Assembly: GCF_002224675.1 (NCBI RefSeq)
Contig: NZ_NMPZ01000004.1
Span: forward strand, 1-64,000
Source of the DNA: Segatella copri
GTDB taxonomy: Bacteria > Bacteroidota > Bacteroidia > Bacteroidales > Bacteroidaceae
Length of the DNA: 64,000 bases
Direction: 5' to 3'
In this document: piece by piece, positions 1 to 64,000 of the stretch
Numbering within the stretch: the first letter of the stretch is position 1
Layout: each line of letters opens with the position of its first letter
Made by a program: the position numbers and the translations under genes
Notes under the pieces: generated by a model
Databases searched by the model: none
What the model was told of the DNA's origin: nothing
Seen by the model: the letters and a program-made list of their open reading frames with translations, nothing else

Positions 1-171
1 GAAAAACCTTGTATTTCCAGCCTCGCCGCCCTTGAAAGGCACCTGAAACGAAACGACCGATGCGACAGGAAGACGCAAAAAAAATGTCGGAAAAGGGAGC
101 GACAAAAAGGTGAAGAAACGAGAACTTCCCTTCAGCTCCTGGAACCGCAAATAAATTTAATTCAAGGCTAT

Positions 172-387
172 ATGACAACAAACATCAATATAACACAGAC
201 TTGGTGGAGATTACTCTCCGCAGTCGGCTCAACCCTCATCACTTTGGTGGCTTGGTTGGGATATATGGCTCTCTGCATAGTCGGTGAAGTCATATTGGGA
301 ATTGTGAAGTTCATCTTCGGCATCATCATAGCAATATTCTCGGTGGCGGTGCTGATTGGGACTTTCATTTGGTTATTGACACTTTAA
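172..387 (+). CDS. small two-helix membrane protein
   Basis: A 71-residue protein of unknown function. Residues about 17-35 and 37-65 are strongly hydrophobic and would form two transmembrane segments, so it is probably an inner-membrane protein. It is followed 12 bp later by another small gene on the same strand and then by pcfK and pcfJ, the usual neighbours at the distal end of Bacteroidales conjugation operons, so a role in the conjugative element is likely but unproven. The reading frame is open upstream to the window edge, but the upstream translation is highly basic and low in complexity, so the ATG at 172 is preferred. Confidence 0.55.
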   Translation: MTTNINITQTWWRLLSAVGSTLITLVAWLGYMALCIVGEVILGIVKFIFGIIIAIFSVAVLIGTFIWLLTL

Positions 388-399
388 GCATACAAGAAT

Positions 400-624
400 A
401 TGGGAACAAAAAGACATTCAAAGACTGCATCACAGCAGTGCAGATATTATGAGGTGGACAACATCTTTGAGTATATGGTGGACACATACATCAATGGTAA
501 CATCACATCATTCAAGGACATCTACAGAGAGTTGAACAAGGACGCAAGACGTGATTTCGTGGACTTCATCTTCAACGAGGTGAACCCGAAATACACGATT
601 GAGCTAATCAAGCAAACCATTTAA
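400..624 (+). CDS. hypothetical small soluble protein
   Basis: A 74-residue protein that I do not recognise. It is charged, with no signal peptide or membrane segment; the C-terminal half is predicted helical. It sits 12 bp after the small membrane protein and 12 bp before the next small gene, so it is probably one cistron of a run of short accessory genes leading to pcfK and pcfJ. No function is assigned. Confidence 0.5.
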   Translation: MGTKRHSKTASQQCRYYEVDNIFEYMVDTYINGNITSFKDIYRELNKDARRDFVDFIFNEVNPKYTIELIKQTI

Positions 625-636
625 TGAGCAAGCGAT

Positions 637-876
637 ATGAACAGAAGCATTGAAGCGATACCTACATGGTCACTCTGCTACATCATCAATGGCGATGCAA
701 GCGGACTGACAGACGAGGAAATCCGTATGGTGGACGAAGCCATGCGCAAGAACAATATAGAGATAGTAAGTCCAAGATACAACGAGGACATGTGCACAGA
801 ACCTTACTTCAGCCATTATCCGTTCTTCGGACTGCCTACAGAAGTTGAGGACTGCGACATCATCTATCACGAGTAA
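637..876 (+). CDS. hypothetical small acidic protein
   Basis: A 79-residue acidic protein of unknown function with no membrane segment. It is tightly packed between the preceding 74-residue gene (12 bp gap) and pcfK (23 bp gap) on the same strand, which argues that it is a real member of this operon. Such short cargo ORFs are common downstream of the tra genes of Bacteroidales ICEs. An overlapping ORF at 666-848 in another frame is judged to be a shadow. Confidence 0.5.
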   Translation: MNRSIEAIPTWSLCYIINGDASGLTDEEIRMVDEAMRKNNIEIVSPRYNEDMCTEPYFSHYPFFGLPTEVEDCDIIYHE

Positions 877-899
877 CGAACCCTTTAACAACATCAGAT

Positions 900-1325
900 A
901 TGAACACTACGGAATATTTCAAGAGAACCATACAAGCCTATTTGGAGGAGCGTGCTATGGAGGACGAACTCTTTGCAGCCAAGTATGACAACCCCGACAA
1001 GAACATAGACGATTGCGTGACCTATATCCTTAATTGGGTACAGAAGAGCGGTTGCAACGGCTTTTGCGATGACGAGATATATGGGCAAGCCATCCACTAC
1101 TACGAGGAGAAGGACATCGAGGTCGGCAAACCTCTGAACTGCCAAGTGTCAGTCAACCACCACATCGAACTCACCGAGGAGGAGAAGGCACAAGCAAGAC
1201 AGGAAGCCATCCGCCAATATCAGCAAGAGCAGATGAACAAGATGCGTAACAGAGATACCGCCAAGCGCACCTCACAGAGAACGGAAACAGAAGTACACCA
1301 ACCATCATTATTCGACACGTTATGA
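900..1325 (+). CDS. pcfK: PcfK-like protein
   Basis: The 141-residue product resembles PcfK-like proteins, which occur next to PcfJ in conjugative elements of Bacteroidetes and Firmicutes; their molecular role is not known. The N-terminal 75 residues are helical and acidic, and a glutamine/arginine-rich charged region follows at about residues 94-130. The stop codon overlaps the pcfJ start by 4 bp (1322-1325), which implies translational coupling. Family assignment is by sequence character and context. Confidence 0.75.
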   Translation: MNTTEYFKRTIQAYLEERAMEDELFAAKYDNPDKNIDDCVTYILNWVQKSGCNGFCDDEIYGQAIHYYEEKDIEVGKPLNCQVSVNHHIELTEEEKAQARQEAIRQYQQEQMNKMRNRDTAKRTSQRTETEVHQPSLFDTL

Positions 1326-2599
1326 AACCAAGAACGAAATATCAGAAGCAAGTCGTAACCTCAAACAAGGGGTTACGACCTATCAAGGGAGCGCAAATGC
1401 AATGGGCATTCCGTGAATGTCTTGACCACTATGCCTTTCAGTTGAAGCACGGACAGACCACTTGCATGGACTGCGGACACACTTGGACTACGGACGAGGA
1501 TGCGGACAAATGTGTCTGCCCGAAGTGTAAGGCAAAGTTGGAAGTACAGCGCACCAAGCGACAGAAGGCAATGTCTTCTACCTATTTCAGCGTACTCACC
1601 GAGCGTAAGGGACTGCAACTCATGCGAGCATATCAGATGAAAGCCTATTACCGCAAGGGACAAAAGGCAGACATCTGTTGTTGGGAGGTGGCACGCTATT
1701 GGATGAACGAGAAAGGCAAGGTGGAGGTTATGGCACGCAAGCGCACAATGGGTATCTATATGGACACGTTCTGCTACGACTCCGACATTGAACTGCGCAG
1801 GGACAACACCACCTATCAGCATATTGCTTCATTTCCGGTCTGCCCCGATATGAAAGTCATTCCTCAGATATGGCGCAACGGCTTTGACGGAGCGTTTCAC
1901 GGCATCGAACCGCTTACATTGTTCAAGGCGATGCTGACAGACCACCGCATCGAAACGATGATGAAACAATGCCGTTACGGACACGTCCGCTACTTCATAG
2001 ACCACCCACGGCACTTGGAAACTTGTTGGAATGCCTACAAGATAGCCAACCGCAACCATTACCTTATTACAGACATCGGCAAATGGGCGGACTACATCTG
2101 TATGTTGGTAGAAATGGGCAAGGACATCAGAAGTCCACATTACATTTGCCCCGACAACCTTGAAGCCGAGCACGACAGAATATCCGAGAAAATCAGAGCA
2201 AAGAAAGAAAAGGAGCGCACCGAGGAGGAGATACGCAAGGCATTGAAGAACGAGGACAAATTCAAGGAAATGAAGAGCCGTTTCTTCGGTTTGATGTTCA
2301 CGGACGGCAATATCGTGGTGAGAATGCTTGAAAGCGTCAGGGAGCACGTTCTTGAGGGCAAGGCGATGCATCATTGTGTAGGCAGCGGTACAAACTACTC
2401 ACTCAATCCCGACTGCATCATCTTCTCTGCAAGAATAGCCGAACAAAGGGTTGAGACCGTGGAGTTTTCACTCGAACAGATGAAAGTTGTACAATGCCAC
2501 GGACTACAGAACAAGGACACCGAGCACCATGCCGACATCATCAACTTGGTGAACAGCAATGCAAGACTTATAGAGCAGCGTATGGTTGCAACGACATGA
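1322..2599 (+). CDS. pcfJ: PcfJ-like protein
   Basis: A 425-residue PcfJ-like protein. A zinc-ribbon-like set of cysteines lies near the N-terminus (C48, C51, then C66 and C69). The family's conserved block containing MHHCVGSG is at about residue 349, followed by the short beta-rich end typical of the family. PcfJ proteins are carried by conjugative elements, but their biochemical function is not established. The gene overlaps pcfK by 4 bp and ends before a set of stem-loops at 2611-2747. It converges with the minus-strand tra genes. Confidence 0.8.
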   Translation: MKPRTKYQKQVVTSNKGLRPIKGAQMQWAFRECLDHYAFQLKHGQTTCMDCGHTWTTDEDADKCVCPKCKAKLEVQRTKRQKAMSSTYFSVLTERKGLQLMRAYQMKAYYRKGQKADICCWEVARYWMNEKGKVEVMARKRTMGIYMDTFCYDSDIELRRDNTTYQHIASFPVCPDMKVIPQIWRNGFDGAFHGIEPLTLFKAMLTDHRIETMMKQCRYGHVRYFIDHPRHLETCWNAYKIANRNHYLITDIGKWADYICMLVEMGKDIRSPHYICPDNLEAEHDRISEKIRAKKEKERTEEEIRKALKNEDKFKEMKSRFFGLMFTDGNIVVRMLESVREHVLEGKAMHHCVGSGTNYSLNPDCIIFSARIAEQRVETVEFSLEQMKVVQCHGLQNKDTEHHADIINLVNSNARLIEQRMVATT

Positions 2600-2610
2600 A
2601 ATCCATAAGG

Positions 2611-2747
2611 GCGGAGCGATGAAAATTCGTTCCGCCACTTTCTTGAGCCGAGGAGCGGAAAAGAAAGTGGCAAAGAAACCGCCTTTTCCTTATCTGCGAT
2701 GCTTGCAAAGAACAAAGGACAGCCCCCAATAAAAAGGACTGTCCTTT
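2611..2747 (+). terminator. stem-loop series and terminator after pcfJ
   Basis: Three inverted repeats follow the pcfJ stop. The first has GGCGGA/TCCGCC arms (about 2611-2636). The second has 10-bp arms CCACTTTCTT (2635-2644) and AAGAAAGTGG (2661-2670). The third has 9-bp arms AAAGGACAG (2714-2722) and CTGTCCTTT (2739-2747). The last resembles an intrinsic terminator, possibly acting in both directions between the convergent operons. Confidence 0.55.
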
Positions 2748-2895
2748 ATTCATAAATCGTTTTTTTCTGTTCCTTGGGAGATAGTCCCATCTGGCGATTG
2801 ACACTTTTGCTTACTAATGCGGCATGATGCCGTCCTATGGATTCAGTGGCAAGCTGAGATTTTAGCCGTAGTCTTTCTTTTTCATTGGCGTACTC
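2746..2895 (-). pseudogene. ORF remnant between convergent operons
   Basis: A 49-codon open frame without a start codon, preceded directly by an in-frame TAA. It runs from 2895 down to a stop at 2746-2748 and has a protein-like, charged composition ending in KEQKKTIYE. It may be the C-terminal stump of a gene lost when the tra region was rearranged. It could equally be chance, because its end overlaps the terminator stem at 2739-2747. Confidence 0.25.
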
Positions 2896-2906
2896 TTAAT
2901 TTATTG

Positions 2907-3404
2907 TCAGAGGCGATACGACTTGAGACCTTCATCGAATGCAGCCTTGATTTCGGCTGCATAGGCATTGAAGTGTTCGTTGATGATGTTATCCACATAA
3001 CTTGCAATGGAAATCTTTCCCTTGCCTACGATACTGACAAATTTAGTCACACGCTCATGAATGTCCTCGCTGATGCCAACATGTCTGCCATATCTTGCGG
3101 TAAAACCTGCATTTGCCATGAACTTACCGACATACTGCTCAGCACGCTCTTTCTCCATTCTGTCGATTGGCTCAAATTCACCCACATCATAATTCTCATA
3201 TGCTGCATCTTCATCAAAACACTCCTCCTTGTCGGAAATAGTTGACGATGTACGGTCTTGAAATGTCTCTTCAAGACAAGCGTCAATCTGTTTACCAACT
3301 TCCTCCATTGTCTCTTCATAATTTCTCATGAAAGCCTCATACAACTCCTTGGCATCTGTCGAAGTGAGTTGTCCTTTACCACAGTTTTTTGTTTTGTCTG
3401 CCAT
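2907..3404 (-). CDS. DUF3408 conjugation protein (TraB/TraC type)
   Basis: About 165 residues. The C-terminal 65 residues, with a conserved pattern around ISEDIHERVTKFVSIVGKG and a helical tail, resemble DUF3408, the family of TraB/TraC-like proteins encoded beside the ParA-type TraA in Bacteroidales conjugative transposons. Their role is unknown; the C-terminal region resembles a ribbon-helix-helix DNA-binding fold. The acidic N-terminal half is poorly conserved. An alternative start lies two codons upstream (3410). It is the last gene of the minus-strand cluster that begins with traA; traE and the later tra genes do not follow it. Confidence 0.65.
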   Translation of the reverse strand: MADKTKNCGKGQLTSTDAKELYEAFMRNYEETMEEVGKQIDACLEETFQDRTSSTISDKEECFDEDAAYENYDVGEFEPIDRMEKERAEQYVGKFMANAGFTARYGRHVGISEDIHERVTKFVSIVGKGKISIASYVDNIINEHFNAYAAEIKAAFDEGLKSYRL

Positions 3405-3486
3405 AATCATTTTTTTAATTGTTATACAAATTCTCTGCTATTGAAATACTTGTTGACTATTGAAAATCCAACCTCAACAGTTTTTG

Positions 3487-3654
3487 TCAGATACCTGACA
3501 TATGCAATTCCATCAACGCATCTATTTTGCGTTTAATAATCTTTGAGCGTTCTGCGATTTCAGCTTGTAGCTTTTCGCTGTCCATTTCCGAGAATATTTT
3601 GCCCACATGTGCAAATCTATCCTTTGTTGCATTGTTCTCTTCTGTTCTTTCCAT
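3487..3654 (-). CDS. small protein of the traA cluster
   Basis: A 55-residue protein of unknown function, mostly alpha-helical with a likely coiled segment. The start at 3654 is preferred over an upstream ATG at 3681 because AAGGAG lies 5 bases before it on the minus strand. The N-terminus (HVGKIFSEMDSEK) resembles the stretch HAGKVFHEMDGNQ of the upstream 216-residue protein, which suggests a short paralogous domain shared by the two genes. Confidence 0.5.
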   Translation of the reverse strand: MERTEENNATKDRFAHVGKIFSEMDSEKLQAEIAERSKIIKRKIDALMELHMSGI

Positions 3655-3673
3655 AATTCTCCTTATTAAATTG

Positions 3674-4324
3674 TTATACAAAGTCGAGGATATTGAAGTC
3701 CTCTATACTGTCTGACACCTTAAACTCTTTCTTTGGCTTGGAAATCTCTACAATCTTGTGAGTTTGCAAGTAGAAGGTGACGTAATCATGGATGTTCTTC
3801 TTGCACTCCTCGCTGTTCTCCATGAATTTCTCATAGAATTGGTTGCCATCCATCTCATGGAAAACCTTGCCTGCATGTCTTTTCTCCTTGTCCGTTGCTT
3901 TCGGTGCCTTGACGGTATTCACAGCTGCGTCAATGTCCTCAAAACTTGACCCTTTGGCTTGTGGCACATCGGCATCTTTCTTGTTGTCAGAATATTTCAC
4001 ACCAATATCTTCTATGCGAACATTCGTAAACACGTCATCAAGCTGTTCGTCAGAAATCCGTGCCGTACTCTTTGGAGAATCGTCAAATGTCACGTCATTA
4101 TCCGATACGGATATGGATTCTGTTTGTTTTTGTTCCGTTTCTTCTTTCTTCCGCAGTTGGGACACTTTGAAAAGACTTTTGCCTACAAGTGCCATCGGGT
4201 CGATGGGTGGCTTTTCCTCTTCTTCCTTATTGTTCGCAACTTCAAGGAGCAACTTGTTGTAAAAATAGATAGTCCAGACATTGAATGCAACCAAAACTAT
4301 CATGAATATACTTTCCATTGTCAT
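3674..4324 (-). CDS. membrane-anchored TraD-like protein of the tra cluster
   Basis: A 216-residue protein with one N-terminal transmembrane helix (residues about 4-23) followed by a long, acidic, low-complexity cytoplasmic region and a conserved helical C-terminus. Position between two DUF3408 genes, downstream of the ParA-type ATPase, matches the TraD (DUF4122-type) slot of Bacteroidales conjugative transposons; this name is inferred from context. AAGGAA precedes the start. The motif KVFHEMDGNQ near residue 150 recurs in the next small gene. Confidence 0.5.
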   Translation of the reverse strand: MTMESIFMIVLVAFNVWTIYFYNKLLLEVANNKEEEEKPPIDPMALVGKSLFKVSQLRKKEETEQKQTESISVSDNDVTFDDSPKSTARISDEQLDDVFTNVRIEDIGVKYSDNKKDADVPQAKGSSFEDIDAAVNTVKAPKATDKEKRHAGKVFHEMDGNQFYEKFMENSEECKKNIHDYVTFYLQTHKIVEISKPKKEFKVSDSIEDFNILDFV

Positions 4325-4343
4325 GCTTATTCCTTTTTATTTG

Positions 4344-4790
4344 TCATACATTCCAGTCATCTATCTCTTTTCTCAGCAAGCCGTTGATTTCTTCCTGGTT
4401 CTCTTCAAGATGTCTCTCAAGAATAAGGTCGATATAACCACCAACTGTCAACTCATGCTTTGCGAGCACACTGACTATTCTTGAAATTCTCCTGTGTATC
4501 TCACGGCTGATATAAACGCATTGACGAGTCTTTATCTCGTTTCGCTTGAAGAATGCCGAATCGTAACTTTCCGAAGAAGCCTTGGGAGGCTTGCGTGAAA
4601 TTGGCGACTTATCGGTCTGCGAGCATTGGGACTTCCTGATAACCTCTTCTTTCTCTTCAGTATCTTTCACTTGGGATTGGGAAGCTCCGTCAAGAATGGA
4701 TGCTGTTGTCGTGCCAATCTTGCTCTTGCCAATAGAGGCAATGAGCAGATTTTCATCTATTGCGTCAGTGTTGATTTTTCTGCTTACCAT
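4344..4790 (-). CDS. DUF3408 conjugation protein (TraB type)
   Basis: A 148-residue basic protein. After a variable N-terminal 85 residues comes a DUF3408-like C-terminus (YISREIHRRISRIVSVLAKH, then a helical end) that resembles a ribbon-helix-helix fold. It starts 5 bp after the traA stop, so it is co-transcribed. Proteins of this family accompany TraA in CTnDOT-like elements and are thought to act with it, perhaps in DNA binding or partition-like functions. Confidence 0.65.
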   Translation of the reverse strand: MVSRKINTDAIDENLLIASIGKSKIGTTTASILDGASQSQVKDTEEKEEVIRKSQCSQTDKSPISRKPPKASSESYDSAFFKRNEIKTRQCVYISREIHRRISRIVSVLAKHELTVGGYIDLILERHLEENQEEINGLLRKEIDDWNV

Positions 4791-4794
4791 AGGC

Positions 4795-5553
4795 TCATGT
4801 CTTTATGATTTCACAAATCTCGTCGGACAACTCCTTGATGCCACTCCCTCGCAACAGGTTTGGGTCTGATGGAAAGATGGTGGAACGGAACACTGCCTTT
4901 CTGTTCTCCGACAGCTCTCTTCTGAAACGTTTGCTGTCTGGCAGTCGTGTGTTGAGAACCGAATAGTCGAGAGACTTGAACATACCTTCATATACATCAT
5001 ACAAACTCGTGCGTTCTCGTTTGTCAACCATTGTCCAAAAGAAAGCAAGTTTCTTGGTGACCGACCAACCCTGTGTCAAAAAGTTGTCGTGGAACAACTG
5101 CATGAAGCTCATTGCGCTTTCTACAACAAAGCGGTCTGCGCTGACGGGTACAAAGATGTAATCCATCTGAGACAAGGTCTTCATGACGCCCTCACTTTTG
5201 ATAGTCCCAGGCATGTCAAAGAAGATGAAGTCAAGTTTAACCTCTGTTTCATTCAACACTGTCTCTGCGTCGTCAAGCGCATTGACAGCATTGCTTCTCG
5301 TTACGCTGAAGGACTTCTTGCCCAGCTTTTTGAAATGCTCACAGGCTTGCGCCTTGAAATAGGCGCTACTTTTGATGAGTTCCAGTTCCTCGTCTCGCAG
5401 GTCTGCAAGGTTGTATTGTGGCTCGTCACAGTCTATGACCGCCACATTGTAACCCTTGACATTGTGAAAGTAGTTGGCTACAAGAGCCGTGATGGTGGAC
5501 TTTCCTATTCCGCCTTTCTGTGTTGCGAACGCAACAAATCTTGTCTTACTCAT
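4795..5553 (-). CDS. traA: ParA-family ATPase TraA
   Basis: The 252-residue protein is a ParA/MinD-type ATPase. The deviant Walker A motif KGGIGKS is at residues 13-19, and Walker B-like FFDMPGT is at about residue 114. In CTnDOT-type elements this is TraA, the first gene of the transfer operon, encoded divergently from the mob genes, as here. A -7 box (TATCTTTG, 5607-5614 on the minus strand) lies about 55 bp upstream. Octamer repeats further upstream could be DNA sites for this ATPase or a partner. Confidence 0.85.
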   Translation of the reverse strand: MSKTRFVAFATQKGGIGKSTITALVANYFHNVKGYNVAVIDCDEPQYNLADLRDEELELIKSSAYFKAQACEHFKKLGKKSFSVTRSNAVNALDDAETVLNETEVKLDFIFFDMPGTIKSEGVMKTLSQMDYIFVPVSADRFVVESAMSFMQLFHDNFLTQGWSVTKKLAFFWTMVDKRERTSLYDVYEGMFKSLDYSVLNTRLPDSKRFRRELSENRKAVFRSTIFPSDPNLLRGSGIKELSDEICEIIKT

Positions 5554-5606
5554 ATCGTTAACTTTTTAAATTGTTGATTACTCGTTTCTATGATTTCCTG
5601 CCAATT

Positions 5607-5614
5607 CAAAGATA
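5607..5614 (-). promoter_or_regulatory. predicted traA promoter -7 box
   Basis: The minus strand reads TATCTTTG, an exact match to the Bacteroidetes -7 consensus TAnnTTTG, about 55 bp before the traA start. No convincing -33 TTTG was found at the expected spacing. Confidence 0.45.
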
Positions 5615-5697
5615 TGAACACTTTGATGTCCATGTCTATCGGTCATTGCTCCATTATGGAGACCTTGAACTGTTGCAATGCTTCATCATTTCCATAC

Positions 5698-5737
5698 GAC
5701 AGTACGACAGTGAATCAGTAAGTCTGTACGTCAGTGG
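5698..5737. repeat. five tandem degenerate octamers upstream of traA
   Basis: Five consecutive 8-bp units read GACAGTAC, GACAGTGA, ATCAGTAA, GTCTGTAC and GTCAGTGG, and a weaker sixth unit precedes them. The consensus is about GWCAGTAN. Regular 8-bp phasing without coding sense suggests a protein-binding array, for example a centromere-like site for the ParA-type TraA system or a relaxosome accessory site. Confidence 0.5.
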
Positions 5738-5909
5738 AGCATCATGGATGCAAAGAGACGCTGCAATAGTGACAGACTTATTCGTTGCTGCAAATGCTTG
5801 TTTCATCATATTTTCAAATCATTGGTTCAATGTTTGGCTGCAAAATAACAACGAAATTTCCGAAAAACAATGGTTTTCAAATCCTGTGGCAGCATGTTGC
5901 CGATAGTTG

Positions 5910-6340
5910 CAGTGGTTGTCTGGGGTAGCATTGTTACAAGGGCGCATTTTTAGCCGTAATTTTGCACCCGAAAGGCAAAGCAATGGATAGCGCATCCATA
6001 TCGTTCCGACAAGAACAAGGCTTGATGCTCCGCAAAGGACAGGATTTCCCGAACAGCTTCCATTCGGGATGGGACAGCTTCTTACGAAGGCTAACTTCAA
6101 TCCACCCTAAGCGGATTTTTATGTCCTCAAAGACATAGCAAGGTATGTTTTGAGTTACTCAAAACCTTTGGAGTTACTCTCCGTAACATCGTGCCAGCGA
6201 GTGAAGAAGAAAAGTTCCTTTTCATTCTTCCGAGCGCAGCCGATGTTCGAGGGTACCTCAAAGACCTTGCCCTGCCGGGTTGGTAGCCTCTCCGAAGTCG
6301 GGCTCCCCATGTTCCAATCTGACGATAGTTTGTGCAATTC
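5910..6340. other. traA-mobA intergenic region, candidate oriT
   Basis: This 822-bp gap between the divergent traA and mobA genes has no convincing gene. It contains several inverted repeats: ATGTC/GACAT (6121-6136), a perfect palindrome GTTTTGAG-TTA-CTCAAAAC (6147-6165) and GGAG/CTCC (6170-6182). The nonamer GAGTTACTC occurs at 6152-6160 and again at 6171-6179. In Bacteroidales elements oriT lies just upstream of the mob genes, so this is the likeliest place. The nic site cannot be identified from sequence alone. Confidence 0.45.
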
Positions 6341-6375
6341 CATCATTGCCATATGTACCACTTAATCCATTTTAT

Positions 6376-6795
6376 ATGAACACAGAAAGAAAACGAGGGG
6401 GACGAATCCCCAAGCTGAACCCGAAGTCGCACCATGTGATGCTTCGGTTCGACGATGACGAGTGGATGAAATTCCTCGTCATGTATGAGCAGACTGATGT
6501 GAAGGCGAAGGCTGTCTTTGCCAAGGCACGCATTTTCGGCGAGCCGTTCAAGGTGTTGCGTGAGGATAAGACGCTGGTGGAATACTACACCAAGCTTTCT
6601 TCTTTTCACTCGCAGTACCGAATGATTGGCAACAACTACAACCAGGTTGTCAAGGAACTCCGTTGTCATTTCTCAGAGAAAAAGGCGATGGCTTTGCTCT
6701 ATAAGCTGGAGAATTGCACCAGGGAACTGGTCTCTCTTACCCGTGAGATTGTTGAACTAACCCATAAGTTTGAGGAAAGATGGTCGCAAAGATAA
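6376..6795 (+). CDS. mobA: mobilization protein MobA
   Basis: A 139-residue basic protein whose early region (HHVMLRFDDDEWMKFLVMYE) and helical body match the MobA/BmgB-type relaxosome accessory proteins of Bacteroidales. These proteins bind oriT and assist the relaxase. The start at 6376 is chosen because an upstream extension to 6280 would run into the candidate oriT. The 3' end overlaps mobB by 16 bp, the arrangement expected for translationally coupled mobA-mobB. Confidence 0.8.
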   Translation: MNTERKRGGRIPKLNPKSHHVMLRFDDDEWMKFLVMYEQTDVKAKAVFAKARIFGEPFKVLREDKTLVEYYTKLSSFHSQYRMIGNNYNQVVKELRCHFSEKKAMALLYKLENCTRELVSLTREIVELTHKFEERWSQR

Positions 6796-8033
6796 GTTTC
6801 GGAAGTTCATTGTATGGCGCACTGGCATACAATGGTGAGAAGATTAACAAGGAAGAAGGAAAACTCTTAGCTACAAACAAGATCTTCGATGATTGTTCGG
6901 GAAAGACGAGCATCACCAACGCCTTGCGTGATTTCCAGCGATACCTTTCTCCGCATATAAGAACGGAAAAGCCTGTCGTGCATATCTCCCTGAATCCGCA
7001 TCCTGATGATGTGCTGACGGATATGGAGATGGAGAACATCGCACGGGAATACTTGGAGTGCATGGGATATGGCAACCAGCCATACATGGTTTACAAGCAT
7101 GAGGACATCGACCGTCATCACATGCACATCGTGACCATCCGAGTGGATGAAAACGGCAAGTGTTTAGATAGCCGATACAACTACCATAGGAGCAAGGCTA
7201 TCACCCGTGACTTGGAGGAGAAGTACAATCTCCACAAGGCAGACCGCAAGCAACGCCAGGCAGACAATCCGCTCCGTAAGGTGGATGTAAGCCAAGGCAA
7301 TATGAAAAAGCAGGTTGCCAACACCGTGAAATCACTCTGCGCCACCTACAGGTTCCAGTCCTTGGGCGAATACCGTGCACTTCTTTCCTTATATAATATA
7401 TCCTTAGAGGAGGTCAGAGGCGAAGTAGGCGATCGTGAGTATCATGGTTTTGTCTATTCTGCCACGGACGGACAGGGCAATAAGGTTGGAAATCCTTTCA
7501 AGGCTTCCAAGATTGACAGGTCTGTCGGTGCGGAGGCGATAGAAAAGCGGTTCGCTTATTCTGCCAAGAAGTTCAAGGAGGACAAGAAACTCTCCGAGAT
7601 GACTCGTCATAGCGTGGAAGCTGTCTTGAAGCAGACGTACCATAAGGATAAGTTCGTTGAACTGCTGAAAGCAAAGGGCATTGATGTCGTTTTCCGCCAT
7701 ACAGCTGACGGCCGTATCTACGGAGCAACATTCATTGACCACCGCACCCAAAGCGTTTTCAATGGTTCAAGGCTTGGAACGAATCTTTCTGCCAATGCCC
7801 TGCAGGAGCACTTCACCTTGCCTTACGAGAATGTGCAGCCGATACCGCTTACCATCCCGAAGGAAGATGGCACAATGCCGGAACAGGAATATCATGGTTC
7901 TGGCTTGTTCGATGAGTACGGCAGCGGTCTTGGACTTATGGCAGGGAATGGTTCTTCTAACGAAGCACAGGAAGCAGCATTCGATAGAGAGTTACGCAGA
8001 AAGAAAAAGAAGCGAAAAGGGAGAAACCTTTAA
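6780..8033 (+). CDS. mobB: relaxase MobB (MOBP family)
   Basis: A 417-residue relaxase/mobilization nuclease. The N-terminal domain carries a conserved block at residues 107-116 (HEDIDRHHMH), matching the metal-binding HxD...HxH motif of MOBP-type relaxases. The enzyme would nick oriT and attach covalently to the transferred strand; the catalytic tyrosine is probably one of those near the N-terminus (Y12 or Y17). The C-terminal 30 residues are very basic. It sits between mobA and the coupling protein gene mobC. Confidence 0.88.
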   Translation: MVAKISFGSSLYGALAYNGEKINKEEGKLLATNKIFDDCSGKTSITNALRDFQRYLSPHIRTEKPVVHISLNPHPDDVLTDMEMENIAREYLECMGYGNQPYMVYKHEDIDRHHMHIVTIRVDENGKCLDSRYNYHRSKAITRDLEEKYNLHKADRKQRQADNPLRKVDVSQGNMKKQVANTVKSLCATYRFQSLGEYRALLSLYNISLEEVRGEVGDREYHGFVYSATDGQGNKVGNPFKASKIDRSVGAEAIEKRFAYSAKKFKEDKKLSEMTRHSVEAVLKQTYHKDKFVELLKAKGIDVVFRHTADGRIYGATFIDHRTQSVFNGSRLGTNLSANALQEHFTLPYENVQPIPLTIPKEDGTMPEQEYHGSGLFDEYGSGLGLMAGNGSSNEAQEAAFDRELRRKKKKRKGRNL

Positions 8034-8070
8034 TCATATTATCAAGGTATAACTTCAAAACAGAAAAACA

Positions 8071-10077
8071 ATGGCACAAGAAGACGATTTGAGAGCATTG
8101 GGAAAAATCATGGATTTTCTCCGTGCTGTGAGTATCATACTCGCAATTATGAATGTATATTGGTATTGCTATGAGGCAATGCGCATGTGGGGAGTGACAA
8201 TCGGGGTTGTTGACAGAATCCTAATCAACTTCAACCGTACAGGCGGTTTATTCCATTCCATTCTCTACACCAAGCTGTTTTCGCTTCTGCTCCTGGCACT
8301 CTCATGTCTGGGAACCAAGGGCGTGAAAGCGGAAAAGATGAGTTGGAACAGGATTTGGACGGTTCTTGCTGTTGGCTTCTTCTTGTTCTTCCTCAACTGG
8401 TGGATATTATTGTTGCCTATATCTAATTTGGGCAATGCAACGCTGTACATATTTACAATGACAGCGGGTTATATCTGCCTGTTGATGGGAGGACTTTGGA
8501 TGAGCAGACTCTTGAAACACAACCTCATGGAGGATGTGTTCAATAATGAGAACGAGAGTTTCATGCAGGAGACTAAACTCATGGAGAACGAGTATTCCGT
8601 CAATCTGCCAACACGATTCTATTACAAGAAGAAATGGCAGAGAGGATGGATCAACGTGGTCAATCCGTTCCGAGCGACCATCGTGTTAGGTACACCGGGT
8701 AGTGGTAAGTCCTTTGCTGTAGTGAACAACTACATCAAACAGCAGATAGAGAAGGGGTATTCAATGTATATCTATGATTTCAAGTTTTCCGACCTTTCGA
8801 CGATTGCCTACAACCACATGATGAACCATCAGAATGGATATAAGGTCAAGCCCCAGTTCTATGTCATCAACTTTGACGATCCTCGCAGAAGTCATCGCTG
8901 CAATCCGATTCACCCGGATTTCATGAGTGATATTTCCGATGCTTATGAGAGTGCATACACCATCATGCTCAACCTCAACAAGACGTGGGTTCAGAAGCAG
9001 GGCGACTTTTTCGTGGAGAGTCCGATTATCCTCTTTGCAGCCATCATCTGGTACTTACGCATCTACAAGAACGGGAAGTATTGTACCTTTCCCCATGCCA
9101 TCGAATTGCTTAACCGCAGATACGAGGATGTCTTTCCGATACTGACGAGCTATCCCGAACTGGAGAACTACCTATCTCCGTTCATGGATGCCTGGCAAGG
9201 TGGGGCGATGGAGCAGTTGGCGGGTCAGATTGCAAGCGCAAAGATTCCGTTGTCACGAATGATTTCACCACAACTCTATTGGGTGATGTCGGCAAGCGAG
9301 TTCACGCTCGACATCAATAATCCCGAAGAACCAAAGATTCTGTGCGTAGGCAACAATCCCGACCGACAGAACATCTATGGTGCTGCACTCGGCTTGTACA
9401 ACAGCCGCATCGTGAAACTCATCAACAAGAAAGGACAACTCAAATCATCCGTTATCATTGACGAGTTGCCGACCATCTATTTCAAGGGATTGGATAACCT
9501 GATTGCTACGGCACGGAGCAACAAGGTTGCCGTCTGCTTGGGCTTCCAGGACTTCTCGCAATTGGTCCGTGATTATGGAGACAAGGAGGCAAAGGTGGTT
9601 ACCAATACCGTTGGTAATATCTTCAGCGGACAAGTTGTTGGCGAGACCGCCAAGACTTTATCCGAGCGTTTTGGAAAAGTGCTCCAAAAGCGCCAGTCCA
9701 TTTCCATCAACCGTCAGGATGTCTCTACATCCATCAATACCCAGATGGACAGTCTCATTCCGCCGAGCAAGATTAGCGGACTCACCCAGGGTATGTTTGT
9801 AGGCTCCGTTTCCGATAACTTCACCGAGCGCATAGAGCAGAAGATCTTCCATGCCGAGATTGTAGTTGACACCGACAAAGTGAAACGGGAGGAAAGTCGT
9901 TATCAGCCGATCCCTATCATTAACGATTTCAAGGATACCAATGGCAATGACTGCATGAAGCAAGCTATTCAGGACAACTACAATCAGATAAAGGAGGACG
10001 TCAAGCAGATTGTCAAGGACGAGCTGGAACGCATCGCTGCTAACGAGAATTTGAAGCACTTGATACAGAAACAATAA
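8071..10077 (+). CDS. mobC: type IV coupling protein MobC (TraG/VirD4 family)
   Basis: A 668-residue protein with four N-terminal transmembrane segments (residues about 15-150), a Walker A motif GTPGSGKS at 207-214 and a Walker B region around SSVIIDELPTIYF. This is the layout of Bacteroidales VirD4/TraG-like coupling proteins, which link the relaxosome to the mating channel at the inner membrane and power DNA transfer. It is the third gene of the mobA-mobB-mobC operon, 37 bp after mobB, and is followed by a stem-loop at 10094-10146. Confidence 0.9.
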   Translation: MAQEDDLRALGKIMDFLRAVSIILAIMNVYWYCYEAMRMWGVTIGVVDRILINFNRTGGLFHSILYTKLFSLLLLALSCLGTKGVKAEKMSWNRIWTVLAVGFFLFFLNWWILLLPISNLGNATLYIFTMTAGYICLLMGGLWMSRLLKHNLMEDVFNNENESFMQETKLMENEYSVNLPTRFYYKKKWQRGWINVVNPFRATIVLGTPGSGKSFAVVNNYIKQQIEKGYSMYIYDFKFSDLSTIAYNHMMNHQNGYKVKPQFYVINFDDPRRSHRCNPIHPDFMSDISDAYESAYTIMLNLNKTWVQKQGDFFVESPIILFAAIIWYLRIYKNGKYCTFPHAIELLNRRYEDVFPILTSYPELENYLSPFMDAWQGGAMEQLAGQIASAKIPLSRMISPQLYWVMSASEFTLDINNPEEPKILCVGNNPDRQNIYGAALGLYNSRIVKLINKKGQLKSSVIIDELPTIYFKGLDNLIATARSNKVAVCLGFQDFSQLVRDYGDKEAKVVTNTVGNIFSGQVVGETAKTLSERFGKVLQKRQSISINRQDVSTSINTQMDSLIPPSKISGLTQGMFVGSVSDNFTERIEQKIFHAEIVVDTDKVKREESRYQPIPIINDFKDTNGNDCMKQAIQDNYNQIKEDVKQIVKDELERIAANENLKHLIQKQ

Positions 10078-10093
10078 TAGTTGATAAAATGAA

Positions 10094-10146
10094 TTTAGGC
10101 AGCAACGTATCCCTATGGATTTCGTTACTGCCTAAAATAAGTAACG
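10094..10146 (+). terminator. stem-loop after mobC
   Basis: TTTAGGCAG (10094-10102) and CTGCCTAAA (10138-10146) form perfect 9-bp arms, extended inside by CAACG/CGTTA pairing. The structure begins 17 bp after the mobC stop. A strong T tract is lacking, so termination strength is uncertain. Confidence 0.5.
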
Positions 10147-10201
10147 CCCCTCTATTATGCTGCCTTACGGCTCGCTTGAGAGGCTCATTATCTTTTATTT
10201 G

Positions 10202-10777
10202 TTATTTTGTGCGAAGATAAATCAAATCAAAGTACATCAGTCGTGTCTTCATCGGCTCTATCGGAGTTGTTTGCTCTAAACCTTTGTTATGCAAAAAGGT
10301 CCATTCTTCTTCATCTGACGAAAACAAGAACTTGAAACCATTTCGTTGATAATATTCAAACACTTTCGGATGGTTGACGGCATCAACAATGACATATCGG
10401 CATCCTGTTTTATTCAATGGGTCTATAAACCATGATTTGATGAAATCCAACAATTCATCTCCCACATGATGCCCACTGAATAAATCGCTTACTGCCAACT
10501 GTCCAACCAACACTGCTGGATACTGCCTATTAAGCTTATTCCGAAGGTTTGAAGGAAGTGAATCTACTTTTACACTCGAATTAGCGACTGTAAATGCGCA
10601 GACTATTTCAGATGTATCTGGTTTAACAAAACAATATGATTTTCCAAGCAACTGATAGGCATAGTCAGCATAGTCTTGGGTGAAGAACTCTGTTATGTCC
10701 TCATCCTTACAAGTGAAGCCTTTGCATTGCTGCAAGACTTCCTCTGTCAGTTCCATAAAATCACATTGCTCTAACAT
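10202..10777 (-). CDS. GNAT-family acetyltransferase, probable toxin
   Basis: A 191-residue protein with a GNAT-type core: LAVSDLFSGHHVGDELL at about residues 94-110 resembles the acetyl-CoA-binding motif A, and FEYYQRNGFKFL is the typical GNAT ending. GNAT toxins of the TacT/AtaT type acetylate aminoacyl-tRNA, and they are encoded just after a small antitoxin gene, as here. The start codon lies one base after the stop of the 53-residue gene upstream. An ordinary GNAT enzyme is the alternative, but the tight two-gene layout on a mobile element favours a toxin-antitoxin pair. Confidence 0.65.
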   Translation of the reverse strand: MLEQCDFMELTEEVLQQCKGFTCKDEDITEFFTQDYADYAYQLLGKSYCFVKPDTSEIVCAFTVANSSVKVDSLPSNLRNKLNRQYPAVLVGQLAVSDLFSGHHVGDELLDFIKSWFIDPLNKTGCRYVIVDAVNHPKVFEYYQRNGFKFLFSSDEEEWTFLHNKGLEQTTPIEPMKTRLMYFDLIYLRTK

Positions 10778-10778
10778 T

Positions 10779-10940
10779 TTAAATGTACAGTTTTGAACGT
10801 TTTAATATAGCACGTGCCTTGGCTACTTGCTTGGAGAAGTCAATGGAGCCACGCTTTTCCAATGCCTCATCAGCCGCTTCAACGAAACGAGCTGCTGCCT
10901 CACCATGAAGGACAGGTATTGTTTTAATTTCTATTGCCAT
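10779..10940 (-). CDS. small antitoxin-like protein
   Basis: A 53-residue protein read from 10940 to a TAA at 10779-10781. It starts MAIEIKTIPVLHGEAAARF and ends RAILKRSKLYI, resembling short antitoxins that accompany toxin genes in Bacteroidales. Only one base separates its stop from the ATG of the GNAT-type protein, so the two are translationally coupled. A very good promoter precedes it: -33 TTTG and -7 TATTTTTG, 20 bp apart. Confidence 0.65.
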   Translation of the reverse strand: MAIEIKTIPVLHGEAAARFVEAADEALEKRGSIDFSKQVAKARAILKRSKLYI

Positions 10941-10979
10941 AATCTTCTTGTTTTTAATGTTATGTACTTATTTAATCTG

Positions 10980-11011
10980 CAAAAATATGCTTTTATTTTC
11001 ACTTTACCAAA
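10980..11011 (-). promoter_or_regulatory. promoter of the toxin-antitoxin pair
   Basis: The minus strand has TTTG (11008-11011), a 20-bp spacer, then TATTTTTG (10980-10987). Both boxes and the spacing match the Bacteroidetes consensus. The predicted transcript begins about 35 bp before the antitoxin start. Confidence 0.65.
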
Positions 11012-11073
11012 CTTTTTGTTAACTTTCTGTTGAATTTCTACGAAAAAATTCCAAATACCAACTTCATGCATTT

Positions 11074-11703
11074 TCATCTCCTCATTCTTTCCAATTCATC
11101 ATCCCTCCGCATTTTCTCATTCAACTTCTCCTGCATCTTGTCCAGAAAATAGGTGCGACTATAGTTCTTGCGTCTTCTGATGTCGGTGTAGAAACGATAG
11201 CAGTCCTTGGCTTTGATACCAAAGAACTGGTACATGGCTTGCGCCAAGTCCTTGAACTTCACATCGCCATCGTTCACGCTTCCCATGACGCAGATGCCAT
11301 ATACCATTTCTACAAGGTCAACGGCATTGCCAGTCCATTTCACAAATGGCTTTGATTCTGATGATACTGGCGGAGAGGCTTCTGAAGTGGATGTGGTCAC
11401 ATGAAGATGATATGTTGCTGCCACATGCTCTTGCATTCTGCGGACAAATGCAATTGCTTTGCGCACATACAAGCCTACGGTTCCCAAACAATCCTTTATA
11501 TGGGGCATTGACAGATAAAAGTCAAGCTCGGTCTCTGCGTATGACAGTGCAAAGACCGCTTGCTTCACGTTGGTGCTGCATAAATCAACCACAACCTTGA
11601 TAAACTCACGATATGAGTTCTCCAAAGCGTTACCACCTTTGTTCTTATGACCTGCATTCAGCAAGTTGAAAAAATCAGTCTCTATCAATATGTTGTATTC
11701 CAT
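11074..11703 (-). CDS. rteC: tetracycline-element regulator RteC (first copy)
   Basis: A 209-residue RteC-family protein. In CTnDOT, RteC is produced under RteB control and activates the excision genes after tetracycline exposure. The family hallmarks are the N-terminal LIETDFFNLLN and the C-terminal DCYRFYTDIRRRKNYSRTYF followed by a charged helical tail. An upstream in-frame ATG at 11787 is rejected because its extra 28 residues are not family-like. A second, clearly different RteC is encoded at 18114-18719. Confidence 0.85.
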   Translation of the reverse strand: MEYNILIETDFFNLLNAGHKNKGGNALENSYREFIKVVVDLCSTNVKQAVFALSYAETELDFYLSMPHIKDCLGTVGLYVRKAIAFVRRMQEHVAATYHLHVTTSTSEASPPVSSESKPFVKWTGNAVDLVEMVYGICVMGSVNDGDVKFKDLAQAMYQFFGIKAKDCYRFYTDIRRRKNYSRTYFLDKMQEKLNEKMRRDDELERMRR

Positions 11704-11880
11704 GTTGCTGTCTCTTTTATGGGTTTGTACTAATTTGATGTATTCTTGCGCACACCATTTATTAGTCCAATACCTATGCCATTCCAAGACAAACTAAACA
11801 ATAGGATGATGATATTTCCTGATAATCAGCAACTTTATCAAGAGAATAAGATTTTCACGAGGAAATTGCAAGCAGAAATA

Positions 11881-11920
11881 GTGTAAGGAAAACCGGACAC
11901 TCGTCCAATCTTCCTTACAC
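11881..11920 (-). terminator. long stem-loop after rteB
   Basis: Perfect 10-bp arms GTGTAAGGAA (11881-11890) and TTCCTTACAC (11911-11920) enclose an inner GGAC/GTCC stem. The structure begins 13 bp after the rteB stop on the minus strand, and probably ends the rteAB transcript ahead of rteC. Confidence 0.6.
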
Positions 11921-11933
11921 GGTTCCTATACCA

Positions 11934-13250
11934 TTACAACTTATTAGTAGGAATACCATACTCTTTCATACGGGCATAGAATGTAGTATGGCTCATTTCC
12001 AACATTTTTGCCGCATCACGCTTGATGCCATTGCATTGCTTCAAAGCCCACAAGATACGCTCTCGATTGATCTTGCGTTCTTGTTCATCAAAGTCCAAAG
12101 CCTCTTCTGTCAATGTCGATTGTGACAACTGCAAGTCCTCGACATCTATTATCTCATTCTCGCATAACAGCATAGCTCGCATGATACATGATTTCAACTC
12201 ACGCACATTACCTGGCCATGTATGGCTTACAAGTGCCCTTTGCGCTTCCTTACTGATACATTTTATTTCTTTGTCCGTATGCCTATCATATAGTTTCAGA
12301 AAGAAGTTAGCTAATGGCATAATATCTTCCTTGCAATCTCGCAATCGTGGAATCTCAATAACCGCTTCGTGAAGTCGATAATACAGGTCGCTTCTGAATC
12401 GTCCTTCCCGAACTGCCTCTTGCAGGTTTTCGTTGGTGGCGGCAATAATGCGCACATCAGCCACTTTATCTTTTGTAGCTCCCAATGGTCGGTAGCTCTT
12501 GGATTGCAACACACGCAGCAGCATCGCCTGTACGTCTTTCGGCAGGTTGCCTATCTCGTCCAAGAACAGCGTACCTCCAGCAGCCAATTCAAAGTAACCT
12601 TTTCTTGCTGCGTCTGCACTTGTGAATGCTCCTTTCTCATGTCCGAAGAGAGCGGAAACGGCAAGTTCCGCAGAAAGCGTACCGCAATCTACTACTTCAA
12701 AAGGCTTGTCGGCTCTTTTGCTTTGCAGATGTATCTTTTCCGCTATATGTTCTTTGCCTGTTCCGTTGTCTCCCAATATCATAACAGCCATGTCGCTTTT
12801 GGCAAACAATTCTGCCATTTTGTATATACGGCGAAACTTCTCACTTTTGCGGTAAACAATCTTGTTATTCAACTCTACGAGTCGTTTCTGCTTGTCTATG
12901 ATTTCTTCCAAACGTTCATAAACTACATCAAGCAACAATTTCTTCGGTATATAGTCTTCTGCTCCCAATTTCATAGTCCTCACGGCACTCATGCTTTCAT
13001 CGTAAGATGTCATGATAATAAATGGATTCTGATAGCCGTTACTACGCATCCATTCCAACAGGTCGATACCGTTATCATTCCCCAAGCGCATATCCGAAAT
13101 GACAACATCCCATTCAGAGGATTCCCTCACAGCTTTCAGACCATCTCTGTAATTGTAGCATAAGATTGTTTTCCATCCCTTCGCTTCCAACTTCTTGCCC
13201 AACATATTGCAAAATGTAGGGCTGTCTTCAATGATTATTACTTTCTTCAT
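11934..13250 (-). CDS. rteB: sigma-54-type response regulator RteB
   Basis: A 438-residue response regulator with receiver, AAA+ and Fis-type helix-turn-helix domains. The likely phosphorylated aspartate is D53, with T81 and K103 as conserved partners. The Walker A motif GDNGTGKE is at 160-167, Walker B ends in D231-E232, and the HTH occupies roughly the last 45 residues. The sigma-54 contact loop reads GAFTSA (207-212) rather than the usual GAFTGA. In CTnDOT, RteB with its kinase RteA activates rteC. The gene overlaps the rteA stop by 4 bp. Confidence 0.9.
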   Translation of the reverse strand: MKKVIIIEDSPTFCNMLGKKLEAKGWKTILCYNYRDGLKAVRESSEWDVVISDMRLGNDNGIDLLEWMRSNGYQNPFIIMTSYDESMSAVRTMKLGAEDYIPKKLLLDVVYERLEEIIDKQKRLVELNNKIVYRKSEKFRRIYKMAELFAKSDMAVMILGDNGTGKEHIAEKIHLQSKRADKPFEVVDCGTLSAELAVSALFGHEKGAFTSADAARKGYFELAAGGTLFLDEIGNLPKDVQAMLLRVLQSKSYRPLGATKDKVADVRIIAATNENLQEAVREGRFRSDLYYRLHEAVIEIPRLRDCKEDIMPLANFFLKLYDRHTDKEIKCISKEAQRALVSHTWPGNVRELKSCIMRAMLLCENEIIDVEDLQLSQSTLTEEALDFDEQERKINRERILWALKQCNGIKRDAAKMLEMSHTTFYARMKEYGIPTNKL

Positions 13251-15547
13251 GCTGTTACCTCCTCAATTTTCTTTTGTGCGGCTTTGATGATTGCCTCACC
13301 ATGTGCGAAAACATCCTCAACCGCTTGGTTGATAACGTCGTCTGATGATGTAGAATCTTCAATCAGGTCAAAGAGATGGTTCAAAGACTCGTCAGATTGT
13401 ACCATCATCCACGAGCTTCTTGCGTGGTGAATGGCATCGGACATTTTCTTGCGGTTCTCCTCTTGGGCTGCATTACGGATACTGCCCAATGTGTCAGTCA
13501 TTTCCTTTACGAAATTCTCCAAAGTCTCTTTTTCATTGCCGTAGGTCAGCAACATAGAAAAGTCTATTTGTTTTTCTGCTATCTTGCCATTCACACACTT
13601 TCTTGCAGTGTTTATCAAATCCTTGTCAGACATCGGCTTGAACAGACAAGCGACAAATCCTGCATCAAGCAGTTCTTGCTCACTCACATTTGGTGCTGCT
13701 GTCATAACGACAACAGGAATGGTCTTGGAGTTACGCACGTTCACCATACGCATCATTTCCAGAATCTCGATACCATTCACTTCAGCCATCTTCAAATCCG
13801 TTATCAGCAGATCATAAGATTTTTTGCGCATCATATCCAATAAATCCGTGGCATTATTACAAGTGTCACATACGATGCCGTTTGATGCAAACGCTTCACG
13901 GATGGTACTCAGTTGCACATGGCTATCATCAATGGCAATGACAGTAAACGAATCTTGTCGTTTCGTTCTATACTGAGTTGGTTCTACATTCTGCTTTTCG
14001 GCTGCAGCCATAGGAAGACTAATGGTAAAGATACTTCCCAGCCCTTGGTGACTGGACACATCGATTTTTCCTTTCATCAGTGAAACGAGGTTCTTGACAA
14101 TGGAAAGCCCCAAGCCAAATCCCGGTTGGGTAACCGCATTTCCCAATCTTGCAAATTCCTTGAAGATTTGTTTTTGTTGCTTGTCGTCCAATCCTGTTCC
14201 TGTATCCTTAACCTTTAGCATGAACACACCATCTTTATAGGTTGTGGATAATACAATCTCACCCTTTCCCGTATATTTGATGGCATTGGAAAGCAGATTG
14301 CGTCCTATTGTAAGCACCTTTTCCTTGTCTCCATTGACAACACCATCTGCCTTATTGTTGACGCTCAATTCCAGTTGTTTCTTCGCAGCAAAGGGCTCAT
14401 ACTCCATTTTTAATTGCTCGGCAATGTCCATCATACGGAAAGGGCGTTCCTTGACGGTCGCCTTTCCATTCGCTAATTTGGAGTAAACCAGGAAACTGTC
14501 TATCATAGAAGTCAAGCCTTTCGATGTGTCAACAATCAAGTCGGCATACCGTTTGCTTTCATCCGTAGCATCTTCAAGTCCGCTAATCTTGCGAGCATAA
14601 TCCTTGATGGCAGACAAGGGACTGCGCATCTCATGCGTTACAGTCAGCATCACCTTTCTTGTTTCTTCCTTGCTCTTACGTGTCTTGAATGCGAATCGCC
14701 ACACCAATAGGAATAATACGAAAAACACCAATATCAACAATCCTATCATCCCTATATAATAATAGGTATAATTGCCTTCCAAGTCTGCGATTTGTCGCTC
14801 ACGAACTTTGATGCCTTTATCCACATTCTCATCAGCTATGCTGATTACTCTTTGCAACTGCTTATTGATACTTTCATTTCTGTTTCCAAGACTATCCAAT
14901 ATCTCCACTACCTTACGGCTTTGCTGGTGATGTTTAGCAACAACCGTTTGGTTTAGGTTGGTGAGCATCTTTTCAGTTTGGGTTAAACGGTTTCCTGTTG
15001 TTACTGCATTTTCTTTCTTGCCGAACAATCTGCTGAAGAAACCTCGCTTCTTTGGCTTTGCCTGCTGTGGCATAGCTGAAAATCTTTTGCTTTCAGTCTT
15101 ATTCTGCTCTACAATTCTTGGAACTTCTGCGGTCAGCTTTTCTTGAGTGGCATTCAGTTCCTGCATAGCATCCTTTATATCCAGAAGAAGCTGTTCCTTT
15201 TCTGCAAAAAGATGGCAGATTGTATCAGCATCTTTCTTCGGACAGATACCTGCGATGCCTTGAAGCATACTGTCCACTTCCAATCGAAGCGAATGATACT
15301 CATTTACATCTGTTGAGTCCCAATCCGCAACCATTTCACCAAGCAGTGACAATTTCGTTATGTGCAAGTTTAAGTCATGCACATTCTTTCGCCACTGATG
15401 CAGTTCTGCATTTCTACACTCAATCTCCTTTCTGTCGCGCCATTCAAATAGGCCGATTACAATGGTACATCCTACGATGACGATGGCAGTCATGATGCCT
15501 AAAGCCATCCATCTACAGATATGCCCGGTCTGTTCTTTGCGTTCCAT
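13247..15547 (-). CDS. rteA: hybrid sensor histidine kinase RteA
   Basis: A 766-residue inner-membrane hybrid kinase. Transmembrane helices lie at about residues 13-35 and 263-284, flanking a coiled-coil periplasmic region. The HisKA domain has the phosphorylated H305 and is followed by HATPase_c. A receiver has D540/D541 and the likely phospho-acceptor D584, and a C-terminal histidine phosphotransfer-like segment contains HH at 707-708. In CTnDOT rteA lies directly behind tetQ; here 11 kb of other genes separate them, so rteAB probably relies on its own promoter. Confidence 0.9.
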   Translation of the reverse strand: MERKEQTGHICRWMALGIMTAIVIVGCTIVIGLFEWRDRKEIECRNAELHQWRKNVHDLNLHITKLSLLGEMVADWDSTDVNEYHSLRLEVDSMLQGIAGICPKKDADTICHLFAEKEQLLLDIKDAMQELNATQEKLTAEVPRIVEQNKTESKRFSAMPQQAKPKKRGFFSRLFGKKENAVTTGNRLTQTEKMLTNLNQTVVAKHHQQSRKVVEILDSLGNRNESINKQLQRVISIADENVDKGIKVRERQIADLEGNYTYYYIGMIGLLILVFFVLFLLVWRFAFKTRKSKEETRKVMLTVTHEMRSPLSAIKDYARKISGLEDATDESKRYADLIVDTSKGLTSMIDSFLVYSKLANGKATVKERPFRMMDIAEQLKMEYEPFAAKKQLELSVNNKADGVVNGDKEKVLTIGRNLLSNAIKYTGKGEIVLSTTYKDGVFMLKVKDTGTGLDDKQQKQIFKEFARLGNAVTQPGFGLGLSIVKNLVSLMKGKIDVSSHQGLGSIFTISLPMAAAEKQNVEPTQYRTKRQDSFTVIAIDDSHVQLSTIREAFASNGIVCDTCNNATDLLDMMRKKSYDLLITDLKMAEVNGIEILEMMRMVNVRNSKTIPVVVMTAAPNVSEQELLDAGFVACLFKPMSDKDLINTARKCVNGKIAEKQIDFSMLLTYGNEKETLENFVKEMTDTLGSIRNAAQEENRKKMSDAIHHARSSWMMVQSDESLNHLFDLIEDSTSSDDVINQAVEDVFAHGEAIIKAAQKKIEEVTA

Positions 15548-15607
15548 GTTGTTTACTTTTTACGTTTCTATTACTTCATTATTGCTTTGCACTAACATTT
15601 TAATCGG

Positions 15608-15615
15608 CAAAGATA
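15608..15615 (-). promoter_or_regulatory. candidate rteA promoter -7 box
   Basis: The minus strand reads TATCTTTG about 60 bp upstream of rteA, an exact Bacteroidetes -7 match. A TTTG lies at 15630-15633, but its spacing is only 14 bp, so the upstream element is uncertain. Confidence 0.4.
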
Positions 15616-15798
15616 ATGGCAGAAAGCATCAAAGACGAATATTTACATATATTACAACAACTTTTATGTATTTTCTTGGTAGAAATAGTATATTGTTAGA
15701 AAAAAACAGTTGTTGTTGAACAATAATCATTGACAACAAAGTCAAAAACTAACAAAGTGTAGATTATGGAACTCAAATCGAGTAGGAGGAAAATCACG

Positions 15799-16665
15799 CT
15801 AACTCAGGGAACCTTTTACTTTTTCAGCGGGGAGACGATCCATGTTGTCAAAAACAAGGACTAATTTACGTTGTCCTTTTTCCTTGATAAAATCAGAAAT
15901 GTCTTGCATCCATGTTTTGAACTCGTAAACCGTTGGTTCGTCTTCGCTCAAAGTCTCATAGCAAACGTCCTTTTCGACTTTATCTTGATAAATAGCTAAC
16001 ATATAACTCCATCCATATTTATGATCTTTGCTATATGCCCATTTCCAAACGCACAATGCAATAAGAACTGGCAGTGCAGCTATGATAATAGACAATAAAG
16101 AAAACCACCATGTTGTGGGTGTAGGTTTTACTGCATACGCAATAAATGTAAATATCGGAGTTAAAACTGCAACCAAAAATGCCGCAACCATACCATTACT
16201 GATAAGGGGATATTTTTCGGTTACGGTCTCCGTTTTACGGGCTAATAAATATTTCAGCTTTTCAGACCATGATACGGTTTTCGTACCTCCACCTTTGACT
16301 TTTATTGTTGCATTTCCAGATAGGATACCATCATCAATAAGTTTGCTTGTAAGCAATTCCAATATAGAGCGGCGTTGCAAGTCCTCTTGATGTCCCCATG
16401 CGTCATACTCAAAAAAGTAATAGTCGTCTGATAATTCACGTTCCAACATTTTAACCACGTTGGATTTTCCAGATCCCCAAATACCTTCGATGCCGATAAT
16501 TCGAGGTAAAGTACATTCCTCATCCAATGAATCATTCTGACAAAAATGGCGAGCAATAGTTTTTGCCAACCTTTCTTGCGAACCTACATCGAATTTGTCA
16601 ATACCACACGGTTTATTTTGGATAAACCGCGGATATTGCTGTTTGGATTGTAGTTTTGTTTCCAT
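15799..16665 (-). pseudogene. KAP-family P-loop NTPase, C-terminally truncated
   Basis: The 288-residue product has Walker A GIWGSGKS near residue 63, two transmembrane segments (about residues 155-205) and the KAP-type Walker B VLVFDNMDRLP near its end. KAP NTPases are usually 500 residues or longer, and the frame stops just after Walker B at an apparent junction near 15815, so this looks like the N-terminal half of a broken gene. KAP ATPases are membrane-associated and often found in defence loci. It sits on the border of the block that separates rteA from tetQ. Confidence 0.7.
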
Positions 16666-16681
16666 ATACGTAATTTATTGA

Positions 16682-17812
16682 TTATACGAACTCCAAATAA
16701 TTCTCCCGATTTACCACATGAAACTCGGCATAGGGATAGGCTTCTTGGAAGGCTTTCGGTGCGGCCGGCATTTTATTTCCCCACTTGAACTCCAAGGCGG
16801 TAAGACTGTCGGCACTCTCCTCAATCAGGTCGATTTCCTGTTTGTCGTAGGTGCGCCAGAAATAGAACTCCCTGTGCAGTCCCTCATTGAAGTTCGCTTT
16901 GCGCCGCTCTCCGATGATGTAGTTCTCCCACAGCGCATCGACATCCTGCCGAATGGCCAGCGGTGAGAAAGCCCCGATAATGGCATTGCGAATGCCGTTG
17001 TCGTAGAAGTACCACTTGCCAGCTTTTGTAACCTCCTTGCGTAGGTTACGCGAATAAGCCCCCAGACGATAGATAACGAAGACCTTTTCCAATAGGTCGA
17101 GGTATTTTTCAACGGTCGTCTTGCTCATGCCGAGTTGTTTACCTAACTCTTCGTAAGAAACTTCGCTGCCCAACTGAAAAGCTATCAATCGCAGTAGATC
17201 GCGCATCTTGCTCGAATTTTTTAAGCCGTCAATTGCTAAGATATCTTTAAGCAGGTATGCACCGACAATATCACGTAGGTAGTCTGTTTTACGTTCATAG
17301 TTCTCCATCATTACTACTTCGGGATAGGAACCGTAAATCAAGCGCGCTTCGAGGTTCTGGCGGGTTTCAAGTGCCGTTTCCGTCTGTGCGATTTCCCGTT
17401 GCGAGAATGGTGTAAGGAGAAATTGCGTACTGCGGCCGACCAACGGTTCACCAGTCTTATTCAGCAAATCGAATGACGAAGAACCACTTGCCAAGACACT
17501 TATTCCCGGTATTTCATCAACTATCAACTTCAGAATACTACCGATTTGTGGTATGTTCTGTGCCTCATCAATAGCCAGCAAATCAATACCATCCAATAAA
17601 TGCCGATAATTGGCTATTGAGCGATTCTCCAATAGTGCTAATGTGTCGTAGTCTTCGCCGTTGAGCATCATCGTCCTACCTGAATAGTTGTCCACAATTT
17701 TACGCATCATTACCGTTTTACCAACACGGCGAGCACCAAAAATCAGTACTGCTTTATTGGGCGCGATTCGTGCTGTAATCTTCTCTTGAAGTATTCTATT
17801 TACTGTTTCCAT
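16682..17812 (-). CDS. AAA ATPase with DUF4143 domain
   Basis: A 376-residue protein of the AAA plus DUF4143 family. The Walker A motif is GARRVGKT (residues about 26-33) and Walker B is LLAIDEAQNI (about 78-87). A winged-helix region (about 215-245) and a C-terminal PD-(D/E)XK-like region with LIEESADSLTALEFKWG follow. The family is common in Bacteroidales, but its physiological role is unknown. It is full length for the family and separated from the broken KAP gene by 16 bp. Confidence 0.8.
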   Translation of the reverse strand: METVNRILQEKITARIAPNKAVLIFGARRVGKTVMMRKIVDNYSGRTMMLNGEDYDTLALLENRSIANYRHLLDGIDLLAIDEAQNIPQIGSILKLIVDEIPGISVLASGSSSFDLLNKTGEPLVGRSTQFLLTPFSQREIAQTETALETRQNLEARLIYGSYPEVVMMENYERKTDYLRDIVGAYLLKDILAIDGLKNSSKMRDLLRLIAFQLGSEVSYEELGKQLGMSKTTVEKYLDLLEKVFVIYRLGAYSRNLRKEVTKAGKWYFYDNGIRNAIIGAFSPLAIRQDVDALWENYIIGERRKANFNEGLHREFYFWRTYDKQEIDLIEESADSLTALEFKWGNKMPAAPKAFQEAYPYAEFHVVNRENYLEFV

Positions 17813-17830
17813 ACCTTATAAAATATAATG

Positions 17831-17838
17831 CAAAGATA
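17831..17838 (-). promoter_or_regulatory. predicted -7 box of the DUF4143 gene
   Basis: The minus strand reads TATCTTTG, matching TAnnTTTG, 18 bp before the ATG of the DUF4143 gene. No clear -33 box is seen. The remaining 17,839-18,060 is AT-rich with no gene found. Confidence 0.4.
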
Positions 17839-18064
17839 ATCATATTTTTTTAATTGGCGAATTTTACAAAAAAAACGGGCTATTAAATGGCGATTTTTAC
17901 AACCACAATCTTATGGAAGTTGTTTCATTGTTTTTAGTAATGATATATGTTCATACTATGATGACTCAATAATTTACCAGACATACGTTTCTGAAATTTG
18001 TCCTTATAGGAATGAAAAACTCACATATATTGTGCTAATTAATATATAATTAAATGAAAATAAA

Positions 18065-18091
18065 AAGACAGGATACGAGTATTCCTGTCTT
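18065..18091 (-). terminator. intrinsic terminator after second rteC
   Basis: AAGACAGGA (18065-18073) and TCCTGTCTT (18083-18091) form 9-bp arms. On the minus strand the stem is followed by TTTTTATTTT, a good intrinsic terminator just downstream of the rteC stop. Confidence 0.65.
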
Positions 18092-18113
18092 CTCATATGT
18101 AATGGATATTTTT

Positions 18114-18719
18114 TTATTTTCTCATCCGCTCCAACTCCTCATCACGCAACATTCTCTCGTTCAGTTTTTCCTGCATCCTGTCAATGAAATAGGTGCGGCT
18201 TTCGTTCTTCCGGCGTTTGATATCAGTGTAGAAGCGGTAGCAGTCTTTAGAATCAACCCCGAATATCTTATAGAGAAGTGGGGCGAGCTGTTTGAGCGGC
18301 ATATTGCCGTTGTTGATGCAGCCCATCACGTCTATGCCGTAGATAAGTTCCACGAGGTCGATGGCATTGCCCGTCCATTGAAGAAGGCTGGCGGTGGTTT
18401 CTGTTGCGTTGTTGGCGGATATTAGTGGTGGCACTTGGGGCGTGGCAAGGAATTTCTGCATCTTTCTTACGAAAGACAGAGCCTTGCTGACGTAGGCGGC
18501 AATCTCTCTTTTTTCTTCTGACAGATTACGTACGGGATGGTGCTGCAACTCGATTTCGATGTAGGCAAGCGCGATGACGGTAAGGTTCATGTCCATGCCG
18601 CCGTTGCACAGTTCGATCACTTGGGTGGCGAAAGCCGTGTATGCCGTTTCCATATTGCAGTCGCCGGCTTCGTTTATCAGGCGGAAAAAGTCGGTTTCCG
18701 CCAGCAAGAAATAATTCAT
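18114..18719 (-). CDS. rteC: RteC family protein (second copy)
   Basis: A 201-residue RteC homologue with the hallmark N-terminus LLAETDFFRLIN and C-terminus DCYRFYTDIKRRKNESRTYF. It differs clearly from the copy at 11074-11703, so the two come from different elements and are not a recent duplication. The start at 18719 is preferred to an upstream ATG at 18782. Two RteC genes in one ICE suggest that the block between rteA and tetQ was captured from another CTnDOT-like element, and cross-regulation is possible. Confidence 0.82.
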   Translation of the reverse strand: MNYFLLAETDFFRLINEAGDCNMETAYTAFATQVIELCNGGMDMNLTVIALAYIEIELQHHPVRNLSEEKREIAAYVSKALSFVRKMQKFLATPQVPPLISANNATETTASLLQWTGNAIDLVELIYGIDVMGCINNGNMPLKQLAPLLYKIFGVDSKDCYRFYTDIKRRKNESRTYFIDRMQEKLNERMLRDEELERMRK

Positions 18720-18802
18720 GGTTCTGTCAATTTTGAAAATTACACTTTGTTTTCTGCGTGCGCACATGAATATAATTGGCAAAAAACGCGGCAGAAAATA
18801 AA

Positions 18803-18837
18803 AAATCCAACACTCAATTTTACAAAGTGCTGGATTT
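18803..18837 (-). terminator. intrinsic terminator after the RibD/DHFR-like gene
   Basis: AAATCCAACACT (18803-18814) and AGTGCTGGATTT (18826-18837) pair with one two-base mismatch. On the minus strand the stem is followed by TTTTTTATTTT, which ends transcripts from the 18958-19380 gene. Confidence 0.65.
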
Positions 18838-18957
18838 CAGAGGTATAAAATTCAGTATTTTTTCACAAGGACAAATTATCTCCGACTTAAATTGTTTGTA
18901 ATCGGAACATTTATTCTATTCCTGAAAATAGAAATGTATGCTTGCCGCACATTTTGG

Positions 18958-19380
18958 CTATCTTGCTTTTTTATCAAGGATATAGATAATGCGACATACA
19001 CCGTTGGGATAGCTTTTCAAAGAGGAAAGCGTCCAGTGTTGCTCTGGCAGAGCCGACTTAAAAAAATGTCGTCCGCTTCCGGATATGAAAGGAACGGTGT
19101 ATAGTATGATTTCATCCACAGCGTGCATCCGCAGCAGTCCGTTTATATAGTCTGCCGTGTCCGGTGTGGCTTCCGCGAGGTAACGGATGTTTGTGCAGTC
19201 TTTTCTCCATTCGTGCAGCATTGAAATGGAATAGTCCGGTGTCACACGGTAAAAGGCTTTCTTCCTGATTTCATCAAGACCGCAACGGTCAAGGCACAAA
19301 TCCTGATGTGCTTTATCATATAACTCTGAAGAAAGACATCCGTCCATCGTCAGTACGGCGAGAATCTGAACTTTACCCAT
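18958..19380 (-). CDS. RibD C-terminal / dihydrofolate reductase-like protein
   Basis: A 140-residue protein resembling the RibD_C (dihydrofolate reductase-like) superfamily: it begins VQILAVLTMDGCLS and ends with a block around LYTVPFISGSGRHFF, the typical fold signature near the end of these reductases. It is shorter than the usual 170-180 residues, so loops may be reduced. Substrate unknown. Small RibD-like genes occur beside rteC in CTnDOT-like elements. A long structured leader with an apparent attenuator lies upstream. Confidence 0.6.
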   Translation of the reverse strand: MGKVQILAVLTMDGCLSSELYDKAHQDLCLDRCGLDEIRKKAFYRVTPDYSISMLHEWRKDCTNIRYLAEATPDTADYINGLLRMHAVDEIILYTVPFISGSGRHFFKSALPEQHWTLSSLKSYPNGVCRIIYILDKKAR

Positions 19381-19407
19381 AATCGTTTCCTTTCGTTAGG
19401 CAAGGGT

Positions 19408-19528
19408 AAAAAAGTAGCGTGCAATTCACACTACCTTCAAGCGATGGCTCTGGTAAAGCCTTTACGGAGAGTACGTGAATGCACGCTATGCGTAAGCATA
19501 GCATAAGCATCACGCAATCGTCTCCGTA
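19408..19528 (-). promoter_or_regulatory. structured leader with attenuator-like terminator
   Basis: Upstream of the RibD-like gene the minus strand can fold into an outer stem with perfect 8-bp arms (19463-19470 with 19521-19528). Inside it is a perfect 7-bp hairpin GCTATGC/GCATAGC (19485-19502). A second stem (19414-19421 with 19427-19434, one mismatch) is followed directly by six U residues. That last stem lies 27 bases before the ATG, so it could attenuate transcription of the gene. A -7 box TATCTTTG at 19630-19637 would start the leader. Confidence 0.5.
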
Positions 19529-19629
19529 GTTCCAATTTACCAGATTTTCGCTTGAAACGCCTTGCGGTCTTATCCTATATGTTGGCGGCGAAAAGCTCCT
19601 GCCAATCGCCGTTTTTCTCAAATGTTATG

Positions 19630-19637
19630 CAAAGATA
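19630..19637 (-). promoter_or_regulatory. predicted -7 box for the structured leader
   Basis: The minus strand reads TATCTTTG, giving a transcript that would begin near 19622 and carry a leader of about 240 nt before the RibD-like gene. Confidence 0.4.
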
Positions 19638-19681
19638 GCCAAATTCAGTGAATTACGGGCTATGATTGCTTGAATTTATAT

Positions 19682-19933
19682 TTAATCTCCTATGCGCACT
19701 TTATCTCCTATCGAAACATTAATCTTGTCCAGGACTCCCGATATCTGCGATTTTATTTCGATCTCCTTCATCGGAAAAACATTGCCGGATATGTTTATTT
19801 CCTCTTTGATCTCGCGATATTGTGGTTGTGTAGTTTCGTAAATTGCCTTTGTACCTCTTAGCGAAGAACGAAAAGCAACAAATGCCAGTGTGGCGGAAAA
19901 GATGCAAATTAATATAATCTTAAATGTCTTCAT
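19682..19933 (-). pseudogene. MacA-like membrane fusion protein, N-terminal fragment
   Basis: An 83-residue fragment with an N-terminal signal/anchor (residues about 4-22), then the start of a HlyD/MacA-type biotinyl-lipoyl hairpin region (EIKSQISGVLDKINVSIGD). Complete adaptors have 350 or more residues, so the gene is cut off near 19680. It overlaps the end of the MacB-like fragment by 1 bp, which indicates that a macB-macA type ABC export operon was captured and then broken at both ends. Confidence 0.65.
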
Positions 19934-20976
19934 TATCCTATATTTTCGTTTCTAATGGCGTCAATGGGTTGTATAACAGATGCTTTCATAGCCGGAAATG
20001 CTCCGGCAATGACACCGGACAAAATCAAGATAACCAAAGCGAGAACAGCTACATTTATATCTATTTCTGCATGCTTTATCATTGTCGCGTGACGGGCGCT
20101 TTCGAGCAACCAATTTATAATCTCAAGAATAGCTGCACCTGATATCAATCCGATGATACCGGAGATTACAGTTATGATGACAGATTCCGTCAGCATTAAC
20201 ACAAGAATGGATTTAGGAGTTGCTCCTACAGCCTTACGGATGCCTATTTCGCTACTCCTTTCTTTGATCACGACAAACATGATGTTGCTTACTCCAACAA
20301 TACCACTTATCAGAAAACAAATTCCTACGATCCAGATAAACATTTTCAATCCATCAAAGAGTCCCTCAAAAGCAGATGTTTGTGTCTCAAAATTGATTAT
20401 CTGTAAGGCTTGCTTATCAGAATAAGCAAATTGGTATTTATTAGCGATGAAGGCTCTCAGCTCATTCTCAAATCGCTTGGAATCAACTTCTTTGTTCAGA
20501 TATAAACAGAAAGCGCGCAATGGAGTCTTATTGTCAATACAGTTTATGTAACTTGAGAAGGGCACATATACCGAATTGATTTCCGAAGCGCTGAAAATAT
20601 CATCATTCTTTAGTACGCCTATCACCTTAAAATCAATACCGGCAATGTTGATCGACTTACCCAACGCTTTTTGATTATTAAATAAGGTCGTACTGACATT
20701 TTCGCCGATAATGGTAACATTACGGGTATTCTCGTCATCTCCTTTATTAAAATATCGTCCATCTTCGTTGATTTTAAGTATCTTAATTCCCATATAGTTT
20801 TCATTGATTCCTATAATCTTAAAAAGTCCGCTTTTAGCTTTATTCATCACTTGCGAATAAGGTCCTGTTATTTCAGGCGAAATAGCTTTTATCCCCGGGA
20901 ACTGTTTCTTTATGCGGTTAAGAAAATGCAAATCGAAATGCAATTGTTCCCCTTCTCTGATATTCTTATACTTCAC
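19933..20976 (-). pseudogene. MacB/FtsX-type ABC transporter permease, N-terminally truncated
   Basis: A 347-residue MacB-type permease lacking its N-terminal part. The periplasmic MacB core domain (residues about 20-195) and three C-terminal transmembrane helices (about 215-340) with the FtsX motif EIGIRKAVGAT are intact, but the first transmembrane helix is missing. Its 5' end abuts the histidine kinase fragment at 20973-20976, and any start codon there (ATG at 20976 or nearby GTG) arises from the junction. A functional transporter is unlikely, because the adaptor gene is also broken. Confidence 0.65.
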
Positions 20977-21206
20977 CCAGAATCCTCATCATTCCATACC
21001 ATGACGGATTCACCATAAGTTACTAACGTGGTCACATAGCGGTGTGTGGTATTGATATTGTGCTGGGTTTGAAAAATAGCGATTGATTCATTCTCTATTT
21101 TCTGTACACGACTACGCTCGTGCAGAACAATAGCGACCATGCTGCCAATGATCGCCATTAAAAGAAAGTATCCTATAAATATTTTATGCTGCAAAAGTAT
21201 TTTCAT
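20973..21206 (-). pseudogene. sensor histidine kinase, N-terminal fragment
   Basis: A 77-residue fragment with an N-terminal transmembrane helix (residues about 8-27) followed by a helical region (VTTLVTYGESVMVWNDED) typical of the sensor domain of Bacteroidales histidine kinases. No kinase domain follows, because the sequence changes at 20975 into the MacB-like permease. Located downstream of the RND operon, it may be the relic of a two-component system that once regulated that pump. Confidence 0.5.
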
Positions 21207-21327
21207 TGGCTTGATATTTTACAATCCAAATATTGCTTTCGTACAATATCTACATGCGGCAGAATCACGAAAAATATCCGAGATGAATAACACTAATAAT
21301 AATTTCAAATTTTTCTATTTATTGCAG

Positions 21328-22686
21328 TTACATTCCTCCTCCCAACACATGATAAAGTTTGATTACACTTTGTATGCGTTCAAAACGAGTTTGTAGCTGT
21401 TGCACTTCCGCTTCGAGAAGAGACTGTTGGGCGGTCAACACTTCCAGATAGGTGGCATTGGAATGACGCATAAGCGATTCTGTCTTTCGCACAGCATCGC
21501 ATAATGTTTCAACCTGTCGAGCATTGATTTCAATTTGCGATTTTGCCGTCTGCCATGCAGTCAGAGCATCGTTCACTTCTTTTCCAGCGTTCAGCAATGA
21601 TTGCCGGAACAACAGTTTGGCTTCTTCCTGACGGCTTTTGGCTATCTTCAAGTTGGCGATGTTTGTGCCCCGGTTGAATAAGGGCTGTGTCAGGGAACCG
21701 ATGGCATTGAGCAACCATTGTCCGGGATTTACGATTACGCCACCGCCGTTATTAGTCCATCCAAGAGTCCCCGAGAGGGTAATATTGGGATAGAAGGCGG
21801 CACGAGCCGCATTGGTGGCGTAGAACGCCTGCGCCAGTTCCATTTCAGCCTGACGCACGTCGGGACGGTTGGAAAGCAGTTGCAAAGGGACTCCAATCGA
21901 GACAGTATCGGGGAAAGCAGCCTCGGCCAGATTACTTCGTCCAATCGAGTGTGACGGCATGGCAAGTATCGCAGACAGGGCATTTTCTGTTTCGGAAATA
22001 CTCTTGCGTATGGATAACAGGGATGCTTCGAGTCGCATCACGTTCGCCTTTGCCTGCAATACGCCAGCCTCGTTTGATTTCCCCACTTTTTTCAACGCTT
22101 CAAGAGTGCGTACGGTAGTCCGCCAGTTCTCCAAAGTCCGGTTACTTATTGTCATTTGTGCGTCAAGCATGGCAAGGGTGTAGTAACTGTCTGCAATAGT
22201 GGCGACAAGCTGTGTCTGTACGGCCTGCCGGTAGGCACGGCTTCCTTGTAATGCGGCGGCTGCGCCACGCTTTGCCGCCGTAAGTTTGCCGAAGATGTCC
22301 AGTTCCCAGCTTGCCGACGCTCCCACATTATATGTCTTTGCCGTTGCTCCGTCATGTTTATTGGCATTACCTTCGGCAGTCAGTCCCAGTGATGGAAGAT
22401 ATGATAGTCTGGCAGTCATCAGGACGGCTTCTGCCGCTTCCACGCGTAACCGTGCCACATTGAGGTCTGCGTTCCGTTCAAGTCCGGTTTCAATCAAGGA
22501 CTGGAGTTTCGGGTCGGTAAACATTTCCCGCCACGACAGGGACGCGATGGTCATTGTATCAATGTCCGCCGGCATGTCCCGATACAGATTCTCCGTTGAG
22601 AGGTCAGGGCGATGATACCGGCTGTATGTGCCACAGCCGGCAAGCATCCATCCCGACAATATGATATATATTACTGTCTTCTTCAT
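21328..22686 (-). CDS. outer membrane efflux lipoprotein (OprM/NodT family)
   Basis: A 452-residue TolC-like outer membrane factor. It has a lipoprotein signal with lipobox LAGC (residues about 15-18) and two outer-membrane-efflux repeats rich in long helices, with the typical motif LLSNRPDVRQAEMELAQA at about 270-290. It would form the exit duct of the tripartite pump. It starts immediately after the RND gene stop, so the three pump genes form one operon. The base composition is more GC-rich than its flanks. Confidence 0.88.
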   Translation of the reverse strand: MKKTVIYIILSGWMLAGCGTYSRYHRPDLSTENLYRDMPADIDTMTIASLSWREMFTDPKLQSLIETGLERNADLNVARLRVEAAEAVLMTARLSYLPSLGLTAEGNANKHDGATAKTYNVGASASWELDIFGKLTAAKRGAAAALQGSRAYRQAVQTQLVATIADSYYTLAMLDAQMTISNRTLENWRTTVRTLEALKKVGKSNEAGVLQAKANVMRLEASLLSIRKSISETENALSAILAMPSHSIGRSNLAEAAFPDTVSIGVPLQLLSNRPDVRQAEMELAQAFYATNAARAAFYPNITLSGTLGWTNNGGGVIVNPGQWLLNAIGSLTQPLFNRGTNIANLKIAKSRQEEAKLLFRQSLLNAGKEVNDALTAWQTAKSQIEINARQVETLCDAVRKTESLMRHSNATYLEVLTAQQSLLEAEVQQLQTRFERIQSVIKLYHVLGGGM

Positions 22687-25600
22687 TTAATTATGCTTAA
22701 CACGTTCTTGGATATATTGGAATACAATAAACAATGACGGCACAAGGAACAACAGAGCCAAAGTACCTACAATCATTCCACCGATTACACCTGTGGCAAG
22801 CGAACGGCTGCCGTTGGCACCCACTCCGTGCGCCATCATCAGCGGGACAAGACCGAACACCATGGACAACACAGTCATCAATATGGGGCGCAGGCGGACT
22901 TTTGCCGCACTGTATGCCGCCTGTGCCAGCGTCATGCCTTCCGACCGCCGTTTGCCGGCGTATTCGGTAAGCAGGATCGCTGTCTTGGCAAGCAGGCCTA
23001 TAATCATGATAAGTCCGGTCTGCATGTAGATGTTGTTCTCCAGACCGAAGAGCCACGCAAACAGGAAACTGCCCATCAGTCCGCAAGGCACCGACAACAG
23101 AACCGCGAAGGGTATGAACACGCTCTCATACAAGGCGCACAGAATCAGATAGACCAGAACCATGCAGAGCAGGAATATAAGCGTGGCATTGTTGGTCGTC
23201 TTGCTTTCCTCACGCGAAATGCCGCCAAACTCGTATGTGTAATTTGACGGAAGCACTTCACGTGCCGTCTCGCCGATGGCTTCGAGCACCTGCCCCGAAC
23301 TGTAGCCCTGAGCCGGAGACCCGCTAATCGAGATGGCGTTGAACAGGTTGAAACGGGTGAGGTCTGACGGGCCGTTGGTCTTGGTCAGGCGCACGAACCG
23401 GCTCAAAGGCGACATGCCGCCATCGGTGGCACGCACATACATGTGGTGCAGGGATTCCGCATTCACACGATATTCCGCCGGAGCCTGCATGGTCACATGG
23501 TAGAGCTTGGAGAACCGGTTGAAGTCGGAAACATATTGTCCGGTATAATAGCCCGACAATGTGGAAAGCACATCTGCGGGCGACACACCCGACTGTTCGC
23601 ATTTGGCGGCATCGATATCCACCCAGTATTGCGGATAATCCGTGGCAAAGGAGGAATAGACTTCGCCGATTTCGGGTCGCTGCGACAAGGCTTCGACAAA
23701 CTTGTCTGCCTCTTCCTTGAAGGCGGCGATGTTTCCGCCCGCCTTGTCCTGCAAATAAAGCTCGAAACCGTTTCCCATGCCGTACCCGGCAATCATCGGA
23801 GGCGACATGGCGAACACCGTGGCATCGGGAATATCCGAAGTGGCGGCATAAATCTTTCCGATGACATCATTGACCGACTGCCCCTCTCCCTTACGCTGCT
23901 CCCAGTCTTTGAGTGTCAAGAAATACATCGCCTGCGAGGGACCGGAACTGCTGAAAGAGAAACCGGCGACCGCACCGCTGTATTCAATCTCGCCGATGCT
24001 GTCGAGACGGCTGTTGATACGCTCCATCACCTTACTTGTCTGAGCCATGGATGTGCCGGGCTTCGTGTTCATGCTCACCATGACCGTCCCGGTGTCCTCT
24101 TCGGGAATAAGTCCCGTCTTTGTGACATTGACCAGCAGCACCAGCAACCCGAAAGAAATGCCTATGATGCTCCACAACAGCCATCGGCGATGGATAATGA
24201 ACATCACTCCACGTACATAGCGTCGGCTCAGACGGTCGAAGACGGCATTGAACGCTTTACGGAAACGGGCTGCAAAATTGTTCTTGGTGTTGCCCTGCTC
24301 ATCGATATAGGGTTTCAGCAGCAGCGCGCAAAGTGCCGGTGAGAGTGTGAAGGCATTGACTGCCGAGATTCCCACGGCAACAGCCATCGTGATACCGAAC
24401 TGCGTGTAGAACGCTCCCGAAGTCCCGCCCATCATGGCAACGGGGAAAAACACTGCCATAAAGATGATGGTAGAGGTCAGGATAGCCGACGAAACGCCTT
24501 TCATGGCATCATCAGCCGCGAGAACCGCAGACTGATAGCCCTCGTCGAACTTCGCCTGCACCGCTTCCACCACCACAATGGCATCATCGACCACAGTTCC
24601 GATGGCAAGCACAAGCGCGAACAGGGTGAGCAGGTTGACGGAGAAGCCGATCATGGACATCACGGCGAACGTACCGATAATGGAGACGAAAATGGATATC
24701 GTAGGAATAAGCGTGGACTTAATATCTTGCAAAAATACATATACCACCACGATAACCAGAAGTATCGCTTCAATAAGTGTCCGGATAACAGAATTGATGG
24801 AAGCATACAGGAACTTGTTGGTATCGGTAAGCACCACGAATTCCGTCCCTTCGGGCAAGTCCCGGCTGAGGTCGTCAAGCACTTCGTGAATCTCCTTGAT
24901 GGTGCTTGAAGCATTGGACCCGGCTTTCTGGTTGATGAGCATCATGGCTGCCGGATGCCCGTTCACTTCGGAGGAATGTTTGTAGTATTCATCGCCCAGT
25001 TCCACATCGGCAACCTCCTTCAGCCGAAGCACATTGCCGCCCGGCAGTGACTTGATGACCAACTCACCGAACTCTTCCGCGCCGGACAAGCGTCCGCGGT
25101 ATTTCATCGTGTATTCATTGGCGGTAGGATGATTGGCACCGAAGGAGCCGGTGGCGGCCTCGATGTTCTGTCGTGCGAGTACGGTGGATATGTCATCGGG
25201 GATAAGCCCGTATTGCGCCATCTTGTCGGGACGCAGCCAAAGTCGCATGCTGTAGTTGGAACCGAACATCTGTGCCTTTCCCACGCCGCTGATACGTTTC
25301 AGCCTCGGCTCGACATTGATTTTCACGTAATTGTTCAGGAAGGTCTGGTCGAAGCGGTCATCGGGCGAATAGAGCGCGAAAGTCATCAGTTCGGCATTCT
25401 GCTGCTTTTCAGTGGTGACACCGGTCTTGGTGGCTTCCGCCGGAAGCTGGCTCAGCGCGCCGTTCACGCGGTTCTGCACGTTTACCGCCGCCATGTCCGC
25501 GTTGGTTCCCTGCTTGAAATAGATGTCGATGGAAGCATCGCCCGTATTCGATGCCGTGGAAGTCATATAGGTCATGTCTTCCACGCCGTTGATGGCTTCT

Positions 25601-25800
25601 TCCAGAGGGGTTATCACTGCCTTCTGCACAGTTTCAGCGTTTGCTCCAGGATAAGTTGCGGATACGTTGATGGTCGGAGGTGCGATGTCGGGGTATTGTT
25701 CCACCGGCAAGGAAAACATGGAAATCATGCCCAACAGTACAATCACCACCGAGATAACGCCCGAAAACACCGGGCGGTCTATAAAAAATCGCAGGTTCAT
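22687..25800 (-). CDS. RND multidrug efflux transporter (AcrB/HAE1 family)
   Basis: A 1,037-residue inner-membrane pump of the hydrophobe/amphiphile efflux family. It begins MNLRFFIDRPVFSGVISVVI, typical of AcrB-type proteins, and has the TM4 motif GTVVDDAIVVVEAVQ (about residue 402), whose acidic residues carry protons, and a second six-helix bundle in the C-terminal half. Length and layout are complete. It overlaps the adaptor gene by 4 bp and touches the outer membrane gene. Substrates cannot be read from sequence; many Bacteroides homologues (Bme pumps) export several drugs. Confidence 0.93.
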   Translation of the reverse strand: MNLRFFIDRPVFSGVISVVIVLLGMISMFSLPVEQYPDIAPPTINVSATYPGANAETVQKAVITPLEEAINGVEDMTYMTSTASNTGDASIDIYFKQGTNADMAAVNVQNRVNGALSQLPAEATKTGVTTEKQQNAELMTFALYSPDDRFDQTFLNNYVKINVEPRLKRISGVGKAQMFGSNYSMRLWLRPDKMAQYGLIPDDISTVLARQNIEAATGSFGANHPTANEYTMKYRGRLSGAEEFGELVIKSLPGGNVLRLKEVADVELGDEYYKHSSEVNGHPAAMMLINQKAGSNASSTIKEIHEVLDDLSRDLPEGTEFVVLTDTNKFLYASINSVIRTLIEAILLVIVVVYVFLQDIKSTLIPTISIFVSIIGTFAVMSMIGFSVNLLTLFALVLAIGTVVDDAIVVVEAVQAKFDEGYQSAVLAADDAMKGVSSAILTSTIIFMAVFFPVAMMGGTSGAFYTQFGITMAVAVGISAVNAFTLSPALCALLLKPYIDEQGNTKNNFAARFRKAFNAVFDRLSRRYVRGVMFIIHRRWLLWSIIGISFGLLVLLVNVTKTGLIPEEDTGTVMVSMNTKPGTSMAQTSKVMERINSRLDSIGEIEYSGAVAGFSFSSSGPSQAMYFLTLKDWEQRKGEGQSVNDVIGKIYAATSDIPDATVFAMSPPMIAGYGMGNGFELYLQDKAGGNIAAFKEEADKFVEALSQRPEIGEVYSSFATDYPQYWVDIDAAKCEQSGVSPADVLSTLSGYYTGQYVSDFNRFSKLYHVTMQAPAEYRVNAESLHHMYVRATDGGMSPLSRFVRLTKTNGPSDLTRFNLFNAISISGSPAQGYSSGQVLEAIGETAREVLPSNYTYEFGGISREESKTTNNATLIFLLCMVLVYLILCALYESVFIPFAVLLSVPCGLMGSFLFAWLFGLENNIYMQTGLIMIIGLLAKTAILLTEYAGKRRSEGMTLAQAAYSAAKVRLRPILMTVLSMVFGLVPLMMAHGVGANGSRSLATGVIGGMIVGTLALLFLVPSLFIVFQYIQERVKHN

Positions 25801-26918
25801 TTCGTTTCGTTTTTAGGGGTTATGCTCATGCCTTCTCTCACCAGTCCCACGCCTTCGGCGACAATGGTGTCACCGACCGAAAGACCTTCTTTTACGATAA
25901 ACCGGTTGCCGTCGTTCAGGCGGTCCACCGTGAGATAGGCGGCTTCCGCCTGTCCGTTTTTCAGACGGTAAGCGATAATCTTGTCCTGCAGTTCCACGGT
26001 GGCGGTCATGGGAATGGTTACGGCCTCCGTTTTCGGGTTTTGAAGGATGACATTGCCGATGCTGCCACTCAACAGTTCGCGGTCGGGATTGGGGAACAGG
26101 GCTTTGATTTGTACCGTTCCGGTAACAGGATCCACCACGCCGCTTACGGTTTCAATACGTCCTTTCGCCTTGTACAGGCTGCCGTCGTTGAGTTGCAGGC
26201 CCACTTCCGGCATCCCGGCTATCATGCTGTCAATCGAGCCATAGCGAGCCAAATATCGCCGTAGCATATTCTCCGAAATGGAGAAATAGGCATACATCTC
26301 CGCATTGTCGGACACGACCGTGAAAGGCTGTGCCATATTGGGACCGACAAGCGCACCGATGCGATAGGGCAATGTGCCTACTACTCCGTTGCTCGGGCTT
26401 TTGATTTCCGTATAGGAGAGATTGTTGCGTGCATCCGATTCTTGTGCCTTTGCCTGTTCGAGTTCAGCACACGCCACTGCCAGTTGGTTCCGGGCGAGAG
26501 AAAGCTCGTAGTCGGATATGACCTTCTCGTCAAACAATGCCTGCTTGCCCCGCAGCTCGATTCTTGCCGTTTCCACTTTTGCCTGTGCCGCGCTGACATT
26601 GGCCTGCGCCGTGCGTAATGCCGCCCGATAGGGCACTTGGTCAATTACAGCCAATACTTGACCGGTCTTCACCCGTTCACCCTCTTTCACTTTCAGACGG
26701 ATAATGCGCCCGGATATTTGCGGCAGGATGTCCACATCCTGCCGTCCGCGTATGGCGGCGGAATAGGACTCGGAGATTTCCACCGGACTTGCCGCGACCT
26801 TTATGACCCGATAACTCTGCACCGCATCCTGCTTGCCGTCCGCCTGCCTGCATCCGGTCGGCAGGAACAGCATGAGAGCAAATGCGGCGAAATTCGTGAT
26901 AATGAATTGCTTGTTCAT
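25797..26918 (-). CDS. RND efflux periplasmic adaptor lipoprotein
   Basis: A 373-residue membrane fusion protein (AcrA/HlyD family). It has a lipoprotein signal with lipobox LPTGC (cysteine about residue 23), lipoyl half-motifs flanking an alpha-helical hairpin (residues about 90-170) and a beta-barrel with IETVSGVVDPVTGTVQIKA. It links the RND pump to the outer membrane channel. The start lies only 24 bp after the tetQ stop with no terminator visible between, so the pump is probably transcribed together with tetQ. Confidence 0.9.
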   Translation of the reverse strand: MNKQFIITNFAAFALMLFLPTGCRQADGKQDAVQSYRVIKVAASPVEISESYSAAIRGRQDVDILPQISGRIIRLKVKEGERVKTGQVLAVIDQVPYRAALRTAQANVSAAQAKVETARIELRGKQALFDEKVISDYELSLARNQLAVACAELEQAKAQESDARNNLSYTEIKSPSNGVVGTLPYRIGALVGPNMAQPFTVVSDNAEMYAYFSISENMLRRYLARYGSIDSMIAGMPEVGLQLNDGSLYKAKGRIETVSGVVDPVTGTVQIKALFPNPDRELLSGSIGNVILQNPKTEAVTIPMTATVELQDKIIAYRLKNGQAEAAYLTVDRLNDGNRFIVKEGLSVGDTIVAEGVGLVREGMSITPKNETK

Positions 26919-26942
26919 ATTTTCTTCTTGTTTTGTATTAAT

Positions 26943-28862
26943 TCATGACATTGATTTTTGGAACATGAATAAAAGTTTATCTTTTTCGTTCATGCGGATA
27001 TTATCAGAATAATCGCCTTTTGTTATTTGATACCCGCATGGCTTGACCATAAAAACGCCTAAGCCCTTAGTGTATGAACTTACTTCTGAGGCGTAGTCTT
27101 TACTTGTATTTAATGGAACTTTCCCTTTAATATGACACCACTCATTATTGCAACTGATGTCTTCAATCTCAGACATCATTTTTTGCAAATCTGTAATAGC
27201 TTTGGAACTTGCCGCTTGGGGTATCTGCAACTCAAAACAGAGCATCGGTTCGAGAATGTCCACACCTGACTGTTGCAAGGCCAGCCTGAAGACATAAGGG
27301 GTCAGCTGTCTGAAATCAGCAGGTGTACTTACCGGGCTATAATACTCGGCTTGAGTAAAAGTTACTTTCAGATCAGTCACTTCCCATCCATGTAAACCAG
27401 ATTGGCAAGACATACGAATCCCTTCAAAAACGGCATTTTGAAAAGAATGGTTCAGATAACCATAGGAGATGTCACTTTCGATTTGCAACCCTGCCCCTAA
27501 CGGTAAGGGTTCAAGAGTCAGCCCTATTGTGGCCCAGTAAGGGTTGGGTGGTACTTCGATCTGAATAATCTTATTGACCTTTTTTATAGGTCGTTCTTTG
27601 TAGATAGTCTTGATCTCATCAAAATGGACCTTTACGGAAAATCGTTCTTCCAGCAATGTCTGTATGATTTCCTTTTGGGTCAAACCATATAACGAGATTT
27701 CCAATTCATCACTATATGAGTTTATGGAAAAGGACAAAGACGGGTCTTCAATCCACAATGTATTCAGAGCGGATATCACCTTGCTTCTCTCTTCGGGCTT
27801 ATTTGGCCGGACGGAGGATTTGAGAGCGGGATGCTGATGAGATAATCCTTGAATCAAACAAGGTTTAGCACCTAAATAATCTCCGATTCGAAAATCTTCT
27901 ATATCTTCTACAATCGCGATATCATTGGCACCCACTTCATCAACATTTATCTCTCTGCCCTGATAAATAGTCTTTAGATTTTTAATCTTGATGAATTTTT
28001 CCGAATCGTTGATTCTTACAACGTCTCGAAGTCTCAGACTTCCGTCAATTATTTTAAGAAAACTTCTTTTATGCCCTTTGGGGTCATGCTCTATCTTATA
28101 GAGATAAGCTGAAAGTCTGTTTGAGACTGATGCCGGAGGAAGTATAAAAGAAGAAATGGCGTCCAACAACTCATTGATACCGATATTGAACATTGCTGAT
28201 CCATGTAGCACCGGATAGACTTTGGCTTTTGCCACAAGAGCGATTATCGTATTCCAATAATCAGCCGGTGAAATTTCGCTATCCGCCAAATATCGTTCTA
28301 ATATATCGTCGTCATGGTTGCATACAAATTCTTTGTATTCTTCCTTTATATATGTTTGGGAGCAAACCGGATAAACCGATCCATCGACAACAGTTTGCAT
28401 AAACAGGACATCTTGCGACAGATTTGTTTTTATATCCATATACAAACGCTCCAAATTCACACCGGCACGGTCAATCTTATTGATAAATATAATTGTCGGG
28501 ATTTGCAGCTTTTGTAAAGTACTGAACAGCAACTTTGTCTGCGCTTGTATGCCTTCCTTTGCGGATAAGATGAGGACTGCTCCATCAAGCATTTTGAATG
28601 TCCGCTCCACTTCCGCAATAAAATCCATGTGTCCCGGAGTGTCAATGATATTGCATTTCACTCCATTCCAGATAATAGATGTCGTAGAAGCCCGGACAGT
28701 AATTCCTCTACGTTTCTCTATATCCATAGAGTCTGTTATGGTGTCACCATTATCCACACGGCCGCACTTTTCCGTTGCTCCACTGGCAAACAGCAGATTC
28801 TCGGTTACGGAAGTTTTTCCTGCATCAATGTGAGCAAGAATTCCTAAATTTATAATATTCAT
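26943..28862 (-). CDS. tetQ: tetracycline ribosomal protection protein Tet(Q)
   Basis: A 639-residue EF-G-like GTPase matching Tet(Q). The start [17 protein letters not shown] carries the G1 motif (AHIDAGKT), followed by the switch motif [13 protein letters not shown] and NKID. It binds the ribosome and dislodges tetracycline in a GTP-dependent way. An in-frame extension to 29216 exists but is upstream leader and junction sequence. In CTnDOT tetQ heads the tetQ-rteA-rteB operon; here the next genes are an RND pump instead. Confidence 0.96.
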
Positions 28863-29043
28863 TTGGATTAAGCAATAATATTGTCCAAAGAAATCTTCCC
28901 ATAAGGTCAACTGACTATTATCGTAGTCATTCTGAGGACGTTTGGGTTTAACAAATAGCTCACCTAAAGGTTTCCTTTCAAAGAGGACTTTACCAATGGC
29001 GGCCGATAATATATAAAGATTTTGATCAATACGATATACCTTC

Positions 29044-29460
29044 TTAGCAATGACAAGCAGCAGATAATCGCATATGGCATATCTCGTCATGAATGCAGAA
29101 CAAATTCTCGCTGAGATTTCTTTCCGCTTTTTGACACTCTTCCTTACAAGAGTCAACAATCTCCATTGGGTCTTTACCACCAGATTCAAGAATCTCAACC
29201 CAAAGGGAAAGTTCATTCTTCAATCTGTTTCTCGCATCCTCGTATGCACTATCGTTCAAGAAAACATTCTTGATGGCTTTTCTACGAGAATCCATATTCT
29301 CAACACCTTTGATAAGTCCCTTCAACAACTGGAAGCCTCCAAATTTATCCAATCCAGACAGGCTTTTCTGAAGGAGTTCCGCAGGATTTGCTACAGTTTG
29401 TCTTTCCTGTAGTTCCATTCCGGCGGACGAAGATGCCAAATTCTGTTCTTCTACTGCCAT
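29044..29460 (-). pseudogene. tssC: type VI secretion sheath protein TssC, truncated
   Basis: The first 120 or so residues (EEQNLASSSAG..., DKFGGFQLLKGLIKGVENM, RRKAIKNVFL) match the N-terminus of the Bacteroidetes TssC/VipB-type sheath large subunit (DUF5458), which normally has about 450 residues. The frame then runs into unrelated sequence ([12 protein letters not shown]) and stops near the tetQ leader, so the gene is cut at about 29,090. It follows tssB by 21 bp on the same strand. A working sheath could not be made from this copy. Confidence 0.6.
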
Positions 29461-29481
29461 AATAATAATCAATTTTAGTTG

Positions 29482-29937
29482 TTAATCTGCGTCCTCAAGC
29501 TCTGCAAGGAGAGACTTTAACGCATTCTTCAAATCTTCATGCGCAGCATCATTTTTCAATGCGTTACGCAATGTCTTGTTCTTCTCCAACTGACGAATTA
29601 CAGAATTGTATGCGTCAATCTTTGACTTTTTTCCACTAAGCAACTCACTCTGAGCAATAAGCTGCTCATCCTCGAAGTCTTTCATCTGCTTAAACTGGAA
29701 ATCTTCATATACAGCACCACCTTCTTCCGTAGAGAGGGTTACGCCCTCTTTTGATGGTTGGAAATGTTCGAAAACTTCCTTCATGCTTTTTGCTTTGAAG
29801 CCTTCTCGGTCTTCATCGGTGTTGGGAGCAGCGTCAGTAAACTGGTCTACATAGAGTGTCCTATTTTGTGGAAACTCAATGACACCATCCTGAGCATTTT
29901 CCTCAACAACTTTGGAAATAACGGTTTTTCTTGCCAT
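29482..29937 (-). CDS. tssB: type VI secretion sheath small subunit TssB
   Basis: A 151-residue protein with the features of Bacteroidetes TssB/VipA: a beta-rich front half, the segment FQFKQMKDFEDEQLIAQSEL at about residue 80 and a C-terminal helix ending in KNDAAHEDLKNALKSLLAEL. With TssC it would form the contractile sheath. It lies between clpV and the tssC fragment. An alternative ATG at 30033, 15 bp after the clpV stop, would add 32 residues; the shorter form is preferred because family members start close to this domain. Confidence 0.6.
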   Translation of the reverse strand: MARKTVISKVVEENAQDGVIEFPQNRTLYVDQFTDAAPNTDEDREGFKAKSMKEVFEHFQPSKEGVTLSTEEGGAVYEDFQFKQMKDFEDEQLIAQSELLSGKKSKIDAYNSVIRQLEKNKTLRNALKNDAAHEDLKNALKSLLAELEDAD

Positions 29938-30048
29938 TGTTCTTCTATTTATTATTGTGTTACTTACTTCTTGTTGTTTTTTGGGGGTAATGTCTGTATT
30001 CAACAGACTTTTCAGCCATCTGAAAAATCTCATGATAAATTATTGTAA

Positions 30049-32310
30049 TTAATCAGGAGTTTCTATGTCCCATGCTATTTCTTTAGTCTCTTCATTGTAT
30101 TTCATGGTAACACGATCACCGCTATTGATGTCACCAGAAATAATAAGCTTCGACAAAGGACGGCGAATCTCTTTTCGGATTATGCCAAGAATAGGACGAG
30201 CACCGTAATGGGCATTGAAACCTACTTTTGTTACATATTTACGAGCAGACTCATCAATCGTCAAAGAGATATTCTGCTCTCTTAGCATCTTGAGCAGATT
30301 TTGTATGTGAATATCAAAAATTCTGTCTATCATCTCTGGCGTAATAGGTGAGAATGGGACAATTTCTGTAAGTCTTGCCAAGAATTCTGGTCTGAATTGA
30401 CCTTGCATGACTTCCAACATCTGGTCATGTGTCGGAACATGACCTTCACCAAAAGACTTGAAAATATAATCACTGCCAATGTTAGAGGTGAATATAATCA
30501 AGGCATTGGAGAAATCACCAACACGCCCAAGACGGTCGTGCAACTTTCCTTCATCTAGTATCTGAAGGAATAAATCAAATACAGACCTAAGTGCCTTTTC
30601 TATTTCATCGAACAATACTACAGAATATGGATGCTGTCTGATTTGATTGACCAAAAGTCCACCTTCTTCATAACCGACGTATCCTGGAGGGGCTCCATAA
30701 AGGAGTGCGACAGAATGCTCCTCTTTATATTCCGACATGTCAAATCTTAGTATTGAGGTATCATCATTGAAAAGGAACTCTGCCAAAGACTTCGCCAATT
30801 CAGTTTTACCTGTTCCTGTAGGACCAAGGAAGAAGAAAGACCCAATTGGTTGTCCTTTTTTATTTAGACCTGAACGTGACTCGAATACGGCATCCAAGAT
30901 ACTCTTAATAGCATGATTTTGACCTACAACTCTTTTATGAAGAATATCTTCCGCACTTGAAAGTCTTTGACGTTCTTCTGATTGAATATTTCCCATTGGA
31001 ATACCAGTCATCTTCGCAACAACATTTCTAATCTCATCCTTTTTTAAAATAATAGTGTTAGACTCGTCATTTGTTGTCTGCTCCATTTCTTTCTCAATTT
31101 TCACAGAAGCCATCGAACGATCCAAAAGGTCTATTGCAGATGCTGGCAAATTACGCTCTGGCATGTATCGTTTTGCCAAACGAACAATCTCTGGAATTAC
31201 ATCGCCATCAAGAGTTATATTGTGATACTGTTCATATATAGTTTTTTTGCTATCCAATATGCCAATAGCCTCCTCTTCCGTAGGTGCTTCTAAGGATATT
31301 TTCTCAAAATAAGCTGTCAGTTCTCTATCTTTTTCAAGATTCTTTGTATATCCGTCTATTGATGAAGTACAAATAAACTGTATGGTATTATTGGATAGAA
31401 TCTTTTTTATAGATGGCAATATCGCATTAAGAGGTGAGGATGTTTCTCCTAAACGGTAAAAATTTTCTATAACAAGAACTGGCTGTGAAATATCCGACAA
31501 CTCATCTATAACAGACTTAAACCTGTCTTCCATCTCACCTTTGTAGCTTACGCCTTGACTTAAAGCGATTAAATCAAGTTCGTATGGCTGTATGGTACTT
31601 ATTGATGCAGGAAGTTCACCTTTGGTTAGATTATCGGTCAATTTACGTATTAACGAGGTTTTGCCAACTCCCGTATCTCCAACAATAAGAGCATTTGCCC
31701 TGTCCTTCCGAGCCAAAATTTCCACCAATGAACGTAAATCATTTTCCATGTCAATGATTTCAACATCATTTGTTGCATCAAATAAGGAATTGTAATATAC
31801 ATTTTGAGATTTTCTGTCATTAGCTGATGGACGAATCTCTTTAGAAGAGTTAACGGTATTCTTTACATTCTTGCTTATAAAAGATAAAACCTTTTCTCTT
31901 GAAAGTGGCATTGTCTTTAATTGTTCTGAAGAAAAACCTACACCAGGACTGACCAATGCGGTCAAAAGAAATTCTAATTTATGCGTCTCCGTTCCATATT
32001 GCTCTTCCAAAGATATAGCTTCTTTTATCACATTTTGACTATCTCGTGAAAATTCAGCTTTTTTCATAGGATAAGGGGACTTGTCGCATTGCTGAATATG
32101 AATATCGCACCAATCAATTAAATAGTAGTAATCCTCATTAAGACTATCCTCTATGTAATTAACCAAACCTGCACTTTTGTGTAAAAGTGCTCTGAATATA
32201 TGTACTGGCTCTATTTGCGGTGATTTATTGTCCACTGCAAAAGCTTGAGATATATGGATTAAATCAACTTGAAGTCCATTAAAATATTCTGCAATTTTTT
32301 TGTTCATCAT
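30049..32310 (-). CDS. clpV: ClpV/TssH-type AAA+ ATPase
   Basis: A 753-residue double-AAA+ unfoldase. It has a Clp N-terminal domain (1-140), a first AAA domain with GDTGVGKT at about 207, and a second with GPTGTGKT at about 496 plus the ClpB-type C-terminal domain. ClpV disassembles contracted type VI secretion sheaths. A general ClpB/ClpC chaperone would be the alternative, but the adjacent sheath-like genes and the non-standard N-domain favour ClpV. It starts 21 bp after the end of the NusG-like gene's KOW region. Confidence 0.75.
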   Translation of the reverse strand: MMNKKIAEYFNGLQVDLIHISQAFAVDNKSPQIEPVHIFRALLHKSAGLVNYIEDSLNEDYYYLIDWCDIHIQQCDKSPYPMKKAEFSRDSQNVIKEAISLEEQYGTETHKLEFLLTALVSPGVGFSSEQLKTMPLSREKVLSFISKNVKNTVNSSKEIRPSANDRKSQNVYYNSLFDATNDVEIIDMENDLRSLVEILARKDRANALIVGDTGVGKTSLIRKLTDNLTKGELPASISTIQPYELDLIALSQGVSYKGEMEDRFKSVIDELSDISQPVLVIENFYRLGETSSPLNAILPSIKKILSNNTIQFICTSSIDGYTKNLEKDRELTAYFEKISLEAPTEEEAIGILDSKKTIYEQYHNITLDGDVIPEIVRLAKRYMPERNLPASAIDLLDRSMASVKIEKEMEQTTNDESNTIILKKDEIRNVVAKMTGIPMGNIQSEERQRLSSAEDILHKRVVGQNHAIKSILDAVFESRSGLNKKGQPIGSFFFLGPTGTGKTELAKSLAEFLFNDDTSILRFDMSEYKEEHSVALLYGAPPGYVGYEEGGLLVNQIRQHPYSVVLFDEIEKALRSVFDLFLQILDEGKLHDRLGRVGDFSNALIIFTSNIGSDYIFKSFGEGHVPTHDQMLEVMQGQFRPEFLARLTEIVPFSPITPEMIDRIFDIHIQNLLKMLREQNISLTIDESARKYVTKVGFNAHYGARPILGIIRKEIRRPLSKLIISGDINSGDRVTMKYNEETKEIAWDIETPD

Positions 32311-32331
32311 TTCTGCGTTGAATATGAATAA

Positions 32332-33064
32332 TCATTCTACAATTTCCAAAAATGCACTTGGCACATAAGCTGTACAAACAGTTACCAATTCATCCACCAC
32401 AACACCAACTCTCTGTTGCCCTTGCCATCTTGCGACCCTCCCAATAACTCCTTTGAATGCGCCATCAATAACTCTCACCAATTGTCCTTTTTTCAAACTT
32501 TGGTACTTCATCTAATGTCACGATAGTATTGTCCACATCGGCAGCACAGATAATTTTAAGACTATCCATCTGATAGTTGGGAACTATCATTGGTGTCTTT
32601 TCTATCTTGCGACCAATATGAATGTGCCGATAATAAAAACGAAGGAATGGGAGATTTACGTTGTCGTAAACAAAAGTTTTGATTTCTTCTTCTGTACCGT
32701 ATGCAAAGAAAATGTTCGGCAAACGTGATACGGTAACAACTTTGCGCTTACCTTTTATAAGTTTTACAACACTGGTAGTTGGATAGAAAGCCGTAATGCC
32801 TTTGGCTGTCATATAGTCGTATGCCTTTTTTTCTCTACCATAAGTGGTGCGTAAGGCATACCAATGGGGAACATCTATCTCTTTTTGAGCCTTTGACTTA
32901 CTTGCTATATGTGCATTTCTGGTGGACACCCCTGTTTGTGAACTCTCTGCGGAAATAGTGCTTTGAGCTTCGGGGAGGGCGTTGGAGGTAAGTCCAGCGC
33001 AAGGAGGGAGTTCACCGCCTCCTGGGGTGTGTACATCTGTTGATGTCCATTCATCGACTTTCAT
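32332..33064 (-). pseudogene. NusG/UpxY-like antiterminator with a one-base frameshift
   Basis: The first frame gives 199 residues with a NusG N-terminal (NGN) domain starting at HWYALRTTYGREKKAYDY, after a low-complexity 65-residue leader. It ends at 32465. The C-terminal KOW domain (KGQLVRVIDGAFKGVIGRVA) continues in another frame to a stop at 32332-32334. Removing one A from a run of six (minus strand, 32488-32493) joins them into a 243-residue protein reading EVPKFEKGQLVRVIDG. UpxY-type proteins promote read-through of their own operon leaders. The shift may be a mutation, phase variation or sequencing error. Confidence 0.75.
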
Positions 33065-33225
33065 ATCGGTGCTAACTTTTTTCTAGACAGAAATCCGTTA
33101 AATTCCGACATAAAAAAAGCGTGAGATCGTCCTGTTGTCCATCCCACACATCGAGGCTCTTGCATTGCCTATTATAGTTGAACAGACAACGTCAGAGCCC
33201 ACGCCGATATGAATATATAAACTCC

Positions 33226-33399
33226 ATGAAGAAACAGATGTACACATCAACATTGCACCCAATAAGATACAATATGAGTATACACAGTACTCCACGGATA
33301 GATATAATCACACCCGGGACATCTACCGTTGGCTATGTTCATGACTATAATATCGGAAGTTTGCAAGATTTCGATGTGTCAAGAACAAAGCGTCGATAA
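33226..33399 (+). CDS. possible small ORF in the NusG-like leader region
   Basis: A 57-codon plus-strand ORF starting MKKQMYTSTLHPIRYN and ending VHDYNIGSLQDFDVSRTKRR, opposite the presumed long leader of the NusG-like operon. Composition is protein-like but no family is recognised and no strong ribosome-binding site is seen. A non-coding role for this stretch as leader RNA on the other strand is equally possible. Confidence 0.3.
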   Translation: MKKQMYTSTLHPIRYNMSIHSTPRIDIITPGTSTVGYVHDYNIGSLQDFDVSRTKRR

Positions 33400-33567
33400 A
33401 CGCCTTCAATATGTCTGGACTGTCATCCCACCCAATGCCCGCTTTTGTATAGATATGTCAGATAAGTGACTTCACTACACTCAGCACGGCGTAGGCTGCC
33501 GACTCAGTTATCTTGAAAGAACACGTCTAACAGTGACAACTGCGGTCAAGCAAATACAGTCCGATTG

Positions 33568-33575
33568 CAAAAGTA
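33568..33575 (-). promoter_or_regulatory. candidate promoter of the NusG-like/clpV operon
   Basis: The minus strand reads TACTTTTG (TAnnTTTG). It would start a leader of about 500 nt before the NusG-like gene, which fits UpxY-type regulation, where the antiterminator acts on its own long leader. The -33 element is only a weak GTTG/TTGC match. The rest of 33,400-33,690 is AT-rich with no gene seen. Confidence 0.4.
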
Positions 33576-33694
33576 CGAAAATTAATTGAGAAAACAGCAA
33601 CAACAATTGAAAAAGTCTATCTTTTGCAGCAAATTTAAGATAATTTAAATCTATTTGCTTGAATATCTCTGAAATTATATATAATAATTACATC

Positions 33695-33739
33695 ATAATA
33701 GGTGGCAAACATATTATATATATGTCTGTCACCTATTAT
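33695..33739 (-). terminator. terminator after the methylase/helicase gene
   Basis: ATAATAGGTG (33695-33704) and CACCTATTAT (33730-33739) are perfect 10-bp arms, with further near-complementary bases inside (a run containing ACATAT/ATATGT). It lies 7 bp after the stop codon at 33746 on the minus strand. Confidence 0.65.
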
Positions 33740-33745
33740 AATATT

Positions 33746-34804
33746 TTAAAGACCTACTCGAAACATCCTGTTTTGAGCAACAGTTGATTCTGTATGGTCG
33801 TTTTTGGGTTTATGTTGTTCCTCTATTTCATGAGACTTTTCTGCTTTATCTATCTCTGGAGTAGATGGAGCAAGTTCAAGCTGTATTTTCCTGTCCAACG
33901 CCGCCAACTCAGCTTTTAGACCTTTCAGTTCTTCCTCTTTCTTCCAAGTCTTGCCAGCTATCTCTTCCAGTTGCGGTATTTCCTTTTCCAAAGCCTTGCA
34001 TCTTGAATCATACTGCTCAATGTAGCTTGGTATCTTCTGTAAGGCATTCACAAAGTTGTTTGCCGCTGCTATCGGGTCCGACTTGGCAATGTGACCGTAG
34101 TTGTACTGGTACTTGTAATTGCCCTCGACAAAAAAGCGGTTGTCAACAAATGGAAGACCATTCTCGAAACTTGTCTCGCTGACAATCTTGACAGGGAATC
34201 CGTAGATTTCTCCAATCCGCTTGTATTGTCCGCCAGTTGTCTCTTTCTCCGCCAACATTTGCAGATGCTTTCCTATAACCTCTAAGTTCGTGGACTCCAC
34301 ACCATCAAGAGTGATGAGGTTGAGGATGTTGCCGTCCTTGTCTTTCTTGGCTTTGCCCATAAACTTGCCGTAGTCCTCGGTCATTCCCTTGAGAGAGGCT
34401 TTGTTGTTGCCCAGCTCTGCCGTCTTTGACTGCAATTTTGTTTCTGAGTCACGCTTGCCCTTGTTAAACGATTTGCGCTCACCCTCCAGAGAAGCAACCT
34501 TCTTCTCCAACTTCGCCTTGTCAAGCAAGTCGGTATTTCCGGAGAGAATAGCCATATACTCGGAAAAATTCATACCCGATTTCTCGTCCATTGCTCCCTC
34601 GTCAATAGTTCTCGCCCCCAAGGCTCCGCTTTTCAACTGCGAGATAAAAGTCTGCTTGCAGTGCAGGAGGTTAAACTTGTACGAGTCAAGCGACTTTTCC
34701 ACCGCATAGATGATAATGTCCACCTTATTGTCAGCGTATAACTTAGCTATCTCGTTGCCAGCACGAACTCCACGACCATTGCGTTGTTCAAGATCTGATG
34801 GACG
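33746..34804 (-). CDS. methylase/helicase gene, 3' exon after group II intron
   Basis: The last 352 codons of the N-6 methylase/SNF2 helicase gene. It begins precisely with RPSDLEQRNGRGVRAGNEIA, helicase motif VI, and continues into a long coiled-coil C-terminal region (residues about 100-330 of this exon). Joining base 37286 to 34804 restores the reading frame, giving the sequence DTPWRPSDLE across the splice. Without intron removal the protein would lack motif VI and be inactive as a helicase. Confidence 0.85.
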   Translation of the reverse strand, partial: RPSDLEQRNGRGVRAGNEIAKLYADNKVDIIIYAVEKSLDSYKFNLLHCKQTFISQLKSGALGARTIDEGAMDEKSGMNFSEYMAILSGNTDLLDKAKLEKKVASLEGERKSFNKGKRDSETKLQSKTAELGNNKASLKGMTEDYGKFMGKAKKDKDGNILNLITLDGVESTNLEVIGKHLQMLAEKETTGGQYKRIGEIYGFPVKIVSETSFENGLPFVDNRFFVEGNYKYQYNYGHIAKSDPIAAANNFVNALQKIPSYIEQYDSRCKALEKEIPQLEEIAGKTWKKEEELKGLKAELAALDRKIQLELAPSTPEIDKAEKSHEIEEQHKPKNDHTESTVAQNRMFRVGL

Positions 34805-37285
34805 ATCGGGTAGGTCAAGGGCATTGCTGCCCTCTTCCCCCCTAAGAACCGTACATGAGAGTTTCCCCTCATACGGCTCAAGCTTTTCTAAGCCTCTGTT
34901 TGTATGCAGAGACCGGCTCAAACTACTTCTTGTTTCCATTTGATTTGCGGGATAATTTAAAACATTCATCATGAACCAACAGATTGCATTTCTTTCCGTT
35001 TTGAACGGTTGGCATGACATTCCATGCCTTGTGCGTATCAATAGGCTCACCGCATATAGGACATTTGCGTCCTTGCTTTTCCCATAGGTACAGCAGTGAC
35101 TTGCGTCCTTTTAGCGTAACAAGCATTTTCGACTTCTTTCTTTTATAGAAGTACAGACGACAGTCTGCATCAAACGGGTTCATGTCTCCTTTAATCTGCG
35201 TGTATTGCAGGAATGGAAACGATGAAGTCAGAGACAATAATGTCAATTGGTCTTCCTTTCCGTTTGGTTTCTTGAATTTTGAAGCGAAAGTCCATTTGTT
35301 CCCTCGAATGTCATGCCAATATCGGTCTTTTATCCACCGTTTCCCTTTCTTGGAATGACGGCGTTTTGCCCATTGCCATAGTGAGAGGAATATCTGATGG
35401 TCGATTCTGTGAAATGAATCACGTGTCGCTCCATGCTGATAATAACCTCCCCATCCTCGGATTTTAGAGTTCAACATTCTGATTAACGACTCCTGTCTGC
35501 AACCCTTGTTCTCCTTAATTACCTTACGGATATTCTCCATAAAGCGTTTCTCGGATTTCTTTGTCGGCTTGGTCAATATGTCCTTGCCGTATTTGCGGAT
35601 ATTAAAGCCAAGAAAATCAAAACCGTCATGCACGTTGGTTATCACCGTCTTTTCCTCTGATAAGGTCAGACCTCTTTCAGACATAAATTCAGCAACCAAT
35701 GGCTTGATTTCATTTTCAAGAGTTTCCTTGTTCTCGCAAGTGATGATAAAATCATCCGCATAACGTACAAGGTTCACCATTGGTGAATACAACTTACCAT
35801 TAACATGATGGCGCTTATATCTATCTGCAAGAGCTTTCTGCAATCCGTCCAAAGTCATATTGGCAAGTGTCGGAGAAATTATACCACCTTGCGGTGTTCC
35901 TTCCTCGGTCGGGAACATTTGCTTGTTGAAAACATAGCCACATTTCAACCATTTTCGGAGTATTGCCTTATCCATTGGGATATTGGCAAGTAACCACTCA
36001 TGGCTGATATGGTCAAAACACCCTTTTATGTCACCCTCCAAAATCCATTCGGGAGAATATCCCTTTCGGAGAATGTTATGACATTGCTGTATTGCATCCA
36101 TACAGCAGCGTTCCTTGCGGAAACCGTATGAACGAGTATCAGCTGTAGTTTCTGATACAGGCTCCAATGCCATAAGATAGAGTGCTTGCATGGCTCTGTC
36201 TTTCATTGTCGGTATTCCCAACGGTCGCAGTTTGCCGTTGCTCTTCTTGATATGAACTCTTCTCAGCGGCATTGGCTGGTAGCCTCTGCGTTTGAGTTGG
36301 GTTATTGCTTGCATTTTAGCTTTAGGGGTATCCCATATTTCTTTGTCAACCCCAGGAGTACAACCACCCCCGTTAGAAGTAACCCTCTTTACGGCTAAGG
36401 CTTTTGCGTAAAAAGAGTGGGTAAGCGTCCATTGCAAGGCTTTCACCTTGTTATGTCTGCCTTCCTTCTGAGCCTTTACAATACGAGCTTGAAGCTTCTT
36501 AACAGCTTGCTCCGCCTTAGTCCAGTCTATTCTGTCCCAATTTGATTGCAGGTTGTCAGTCGGCGCACACGATTGGTCGAGGAGATTTTCTTTGATTTTA
36601 TCGTTCATTTGCATTCCTACTTTAAAAAGTTCTAAAAGTTTATTGTAAAGAATTACCATTTGGCTAATGTTGGGTATTTGCCTCCCAAACATTACCACAG
36701 AAGTCTGCCCACTTTCGTGGTAGGTTGATGTTGTCCCTTGTCAACTCGTGATAAGTGGCTCAAACCCTATCCGTCCCATTACAGAACGGCATTCGCTTTC
36801 TCTGTTATCTTATACCTGCACATCATTCAGCATCCATTACTTTCAGCTTACCTGTCTTTTGTCTGACAGGAGATGTACAGGCTTACCATGTTCCACATAG
36901 ATAACTAACGGATAGGTTAGGTTCTGTCTCATCCTCCGACGGTCTTTACATCCGTGTAATCCTACCATGGAGAGGATTATCTGACCGCATCCCATTTTGG
37001 GTAGAGTGTATCAGTATCTTGCACTCTTTTACGACATTACGAAGTTTACTAACAGTTCGCTTACGCTAACCATACTATCCAGCCTCGCCACTCTACGGTA
37101 TGATACTAACCATACTTGACTTCCCCTCACGGTTCTGTCTTGTCTTGTGAAAGTGTACTTTGTCCCGACCGCTTAATACAACATTAAGGTGCATCGGTCG
37201 GTAGGCTACCGCTGACGGAACAGCGGGTTAAAACTGATACTTAAAGTATCATTCCAACAATTATCTATGCGACTTCATGTCGCAC
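34805..37285 (-). mobile_element. group II intron (2,481 bp)
   Basis: The intron begins GTGCGAC at 37285, the expected GUGYG start, and ends with an AT dinucleotide at 34805-34806. A canonical 34-nt domain V (34846-34879; starts GAGCCGTATG, tetraloop GAAA, ends TACGGTTC) is followed by domain VI (34805-34845). A reverse transcriptase/maturase ORF lies in domain IV. The long first 670 bp (36,610-37,285) is structured RNA of domains I-III with no other gene. Boundaries were placed by the exact restoration of the host reading frame. Confidence 0.92.
34923..36608 (-). CDS. ltrA: group II intron reverse transcriptase/maturase
   Basis: A 561-residue LtrA-type protein. It has reverse transcriptase blocks with SYGFRKERCCMDAI, GTPQGGIISPTLAN and the catalytic YADD, then a maturase X domain (FLGFNIRKYG, SKIRGWGGYYQHG) and a C-terminal HNH-type zinc-finger endonuclease (CPICGEPIDTHKAW ... 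VHDECF). It helps the intron fold, splice and retrohome. The start at 36608 is chosen over 36698 because AGTAGGA is correctly spaced before it. Confidence 0.9.
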   Translation of the reverse strand: MNDKIKENLLDQSCAPTDNLQSNWDRIDWTKAEQAVKKLQARIVKAQKEGRHNKVKALQWTLTHSFYAKALAVKRVTSNGGGCTPGVDKEIWDTPKAKMQAITQLKRRGYQPMPLRRVHIKKSNGKLRPLGIPTMKDRAMQALYLMALEPVSETTADTRSYGFRKERCCMDAIQQCHNILRKGYSPEWILEGDIKGCFDHISHEWLLANIPMDKAILRKWLKCGYVFNKQMFPTEEGTPQGGIISPTLANMTLDGLQKALADRYKRHHVNGKLYSPMVNLVRYADDFIITCENKETLENEIKPLVAEFMSERGLTLSEEKTVITNVHDGFDFLGFNIRKYGKDILTKPTKKSEKRFMENIRKVIKENKGCRQESLIRMLNSKIRGWGGYYQHGATRDSFHRIDHQIFLSLWQWAKRRHSKKGKRWIKDRYWHDIRGNKWTFASKFKKPNGKEDQLTLLSLTSSFPFLQYTQIKGDMNPFDADCRLYFYKRKKSKMLVTLKGRKSLLYLWEKQGRKCPICGEPIDTHKAWNVMPTVQNGKKCNLLVHDECFKLSRKSNGNKK

Positions 37286-40200
37286 CCAGGGTGTGTCGCA
37301 ATGATGAATCGCCACACACCGTTTTTGTGCGTTTACACCTGTACCCAACATGGATGTGGAGCCGAACAATACTCGTACCGATCCCTCGTTCATAGCTGCT
37401 ATCACCGCCTTTCTTGCCCTCTCGTTCTTGCATTCCTGAATGAAACGGATTTCAGACGACGGTATGCCGTAATCCTCTATCAGCTTGCGCTTGATTTCAG
37501 AATACACGTTCCATTCGCCCGGTCGGTATGTTCCCAAGTCTGAGAATACGAACTGCGTCCCCTTGTGATTGTCATAGCGTTTGTAATAGTCCGCTATCAT
37601 CTTGGCACAATGGCTCGCCTTGTTGTCGGGATGGTCCTCACAAGTCGGGTCTATCATGCGCATGTCGAGTGCCATCTTTCGGGCATAGTCTGTGGCTATG
37701 AGCATCTTCGCCTTTTCCTCTATTTCCGACAATGGCAGTCTGCCGAGGATGGTGGCATCACCCGTCTTGGCAAACTCCATCAGCTTTTGGATGAAGTCCT
37801 CCTGCTCGGGTGTCGGTGGTATGTTATGAAGGATCTCGTTCTTCTCCGGTCTGTCCACGCCAACCGCCTCCGCCGTGCGATAGTCGGTTATCTCGTTGTA
37901 GAAAGCAGCAAGCTCCGGTACCTTGATGAAGTATCGGAAACGCTCCTTCTGCACGATGTTGTTGGTAACGTTAAACTCGAAGTCGGTAGTTTTCTTGGCG
38001 AAAATTGCCGCCCACGCATCGAAACAGCGGATGTCCTGACGCTCCAGTTCCTTGGGGCGCAGGTACTTGAAGAGCAGATACAACTCAGTCAGTGAGTTAC
38101 TGATGGTTGTTCCCGACAGGAATGTCGCTCCAAGATCTCTGCCTGTCCGCTCCTGTATGGTACGGATAGCAAAGAGCATGTTGAGCGCCTTCTGGCTTCC
38201 CTCGCTGTTGCCGAGTCCTGCCACACGGTCGTGACGGGTATTGAACATAAGGTTCTTGAACTGGTGGCTCTCGTCCACAAACAAGTGGTCGATGCCCATC
38301 ATGCGGAAATCCACTACATCATCGGTGCGCTGCTCGATGCTGTAGGCTATCTTCTGCAACTTCACCTCCAGATTCTGCTTCCGCTTTTCCAAGCCTTTGA
38401 GCATTCCCCTCGACACGTCTTTGCCCTGCGTACGTATCACCTCCAAGTTTTCCTCCACGGTATCAAGCTCCGCCTGCAGTATCTGCCGTTGGAGTTCTGG
38501 CGATTGCGGTATCTTCCCGAACTGGTCATGCGACATGATTACACAGTCATAGTCGTTGTTCTTGATGTTGTTGAAGAAACTGACACGGTTCTTGGTGGAA
38601 AAGTCCTTCTCCGAGGCATAGAGTATCCTCGCATGGGGATAAGCTGTCTGATAGGTGGCGGCTATCTCCGCCACATTGGCTTTTAGTCCGATAATCATCG
38701 GCTTGTGAGCCATACCGAGGCGTTTCATCTCATGCGCAGCCATGCACATGATGAGGGTTTTGCCAGTACCGACCTCGTGATCACATATCCCGCCGCCGTT
38801 CTGCAAAAGCATCCATACACAGTCCTTCTGACTTGGGTACACACTCTTGACACCATACTTTCCGCCAAGGGCTTTCAGATCCAGACCGGGGAAGGTCTGG
38901 TGAGAACCGTCATACTTCGGACGCACAAAGCAGTTGAACTTCCGGTTGTACATTGTGGTCAAGCGTTCCTTAAAGGAGTCAGACTGCTCCTCCAGCCATT
39001 CAGTGAACCCGTTGCGGATTTCGTCAATCTTGGCATTGGCAAGCTGTATGCCCTCGCTGTCACGCACCTTGATGTCGTTGCCGTGTTCATCCTCACCGAT
39101 GCTCTTCATCATGTCGGGACAGGTGTTGTGCAGGGCATGTTTCAGAAGACTCATGCCGTCATAGTGGCGGTAATATCCCTTCACCATATACTCATCCGTG
39201 ATGGCCATGGTCTTCATACTGCATTTTGCCGAATATTCGTCCATGCTGTCGGAATAGACGATGCTGACCTGTGTATTGAAGAGGTGGCTCATGTAAGCGG
39301 AATACACACCTGTAGGTATCCAACGTTCACCGAAGTTGAAGTCCAGGTCCTCAAAGGCTATCGGTTCGGGAATGCTTGCCTTCAAGGCTTCCAACGACTC
39401 CCTCACGATTGCATGGTCGGGATTTTCCTTCAGCCATTCTTCTATACGCTCCGCTTTCTCTATGACATTACCAGCAATGAAGCGGTCGGCTATCTCGTAG
39501 CCGTCTATGAGCGGATTGTAATAGATGCGCCCTTTAAGCGCTTCCGTCAGTTCCGGTTCCGGCATATCCGATAATTCTGTCATATACGGCAAGTCGATAC
39601 GGCCGAACTTGTTGAGCGAGGCGGTGAGCGCTTCCTCTGGAGAATCCACATGACTGACCTCGTCAAGCGAAAAAGAGACCGGGTGGTCGAAGATGTCTGA
39701 TTTTGTGAACTGTCCGTTTTCCACCCGTTCCAACGACAGCATGTCGCGCCCTGAGGCATCCATAAGGATTAACTTCACGTTCTGCTTGGCATTGAGGTTG
39801 CCGAAGCGGATGAAGAAAGCATCATAATAGACATTCAGACTCTCACGCATCTGCTTGTTTTCCGTCTGTTCTTCCGCTTCATAGGTGTAAAGTTTCTGAT
39901 AGGCATCACGGAGGGCGATATACAGGACAGCCTTTTCTTTCTGCTCCATATTCAGATCCAACGGCATGAAGGTAGCACCATACTTGGTAAGGTCTTTCAA
40001 TACACCGATGTTTCTGGCAGAGTCGAGCACCATAGAACCCTCACGATGAAAACTTTCCAGTTTCTCATCAAATGGACGGGGCTTCATAGCATCCTCTTTC
40101 TTCCTTGCCTGCTCTTCCCGCATTCTTTCTTGCCCTTTTTGTTGTTCCCGCTCATGATTTGTTTCTTTCAATGTGCTCTGAGTCTTGGAATCTTCTTTTG

Positions 40201-42037
40201 GCTCATTCCCTTTCGACTGTCCATGCCCGATTTGAACTTTGAGAACTTCTATCGGTTCCATCGGCGGCTTGAACTTCGGATCAAGCGTATCTTCAACGCC
40301 CAAAGCCTTGAGTTGTTCCTGGCGGTGCAGTTCCGCCTTTTGGCGCAGCAGCACCCTGTCTTCGGGAGCCATGGTCATCATCATCTCGTAAAAGCCGTTG
40401 ATTGGCGGATTCTCTTCCCAAGAGATGCTTGCGTATGGTTCATCACCAGGCAGGATTGGTTTTGTCTCCTGTGTTGTTTCCTGCTCTTTTGCATCTGTCA
40501 ACGAAGGCTTTTCTTCTTTTTCCACAGGCTTTGTCACAACTTCAAAAGTCGGATTGACGCTTTTTACCAACGGACTTGCTTTCTTCCTTGACACTTTCTT
40601 GGCGGCAGCACCCACTGTTACCTCTGCTTTCTTCTTCGTTGAATGTACAGCCTGACGGTTTTCTTCTTCCATTCCCCAAAGGTCAAACAGAGTCATTTGG
40701 ACTGGTGGCTGCTGATGATTGGACTTTTGGGATAGCTCAGCATCATCAGTAGGCTTTTCCTGCTTTTGCAAGGATACTACCGTATCGTTCTGCTTTACCT
40801 CAATGGAAGGCTTTATCTTCTCTGTTTCTTCTATCTTTTCTGTTTCTTCAACCTCCTTAACTTCCTCAGCCTTGGTTTCCTCTATCCCCAAGTATCGGTT
40901 CAAATTGAGGTTCTTCTTAAAGTCTTCATGGAGCATCTTTCGCAAATCCTCTGCAATGCCTTCCACACCATCCTCATGCGTGTATATCATTGCAGGTTTG
41001 CCGAACGGGTCAGTATCCAACTTTGCCGTTGTATGGATAATGCGTTCCGGATGCTCAAGAAAGTAGTTGTTTGTCGGAATGCGGTTCTCGTCATTATAGA
41101 CAGTGTCAAGCAGGTTGTCGTCTCCTCGCAGCGACTCCTTTTGGCTGTTTTTCTGGAGAATGATGAGGTCACTGCCCACTTCCGTATTGGCATTTTCCGT
41201 GAACAGGTTGTTGGGAAGACGAATCGCTGACACGAGATCAGCATGATAGAGCATCATAAAACGCGCGGCACTGTTGTTTTTGGCATTCAATACGCCTTGT
41301 GAGGTGATGAAGGCAACTAACCCGCCGTCCCTTACCGTATCAAGAGCCTTGACAAAGAAGTAGTTGTGTATGCGTCTGGTGACAAGTGCCCTCATGCCTT
41401 TCATGGCTGTATAAGACGGATCAAATACGGCAACATCGCCAAAGGGAATATTTGAAATGGCGAGGTCGAAGTAATCATTGAAAGGCTTTTCTATCTTCTC
41501 GAATCCCTCTATGCGCACTTTCTGCTCCGGGTGCAGATGGCGGAGTATCTTTCCCGTAAGCAGGTCTTTTTCAAATGCCATAATGTCTGCCTTGGGATTG
41601 TTATCCAAGACGGAATCGACAAAGGCACCGATGCCTGCCGAGGGTTCAAGTACCTTTTCGGGGATAATCTGATGCTCTTTCAACACATCCATCAGAGCCT
41701 CCGTAACGGCTGACGGCGTGTAGAATGCCGTAAGGACGGACTGTTTCAGACTGTCCATCAACTGTTTGTACTCGCTTTCATTCTTGCTGTTTTCACGGAT
41801 AAGTCTATGCAGCTCCACGGTTGGAGCAAACAATTCAAGGTCTGACTTTGCCCAATGGACGGCATCCGCCAGTTCCCTGGCAGGGTTCAGGATGCACTTC
41901 AATCCACCGAATCCGCAATAACGCTCCAGAAGGAGACGCTCACGGGCGGTCGGCGTGCGCTGTTCCCTGTCAAGGATGAATGCTGTCTCTATCGCCTTGA
42001 TGTTGTCGTTCAGACGTTGTTTTCTATTGTACGCCAT
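37286..42037 (-). CDS. N-6 DNA methylase / SNF2 helicase, 5' exon
   Basis: The first 1,584 codons of a 1,936-residue protein (with 33746-34804). Methylase motifs are [16 protein letters not shown] near residue 136 (SAM binding) and AISNIPFG near 193 (catalytic NxPF type). A low-complexity linker follows (about 400-650), then a helicase with [14 protein letters not shown] (Walker A, about 1,140) and [10 protein letters not shown] (Walker B). Such giant proteins are conserved in Bacteroidales ICEs and are thought to protect or process transferred DNA; this is unproven. The 3' end is interrupted by the group II intron. Confidence 0.85.
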
Positions 42038-42473
42038 TTGACTCTATGAAAAGGGCTACGGCTCCCGTCAACTCTGTGTAGAGCTGGTCGTAGTCCGGTG
42101 ACTGGGCAAAATCGTCATCGGTGAGGTCGTAAATGGAATACACGTTGTCAACCAAAGGCAGGAGGTTCTTGACAAACGCTTCCTGGTCTTCTACTGCTAC
42201 CTCCAGGGGAAACTCACTGTCAACAACATCATACAGGATGCTGTACTTGGAAAAGCGGAGACCTTTCAGCAATGCTGCCATGGCAAGCTCTTGTGCCGCA
42301 TCGGCAAAGAGGGCATCACGCCGTGCCTGCTCATATACTTCTGCGGCATGGTCTGCACGTTCGCGGATAAAGTCCGCATCGCTGGCTTGTGGAAAACGGT
42401 TCTCTCTGAGGTGGTGCAAGAGGTACAGTCCGTAATAGGACAGCTCTGTCTGTGCCTGTTTCTTTCTGTTCAT
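42024..42473 (-). CDS. DUF1896 family protein
   Basis: A 149-residue protein, helical and acidic, matching the DUF1896 family found directly upstream of the large methylase/helicase gene in Bacteroidales ICEs. The start at 42473 ([15 protein letters not shown]) is preferred to 42578, because the longer form would include the topB terminator. The 3' end overlaps the methylase start by 14 bp, suggesting coupled translation and perhaps a common function. Confidence 0.75.
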
Positions 42474-42548
42474 TTGTCTGTTGAATGGATTAAGTGGTGA
42501 ATAATAAACCGTGGATGGCGGTTGGTGTTTGTGTGAAAGCAAGAAAAA

Positions 42549-42573
42549 GGCACTCGGTATCCCTCCGAGTGCC
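42549..42573 (-). terminator. intrinsic terminator after topB
   Basis: GGCACTCGG (42549-42557) and CCGAGTGCC (42565-42573) form 9-bp arms; on the minus strand the stem is followed by TTTTTCTT. It lies about 80 bp after the topB stop and before the DUF1896 gene. Confidence 0.7.
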
Positions 42574-42653
42574 GCCACTTAATCCACAGTAAATAAAAGC
42601 ATCCTGAATAAAGACACCATTTATGAACCATGTTTCGGTGGCAAAGGTACAAA

Positions 42654-44810
42654 CTATTTCTTGTATCTCTTCACATTTCCTCGCTTTTCTGCTGTTTTGC
42701 GCTCTGCAAAGACGAATTTCGTGTTGAAATTCTCGTCAAAGGCAATGGCTGCGGAGAACGATTTGCCTTGCTTGCTGGTGAAACCATTGAGCGTTCTGGT
42801 CTTGCCCTTGGTGAGCAAGTCGGTGATGTCGGCATCAGTGAGCAACTTTCCTGCTACCTGCTTGAACACTGGCATACCGCACTCCTTGTTGCTGCATCTT
42901 ACTACCTTTCCGAAGAACTGCATGGTACCTTGCTTGCATTTAGGACACTGGCAGCCGGAATCCTTGTGGCTGAAAAGTCTGTCACAACCTAACAATTCCG
43001 CAGTGATTTCACGGGTATAGCCTTCGATACTATGGGTGAACCCGTCTGCACTTGCTTCACCTCGTTCAATCTTGGCAAGTTCTGCCTCCCATTTGCCCGT
43101 CATCTCCACATTGGCAATCGCCATGTTCTTCACCACGGAATGCAGGGCGAGTCCTTTTTCCGTCGGCACAAGTTTCTTCTGCTGGCGCACCATATACTCT
43201 CGTTTGAGCAGGGTTTCGATGATGGCGGCACGTGTGGCAGGTGTGCCAATACCGCTGTCCTTCATTGCCTGGCGCATCGTATCATCTTCTATCTCTTTGC
43301 CTGCGGTCTCCATTGCTGCAAGCAATGTGGATTCCGTATGCAATGGCTTCGGTTTGGTCTTGCCCTCCGTGATGGTGCAGCCAGAAAAAGTGATATGCTG
43401 TCCTTCTTGCCAGTTGGGAATGACTTGATCCTTGACCTCATTGTCTGTTGCATCTGCATCCTTGTCCTGCCTTTTGTTCTTTTCCTTGAGCGACAACGCT
43501 CGCCAGCCAGTCTGTCGGATGATGGAGCCACTGATGCCAAACTCAACTTCATGATCCACTTGCGCCGTTACTGATGTGATGTCCTTGATGCAATCTGCCG
43601 AGAACGCTTCAATCATCCGGCACAATATCATGTCATAAACGATCTTCTCGTCCTTGAAAAGACCAATGGCTGCATTTTCTGTGATGAGCAGGGCATGGTG
43701 GTCGGTCACCTTGGCGGCATTCACGCTGTTCTTGCTGTAGTCCTCACTGCCAGGCAAGAGTTTCACTTTTTCTCCATATTCCGAATGATTCTCCAGATTC
43801 TTGAAGAGTTTGGGAAGGGTGGCAAATACATCATCCGAGATATAGCGGCTTGATGTTCTTGGATAGGTGATGAACTTTGCCTCGTAGAGTTTCTGGGCGA
43901 TGGAGAGTGTATGCTCTGCCGTGAAGCCATGCTGGGAGTTGGCTTCTTTCTGCAAGGTGGTGAGGTCGTAAAGGAGCGGTGCCTTCTCCACCTTTCGCTT
44001 GGTTGCGACCTTTGTGATGATGGCAGAACCGGTATCTTTCACCTTATTATATATAACGGTTGCGGTAGCTTTGTCTGTCCAGCGGTTGACTGATGTGAAC
44101 TTCAGTATATTGCCACTGTCTGCATCAACCACACCGAAGTGTACCTGCCAGAACGGTTTCGACTCGAAACGCTTGTGTTCCCAATAGCGTTCGCACACCA
44201 TGCCAAGGGTCGGGGTCTGCACACGACCTACGGAATAGGTGCCACGTCCTGCGGCTATCGTCAGGGCTTGTGTGCCGTTGATGCCGACGAGCCAGTCAGC
44301 TTCGCTTCTTGCCTTGGCTGCATGATAGAGATTGTCATACTCCTTGCCGTCCCTGAGGTTCAGAAGTCCCTCACGGATGGCGGTGTCCGTAAGCGAACTG
44401 ATCCAGAGACGGTCGAAAGGTTTCTGGCAACCGAGATACGCATAGAGGTATCGGAAAATCAACTCTCCCTCACGTCCGGCATCGGTTGCTACGATAATGC
44501 GCTCACTGCTGTCAAACAGCTTGCCGATAATTTTAATCTGGGCAAGCACACCTGCATCTGCTTTGTAGCCGTTCTCTGTCTTGACTTGTCGGGGAACAAG
44601 AATGAACGGGTCGGGAATCACAGGCAGATTCTCTGCATGGAATCCCTTCATGCCGTAGGTTTCCGGCATGGCAGGCTGCACTAAATGTCCGAATGCCCAT
44701 GTCACAAAATAGCCGTTACCCTGCATATAGCCTTCCTCACGCTTGTCAGCTCCCACAATGTGGGCGATTTCCTTGGCTACGCTTGGTTTCTCTGCGATGA
44801 TTGTCTTCAT
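42654..44810 (-). CDS. topB: DNA topoisomerase III
   Basis: A 718-residue type IA topoisomerase. The Toprim domain starts MKTIIAEKPSVAKEIA, the active-site tyrosine is in FITYPRTSSRYI (about residue 310), and a C-terminal zinc-finger region has CQCPKCKQGTM and CSNKECGMPVF, followed by a short basic tail. TopB relaxes or decatenates single-stranded intermediates and is standard ICE cargo beside the methylase/helicase gene. The start at 44810 is preferred to 44837 from family alignment. Confidence 0.92.
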   Translation of the reverse strand: MKTIIAEKPSVAKEIAHIVGADKREEGYMQGNGYFVTWAFGHLVQPAMPETYGMKGFHAENLPVIPDPFILVPRQVKTENGYKADAGVLAQIKIIGKLFDSSERIIVATDAGREGELIFRYLYAYLGCQKPFDRLWISSLTDTAIREGLLNLRDGKEYDNLYHAAKARSEADWLVGINGTQALTIAAGRGTYSVGRVQTPTLGMVCERYWEHKRFESKPFWQVHFGVVDADSGNILKFTSVNRWTDKATATVIYNKVKDTGSAIITKVATKRKVEKAPLLYDLTTLQKEANSQHGFTAEHTLSIAQKLYEAKFITYPRTSSRYISDDVFATLPKLFKNLENHSEYGEKVKLLPGSEDYSKNSVNAAKVTDHHALLITENAAIGLFKDEKIVYDMILCRMIEAFSADCIKDITSVTAQVDHEVEFGISGSIIRQTGWRALSLKEKNKRQDKDADATDNEVKDQVIPNWQEGQHITFSGCTITEGKTKPKPLHTESTLLAAMETAGKEIEDDTMRQAMKDSGIGTPATRAAIIETLLKREYMVRQQKKLVPTEKGLALHSVVKNMAIANVEMTGKWEAELAKIERGEASADGFTHSIEGYTREITAELLGCDRLFSHKDSGCQCPKCKQGTMQFFGKVVRCSNKECGMPVFKQVAGKLLTDADITDLLTKGKTRTLNGFTSKQGKSFSAAIAFDENFNTKFVFAERKTAEKRGNVKRYKK

Positions 44811-44908
44811 TGTCTGTTGTTTTTGTGACATCCGCAACCGTGGGATAGACGGTCGCAGATGTCGGTTGTTATAATGGATGATTAACTCTGTGGATCAAGT
44901 GGCGGCAA

Positions 44909-46567
44909 CTACATCTTCACGCTTCTTGCCTTTCTCTTTGGCTTCTGTTCCTCGGCGTTCTGTTCCTTCTGCTGCTTTTCGTTCTTTGGCGCAGACTGTC
45001 CCGGACTCAGCGGCTCCTTGGTGTGCTTGGTCGCCTCATGGGTCTTGCCCTGCTCGTTGACGGCGACTTGTACCTTGTTCTCATTGGTCGGAATCTGTTC
45101 CTTCGCCTGTTTGAGGTCTGGATTGTTGCGGTAGGAACGTGGCTGCATCTTGTCGAAGTCGAACTTTACATAGGCGGTATAGGTACCGCTGCCGTTCTTG
45201 TTGGGCACTTCCTTGATCTCGATGGTCTTGCCTGCCACATAGTCGTCCTTCTGCTGCTCGGTCAGTTCCTTCTTGAAATAGGTGTTGAGTCGGCGGATGG
45301 TCCCGTCCTCATTGAGCCAGTGGTTGGGATCTTGCTGCTTCTTCTGACCGCCCGCATCACCTTCTGCCTTCTGCTCCTGCTTGTCAGCGGTCTGCTTCTT
45401 GTCTCCATTCTGTTTCTGACCTTGCGCCTGTCTTGTGCTGCCAGGCACGAACTCCACACCACGCTGTTCCACATTCACCTGCAGCAGCGGTGTAAACTTG
45501 CGCCCGTTGGCAAGCTCAATCTCCTTGCGAAGCGGAATACCTGAGTAGAGCACTCTCTTGTCGTCCTTGGTAATAGGTGTCTTGCCGATGGTATCGGGTA
45601 TGCGCACCTTGTTGGTCGGGATGTCAACAATCTCATTGGTGAGACGGTCGATACTGATGAAATGAGGACGCAGCTCACCTGTATTCTTGTCGGGGAAATC
45701 CACTACCTTTCCGAGGTTGCCGTTCTGCAACAGGTTCTTCTTGTCCTCTGGAGTGAAGGTATAGCCTTTGTAAGCGACATCGAGTTTTGGCTCGTTGCGC
45801 ACGAAATGCGGCACGAGTTGCAACTGGTCGTTATCGTCCTTGCGGAATGACAGACGGGCCTGTATCTCTATCTGTTCACCGCCGAAGGTCGGCTTCACAA
45901 TCACAAGCCCCGTCTTGCCGTAGTTGAGCAGGGCTTTCATATCCTTCTCATTCATACTGTTGAAGTCTATGCCATATTTGGCACCAAGTTCCTGCAGGTT
46001 CACATCGTTACCACTAATGAGGTTCTGCTTTACACCCGGAGCGGTCTGTGCCTGCTGTTCGGTTGCGGTCTGTTCTGGTTTCTGTTCCATGTCGTTCTTC
46101 TTTTCGTTGGTTTGTTCAGATGATACATTCTCTTTTTCGGTGTTAGCCTGCGTCTTGGACGCATCGTCCGATGATGCGGTTTCTTTCGCCTGACCTTCCG
46201 ATTGCTTTGCCTCTTTCTCATAATTGGAGGTGTCAACCTTGTGGGCGGAAAGAATCTCCTTGTTAGCCTCCGGATCTTTCAGCAACTCCTTCATCACGCC
46301 AAGCAGGTTTTCTGCCTGGTCTGCCGCTATGCGGTAGAATCCGAATCGGCTTGGCTCCTTGCACTGGCGGAAGAAGTTTCTAAAGAAACTGTCCATCAGG
46401 TCACTGTTGCGGTCAAAACGCAGGAAGTCGGGCGTGTTCTCCGCCTTGGCGGGTGCTCGCTTCGGGGTGCCGTCCCTGCTGAGTCCGGCGACGACGCTGA
46501 TCTCGCCCGTCTTCTCGTCACGGACTACCAGCACGTCCTGTTCATCACTCTTTTTCTTTTGTACCAT
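44909..46567 (-). CDS. DUF3945/DUF4099 domain protein
   Basis: A 552-residue protein typical of Bacteroidales ICEs. The N-terminal 110 residues form one conserved block (DFLRFDRNSDLMDSFFRNFF), a low-complexity acidic linker follows (about 115-185), then DUF4099/DUF3945-type repeats with KYGIDFNSMNEKDMKALLNYG, and a very basic tail. The domain organisation suggests a nucleic-acid-associated scaffold, but no biochemical function is known. It is transcribed with topB and lies downstream of two helix-turn-helix genes. Confidence 0.75.
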   Translation of the reverse strand: MVQKKKSDEQDVLVVRDEKTGEISVVAGLSRDGTPKRAPAKAENTPDFLRFDRNSDLMDSFFRNFFRQCKEPSRFGFYRIAADQAENLLGVMKELLKDPEANKEILSAHKVDTSNYEKEAKQSEGQAKETASSDDASKTQANTEKENVSSEQTNEKKNDMEQKPEQTATEQQAQTAPGVKQNLISGNDVNLQELGAKYGIDFNSMNEKDMKALLNYGKTGLVIVKPTFGGEQIEIQARLSFRKDDNDQLQLVPHFVRNEPKLDVAYKGYTFTPEDKKNLLQNGNLGKVVDFPDKNTGELRPHFISIDRLTNEIVDIPTNKVRIPDTIGKTPITKDDKRVLYSGIPLRKEIELANGRKFTPLLQVNVEQRGVEFVPGSTRQAQGQKQNGDKKQTADKQEQKAEGDAGGQKKQQDPNHWLNEDGTIRRLNTYFKKELTEQQKDDYVAGKTIEIKEVPNKNGSGTYTAYVKFDFDKMQPRSYRNNPDLKQAKEQIPTNENKVQVAVNEQGKTHEATKHTKEPLSPGQSAPKNEKQQKEQNAEEQKPKRKARSVKM

Positions 46568-46598
46568 AATTGTAAATTTTTAATGGTGAATACTGTTG

Positions 46599-46958
46599 TT
46601 ATTTGAATTTCTGATGAATGCGAGTCAAGTAATGCTCCACATTCTCTTTCTTGAATTCTTTGACATTATTCTCTACAAACTGCATCACATCCTCTTCCGT
46701 GTAGTAGGTTTTCTGCCCCAAACGCTTGTAGGGAAGCACTCCCAGACTGCGATAGCGTTGAAGGGAACGAGGGGATATTTGAAATAAGAGGCAGAGGTCT
46801 TGGTTGTCGAGCAATTTTTCATTGATGGCAGAACTTCCTTTTTGCTCCGTCTCTCGTTCGTGTCTCAACATCAGCATGTCGTAGATGCCGTCTATCTTTT
46901 TGTGTAGGTCATGGAGATATAACTCCAGTTTTCTCAATGTTCCATCTTCCATGCTCAT
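46599..46958 (-). CDS. MerR/excisionase-like helix-turn-helix protein
   Basis: A 119-residue protein. The C-terminal half has a winged-helix, excisionase-type DNA-binding domain (LLDNQDLCLLFQISPRSLQRYRS, then YYTEEDVMQFV) after a helical N-terminus. Such proteins act as excision or operon regulators in CTnDOT-like elements. It overlaps the preceding gene by 4 bp, so the two are coupled. Confidence 0.7.
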   Translation of the reverse strand: MSMEDGTLRKLELYLHDLHKKIDGIYDMLMLRHERETEQKGSSAINEKLLDNQDLCLLFQISPRSLQRYRSLGVLPYKRLGQKTYYTEEDVMQFVENNVKEFKKENVEHYLTRIHQKFK

Positions 46959-47254
46959 GTTTCCTTTGCTATTGTTCGTTCCTCAACCATTCTTTCAATG
47001 GCTTCAACTTGGTATCGGCATTGATTACCAATTTTAATAAAATCAATGCGGTTCTCTGAGCGCATTCTCTGCAAGGTGCGCTTGCTCACACCAAGCATCT
47101 TAGCTGCATCGTCATTGGTCAACATCGGCTTCAATCCCTTACCCGTCAAGTTCTCTTGAAATGCCATTTTTGCCAATCGCACGTACTGGACTATTTCTGT
47201 CAACTGTTCTGTCAGCTTTTTGAAGGCTGCACTTTCCATTGTTATTACTTCCAT
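46955..47254 (-). CDS. excisionase-like helix-turn-helix protein
   Basis: A 99-residue DNA-binding protein with the motif LTNDDAAKMLGVSKRTLQRM, typical of the excisionase/HTH_17 family. The start at 47254 is preferred to 47308. A -7 box TAATTTTG (47306-47313, minus strand) lies about 50 bp upstream. It is divergent from a plus-strand paralogue at 47496, from which it is separated by a 240-bp regulatory region. It probably regulates the topB-side operon. Confidence 0.7.
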   Translation of the reverse strand: MEVITMESAAFKKLTEQLTEIVQYVRLAKMAFQENLTGKGLKPMLTNDDAAKMLGVSKRTLQRMRSENRIDFIKIGNQCRYQVEAIERMVEERTIAKET

Positions 47255-47431
47255 TCTAATTCCGTTTGAAATGTTATATAATTCGTTGTTTTTATTTCTC
47301 GGCGGCAAAATTAACCATTTGCGAAATACCCGTTTAACAACTCATTAATGACCCACGTATAATTTTCTTGATTTTTCTTGCCAAGCGGTCGGCAAACCCC
47401 AGAAAAGCACTGCCACAGTTATTCATTTTCA

Positions 47432-47461
47432 TTGTTTTTCTACATGCACACATTAACTTTG
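47432..47461 (+). promoter_or_regulatory. promoter of plus-strand HTH genes
   Basis: TTG (47432-47434), a 19-bp spacer, then TAACTTTG (47454-47461) match the Bacteroidetes consensus upstream of the gene at 47496. Confidence 0.5.
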
Positions 47462-47495
47462 CATCCGAATTTGTTGAACCAATAAAACAGAGAAT

Positions 47496-47783
47496 ATGGA
47501 AGTAGTAACAATGGAAAAGAAGGCATTCGACTTGATGATGGCAAGATACGATGCCCTGGTAAAGAAAGTTGAGTTGCTGAAGCATAAGGCTAACGGCAAG
47601 CGTCTGAACAAATGGCTTACAGGTCATGAGGTCTGCCAGCAACTTCGCATCAGCCAGCGCACCTTACAAAAACTTCGTGACCGCCGTTTCTTGGGGCATA
47701 CCCAGATAGGTCGCCAATTCTATTACTGCCCCGAAGAGGTCAAAGCCATCGTTCCGCTTATCGCCAGAATCAAATCGGTATAG
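47496..47783 (+). CDS. Xis2c-like helix-turn-helix protein
   Basis: A 95-residue basic protein with a central excisionase-type domain (LTGHEVCQQLRISQRTLQKL) and the wing IGRQFYYCPEEVKAI. By size and order it resembles the Xis2c/Xis2d pair of CTnDOT, small proteins needed with IntDOT for excision. A stem-loop terminator follows (47796-47834). Confidence 0.7.
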   Translation: MEVVTMEKKAFDLMMARYDALVKKVELLKHKANGKRLNKWLTGHEVCQQLRISQRTLQKLRDRRFLGHTQIGRQFYYCPEEVKAIVPLIARIKSV

Positions 47784-47795
47784 CATAAAACCAAA

Positions 47796-47834
47796 CTCGC
47801 CCAAGGCAAAGCCGAAAACTTCACCCTGGGCGAG
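47796..47834 (+). terminator. stem-loop between the two xis-like genes
   Basis: CTCGCCCAAGG (47796-47806) and CCCTGGGCGAG (47824-47834) form 11-bp arms with one mismatch, right after the Xis2c-like gene. It may reduce read-through into the next gene. Confidence 0.55.
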
Positions 47835-47876
47835 CCAACACATTTTATATTCACCACTTAATCCAAATTGTAAACA

Positions 47877-48212
47877 ATGAACATGAACCAACTTCTTACG
47901 CATGAGAGCAAGTCGATAGACACCGCCATGCAATCCTTGAAGAAAGCCAACAACTGGCTATCCTCATTCATCGAGTCCTACAGCCCACCTTTGGACGGGG
48001 AGCGATACCTCACCGACAAGGAACTCTCCGAGCTCCTGAAGCTTAGTCGCCGTACCTTGCAGGAATATCGCAGGCAAGGCATCTTGCCCTACATTATATT
48101 ATGTGGCAAAACCCTCTATCCGGAATCCGAGATACAAGCACTTCTCACTGGTAATTACCGCAAGCCGATAATCGACGGCACTGTTTCACAAGGGGAGGGT
48201 ACTGCTTCATAA
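47877..48212 (+). CDS. Xis2d-like helix-turn-helix protein
   Basis: A 111-residue protein with an excisionase-type motif (LTDKELSELLKLSRRTLQEYRR) at residues about 44-66, preceded by a helical N-terminus. It follows the Xis2c-like gene on the same strand and lies close to the integrase, as expected for an excision factor. Confidence 0.7.
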   Translation: MNMNQLLTHESKSIDTAMQSLKKANNWLSSFIESYSPPLDGERYLTDKELSELLKLSRRTLQEYRRQGILPYIILCGKTLYPESEIQALLTGNYRKPIIDGTVSQGEGTAS

Positions 48213-48224
48213 TAGCGAAACAAA

Positions 48225-48273
48225 AATAGCGTACAGGGTACAACGACAAAAATCGTTCCCCCCGTACGCTATT
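48225..48273. terminator. bidirectional terminator
   Basis: AATAGCGTAC (48225-48234) and GTACGCTATT (48264-48273) are perfect 10-bp arms with an inner AACGA/TCGTT stem. It lies between the plus-strand xis-like gene and the minus-strand gene ending at 48316, so it can serve both. Confidence 0.65.
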
Positions 48274-48315
48274 ATATTATAAAGGTGTAGGAATCTTATT
48301 AAAAGATGAGAGATT

Positions 48316-48711
48316 CTAACTTGCACCTCTTGGCATCGTTCCGTTCATCACAATAATCATCGGATACTCGTGTTTTACTTGCTCTGCTTGGCAATCCTTG
48401 CGGTTTACTACCTTACTGATAAACCATTGTCTGAACAACAAGGCTTGGTATGTATCCATTTGAAGTGCTATGGCGATAATCACTTCCATATCATAGACAT
48501 GCGCAGAATATCCATTTTCAAGTTTGATGTATTGAGAATGCTGGAAATCTTTCAGCACACTTTGTTTCCAAATGCGCTTGATGGTATTCTTCACTGCTGT
48601 CCCTGTTACATTCAACAGTTCGGCAATCTCCCAAACAGTCATCCACACCTCACCATGATGTGGGGCGTAGATGACCATATCTTCTTGTATTGTTATCACT
48701 TGTCGTTTCAT
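48316..48711 (-). CDS. hypothetical protein encoded after the integrase
   Basis: A 131-residue protein, not assigned to a named family. Residues about 22-45 (VWMTVWEIAELLNVTGTAVKNTI) look like a helix-turn-helix, and the rest is helical. Its start overlaps the integrase stop by 4 bp, so it is translationally coupled to int and may modulate integration or excision. Confidence 0.55.
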   Translation of the reverse strand: MKRQVITIQEDMVIYAPHHGEVWMTVWEIAELLNVTGTAVKNTIKRIWKQSVLKDFQHSQYIKLENGYSAHVYDMEVIIAIALQMDTYQALLFRQWFISKVVNRKDCQAEQVKHEYPMIIVMNGTMPRGAS

Positions 48712-49979
48712 ACTCTGCCATTTATAGTGTTAGTATTATCGTTGCAAACATTTCCAAACGTGAATTCCTCAATGTTATTTATTTGCTGAGACAACTTTTC
48801 CACGTCTTTGCTCAATTTCTCCTTGGTAATCTTGGCATACACCTGGGTTGTCTTTATGTCCTTGTGACCAAGCATTGAACTCACGGTTTCTATTGGAACT
48901 CCGTTGGAGAGGCAAACCGAGGTTGCGAACGAATGACGGCTCATGTGCCAGGAAAGCGGCTTGGTAATACCACATTTTTTGCCCAGTCTTTTGAGCGAAT
49001 CCATACAACTTTGGTAGTTGGGTACTGGAAACACCCTGCCGTCTTCACTCAATCCACGGTATTTTTCCATAATTTGCTTGGGATAATCAAGCAACTTGAT
49101 GTTGGCTTCCGTTCCAGTCTTCTGTCGATGGATAACGATCCATTCACCTTCATCGAAAAATTCCTTGATGTTCTCTTCCTTCAAGTTGTACAGATCAATG
49201 AAAGCGAGACCTGTAAAACAGCAGAACAGGAACAAGTCACGCACCATACTCATCTTCTTTCTTGTGATAGGTGTTTCCATCAACAGGTGAATCTCTTCTT
49301 TGCTCAGAAACTCTCTTGTGGTCTCTTCTTCCTTGTACTCATATCGTCTGAATGGGTCTTTTACGAGCCATTCATTATCTATGGCACGGAATACCATTGC
49401 ACGGAGATTGCGGACAAACACCATCGCAGAGTTTATCTTCAAGTGCTTGTCGGTTCTGAGAAAAGTCTCGTAGTCTGTTATAAAAGGCAGCGATAACTCT
49501 TTCAGAGCAATATCCTTCACATGGTAATGTGTCTGCAAGAACTCGCCCACATAGGCACACCCGATTCTATACTTCGTGTATGTACTCAAAGATTTCATGC
49601 CAGCCTTATATTGCTTTTCCATTTCATCACGGCTTTGAGAATAGACTTTCATCAGTGTATGGCAACGATACTCCAAGCCAAGAAAGGCGTTCTTCACCTT
49701 GTCGGCAGTGACGAAGTTGTCCCTGTCCATAATCTCCTGATAATGCTTGCTGATACTCACACGCATCTTGTCCAATTTGCGGTTCACCTCCAAAGCCTGC
49801 ATACTCTTACCTATCATGCGTCCGCCCTTAGTGTCCCACAAATCTGGATTGGCAGTTGTCTTGCAACTGAACTGCGCCTGTGTTCCGTCCACTGTGATAC
49901 GTCCCATAACTGGAACAGTACCATCTTTCTTTACTACCTGTCTTTTGAGGTAGAAGATAATTGAAAATGTACTCTTCAT
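48708..49979 (-). CDS. int: IntDOT-type tyrosine recombinase
   Basis: A 423-residue site-specific recombinase that would integrate and excise the element. The catalytic residues fall at positions very close to those reported for IntDOT: K287, H345, R348, H372 and the nucleophile Y381. The first arginine of the usual tyrosine-recombinase set is missing; A259 in FTGLAFID occupies that place, comparable to S259 of IntDOT. The start at 49979 (MKSTFSIIFYLKRQ) is preferred to 50003. The gene lies at the presumed ICE end, next to a repeat-rich region. Confidence 0.9.
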   Translation of the reverse strand: MKSTFSIIFYLKRQVVKKDGTVPVMGRITVDGTQAQFSCKTTANPDLWDTKGGRMIGKSMQALEVNRKLDKMRVSISKHYQEIMDRDNFVTADKVKNAFLGLEYRCHTLMKVYSQSRDEMEKQYKAGMKSLSTYTKYRIGCAYVGEFLQTHYHVKDIALKELSLPFITDYETFLRTDKHLKINSAMVFVRNLRAMVFRAIDNEWLVKDPFRRYEYKEEETTREFLSKEEIHLLMETPITRKKMSMVRDLFLFCCFTGLAFIDLYNLKEENIKEFFDEGEWIVIHRQKTGTEANIKLLDYPKQIMEKYRGLSEDGRVFPVPNYQSCMDSLKRLGKKCGITKPLSWHMSRHSFATSVCLSNGVPIETVSSMLGHKDIKTTQVYAKITKEKLSKDVEKLSQQINNIEEFTFGNVCNDNTNTINGRV

Positions 49980-50060
49980 AACGTCATTCTTTTTTGCGTT
50001 CAAAATTAATACATGAAGAGTCTTTTCTTGCTACGCATTTCACGGCAGAACACGGCAAAT

Positions 50061-50298
50061 TTGGTTCGTAACCAAAAATCTTACGTTACTCATCAGTAAC
50101 TCACTATAAATCAGAGTATTCAAATTCAATTCGTAACCTTCCTCATTCTTCCGAACCTTAACATTCCTCATTTGGGGTATAGGTTACGGATAGGTAACGT
50201 TCCTCTGTCTCATCTTGTCGTATTCCCGTCTTCGTCTGTCCTCGCCACTTTTAACCAAAATGAGGAAAGTAACTGATAACCAGTAAACTTTCCTCATT
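50061..50298. other. repeat-rich putative attachment region at the ICE end
   Basis: This 300-bp gap upstream of int contains no gene. It holds a palindrome TTGGTT-CGT-AACCAA (50061-50075), three TTCCTCATT copies (50139-50147, 50164-50172, 50290-50298), an inverted copy at 50259-50267, and several GTAAC/GGTTACG motifs. The 12-bp arms AATGAGGAAAGT (50259-50270) and ACTTTCCTCATT (50287-50298) form a near-perfect hairpin. These could be integrase or excisionase arm sites. The exact att core is not identifiable without the other ICE end. Confidence 0.5.
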
Positions 50299-50315
50299 CT
50301 TCTCTCAAACACTTT

Positions 50316-51749
50316 TTATATGTACTTTCTGGTAATGAATGTAATCTTTTCGTTTTCAATATTGAGCAGATCTTTATCTTCTACTTGGTTAATTATTTGT
50401 ATCAAATCGCTCCAATCCATTTTGTTTTGTCCCCTTCTTGTATCTACATTATTTTCATCTTTCGCCCACAAACCATCGAAGTAATTTCTTCTAATGCGAC
50501 GTGTAAATGCTGTCAGCTGTTTTGTATTAGGATGTTCTGCTAACAATGCAATCAGTGGCAAAACGATATCCAGATCAGCATTTCTAAGCCATTGCCAGAC
50601 ATTTTCTTGATTATCTAGGGCTATATCCTTATTCTGTCTTCTATAAATACTATGCAGAATAGTCTGAAGCTCAACATCGCTAGATATTTTTTCAACAAGT
50701 CTTGTCAATGCCTTAAAATACTTTTCAATATTGTCAAGAGAACGGAATTTCTCATAATTTTCCATCTCTTTCGTCTTTGTTGGAGCACTTATAAACAGAT
50801 TTCTTGGATTCAAAGGCACAGGTTTTTCATTCACCGAAACTCTTTCCTTCATAAGTCCAATCTGCCAATACCACATAAAAAAAACTTGCATGCCATTGTC
50901 TGAAGTTGTGTCAGTCCCACGGTGATTCCAGAACCATTCTTCTCTATCTTCCCATTGGTCTGAATACAATTGGACTTGCTCCTTGGTTAATTTGGAATTA
51001 CCAAGAAGTACTGGCTTGATGTTTTCTGTGGGTGATAAAGGCTCACCTGTAGTGTTTATTATAACATAAGTTTCTTCTCCTCTTGAACGGTTCTCCATGT
51101 CATAATAGAGAACTCTAAGATTGTTCAAAACAAATTTTCCAAGTTCCAAAAAACAATTAAATTCCAACGAATTAAATACATTATCTATGATTTGTAGCGC
51201 AGCAGTCATGCTTTGGATAGATGCATCGTTGTCGTATTCGGCAAAATACCAGTTTGATAGTTTTATATCAGTAACTCTTGTATTTCTTTCGATGAACACG
51301 TTACGTGAAAGATCGCTTAAGAAATAAAGGGTACTTTCACGGATTGCATATTGCAGATGAGGTTCATAATCGTCTTCTCTTTCCTGCTTTGAGATAATAT
51401 AATCATCATATACGCCAGAACACTTAATGTTTATGTAGCCCAAAAGTAAAAAAAGAGTAGTCAATCTTTGTTGACCATCACATATCTGGATATGATTATG
51501 TGGTTGTTCGTATCCGTAAATTAGCCCCATAGTAAGGGATGAGCCATTTTTTTCTTCAAATAACTCGATAATATTTTTAACAAAGTCAGATACTAGTTCC
51601 TTAGTCTTGCTAGACTTTGGGTCAGTAACTGCATAATTACCCCAGCAATAATCACGTTGCAGATCAGGGATGATAATCTTTGTATCACCTCCAAACAGGT
51701 CTGCTAATGAGTAATCTCTGCCACTAATAAAACTTATAACCTTATTCAT
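50316..51749 (-). CDS. DUF262 domain protein
   Basis: A 477-residue DUF262 protein. The hallmark ICDGQQRLTTLFLLLGYI is at about residue 94, with TMGLIYGYEQ before it and VIINTTGEPLSPTENIKP further on. DUF262 (ParB/Srx-like fold) is the nucleotide-binding part of GmrSD-type type IV restriction systems. No DUF1524 nuclease domain is seen here, whereas the adjacent gene has one. The two genes are 2 bp apart and presumably act together in phage defence. Substrate unknown. Confidence 0.8.
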   Translation of the reverse strand: MNKVISFISGRDYSLADLFGGDTKIIIPDLQRDYCWGNYAVTDPKSSKTKELVSDFVKNIIELFEEKNGSSLTMGLIYGYEQPHNHIQICDGQQRLTTLFLLLGYINIKCSGVYDDYIISKQEREDDYEPHLQYAIRESTLYFLSDLSRNVFIERNTRVTDIKLSNWYFAEYDNDASIQSMTAALQIIDNVFNSLEFNCFLELGKFVLNNLRVLYYDMENRSRGEETYVIINTTGEPLSPTENIKPVLLGNSKLTKEQVQLYSDQWEDREEWFWNHRGTDTTSDNGMQVFFMWYWQIGLMKERVSVNEKPVPLNPRNLFISAPTKTKEMENYEKFRSLDNIEKYFKALTRLVEKISSDVELQTILHSIYRRQNKDIALDNQENVWQWLRNADLDIVLPLIALLAEHPNTKQLTAFTRRIRRNYFDGLWAKDENNVDTRRGQNKMDWSDLIQIINQVEDKDLLNIENEKITFITRKYI

Positions 51750-51751
51750 GT

Positions 51752-53536
51752 CTAATCTAAATTGTATAATTTCTTAAAAAGATTGAGAAACTTATCTGCG
51801 CTCTTTTCTATATCTTCTATTTCCCACTTACTGTTAGCAAACGAGGAGATAGTATGAAGTAAATTTCTACTTTCGAAGCATCTTTCATTATTGAAAAACT
51901 TTTGTTTTTTTTCTTCAAAAGATAGTTTGCCAAATTCAGAATTATCTTTACCATACAGCAGTACGAGATTTCCGATACAATGTTCGCTATATCTTGAATT
52001 GTTGCTGAATACGGCCTGTGAATCCTTCAAATCTGAAATTTGGTCTTTTTCCAGCTCTGTACCATCTCCCCTAATATATGTTTCCGTATTATGGTCTTTA
52101 TCATATTCTGTATGATAGAACTTTGATTTTGGATATATATGCTCTAGAGATTTATTTTCCCATATTGAAAAATCAAATTTCACACCATTCTGTGCATTAA
52201 GTCTGTTATACTCAGTAACGTTAAGCCATAATAACTGCTTTAAGGCTGCGTCATTTTCGACATTATAGACATGAGCTTTTGACAGTTTCTCTAATATAAT
52301 CTTTGCTTTTTCTACTCGCTTTTCTGAATTAGGAGTTCGCTTTTCTGTATTTATAGCATCGATAGTATATTCTTCTACAATTTCTTTATGAGTACATCCA
52401 ACTAAACGCCACTTGGCGTAATCATTCATTGCTTCATAATCACGTTTGTGTTCCAGAAAGTATATAATTATATTATATTTATCGTCTGCCTCACCATTTG
52501 AGCCAATAAGAGAAAGTTTCAGGTAATTATATGATGTTGGTGCATTAAAGACATCCTCGAATTCTTTTTGTAAATCGCGAAGTTCCTTAAATACTTCTTT
52601 TGCTCTTGTTTTATTCCCATCAGGAATAAGTTGCTTAAATGATTTGTAGGAAAATTCATTTTTTGAACCTGATTTCTTCTTGAAATAATATTCAAGGAGC
52701 AATCCCATTGGCTTATTGACATTAAAGAACTCCTTGACATCTTTTCTATTCCACCAATAAAGCCATTTGTCCCATTCTCTAGCATATTTAGAGCGTAGTG
52801 CGTTGGTTTCCCATTCAACAGATATGATTTCTTGAAGAACAGCATATGTGTCTTCTACACTTCTCATTTTTGGGAGGCCTTTAATCTCTTCAGGAAGTGA
52901 AACGATATGGAGCATCTCTGCTTTAATGAGTTCTTCATCATGCATAATAGCTTTTTGTCCGTTCATCATTGTAAATGTACGGACAGCTTTAGTGCGATCT
53001 ATGACGATATAAAGAAGACTTATTTTATTCAAAAGATAATTCAAGAAATCAGTCCTGTCTGTAATCTCTGCAATGAGCTTGTTTATTTGGCTGATTGCCT
53101 GCTTAAAATAGTAGATGTCTTGAATTTTGTTATCAGGATCAAATGAGTTGTAGTCAAATTCTGGTTCTTTCAGTTTCTCCAGGAACTCTTTTGATTGCTT
53201 TCGAATACTATAGTTCAAAGAAATATCTTTATGTATTATATTTTTAGGGTCAAGACACCACAATAAGAGATATAATGTTGTAGTTCTCTGTTGTCCATCT
53301 ATTAGGGTTACTTCATTACCCTCTTCAACAACAGTCATTCCTTGAAGAAAATACTGCTGGTTAGGATTATTACGATAGGAGTCAATAAGGCGAGAAACCA
53401 AATACTCAACCGAAGTCTCGTCTTTGGATTCTCTAACAGACCACTTATACCCCCTTTGGTAGCTCGGTATGATGAATGTTTTACTACCATTATCTGGGTA
53501 AAAATACTCCTTAAGAGTTTTGAAATTTGTTGCCAT
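51752..53536 (-). CDS. DUF262-DUF1524 (GmrSD-like) protein
   Basis: A 594-residue protein with an N-terminal DUF262 domain (VTLIDGQQRTTTLYLLLWC at about residue 75) and a C-terminal DUF1524 HNH-type nuclease: LEHIYPKSKF carries the His, and CIGNLVLLYGKDNSEFG is the conserved end. This is the architecture of single-chain GmrSD enzymes, which cleave modified phage DNA. The paired DUF262-only partner downstream is unusual compared with classic GmrSD. Confidence 0.85.
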   Translation of the reverse strand: MATNFKTLKEYFYPDNGSKTFIIPSYQRGYKWSVRESKDETSVEYLVSRLIDSYRNNPNQQYFLQGMTVVEEGNEVTLIDGQQRTTTLYLLLWCLDPKNIIHKDISLNYSIRKQSKEFLEKLKEPEFDYNSFDPDNKIQDIYYFKQAISQINKLIAEITDRTDFLNYLLNKISLLYIVIDRTKAVRTFTMMNGQKAIMHDEELIKAEMLHIVSLPEEIKGLPKMRSVEDTYAVLQEIISVEWETNALRSKYAREWDKWLYWWNRKDVKEFFNVNKPMGLLLEYYFKKKSGSKNEFSYKSFKQLIPDGNKTRAKEVFKELRDLQKEFEDVFNAPTSYNYLKLSLIGSNGEADDKYNIIIYFLEHKRDYEAMNDYAKWRLVGCTHKEIVEEYTIDAINTEKRTPNSEKRVEKAKIILEKLSKAHVYNVENDAALKQLLWLNVTEYNRLNAQNGVKFDFSIWENKSLEHIYPKSKFYHTEYDKDHNTETYIRGDGTELEKDQISDLKDSQAVFSNNSRYSEHCIGNLVLLYGKDNSEFGKLSFEEKKQKFFNNERCFESRNLLHTISSFANSKWEIEDIEKSADKFLNLFKKLYNLD

Positions 53537-53674
53537 ATGTTTGAATCTTGTTTAAAATTCCACATACCCCTGATATATAGGGGAAATAATAACAGCTTCC
53601 TGGAAAAAAGTTATTACCCTTATGGTCGTTTAATGACAGAGGAACAACAAATTAAAGAGTAACTGTTATGGCTG

Positions 53675-53705
53675 CAAAGTTAAGTGTTTTTTTGATTAAT
53701 CCAAC
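53675..53705 (-). promoter_or_regulatory. promoter of the DUF262 operon
   Basis: On the minus strand GTTG (53702-53705), a 19-bp spacer and TAACTTTG (53675-53682) match the Bacteroidetes promoter consensus. The leader before the DUF262-DUF1524 gene would be about 130 nt. Confidence 0.55.
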
Positions 53706-53914
53706 ATATTTTGTGTTAAAAGTTCATTGTGAAGCAATTTAATAGCACTTTTAACCTGATTTATAGTACTGATGTCCTTCTTTTCTTTTGATTCATAGTA
53801 GATAGAGCTGGCTTCTGATTCATTTAAAAAGGATCTTGCACATAAAATGGGGTCAAAGATATTTTTCAGGTTAACTGTTTTCTTATGCTCAAATGCTGCC
53901 CATAGGGTAAAATA
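53696..53914 (-). pseudogene. C-terminal gene remnant upstream of the DUF262 operon
   Basis: An open frame of about 70 codons with no start codon, reading TLWAAFEHKKTVNLKNIFDP and ending LLTQNMLD at the stop 53696-53698. Composition is clearly protein-like, and an in-frame TAA lies just upstream. It appears to be the tail of a gene lost by deletion. The family is not recognised. Confidence 0.45.
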
Positions 53915-53977
53915 AAAAACTTAAAACCTCATTTCTGTTAACCTACAGGAATGAAGCTTTAAGCCTTCTTATATTAA

Positions 53978-55120
53978 CTAATTGAATAGCTGTACAGATG
54001 GGGCGTTGGTTATTTCCGTAGCCATTCTGTTGACAGTATCGTACATCAGCTTGTTGAGCTTGTCATCAAGACAAGTCTTTTTTCCTGGGTGGATCTGCTC
54101 TACTTTCTTGTCGTAGAACTTTGCCCATTCTTGTGCCCAAGAGAAGAGCTGCTCATCCACTGGTTCCAAGTTATGCTCGTTGCTTTTCTTTTTGAGTTGC
54201 AACAGGTGGGCGATTTTCTCCTTTATGCTTGTATCTTCTACTGTTGCATTTACCAGTTCAGAGAATCTCACCGGTGGAACGGTACCTTCGTCTGTTAACC
54301 ATTTGCATACAAGAATGCCTCTAAGGTAGTAGAGGAATCTCTTTAATGGCAGTCCATAGTCCTTGATGTATCTGTCATTATGCTTTTTGTAGATGTGATT
54401 ATAGTGGAACATGGCTTTCTCCCTGTTGAAGTATTGGTCTTCCATTTGCTGCATTTCGCCGATGAACTTTTCGTCCTTGCAGTAGATGATAGGGGAGTGG
54501 AGCCATTCAAAGAGGGAAGGGTTGGAACGTTTGAACAGACGTAGGGCTTTCCTCAGGTCCCAGCCCGACATATCCGTTTCATCAGGAAACATCTGTTCTA
54601 TGGTATCCTTTTGCTCTTCGATATGGAAGTACCACTCCGGTTCATGGACATAGATGAAGCGTACGTCCCAATCGCTGTCAGGAGATGCGAATCCCCATGC
54701 CCTGCTACCTGATTCCACGGCATACAGGATCTTCACGTGTTGCTGCTGCTCGATTTCATGGAGGTGTCCGAGAATTCTTTCCTTAATGGAATAATGCTCT
54801 TGCATAGCCTTGTGAACCTTGAGAAGGTGAGGAGACAAGAATCTCTTTTCTTTGGTATATTCAATCTCCTTGCCATTTTCCAGGATCTTAAAGTGGATGG
54901 TGTTATACTCTTTGTTCTCAAATCCCTCCAGAAGAATCATGGAGGATGATCTTCCCACAGAGATATATGATACCTTATATTCCTTTCCTGTTTCCAGTTC
55001 GGTGTAGCTGCCTCCTAGGTAAACTGCCGTTAGGGTATCTGTTTTATTGAAGTATTCTCTCAGATAGTCTGTTTGGCTCATGCCATACAAGTCTGCCATA
55101 TTATTGTTTTGTTCCATCAT
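53978..55120 (-). CDS. RlaP-like nucleotidyltransferase with extra N-terminal domain
   Basis: A 380-residue protein. Residues 138-152 contain the polymerase-beta nucleotidyltransferase signature (GSR ... DSDWD, metal ligands D150 and D152) in the arrangement of the RlaP/YcgL family of predicted nucleotidyltransferases, linked by some authors to RNA repair. A helical C-terminal half follows. The N-terminal 100 residues form a beta-rich module not usual for the family. The gene lies 8 bp after the WYL regulator gene, so the two are one operon. Confidence 0.75.
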   Translation of the reverse strand: MMEQNNNMADLYGMSQTDYLREYFNKTDTLTAVYLGGSYTELETGKEYKVSYISVGRSSSMILLEGFENKEYNTIHFKILENGKEIEYTKEKRFLSPHLLKVHKAMQEHYSIKERILGHLHEIEQQQHVKILYAVESGSRAWGFASPDSDWDVRFIYVHEPEWYFHIEEQKDTIEQMFPDETDMSGWDLRKALRLFKRSNPSLFEWLHSPIIYCKDEKFIGEMQQMEDQYFNREKAMFHYNHIYKKHNDRYIKDYGLPLKRFLYYLRGILVCKWLTDEGTVPPVRFSELVNATVEDTSIKEKIAHLLQLKKKSNEHNLEPVDEQLFSWAQEWAKFYDKKVEQIHPGKKTCLDDKLNKLMYDTVNRMATEITNAPSVQLFN

Positions 55121-55128
55121 TTTGCATT

Positions 55129-56169
55129 TTAATTGTTGTCTTCATCGAAATGGGTATGCTGTTCGTACAGTTCTGCCATTTCCTTAGTTTTGTCTCTCAT
55201 ATAGCTTACAGCATTTCGGGGATAGATGACTCTTACCCCGGGGCCATAGCTCATGAGTACAGAGTAGAGTTCAAAGTTGATGACCACTGAGATCTTGAAG
55301 ATACAGCTTCCGTCCTCATTCTGCCTGATAAGCTCCTGGCTATGATGAAGCGGCTTGGTCATGATATACTTGCTTTGCTCAGGGGAAGCCCAGAACTTGA
55401 TGGTGCGTGGCTTGTTGTCGATATTCTTGCTCACCCCTATAACATCGTCGAAGAACTTCTCGCTATCAAACTTCGGGTTCTCCCTGAAGGGTTCATCGAC
55501 AGGCTCAATGGATACAATTCTGTCAAGGGCAAAGTTGTACAGGACCAAGTCTTTTTTCACTGAGCAGAAAAGGAACCATCTGTTTCTGTATTCCTTCAGC
55601 AAATAAGGGTAGAGAATATATTCATTTGCCTCCTTTGCGTTGAAAGACTGATACATGATTCTAAGCGTCTGCTTGTTGGCGATGTAATTGTAGAGAGGGT
55701 TCAGAAGTTCCAGTCCTTTGAGGTTCGGCATCGAGTCAAAGTGGATGATGGGCTTTCTGTTGCTTCTGCTGATCGATAGCTTGTCTTGCAATCTTCCCAC
55801 CACGTCTGCCATCTCCGAGAAATGGTCAAAGTCCTCCAGCTGCTTGAGCATTTCAACGGCTTCCTTCATGATTTCATAGTCGTTTTCAGACAGAGGCATG
55901 TCGAAGATGGAATAGTCGGGATCGGCATAGCGGTAGTATTTGCCGTCATATACTTCTATAGGGGCATTGTAGCCCAGTTTGTCACTGCGCATGATCTGCA
56001 GGTCGGCCTGCACGGTTCTTAATGAGACTCCTTTAGAGATGCCTTCCATGTCATAGAGGGCATCACTGCAAGCATCCACCAGATTGTCGATAGTCCATCG
56101 GCGATACTTGTTTCTCAGGCAATTGTCTATAGTCTTGTACCTTATTAAGGCATTCTTGTTTGCTGGCAT
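55129..56169 (-). CDS. WYL-domain transcriptional regulator
   Basis: A 346-residue regulator with an N-terminal winged helix-turn-helix (RWTIDNLVDACSD, SLRTVQADLQIMRSD) and a central WYL domain (ILYPYLLKEYRNRWFLFC at about residue 205), with a C-terminal WCX extension. WYL proteins bind nucleic-acid or nucleotide ligands and often control defence or DNA-damage loci. An inverted repeat at 56215-56227, 12 bp upstream of its -7 box, occurs in two other promoters of this region, so the protein probably regulates itself and them. Confidence 0.85.
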   Translation of the reverse strand: MPANKNALIRYKTIDNCLRNKYRRWTIDNLVDACSDALYDMEGISKGVSLRTVQADLQIMRSDKLGYNAPIEVYDGKYYRYADPDYSIFDMPLSENDYEIMKEAVEMLKQLEDFDHFSEMADVVGRLQDKLSISRSNRKPIIHFDSMPNLKGLELLNPLYNYIANKQTLRIMYQSFNAKEANEYILYPYLLKEYRNRWFLFCSVKKDLVLYNFALDRIVSIEPVDEPFRENPKFDSEKFFDDVIGVSKNIDNKPRTIKFWASPEQSKYIMTKPLHHSQELIRQNEDGSCIFKISVVINFELYSVLMSYGPGVRVIYPRNAVSYMRDKTKEMAELYEQHTHFDEDNN

Positions 56170-56194
56170 AAGCTATTCATTTAAAAGTTTGGTG

Positions 56195-56227
56195 CAAAGA
56201 TAACAAATAACTCCGCAATCTATTTGC
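56195..56227 (-). promoter_or_regulatory. WYL-operon promoter and operator
   Basis: The minus strand has -7 box TATCTTTG (56195-56202) and, 12 bp further upstream, the inverted repeat GCAATCTATTTGC (56215-56227; outer arms CGCAA/TTGCG). Position and spacing are the same as at 57573-57605 and 60582-60614. Confidence 0.65.
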
Positions 56228-56357
56228 GTAGCCATGAATATTTAACTTTTTCCTGCAAAAAAACAAAAGGAGGACTCCTTTTCCAGAAGAGTCCTCCTAC
56301 ATTTGCCGATTAAATAAATACATCCACGAAAGAATAAGTTCGTAAACGCTTTGTATT

Positions 56358-57047
56358 TTACCAATTGTCGTTCTCGTTGCCGGTAAGACCATTCTTGATA
56401 CACTCCTCAATCTTGTCCATTACTACATTTGAGTAGGCATGTGCCATGATCAAGGCTTTGCAGGATGTCTTTTTATGGGAGTCTTTGGCTGCAAATGGGA
56501 AGCAGGAATCCAAGGTCCACTTTTCATCGGAACGAACTGGTGGAGTCTGGCTTCCTCCAAGAGCTGCCATCCATCCGCCGCCTACCATCTTGGTGACACT
56601 GTAGAAAGGTACAGTATAGGTAACTCTCACCTTTCCGTCCTTGATATCACACTTGATGACGGGTTTGATGCTCACGTTGTAGGCGTTGCTTCCACCTGCG
56701 TGTTGTGCGATGTCTGCTACATAACCTTGTGCGATGATGGTTCCCAGTTCCTTGTCATTGAGTTTGATCACAGAGTTGGCGTCATTGAAGGTGGCAGTGA
56801 ACCAATAATTGAGAAGAACATAGAGCTGTGCCTTGCTTTGGCCAGGTGCTTCCATGACCTGTACATAGTCGATGGCGTTGTTCTTGTCAAGAGTGAGTTG
56901 CTTGCCAAGATTAGAGGCAGCTTCTACCCATTTGTCTCCATATTTCTCCTTGGCATACTTCTCTAGTTCCTCTGCTCTGAGAATCTGGGCGTTTGCTGAA
57001 ATTACAGCTGTTAGCAAAAGTGCTAATGACATTATTACTTTTTTCAT
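56358..57047 (-). CDS. secreted DUF4468-type protein
   Basis: A 229-residue protein with a signal peptide (residues 1-20, cleavage after ANA) and a DUF4468-like domain with a beta-rich core (KCDIKDGKVRVTYTVPFYSV). DUF4468 proteins are common periplasmic or surface proteins of Bacteroidales with unknown function. It lies downstream of the small membrane protein genes on the same strand, so it may be in the same WYL-controlled unit. Confidence 0.65.
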   Translation of the reverse strand: MKKVIMSLALLLTAVISANAQILRAEELEKYAKEKYGDKWVEAASNLGKQLTLDKNNAIDYVQVMEAPGQSKAQLYVLLNYWFTATFNDANSVIKLNDKELGTIIAQGYVADIAQHAGGSNAYNVSIKPVIKCDIKDGKVRVTYTVPFYSVTKMVGGGWMAALGGSQTPPVRSDEKWTLDSCFPFAAKDSHKKTSCKALIMAHAYSNVVMDKIEECIKNGLTGNENDNW

Positions 57048-57096
57048 TGTTTACCTTGTTTTATGAATGTGAATTGTTTATCTCGTTTCTGGCAGA

Positions 57097-57252
57097 TTAT
57101 CTTCCATTATCATGGTCATGAATCCATGCTTTCTGTTCATAACTGAGTCTATCCCAGTTGGTACGTGGCTTTCTTTTGTCGGTGTGGGTGATGGCTTTGC
57201 CAAAACCCTTAAATAACCATGCAAAGAAAAAAACTAAAAAAATACTTCCCAT
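57097..57252 (-). CDS. tiny membrane protein A
   Basis: A 51-residue protein beginning MGSIFLVFFFAWLFKGFGKA, with one transmembrane helix (residues about 3-16) and a basic, aromatic C-terminal tail. A paralogue with the same N-terminal pattern lies at 57414-57512. A 19-nt hairpin in its leader (57276-57294) sits 23 bases before the ATG, exactly as in the paralogue. Function unknown. Confidence 0.55.
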   Translation of the reverse strand: MGSIFLVFFFAWLFKGFGKAITHTDKRKPRTNWDRLSYEQKAWIHDHDNGR

Positions 57253-57275
57253 AAAATTAAATATGTTTGTCAGCA

Positions 57276-57294
57276 CCTTGGAACCATTCCTCGG
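57276..57294 (-). promoter_or_regulatory. conserved leader hairpin, copy 2
   Basis: On the minus strand CC-GA-GGAA-TGG-TTCC-AA-GG: a GGAA/TTCC stem with a 3-base loop and an outer CC/GG pair. It lies 23 nt before the start of tiny membrane protein A. The surrounding 36 bp are almost identical to copy 1. Confidence 0.5.
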
Positions 57295-57413
57295 TTTCTC
57301 TGAATCTTATTATTATAAAATAGGTGTTAGCTATGCAGGGAATTTGTATAGAGATACATTCCTGCAAGATTCAATGAACTGTCATAGTTCATTATTGCAT
57401 ACTTTCTGTGTTT

Positions 57414-57512
57414 CTAACGATCTTGGCGATATGTATCATTACTATGTTCCATAGCTTTACCAAAACCCTTGAAGAAATTAGCAAAAAACAGTAATAAGAA
57501 AATTGCTCCCAT
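57414..57512 (-). CDS. tiny membrane protein B
   Basis: A 32-residue protein starting MGAIFLLLFFANFFKGFGKA, a hydrophobic helix with a short polar tail. It is paralogous to protein A at 57097-57252. It is preceded by a WYL-type promoter/operator (57573-57605) and the 19-nt leader hairpin (57536-57554). Such small hydrophobic peptides can be type I-like toxins or membrane stress peptides, but no function is established. Confidence 0.55.
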   Translation of the reverse strand: MGAIFLLLFFANFFKGFGKAMEHSNDTYRQDR

Positions 57513-57535
57513 ATTATGAATGTTATTAGTCAGTA

Positions 57536-57554
57536 CCTTGGAACCATTCCTCGG
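57536..57554 (-). promoter_or_regulatory. conserved leader hairpin, copy 1
   Basis: On the minus strand CC-GA-GGAA-TGG-TTCC-AA-GG, 23 nt before the start of tiny membrane protein B and just after the predicted transcription start. Copy 3 (60545-60563) keeps the fold with a compensatory pair change. Confidence 0.5.
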
Positions 57555-57572
57555 TTTCTCTGAATCACGATG

Positions 57573-57605
57573 CAAAGGTACGGGCGTCCTGTGCAGTCAA
57601 TCTGC
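57573..57605 (-). promoter_or_regulatory. WYL-type promoter and operator, small-protein unit
   Basis: The minus strand has -7 box TACCTTTG (57573-57580) and the inverted repeat GCAGTCAATCTGC/GCAGATTGACTGC at 57593-57605, exactly 12 bp upstream. Nothing else gene-like was found in 57,606-57,977 except AT-rich sequence and a weak GGCG/CGCC stem near 57,890. Confidence 0.65.
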
Positions 57606-57953
57606 ATAGAAAAATATTTTTAAGAAAATGCATAAAAAAGAGAAAAAATCGCTTTTAATGCCATTAGCGATGTCTCTTTTATGTTCAAAGTGTGATGTCA
57701 TTTAATCGTGTTTATCGATAAGAAATTTGCTCAGTGATGTATTGTTGATAGGAGAATTGGAATATAGTTTTACCTGATGTAGTTTCAGGCAAAGCTAGTT
57801 TTAGTAGAATTTTAGGTGGCTAGTTACATATATCTTGACGTTTGTCGGAAACTTTCACGATGACTTAGTTATAAAGTTCACTAAAATAAAAAGGCGAATG
57901 TCATCACGACACCCGCCATTTATGATAATCAATGTTAATCTTTACCTACTTTC

Positions 57954-58053
57954 TTTGTAACTGCAAAATAATTATTGTATATTTGCAGCGTGAGGGATGG
58001 GTTAACCTTCAGAGACCCGCTCTTATTCCAGCCAGGCTTTTTTTAGTCTGGCT
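57954..58053 (+). ncRNA. predicted small RNA with own promoter and terminator
   Basis: A strong promoter lies on the plus strand: TTTG (57954-57957), a 20-bp spacer and TATATTTG (57978-57985). Transcription would start near 57992 and stop at an intrinsic terminator, AGCCAG/CTGGCT arms followed by TTTTTT (about 58030-58057). The roughly 60-nt transcript contains a GGGT/ACCC hairpin (about 58000-58020) and no ORF. It is convergent with the DUF2130 gene, whose stop is at 58060. Confidence 0.5.
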
Positions 58054-58059
58054 TTTTTG

Positions 58060-59394
58060 TTAGCCTAAGTGAGTGGAAGTTTCATCCATTCTTCTTGCCT
58101 CTTCAAACTTTTCCTTCATCGTGGGGTTACCGCGAGTGAGTTTCTTGATACTCAGGTCTTCCGTGTCATTGTTAGCCAGGCGAAGGTAGTTCTCTGAGCT
58201 GAGGAGATTATCCTTCATCTTCTGGAGAGACTTGATGGTCTTGTCGATCTCTTCAATGGCCTTGTTGAATTTTTCGCTGGCTTTCTGATAGTGACCGGCG
58301 AATTTGTCACGGAAGGCATTGACCTTGTTTTCAAAGTTGGTAACATCCACACTTTGCTGGCGAGCCAAAATGAGTTCCTTCTGGTACTCTATGCTCTTCT
58401 TGGATGCCTGGGTGAGGAGTGAGATCAGTGGCATGAAGAACTGAGGACGGATTACATACATCTTCGGATACTTGTAGGAAACATCAACGATACCTTCGTT
58501 ATATAGCTCACTGTCTGGTTCCAGGAGAGAGACCAAAACCGCATACTCGCAGCCTTTTTCTTTTCTGTCTTTGTCGAGCTTGGCAAAGAAGTCCTCGTTT
58601 TTATGCTTTGTAGCCGTGGTTTCCATCTCGTTTTTCATTTCAAACATGATGGAAATGTACTCTACGCTATCTGCTGTGTCTCGGAAGATGAAATCTCCCT
58701 TACTGCCGCCACTTGCATCATTGTCCTTTTCAAAGTAGGCGCATGGGTACATCATGCTTCTTACTCTGTTGAACTCAGTGCTGCAGTGAACCTCCAGGCT
58801 CTCTCCAATCATCTTGGTGGACATGTGGGCTTTCAGCTCCTTGTAGTGATCTACTTCCTCCTGCTTGAGCTTCAGCCGGCTTTGAAAGTCTTCTTTCAAG
58901 GTTTTTTCCTTGATGATTGCTTCCTTCTGGGCCAGCTCCATGTCTCCCTTGAGCTTCTGAATCTCCTGTTCCTTCTCTTGGAGGGTCTCCTTACTCTTAT
59001 TCTGCTCCTCCAGGATGGCAACCTTTAATTTGCTTTCGTTAGAGGACAGCTGTGTCTGCAAGGCTGCGATTTCCTTATCCTTTTTGGCAATCTCTTTTGC
59101 CAGACTGAGTTGGTTGGTATTCTCAATACCTTCTAGTTGGCTCTGAAGCTTGGCTATCTCAGCATCTTTCTGGGTAAGGTTAAGCTCTTTCTCAGAAAGC
59201 AGTTTCTGATAGTTCTGTTCTGCTTTCAAGGTCTCAGCCTTTTGCTCAGCCTTCTGCTGTTTCTCGAGTTCCTTCATGCGTCGTTCTACCTCCTGGTTAA
59301 ACTCTGCATTCTTGACTTGGCCAACAATAGCAGCATAGTCTGCTTCATCTACCTTGAAGACGTTGCCGCATTTAGGGCATTTCAGTTCTTTCAT
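58060..59394 (-). CDS. DUF2130 domain protein
   Basis: A 444-residue protein with an N-terminal zinc-finger-like pair CPKC (residues about 6-9), a long coiled-coil (about 25-190) and a C-terminal DUF2130 domain with ISIMFEMKNEMETTATKHKN, which resembles the PD-(D/E)XK nuclease-like core. Members are widespread and their role is not known; some sit near defence genes. A -7 box TATATTTG lies at 59521-59528, about 125 bp upstream. Confidence 0.75.
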   Translation of the reverse strand: MKELKCPKCGNVFKVDEADYAAIVGQVKNAEFNQEVERRMKELEKQQKAEQKAETLKAEQNYQKLLSEKELNLTQKDAEIAKLQSQLEGIENTNQLSLAKEIAKKDKEIAALQTQLSSNESKLKVAILEEQNKSKETLQEKEQEIQKLKGDMELAQKEAIIKEKTLKEDFQSRLKLKQEEVDHYKELKAHMSTKMIGESLEVHCSTEFNRVRSMMYPCAYFEKDNDASGGSKGDFIFRDTADSVEYISIMFEMKNEMETTATKHKNEDFFAKLDKDRKEKGCEYAVLVSLLEPDSELYNEGIVDVSYKYPKMYVIRPQFFMPLISLLTQASKKSIEYQKELILARQQSVDVTNFENKVNAFRDKFAGHYQKASEKFNKAIEEIDKTIKSLQKMKDNLLSSENYLRLANNDTEDLSIKKLTRGNPTMKEKFEEARRMDETSTHLG

Positions 59395-59520
59395 ATCGTA
59401 TATTTTAATCTGTTATTTGATTGAATTGTCTATATTAAGTAAGGATTGATCACTTTCGGAACTTTCCATCTGGTTCCGGAAGGTATCTTCCTGCTATTTC
59501 TGTTTTAGCAAAGGGTATGC

Positions 59521-59528
59521 CAAATATA
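59521..59528 (-). promoter_or_regulatory. candidate -7 box of the DUF2130 gene
   Basis: The minus strand reads TATATTTG, matching TAnnTTTG. No WYL-type operator is found 12 bp upstream, so this gene is either independent or co-transcribed with the preceding gene at 59639. Confidence 0.35.
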
Positions 59529-59638
59529 ATTTTCTGCCAAAGGTGAGTCGGAGAAGTAGCAGGAAAGGAATTTTACTGTTCTTATTCCCGGTCACCTACC
59601 ATGTTGGTTAGAATATATAGTCAGATTTTCTCCATTTG

Positions 59639-60430
59639 CTATACGATCCATAGTTCATCGTCAAAGAAGTCCTTCTCGCCCAGTTTTTCACCAATCGCCT
59701 TGTATGGCATTTGACTGCAGTTAGGGCAGATGCAGTGGAAGTGTTTCCAGACGTTGTCTCCGTTCTTGCATTTTTGATCGGTTCTTCTTGGAATGAAGCG
59801 TACAAAATGATTGTTCTGCTCACAGTCCTCTCCCCATATCTTCTTGTAGTTATAGCCGCAGATCTCACAAGTTCCTTCAGTAACTTTGGATAGGTATTCT
59901 TCAAGTCGATCAGGGATATAGCCAGCCGTAAATGCCTTACTTGCTCTTTGGGAGTCCAATACATTATAGTACTTATAGACGTATTCAGCCCACATTTTTT
60001 CAAGCTTGAATGCCATATTGTCCGCGATGACTCTTCCGCTATGTCCACCTGCCCAGTCAAATTCTGGCATGGCTTCTTTGAGTTCCTGCGTGGATATGTA
60101 AGGGGTTGTCTCTATGTTAACAATGCATTCACAAAACAGGTCGGCATAATAAACTTCACGGTCTTTTCCACTCCAATCCTTATCTTTATAAGGATCAGAT
60201 TGGATAGTTCCAGCCATGATGATGCCAGTTCTTCCTTCCCCTACTTTTACCATGAAAAATCGATCTCCATCTTTTACCTGCTCATGGTCCCATATAGACC
60301 AGTTGAGGTCTAGATATTCGTTGGGACAGTCTCCTTCATTATAGCTATCCAATACTTGGATGCACTTGCTCAAGTCTTCCTTATGGAAGCTTGAAATAGC
60401 AGGATTCCACATTAAAACAACAGTCTTCAT
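59639..60430 (-). CDS. PUA/EVE-like plus HNH-type protein, possible type IV restriction enzyme
   Basis: A 263-residue protein. Residues 1-150 look like a PUA/EVE-type reader fold (SIWDHEQVKDGDRFFMVKVG, GIIMAGTIQSDPY), which binds modified bases in related restriction proteins. Residues about 185-250 resemble an HNH zinc nuclease module (CEICGYNYKKIWG ... FHCICPNCSQMPY), with an altered histidine region (NNHFVRFIP). This suggests a modification-dependent nuclease. The leader carries a WYL-type promoter/operator and hairpin copy 3. Confidence 0.6.
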   Translation of the reverse strand: MKTVVLMWNPAISSFHKEDLSKCIQVLDSYNEGDCPNEYLDLNWSIWDHEQVKDGDRFFMVKVGEGRTGIIMAGTIQSDPYKDKDWSGKDREVYYADLFCECIVNIETTPYISTQELKEAMPEFDWAGGHSGRVIADNMAFKLEKMWAEYVYKYYNVLDSQRASKAFTAGYIPDRLEEYLSKVTEGTCEICGYNYKKIWGEDCEQNNHFVRFIPRRTDQKCKNGDNVWKHFHCICPNCSQMPYKAIGEKLGEKDFFDDELWIV

Positions 60431-60544
60431 CTTTTTGATATTTTTAGTTCAACAAAGTTTTGATTAATATTTAAGTTGCAATTGTCAAGCAACTATGTTT
60501 TATCGATTTAGATGTCTTTTCATACTAGCCTCCTTTTTACCTTA

Positions 60545-60563
60545 CCTTGGGACAATCCCTTGG
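60545..60563 (-). promoter_or_regulatory. conserved leader hairpin, copy 3
   Basis: On the minus strand CC-AA-GGGA-TTG-TCCC-AA-GG. The stem keeps the length and layout of copies 1 and 2, with an A-T pair replaced by G-C. It lies 114 nt before the 59639-60430 gene. Confidence 0.5.
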
Positions 60564-60581
60564 TTTCTTAGTTTGATGTTG

Positions 60582-60614
60582 CAAAGGTAATAAGTATGTG
60601 TGCAGTCTATCTGC
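60582..60614 (-). promoter_or_regulatory. WYL-type promoter and operator, HNH gene
   Basis: The minus strand has -7 box TACCTTTG (60582-60589) and the inverted repeat GCAGTCTATCTGC/GCAGATAGACTGC at 60602-60614, again separated by 12 bp. The gap to the gene start (about 145 nt) is leader containing hairpin copy 3. Confidence 0.65.
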
Positions 60615-60711
60615 GCAGGAAAATATTTCTAAGATTTTTGATGTTTTTATGAGGGAATAACAGCTTTTGGGGTCTATTTCGGTGAGTAGAGTTATATTTT
60701 TCTAGTTGGAT

Positions 60712-60742
60712 TTTGGCTTTTCAATGGATTTTGTTATATTTG
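60712..60742 (+). promoter_or_regulatory. promoter of the 60767-61975 operon
   Basis: TTTG (60712-60715), a 19-bp spacer and TATATTTG (60735-60742) match the Bacteroidetes promoter on the plus strand. The start codon at 60767 follows 24 bp later. Confidence 0.6.
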
Positions 60743-60766
60743 CATTTGCAATCAAATTTTGGTTTT

Positions 60767-60979
60767 ATGGTAAAGTTGAAGTCTTTTATCGATGTAAACA
60801 AACGAATTGTTCTGAACTTGATAGAGTTGGATGAACAGAATGCATCACTGGGTGTTAATCTGGATGATGCGGTTATTGCTGTGTGGGAAGCTTTGGTGTA
60901 TCTGGATTATAAGAAACTGGATGCCAAAGATTCCAAGTTGCGTTATGTTGCTTCTATGTCTCGTGTACCTGGTGCTTAG
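60767..60979 (+). CDS. hypothetical small protein
   Basis: A 70-residue protein of unknown function, beginning MVKLKSFIDVNKRIVL, without signal or membrane segment. The start at 60767 is chosen over 60713, because the promoter would lie inside the longer form. It is followed with no gap by the 331-residue gene (stop TAG at 60977-60979, ATG at 60980), so the two are co-expressed and may interact. Confidence 0.55.
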   Translation: MVKLKSFIDVNKRIVLNLIELDEQNASLGVNLDDAVIAVWEALVYLDYKKLDAKDSKLRYVASMSRVPGA

Positions 60980-61975
60980 ATGAATAGGTTTAGAAGCTAT
61001 ACACGTGAGGCGCTTCATGAGGCATTGCGAAAGGAGCGTTTGGTCAATTTGACATCAAGTATCGAAAAGGAGTGTGTGCTTTCTGATTTGAAGGTGATTG
61101 AGCGTATTGACAATCATGAGACTGTTGTTTTGAATGAACGATTAAAGGAAAGCTATAAGCGTATCAAGGTAGAGGCTTGGCCTTTTGGCACAGACCTTTA
61201 TGAAGAGCAGAAAGTATCTAGACCCGTAAGAAAGATGAAGGGCCCCAAATTCCTTAAATACAAGGTTGACAAAAGTGTGGAAGAGGCACTTGCTCCTTTC
61301 ATTGACCTGTACATAGAAGATTGGGACTATGTAGTAGAAAGAGAATCTTATAAGTGGGATGCTGTTAAATGCTTCCAAGAACATTTTTCCTTAGATGCTG
61401 AGGATTTTGTTGAAATGATGCGCGCTTCTTTGGACAAAACTGACAATCTCCTTAGCGGCAATATGTATTTTGCCCGTGCTACCATCTTGAAGATGATGGA
61501 AACGAATCCTGAGGATGTCAGAACTTGCTTTAGACATTTATATGATGAGTCTATAGATATAGCTGATAGAATGACAAGTTTCCTTCAACGCATCAAGAAA
61601 CTGTTTAGTATTCAGAAGGCGCAGGGACTTTTTAAAGATAATGAAACTTATCAGCAAAGTTCAAGAACTGTTTCTGTTTATCTGTCGTTAAATAAGCCTG
61701 CTGAGCATTACCTTTACATGGAAAAAATGTATCAGACCTTTTTGGATGTCACCGGTGCCGATCTTCCAAAGATTGGTCGCACTGATTATGTACTCTTTGA
61801 GTATGAGATGGTTTGCGATGAGATTAGAAAGATATTGCTGAAAAATGACAAGCTGGTAGCTTTGCATGATAAGACGTATTCTGATATATATGATTATCAT
61901 TTGTTGACTCAGGATTTTCTGTATTATGTCTCTACTCATTATTTAGTATTGCATCCAACTGGGAAAGAGGAGTAA
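60980..61975 (+). CDS. McrB N-terminal-like protein without AAA domain
   Basis: A 331-residue helical protein. The central block (YKWDAVKCFQEHFSLDAEDF ... GNMYFARATIL, then DVRTCFRHLYDESIDIADRM) resembles the N-terminal DNA-recognition region of McrB-like modification-dependent restriction proteins. The GTPase AAA+ module that normally follows is absent. It may be a stand-alone recogniser or a truncated gene; 61,976-62,460 has a shorter, stop-interrupted frame that could be debris. Confidence 0.45.
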   Translation: MNRFRSYTREALHEALRKERLVNLTSSIEKECVLSDLKVIERIDNHETVVLNERLKESYKRIKVEAWPFGTDLYEEQKVSRPVRKMKGPKFLKYKVDKSVEEALAPFIDLYIEDWDYVVERESYKWDAVKCFQEHFSLDAEDFVEMMRASLDKTDNLLSGNMYFARATILKMMETNPEDVRTCFRHLYDESIDIADRMTSFLQRIKKLFSIQKAQGLFKDNETYQQSSRTVSVYLSLNKPAEHYLYMEKMYQTFLDVTGADLPKIGRTDYVLFEYEMVCDEIRKILLKNDKLVALHDKTYSDIYDYHLLTQDFLYYVSTHYLVLHPTGKEE

Positions 61976-62149
61976 TGGAGTTTAAAATGTTAGGTAAGTA
62001 GTATATCATAAGGTAGTGAAACCTTGCTGGGTATGAGAGGCAAATTGAAAAGTTGAAGGAGAAAGCAAAGATGTTTCGCCAAGCGGAACTTTGACAACTC
62101 CTTCCGCAAACCCATAGGCTGATGGGGTGACTTTGCCATCAAGCGAAAC

Positions 62150-62380
62150 ATCAAATTAGAAAGACGTTTCTTCCAACAAACCCCTGGTCTCCTGATGTGG
62201 AGGTAGGTGCTCGCATCTCTAATCTTTCTGGGAAATCACTAATCCTTATAGTCCAACAGCGAACGATTCCCGCTGACGTGGACTACTTGGATTAGGATTT
62301 CATTGCGAAGATAGTGGAAATAGGTGAGAACTCTGTAAAGAAAGAGGAAAACTTTCAGAGGATAGTGAACTTTTTGTGAT
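62150..62380 (+). other. decayed coding-like stretch
   Basis: The interval 61,976-62,495 has no intact gene. A frame from about 62,160 to 62,379 reads protein-like (WSPDVEVGARISNLSG, IVQQRTIPADVDYLD) but is broken by a TAG at about 62,296. It may be the remnant of a gene that followed the McrB-N-like gene. Its identity is unknown. Confidence 0.25.
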
Positions 62381-62496
62381 GTTGATAGCTTTGGACTAAT
62401 AACAAAATGTGGTTTATGGGGGATGCTTTCTGTATCTGCATCCCCCATATAATTAACCCACATTGTAGCAGCCTTTGGTGAAAAACTTAAAGAGTC

Positions 62497-62685
62497 TTAT
62501 TTGTGAAATAAAAGTGTAGATACTTCTTTTGCTCTCTGCTTGCAGTATTCATAGTTGCTAATGACAGATGTCAAATCTTGTTCGTTTTGTATTGGAAAAC
62601 AGCTTGGTTGGCTAAGATGGTTATACCATTGAGAAATTTTATTCCCATATGGTAGCTCCCACCACATGAAATTTTCATGTTGCAT
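62497..62685 (-). CDS. possible small ORF downstream of the 67-residue gene
   Basis: A 62-codon frame (MQHENFMWWELPYGNKISQW ... KEVSTLLFHK) that follows the 62720-62923 gene on the same strand. Adjacent frames also read protein-like, so this may be a C-terminal part of a gene disrupted by frameshifts. A GGAG lies only one base before the ATG, too close for a good ribosome-binding site. Confidence 0.3.
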   Translation of the reverse strand: MQHENFMWWELPYGNKISQWYNHLSQPSCFPIQNEQDLTSVISNYEYCKQRAKEVSTLLFHK

Positions 62686-62719
62686 TCTCCTTTTGTCGTG
62701 AATTCTCCACCCTCAGGAA

Positions 62720-62923
62720 TTACTTTCTGAAGTTCTGTAAATTTTTCGTAATTACTCTTGAAGCCTTAATGTAATTATCGACCTCATTTCCTTGAATGGT
62801 TACAAATTCGCCATTATATCTTAAATCAGGTCCATTAAAATAATATTGTATATACCAACCATCTTCTGTGACATTAAGTTCACCACCTGATGCTAAAGGT
62901 TCTGTATATTTTGCTTTATTCAT
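62720..62923 (-). CDS. hypothetical 67-residue protein
   Basis: A 67-residue acidic protein with a beta-rich middle (GGELNVTEDGWYIQYYFNG) and no recognised family. A -7 box TATATTTG (62943-62950, minus strand) lies 20 bp upstream. After the stop the next frame continues sensibly (TELQKVIPEGGEFTTKG), which suggests that a one-base shift near 62,735 may have cut a longer protein. Confidence 0.45.
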   Translation of the reverse strand: MNKAKYTEPLASGGELNVTEDGWYIQYYFNGPDLRYNGEFVTIQGNEVDNYIKASRVITKNLQNFRK

Positions 62924-63044
62924 AACTTCTATTGTTTTTGTGCAAATATACTATTTTAAATCTAAATATTTGCATAAAACACAATAAAAACGACTTTTTA
63001 AACATAAAAAAGTGTATTTTGGTACTATTATTGATTTTTTTTCT

Positions 63045-63052
63045 TATCTTTG
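63045..63052 (+). promoter_or_regulatory. candidate promoter of the XRE regulator
   Basis: TATCTTTG at 63045-63052 matches TAnnTTTG, with TTTG at 63018-63021 (spacer 23 bp, slightly long). The gene starts 25 bp later at 63078. Confidence 0.45.
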
Positions 63053-63077
63053 TGGCATATTTAAGAAATAGAAAATT

Positions 63078-63302
63078 ATGGGGAAGACGACAAGGTTGAA
63101 TCGTTTGAAAGTCGTGTTGGCTGAAAGACAACGGACAAACAAATGGCTAGCTGAAAAATTGGATAAAGATCCAGCTACTGTGTCTAAGTGGTGTACCAAT
63201 CGGGCACAGCCGGGATTGGAGACTTTGTACCAGATTGCTTCATGTCTTGATGTTGATGTGACAGCTCTGCTTGTACCAAATAAAGAGGAGAATAATATGT
63301 AG
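63078..63302 (+). CDS. XRE-family helix-turn-helix regulator
   Basis: A 74-residue Cro/CI-type DNA-binding protein with the HTH at residues about 15-50 (TNKWLAEKLDKDPATVSKW) and a short tail. In Bacteroidales, small XRE regulators commonly precede restriction-modification genes, and the next gene on this strand fits that. It would control timing of the restriction system. Confidence 0.8.
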   Translation: MGKTTRLNRLKVVLAERQRTNKWLAEKLDKDPATVSKWCTNRAQPGLETLYQIASCLDVDVTALLVPNKEENNM

Positions 63303-63424
63303 TGACTAACTTTCCAAGTGCCATTTTTATAAAGTTAGCCATCATCTCTTACCAATACTAGGTGAAAGTGAAGATGGACCAACATGGATATGGCTATATG
63401 GAATAAAATGATTATTTTTGCATT

Positions 63425-64000
63425 ATGGCAAATTCAGAAAACAATATAGGCTCCCAGAACGAGATTGTTCTTGGCGAGAACGAAATGGTGTGTTCGCTCA
63501 CTAATCGTGTGGTGAAAGCCACAGAAAAAGAAATGACTTTGCAGTCGATGATTGCAATGATGACGGAAGAGTATGGTTTCGCTTCTGAGGATATGGAGCG
63601 TGACTATAAGGTGAAGTATGAGGATGTTGATACTGGTAAAAACAAAACTCAAAAAGTGGATTTGGCCATCTTTAATGCTGGTCGTGCCCATGATGAAGAT
63701 GAGCTAATCCGCTTTATCATTGTAGCAAAAGATGCCAAAGTGAAGCCAACCGATAAAAAGGCTGGTGTTGAGGCTACAACAGAAAATATTCTGAGTACTA
63801 CAGATTGCGAGTTCGCCTGTTGGACAAACGGTGAAGACCTGCAATATGTACATGCCTTTGAAGATGATTTCGGACAGGTGACCTGTGAGCCAATTTCTGA
63901 TTTTCCTGCCGAGGGACAGACACTTGAAGACCTTGAAAAACAGGGAGAAAGAGCTGTGCCACGTAAACCTGCCAATGAATCGCTTGTCAAGACCTTTAAG
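63425..64000 (+). CDS. start of a restriction-modification protein (partial)
   Basis: The frame from ATG 63425 is open to the window edge (192 codons). The N-terminal region has a restriction-endonuclease-like core (KVDLAIFNAGRAHDEDELI, RFIIVAKDAKVKPTDK), like the HsdR_N/PD-(D/E)XK domain that heads many type I or methylase-fused restriction proteins of Bacteroidales. The catalytic part lies outside the window. The assignment rests on this segment and on the upstream XRE gene. Confidence 0.6.
   Translation, partial: MANSENNIGSQNEIVLGENEMVCSLTNRVVKATEKEMTLQSMIAMMTEEYGFASEDMERDYKVKYEDVDTGKNKTQKVDLAIFNAGRAHDEDELIRFIIVAKDAKVKPTDKKAGVEATTENILSTTDCEFACWTNGEDLQYVHAFEDDFGQVTCEPISDFPAEGQTLEDLEKQGERAVPRKPANESLVKTFK

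What the first reader, a model, noticed from the sequence alone, without database searches (positions are those of the whole stretch)
50316..53536. Two-gene DUF262 system beside the ICE end
A DUF262-only protein is paired, with a 2-bp gap, with a DUF262-DUF1524 protein. Known GmrSD enzymes are either one fused chain or a DUF262 plus DUF1524 pair; a fused enzyme plus an additional DUF262 protein suggests a variant with regulatory or double recognition. The location directly beside the integrase end suggests an insertion hotspot for defence genes.
Basis: partly seen in the sequence, partly recalled or inferred. Interest (0 to 1): 0.58.

Follow-up and report, generated by a model that had tools for sequence, protein, structure and literature searches.

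The report
Phage-defence operon split by mobile element
The two genes look like a known kind of two-part bacterial anti-phage enzyme, but here the second gene has been cut in two by an inserted mobile element that carries tetracycline resistance, so the unusual short partner protein is a broken piece rather than a new design.

Summary
The ORFs and domains are as reported: B (51752-53536, minus, DUF262+DUF1524) and A (50316-51749, minus, DUF262), 2 bp apart. But A is only the 5' part of a gene. In 64 of 68 related loci A is 629-837 aa; the four closest (59-66% identical) are 760-772 aa, against 477 here. A's stop codon lies in the end sequence of a Tet(Q)-carrying CTnDOT-type ICE, and A's missing 3' part (51% identical to the closest relative) lies on another contig of the same genome, abutting the other ICE end. 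The ICE integrated inside A. The intact pair is a conserved unit: 68 of 68 A genes have B directly upstream. Its layout (nuclease gene first, then DUF262 with a long C-terminus) matches GrwAB, a published two-protein type IV restriction system of Vibrio cholerae; TgvAB is similar. So this is a new member of a known kind, probably inactive here. No hotspot: ten related ICEs have ten different flanks. Left open: the insertion as a reversible off-switch, and extended operons with a DEDDh exonuclease and a PLD-like protein.

The parts
51752..53536 (-). gene B, 594 aa, DUF262 (GmrSD_N) + DUF1524 (GmrSD_C); intact; first gene of the pair
   Evidence: Q27 R28, DGQQR 80-84, F188, N192, H466, N523, N532 are invariant in 49 of 49 aligned sequences including this one; AlphaFold2 pLDDT 90.8, best PDB matches SspE and BrxU
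50316..51749 (-). gene A, 5' fragment only (477-aa ORF; homology to intact relatives ends at residue ~465), DUF262
   Evidence: residues 1-465 match residues 1-474 of the 772-aa homologue in L087 at 66%; the last codons and the stop are in ICE-end DNA
50310..50329 (+). proximal end of the ICE, inside gene A; chromosome-derived sequence begins at about 50330
   Evidence: aligned with ten related ICE ends that share CACTTTTTTGTAGTAACTTTG and then diverge; the window carries a diverged version
48708..50003 (-). ICE tyrosine recombinase (integrase), 431 aa
   Evidence: Pfam PF00589, PF13102, PF17293; XerA/XerC/XerD-like NCBIfam matches, all below their cut-offs
1..50329 (.). left part of the window read as part of a CTnDOT-type ICE (its other end is on another contig, G000:C47); extent inferred
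   Evidence: Tet(Q) 26943-29216, MobB 6780-8033, MobC 8071-10077 over their cut-offs; topoisomerase III-like 42654-44837, hybrid-kinase-like and sigma-54-regulator-like 11934-15547 below theirs; the window begins at base 1 of contig C4
53675..53682 (-). promoter-like TAnnTTTG box about 140 bp upstream of B
   Evidence: read from sequence; the consensus is recalled, not scanned

Best explanation
The locus is a GrwAB-like (two-protein GmrSD-family, type IV) restriction operon whose second gene was split when a Tet(Q) CTnDOT-type ICE integrated into it. In the intact state, as in relatives, the first protein (B) would bind and hydrolyse NTP through its DUF262 domain and cut DNA with its C-terminal His-Me nuclease, and the second (A, about 765 aa: DUF262, helical middle, C-terminal region without a recognised nuclease) would be an obligatory partner that helps recognise modified phage DNA or licenses the nuclease. 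Here B is intact, but A's reading frame ends at about residue 465 of 765, so the system is most likely inactive while the ICE stays in place. Shown by sequence: domains, invariant residues, truncation, presence and position of the missing part, ICE ends, conservation of the pair. Inferred: modification-dependent restriction and need for both proteins (from published GrwAB/TgvAB experiments), and loss of function. My odds: A is split by the ICE 0.95; GrwAB-like class 0.75; inactive in this genome 0.7. The confidence below is for the account as a whole with its main claim, the split.
For: Truncation: A homologues are 629-837 aa in 64 of 68 loci; of the other four, L151 and L154 run off the contig end and L101 and L113 stop 113 and 61 bp before one. 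The closest relatives L087-L090 are 760-772 aa; homologues in three same-genus genomes continue 282-342 aa past the break. Missing part: one place in the own genome matches the C-terminal part of L087's protein (G000:C47:7156-7989, E 5.5e-97), and one place is a close match to the N-terminal part. The fragments match L087 residues 1-474 and 488-762 of 772. ICE on both sides: the proximal end aligns with ten related ICE ends and has no second copy in the genome longer than 40 bp. The distal junction on C47 aligns with distal ICE ends in three genomes (scores 73, 94, 94 against a best of 45, 39, 41 in 1000 shuffles each), and the far end of C47 matches 7 of the 10 other ICE-bearing genomes, in four of which it lies 51-58 kb from the integrase end on the same contig (coordinates). 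Pair: 68 of 68. Precedent: GrwA/GrwB layout, both genes required; the two catalytic Asn are 9 apart in 49 of 49, as in GrwA N521/N530.
Against: The two halves lie on different contigs, so linkage through the ICE is inferred, not read through. About 13 residues of the homologue between the fragments are not covered by homology, and I did not test whether the flanks' reading frames are in register. blastn did not detect the distal-junction similarity; a local alignment with shuffles did, on three of the four distal stretches fetched. In 3 of 10 ICE-bearing genomes the far end of C47 had no match, and in one (G084) the two ends are only about 4.5 kb apart. A first search for the missing part with a more distant alignment found nothing. 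No GrwAB or TgvAB sequence was held, so relatedness to them rests on layout, residue spacing and published text; GrwA's His-to-Asn spacing (90) lies just outside the range here (17-82). The A fragment keeps the DUF262 domain and most of the helical middle, so partial function is possible. No experiment.
Confidence: 0.85

Rival explanations
1. The 477-aa A is a complete, functional DUF262-only partner (a shortened natural variant), and the ICE merely integrated at its end.
For: The ORF keeps the QR, DGQQR and FxxxN-type motifs and has a clean stop. TgvA is described as resembling GmrSD only in its DUF262 domain.
Against: The stop codon lies in ICE-end DNA. The ~290-codon remainder exists next to the other ICE end. 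None of the 64 A genes that are not at or near a contig end is shorter than 629 aa. Positions conserved in the family beyond the break (E496 34 of 42, K499 39 of 42, G522 39 of 42, L087 numbering) are lost from the ORF.
Confidence: 0.08
2. Insertion as a reversible switch: while the ICE is integrated the defence operon is off; ICE excision restores A in a subpopulation, so defence and element mobility are coupled.
For: Neither A fragment shows decay: both are open, and the 3' part is 51% identical to L087, where intact relatives L088-L090 are 42-44% identical to L087 in that part. The ICE has an integrase ORF, regulator-like and mobilisation genes.
Against: The same facts fit a recent accidental insertion. 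No second genome with this insertion appeared among the genomes searched. Relatives of this ICE sit at varied sites. Whether excision would leave an open frame was not tested.
Confidence: 0.12
3. The pair is ICE cargo and the true ICE end lies upstream of B, so A was never split by the element.
For: A TAnnTTTG-like sequence, which resembles CTnDOT core sites (recalled), occurs upstream of B (53675-53682).
Against: Ten related ICEs end at the position where A's homology begins, and the remainder of A abuts the opposite ICE end. The box upstream of B also reads as an ordinary promoter element (recalled consensus).
Confidence: 0.03

Closest known systems
GrwAB (GmrSD-like type IV restriction of WASA V. 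cholerae; PMC12137116)
   Same: First gene DUF262+DUF1524, second gene N-terminal DUF262 with a long C-terminus; QR, DGQQR and FxxxN motifs; Asn-Asn spacing of 9 in the nuclease; reported to need both genes
   Different: Sequence relatedness to V. cholerae GrwAB not tested (no sequence held); second gene split by an ICE here; some Bacteroidota relatives carry DEDDh exonuclease, PLD-like or WYL genes nearby
[quoted passage not shown] PMC11411939)
   Same: Two proteins, both with DUF262, one with DUF1524; both required; 1,341 homologous pairs reported, including Bacteroides fragilis
   Different: The DUF262-only gene appears to come first there (read from the text); the nuclease gene comes first here; no type I RM gene found next to the pair in this window
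GmrSD / BrxU / SspE (single-chain DUF262-DUF1524 enzymes)
   Same: B has the same two Pfam domains and its model matches SspE and BrxU best in the PDB
   Different: These are typically single-protein enzymes; here a second DUF262 protein is encoded next to the enzyme in 68 of 68 loci (seeded on that second protein)
CTnDOT-family ICEs of Bacteroidota
   Same: Tet(Q), MobB/MobC, tyrosine recombinase, conserved end sequences; the family name itself is recalled
   Different: About 71-74% DNA identity to the ten related integrase-end regions; integrated at a diverged core inside a defence-type gene

Membership tests
GmrSD family (type IV restriction) | DUF262 domain with DGQQR NTP-binding motif | tested here: met
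   Pfam GmrSD_N over cut-off in both; DGQQR in 49 of 49 B and 42 of 42 intact A sequences aligned; present in the window's A
GmrSD family (type IV restriction) | DUF1524 His-Me nuclease with catalytic His and Asn | tested here: met
   Pfam GmrSD_C over cut-off in B; H466, N523, N532 in 49 of 49
GmrSD family (type IV restriction) | cleavage of modified DNA only | not testable with these tools
   needs biochemistry or plaque assays
GrwAB-like two-gene systems | nuclease-bearing DUF262 gene followed by a DUF262 gene with extended C-terminus | tested here: met
   met by the family: B then A in 68 of 68 loci, A 629-837 aa in 64 of 68. In the window itself the second gene is in two pieces
GrwAB-like two-gene systems | sequence homology of the second protein's C-terminus to GrwB | not tested
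   no GrwB sequence was held; the paper says its C-terminal domains are of unknown function
GrwAB-like two-gene systems | both proteins needed; restriction of phages with modified DNA | not testable with these tools
   reported for GrwAB; no experiment here
TgvAB | DUF262-only gene (tgvA) first, nuclease gene (tgvB) second | tested here: not met
   nuclease gene first in the window and in 68 of 68 loci; the tgvA-first order is read from locus numbers and a passage of PMC11411939
TgvAB | embedded in a type I RM locus (not required of all homologues, which also occur alone) | tested here: not met
   none of the six other genes scanned between 48.7 and 60.4 kb matched a type I RM family; the far flank of A on contig C47 was not scanned in full
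CTnDOT-family ICE | tyrosine recombinase, Tet(Q), Mob genes, shared end sequences | tested here: met
   the transfer operon was not looked for

The most novel reading that the evidence does not exclude
A tetracycline-resistance ICE sits in the second gene of a two-protein type IV restriction operon and so switches the restriction system off while it resides there; because both gene halves remain undecayed, excision could restore the system, coupling ICE mobility (tetracycline-induced in this ICE family, as recalled) to phage and plasmid defence. Active-lysogeny-like control of a defence operon by an ICE would be new to me; paper searches listed nothing on it.
Probability: 0.1. Interest if true: 0.75.

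Novelty: new member of a known kind. Interest (0 to 1): 0.36.

Why it matters
It corrects a false lead: a short DUF262-only partner would have suggested a new design, whereas it is a gene broken by a mobile element. It also adds a large, consistent set of intact pairs, mainly from Bacteroidota, to the emerging two-protein GmrSD family (GrwAB/TgvAB), some with an exonuclease and a PLD-like gene in the same apparent operon; that gives material for finding out why two DUF262 proteins are needed. And it is a concrete case in which a resistance-carrying ICE has disrupted a restriction-type gene; in two other loci of the survey gene A also stops early shortly before a contig end, in one of them ahead of a sequence that reads like a transposase start.

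Tried and rejected
Considered and rejected: A as a complete DUF262-only protein; pair as ICE cargo; hotspot for defence genes at the ICE end (ten related ICEs, ten flanks; only the DUF4435 gene beside L061 could be defence-related, by recall; what was scanned is the longest ORF in each short flank, not always the nearest). PADLOC gave only partial matches of B and A to HEC-06, Orf5 and SspE models; NCBIfam gave no useful model for B or A. Sequence search of the PDB gave nothing meaningful for B and weak matches of A to DUF262 and SspE chains (best E 0.0005). A search for A's missing part with a three-sequence C-terminal alignment found nothing in the own genome; the search with the closer homologue L087 found it. 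Plasmid collection: 11 records for B and 18 for the intact A homologue, all under 60% identity; phage collection: 1 record for B, an unannotated 7.9-kb record from faeces at 63% identity; viral contigs: 14 weak relatives of B, at most 42% in the best segment. The C-terminal ~220-250 residues of the intact A model had no convincing match in the rows shown, but that part was hardly tested by those searches. Paper searches: searches were read as listings; passages were read of PMC11411939, PMC4619093, PMC10952713, PMC12409362 and PMC12137116 and one whole section of PMC12137116. Searches listed no report of an ICE splitting a two-gene GmrSD system; that covers this library and those terms only. 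Rows dropped: the mirror-tree test used 63 of 68 loci plus the window (A over 600 aa, B over 500 aa); alignment A4 used 42 of 68 loci and A5 48 of 68 plus the window, chosen by hand for completeness and spread. Some of the 68 loci are near-identical (for example L098/L099 and L128-L130), so counts are not independent.
Full report
What is there. The minus strand carries two ORFs, 51752-53536 (594 aa, called B here) and 50316-51749 (477 aa, A), with a 2-bp gap and B first. B has GmrSD_N (DUF262) and GmrSD_C (DUF1524) domains over Pfam's cut-offs; A has GmrSD_N only. The genome is in the same genus as G003 and G001, whose contig lengths (255,472 and 102,697) equal those of contigs of Prevotella vespertina and of a Prevotella MAG.

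A is not complete. Three same-genus genomes hold strong matches to both proteins; their A proteins are 730-796 aa, and in the alignment the window's A stops at about residue 465 while they go on. A scan of genome contigs with an A alignment gave 68 loci. In 64 of 68, A is 629-837 aa; of the other four, two run off the contig end (L151, L154) and two stop 113 and 61 bp before one (L101, L113). The four closest relatives (59-66% identity) are 760-772 aa.

The ICE end is inside A. A 701-base stretch around the junction was searched in 393 genomes of the order; 30 matched (the own genome included), and the ten best others are integrase-end regions of related ICEs. All ten share the end sequence CACTTTTTTGTAGTAACTTTG, after which the flanks diverge, judged by eye on the alignment. 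The window has a diverged version of that end at 50310-50329, and the stop codon of the 477-aa ORF (50316-50318) lies within it. Chromosome-derived sequence therefore starts at about 50330, in the middle of gene A.

The rest of A exists. A search of the own genome with the C-terminal 307 residues of the closest homologue (L087) found one place, G000:C47:7156-7989 minus, 52% identity, E 5.5e-97. An earlier search with a more distant three-sequence alignment had found nothing, and a search with the whole G044 homologue had found the N-terminal part at C4 plus weak DUF262 matches. Compared separately with L087, the window's fragment matches residues 1-474 and the C47 fragment residues 488-762 of 772. 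On C47 the fragment abuts a sequence that aligns with distal ends of related ICEs: scores 73, 94 and 94 in three genomes, against a best of 45, 39 and 41 in 1000 shuffles each; blastn had not detected this similarity, and the fourth distal stretch fetched (G351) was not aligned. The far end of C47, about 2 kb further in, matches 7 of the 10 other ICE-bearing genomes. With the coordinates, the two ends lie 51-58 kb apart on one contig in four genomes (G336, G351, G415, G447), about 4.5 kb apart in G084, and on different contigs in G210 and G325. The proximal end has no second copy longer than 40 bp in the genome. A 196-bp relic of the distal end (96%) lies on contig C3. The simplest account is one ICE inserted in one A gene. 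Tet(Q) (1520 bits, cut-off 1425), MobB and MobC are over their cut-offs; the topoisomerase III-like protein and a kinase-regulator pair are below theirs. That this is the CTnDOT family is from recall of its gene set.

Is the gene decaying? The C47 fragment is 51% identical to L087, while intact relatives L088-L090 are 42-44% identical to L087 over that part; the N-terminal figures are 66% and 63-65% (blastp for the fragments, MAFFT for the relatives). So neither fragment shows extra divergence. That fits a recent insertion or continued selection and does not tell them apart. I did not test whether the frames of the two flanks are in register.

The pair is a unit. In 68 of 68 loci a B-like gene lies directly upstream of A on the same strand, mostly with overlapping ORFs (ORFs were taken from the first possible start, so overlaps are upper bounds); one locus (L154) has a 200-bp gap before a damaged A. 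Pairwise distances of A and B correlate (r 0.92, 64 sequences, 0 of 2000 permutations), although shared ancestry of the hosts also contributes. The survey was seeded on A, so it cannot show B without A; in the 100-genome search with B the three strong matches all had A. In B, Q27, R28, DGQQR, F188, N192, H466, N523 and N532 are invariant in 49 of 49 aligned sequences; in intact A, QR, DGQQR and N232 in 42 of 42. From residue 300 of A onward no His is conserved in 80% or more of the 42, so A is not evidently a nuclease.

Structure. AlphaFold2 gives B at pLDDT 90.8, with SspE and BrxU as the best PDB matches (E 6e-7 to 4e-4, TM-scores 0.3 or less over the whole chain). The intact A homologue (L087, pLDDT 84.5) matches SspE, DndI and BrxU between residues 8 and about 555 (Z 15.7, 15.5 and 6.1; rmsd 15.5, 8.7 and 12.3; Foldseek). 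The ICE cut falls at about residue 474 of 772, after the DUF262 domain and most of the helical middle.

How it most likely works. The published two-protein systems give the model. In GrwAB (PMC12137116; passages and section 11 read) the first protein has DUF262 and DUF1524 and the second an N-terminal DUF262 followed by domains of unknown function; both are required, and changes in DGQQR of either protein or in the nuclease residues abolish protection; phages with sugar-modified cytosine or 7-deazaguanine are among those targeted. TgvAB (PMC11411939; passages read) is a second such system. The intact form of this locus has the GrwAB layout, and the two catalytic Asn are 9 residues apart in 49 of 49, as in GrwA; GrwA's Arg-to-His spacing (350) falls in the range here (340-420), but its His-to-Asn spacing (90) is just outside (17-82). 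I could not compare sequences with GrwAB or TgvAB because none was held. By analogy the split A should leave B without its partner and the system inactive, but that is inference.

Surroundings. The hotspot idea is not supported: the genes scanned next to ten related ICE ends are varied, with at most one possible defence gene. In the 68 loci, recurrent neighbours are a DEDDh exonuclease (RNase_T) in 24, WYL regulators in 23, a PLD-like protein in 13 and an AAA ATPase in 13; the exonuclease lies within 100 bp upstream of B in 13 and the PLD-like gene within 20 bp downstream of A in 9 (domains; the PLD-like protein resembles DrmC and the ATPase IetA). No background rate was measured, and some loci are near-identical. 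In the window a WYL regulator and an RlaP nucleotidyltransferase lie upstream of B; RlaP was found in 0 of 68 loci.

Verdict. It is a member of a known kind of two-protein type IV restriction system, probably inactivated by an ICE. The most interesting possibility left is that the insertion is a reversible switch.

Noticed in passing
G000:C5 about 126566-130459 (L042:6567-10460, minus): A second tandem DUF262 pair in the same genome: a 682-aa DUF262 protein with a sub-threshold DUF1524 match and a 611-aa DUF262+DUF7834 protein.
   Followed up: partly
L113 (Prevotella cerevisiae) 3266-4246 and L101 5126-6145: Gene A also stops early in two other loci, 61 and 113 bp before a contig end; in L113 the following sequence reads like the start of a transposase (by eye). 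B is full-length in both.
   Followed up: partly
L124, L134, L136 (flanks of the B-A pair): Apparent four-gene operons: DEDDh exonuclease, B, A, PLD-like protein.
   Followed up: partly
window 53978-56169: WYL regulator and RlaP nucleotidyltransferase, 8 bp apart, upstream of B; WYL genes recur near the pair in other loci, RlaP does not.
   Followed up: partly
window 33746-42037: A group II intron reverse transcriptase (34923-36698) lies between two ORFs (33746-35050 and 37265-42037) that may be parts of one large ICE gene.
   Followed up: no
G000:C3:182459-182654: A 196-bp copy of the ICE distal end (96%); the matching stops there, so it may be a relic.
   Followed up: partly
window 58060-59394 and 59639-60430: A DUF2130 protein and a 263-aa protein without a Pfam match; not examined further.
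   Followed up: no
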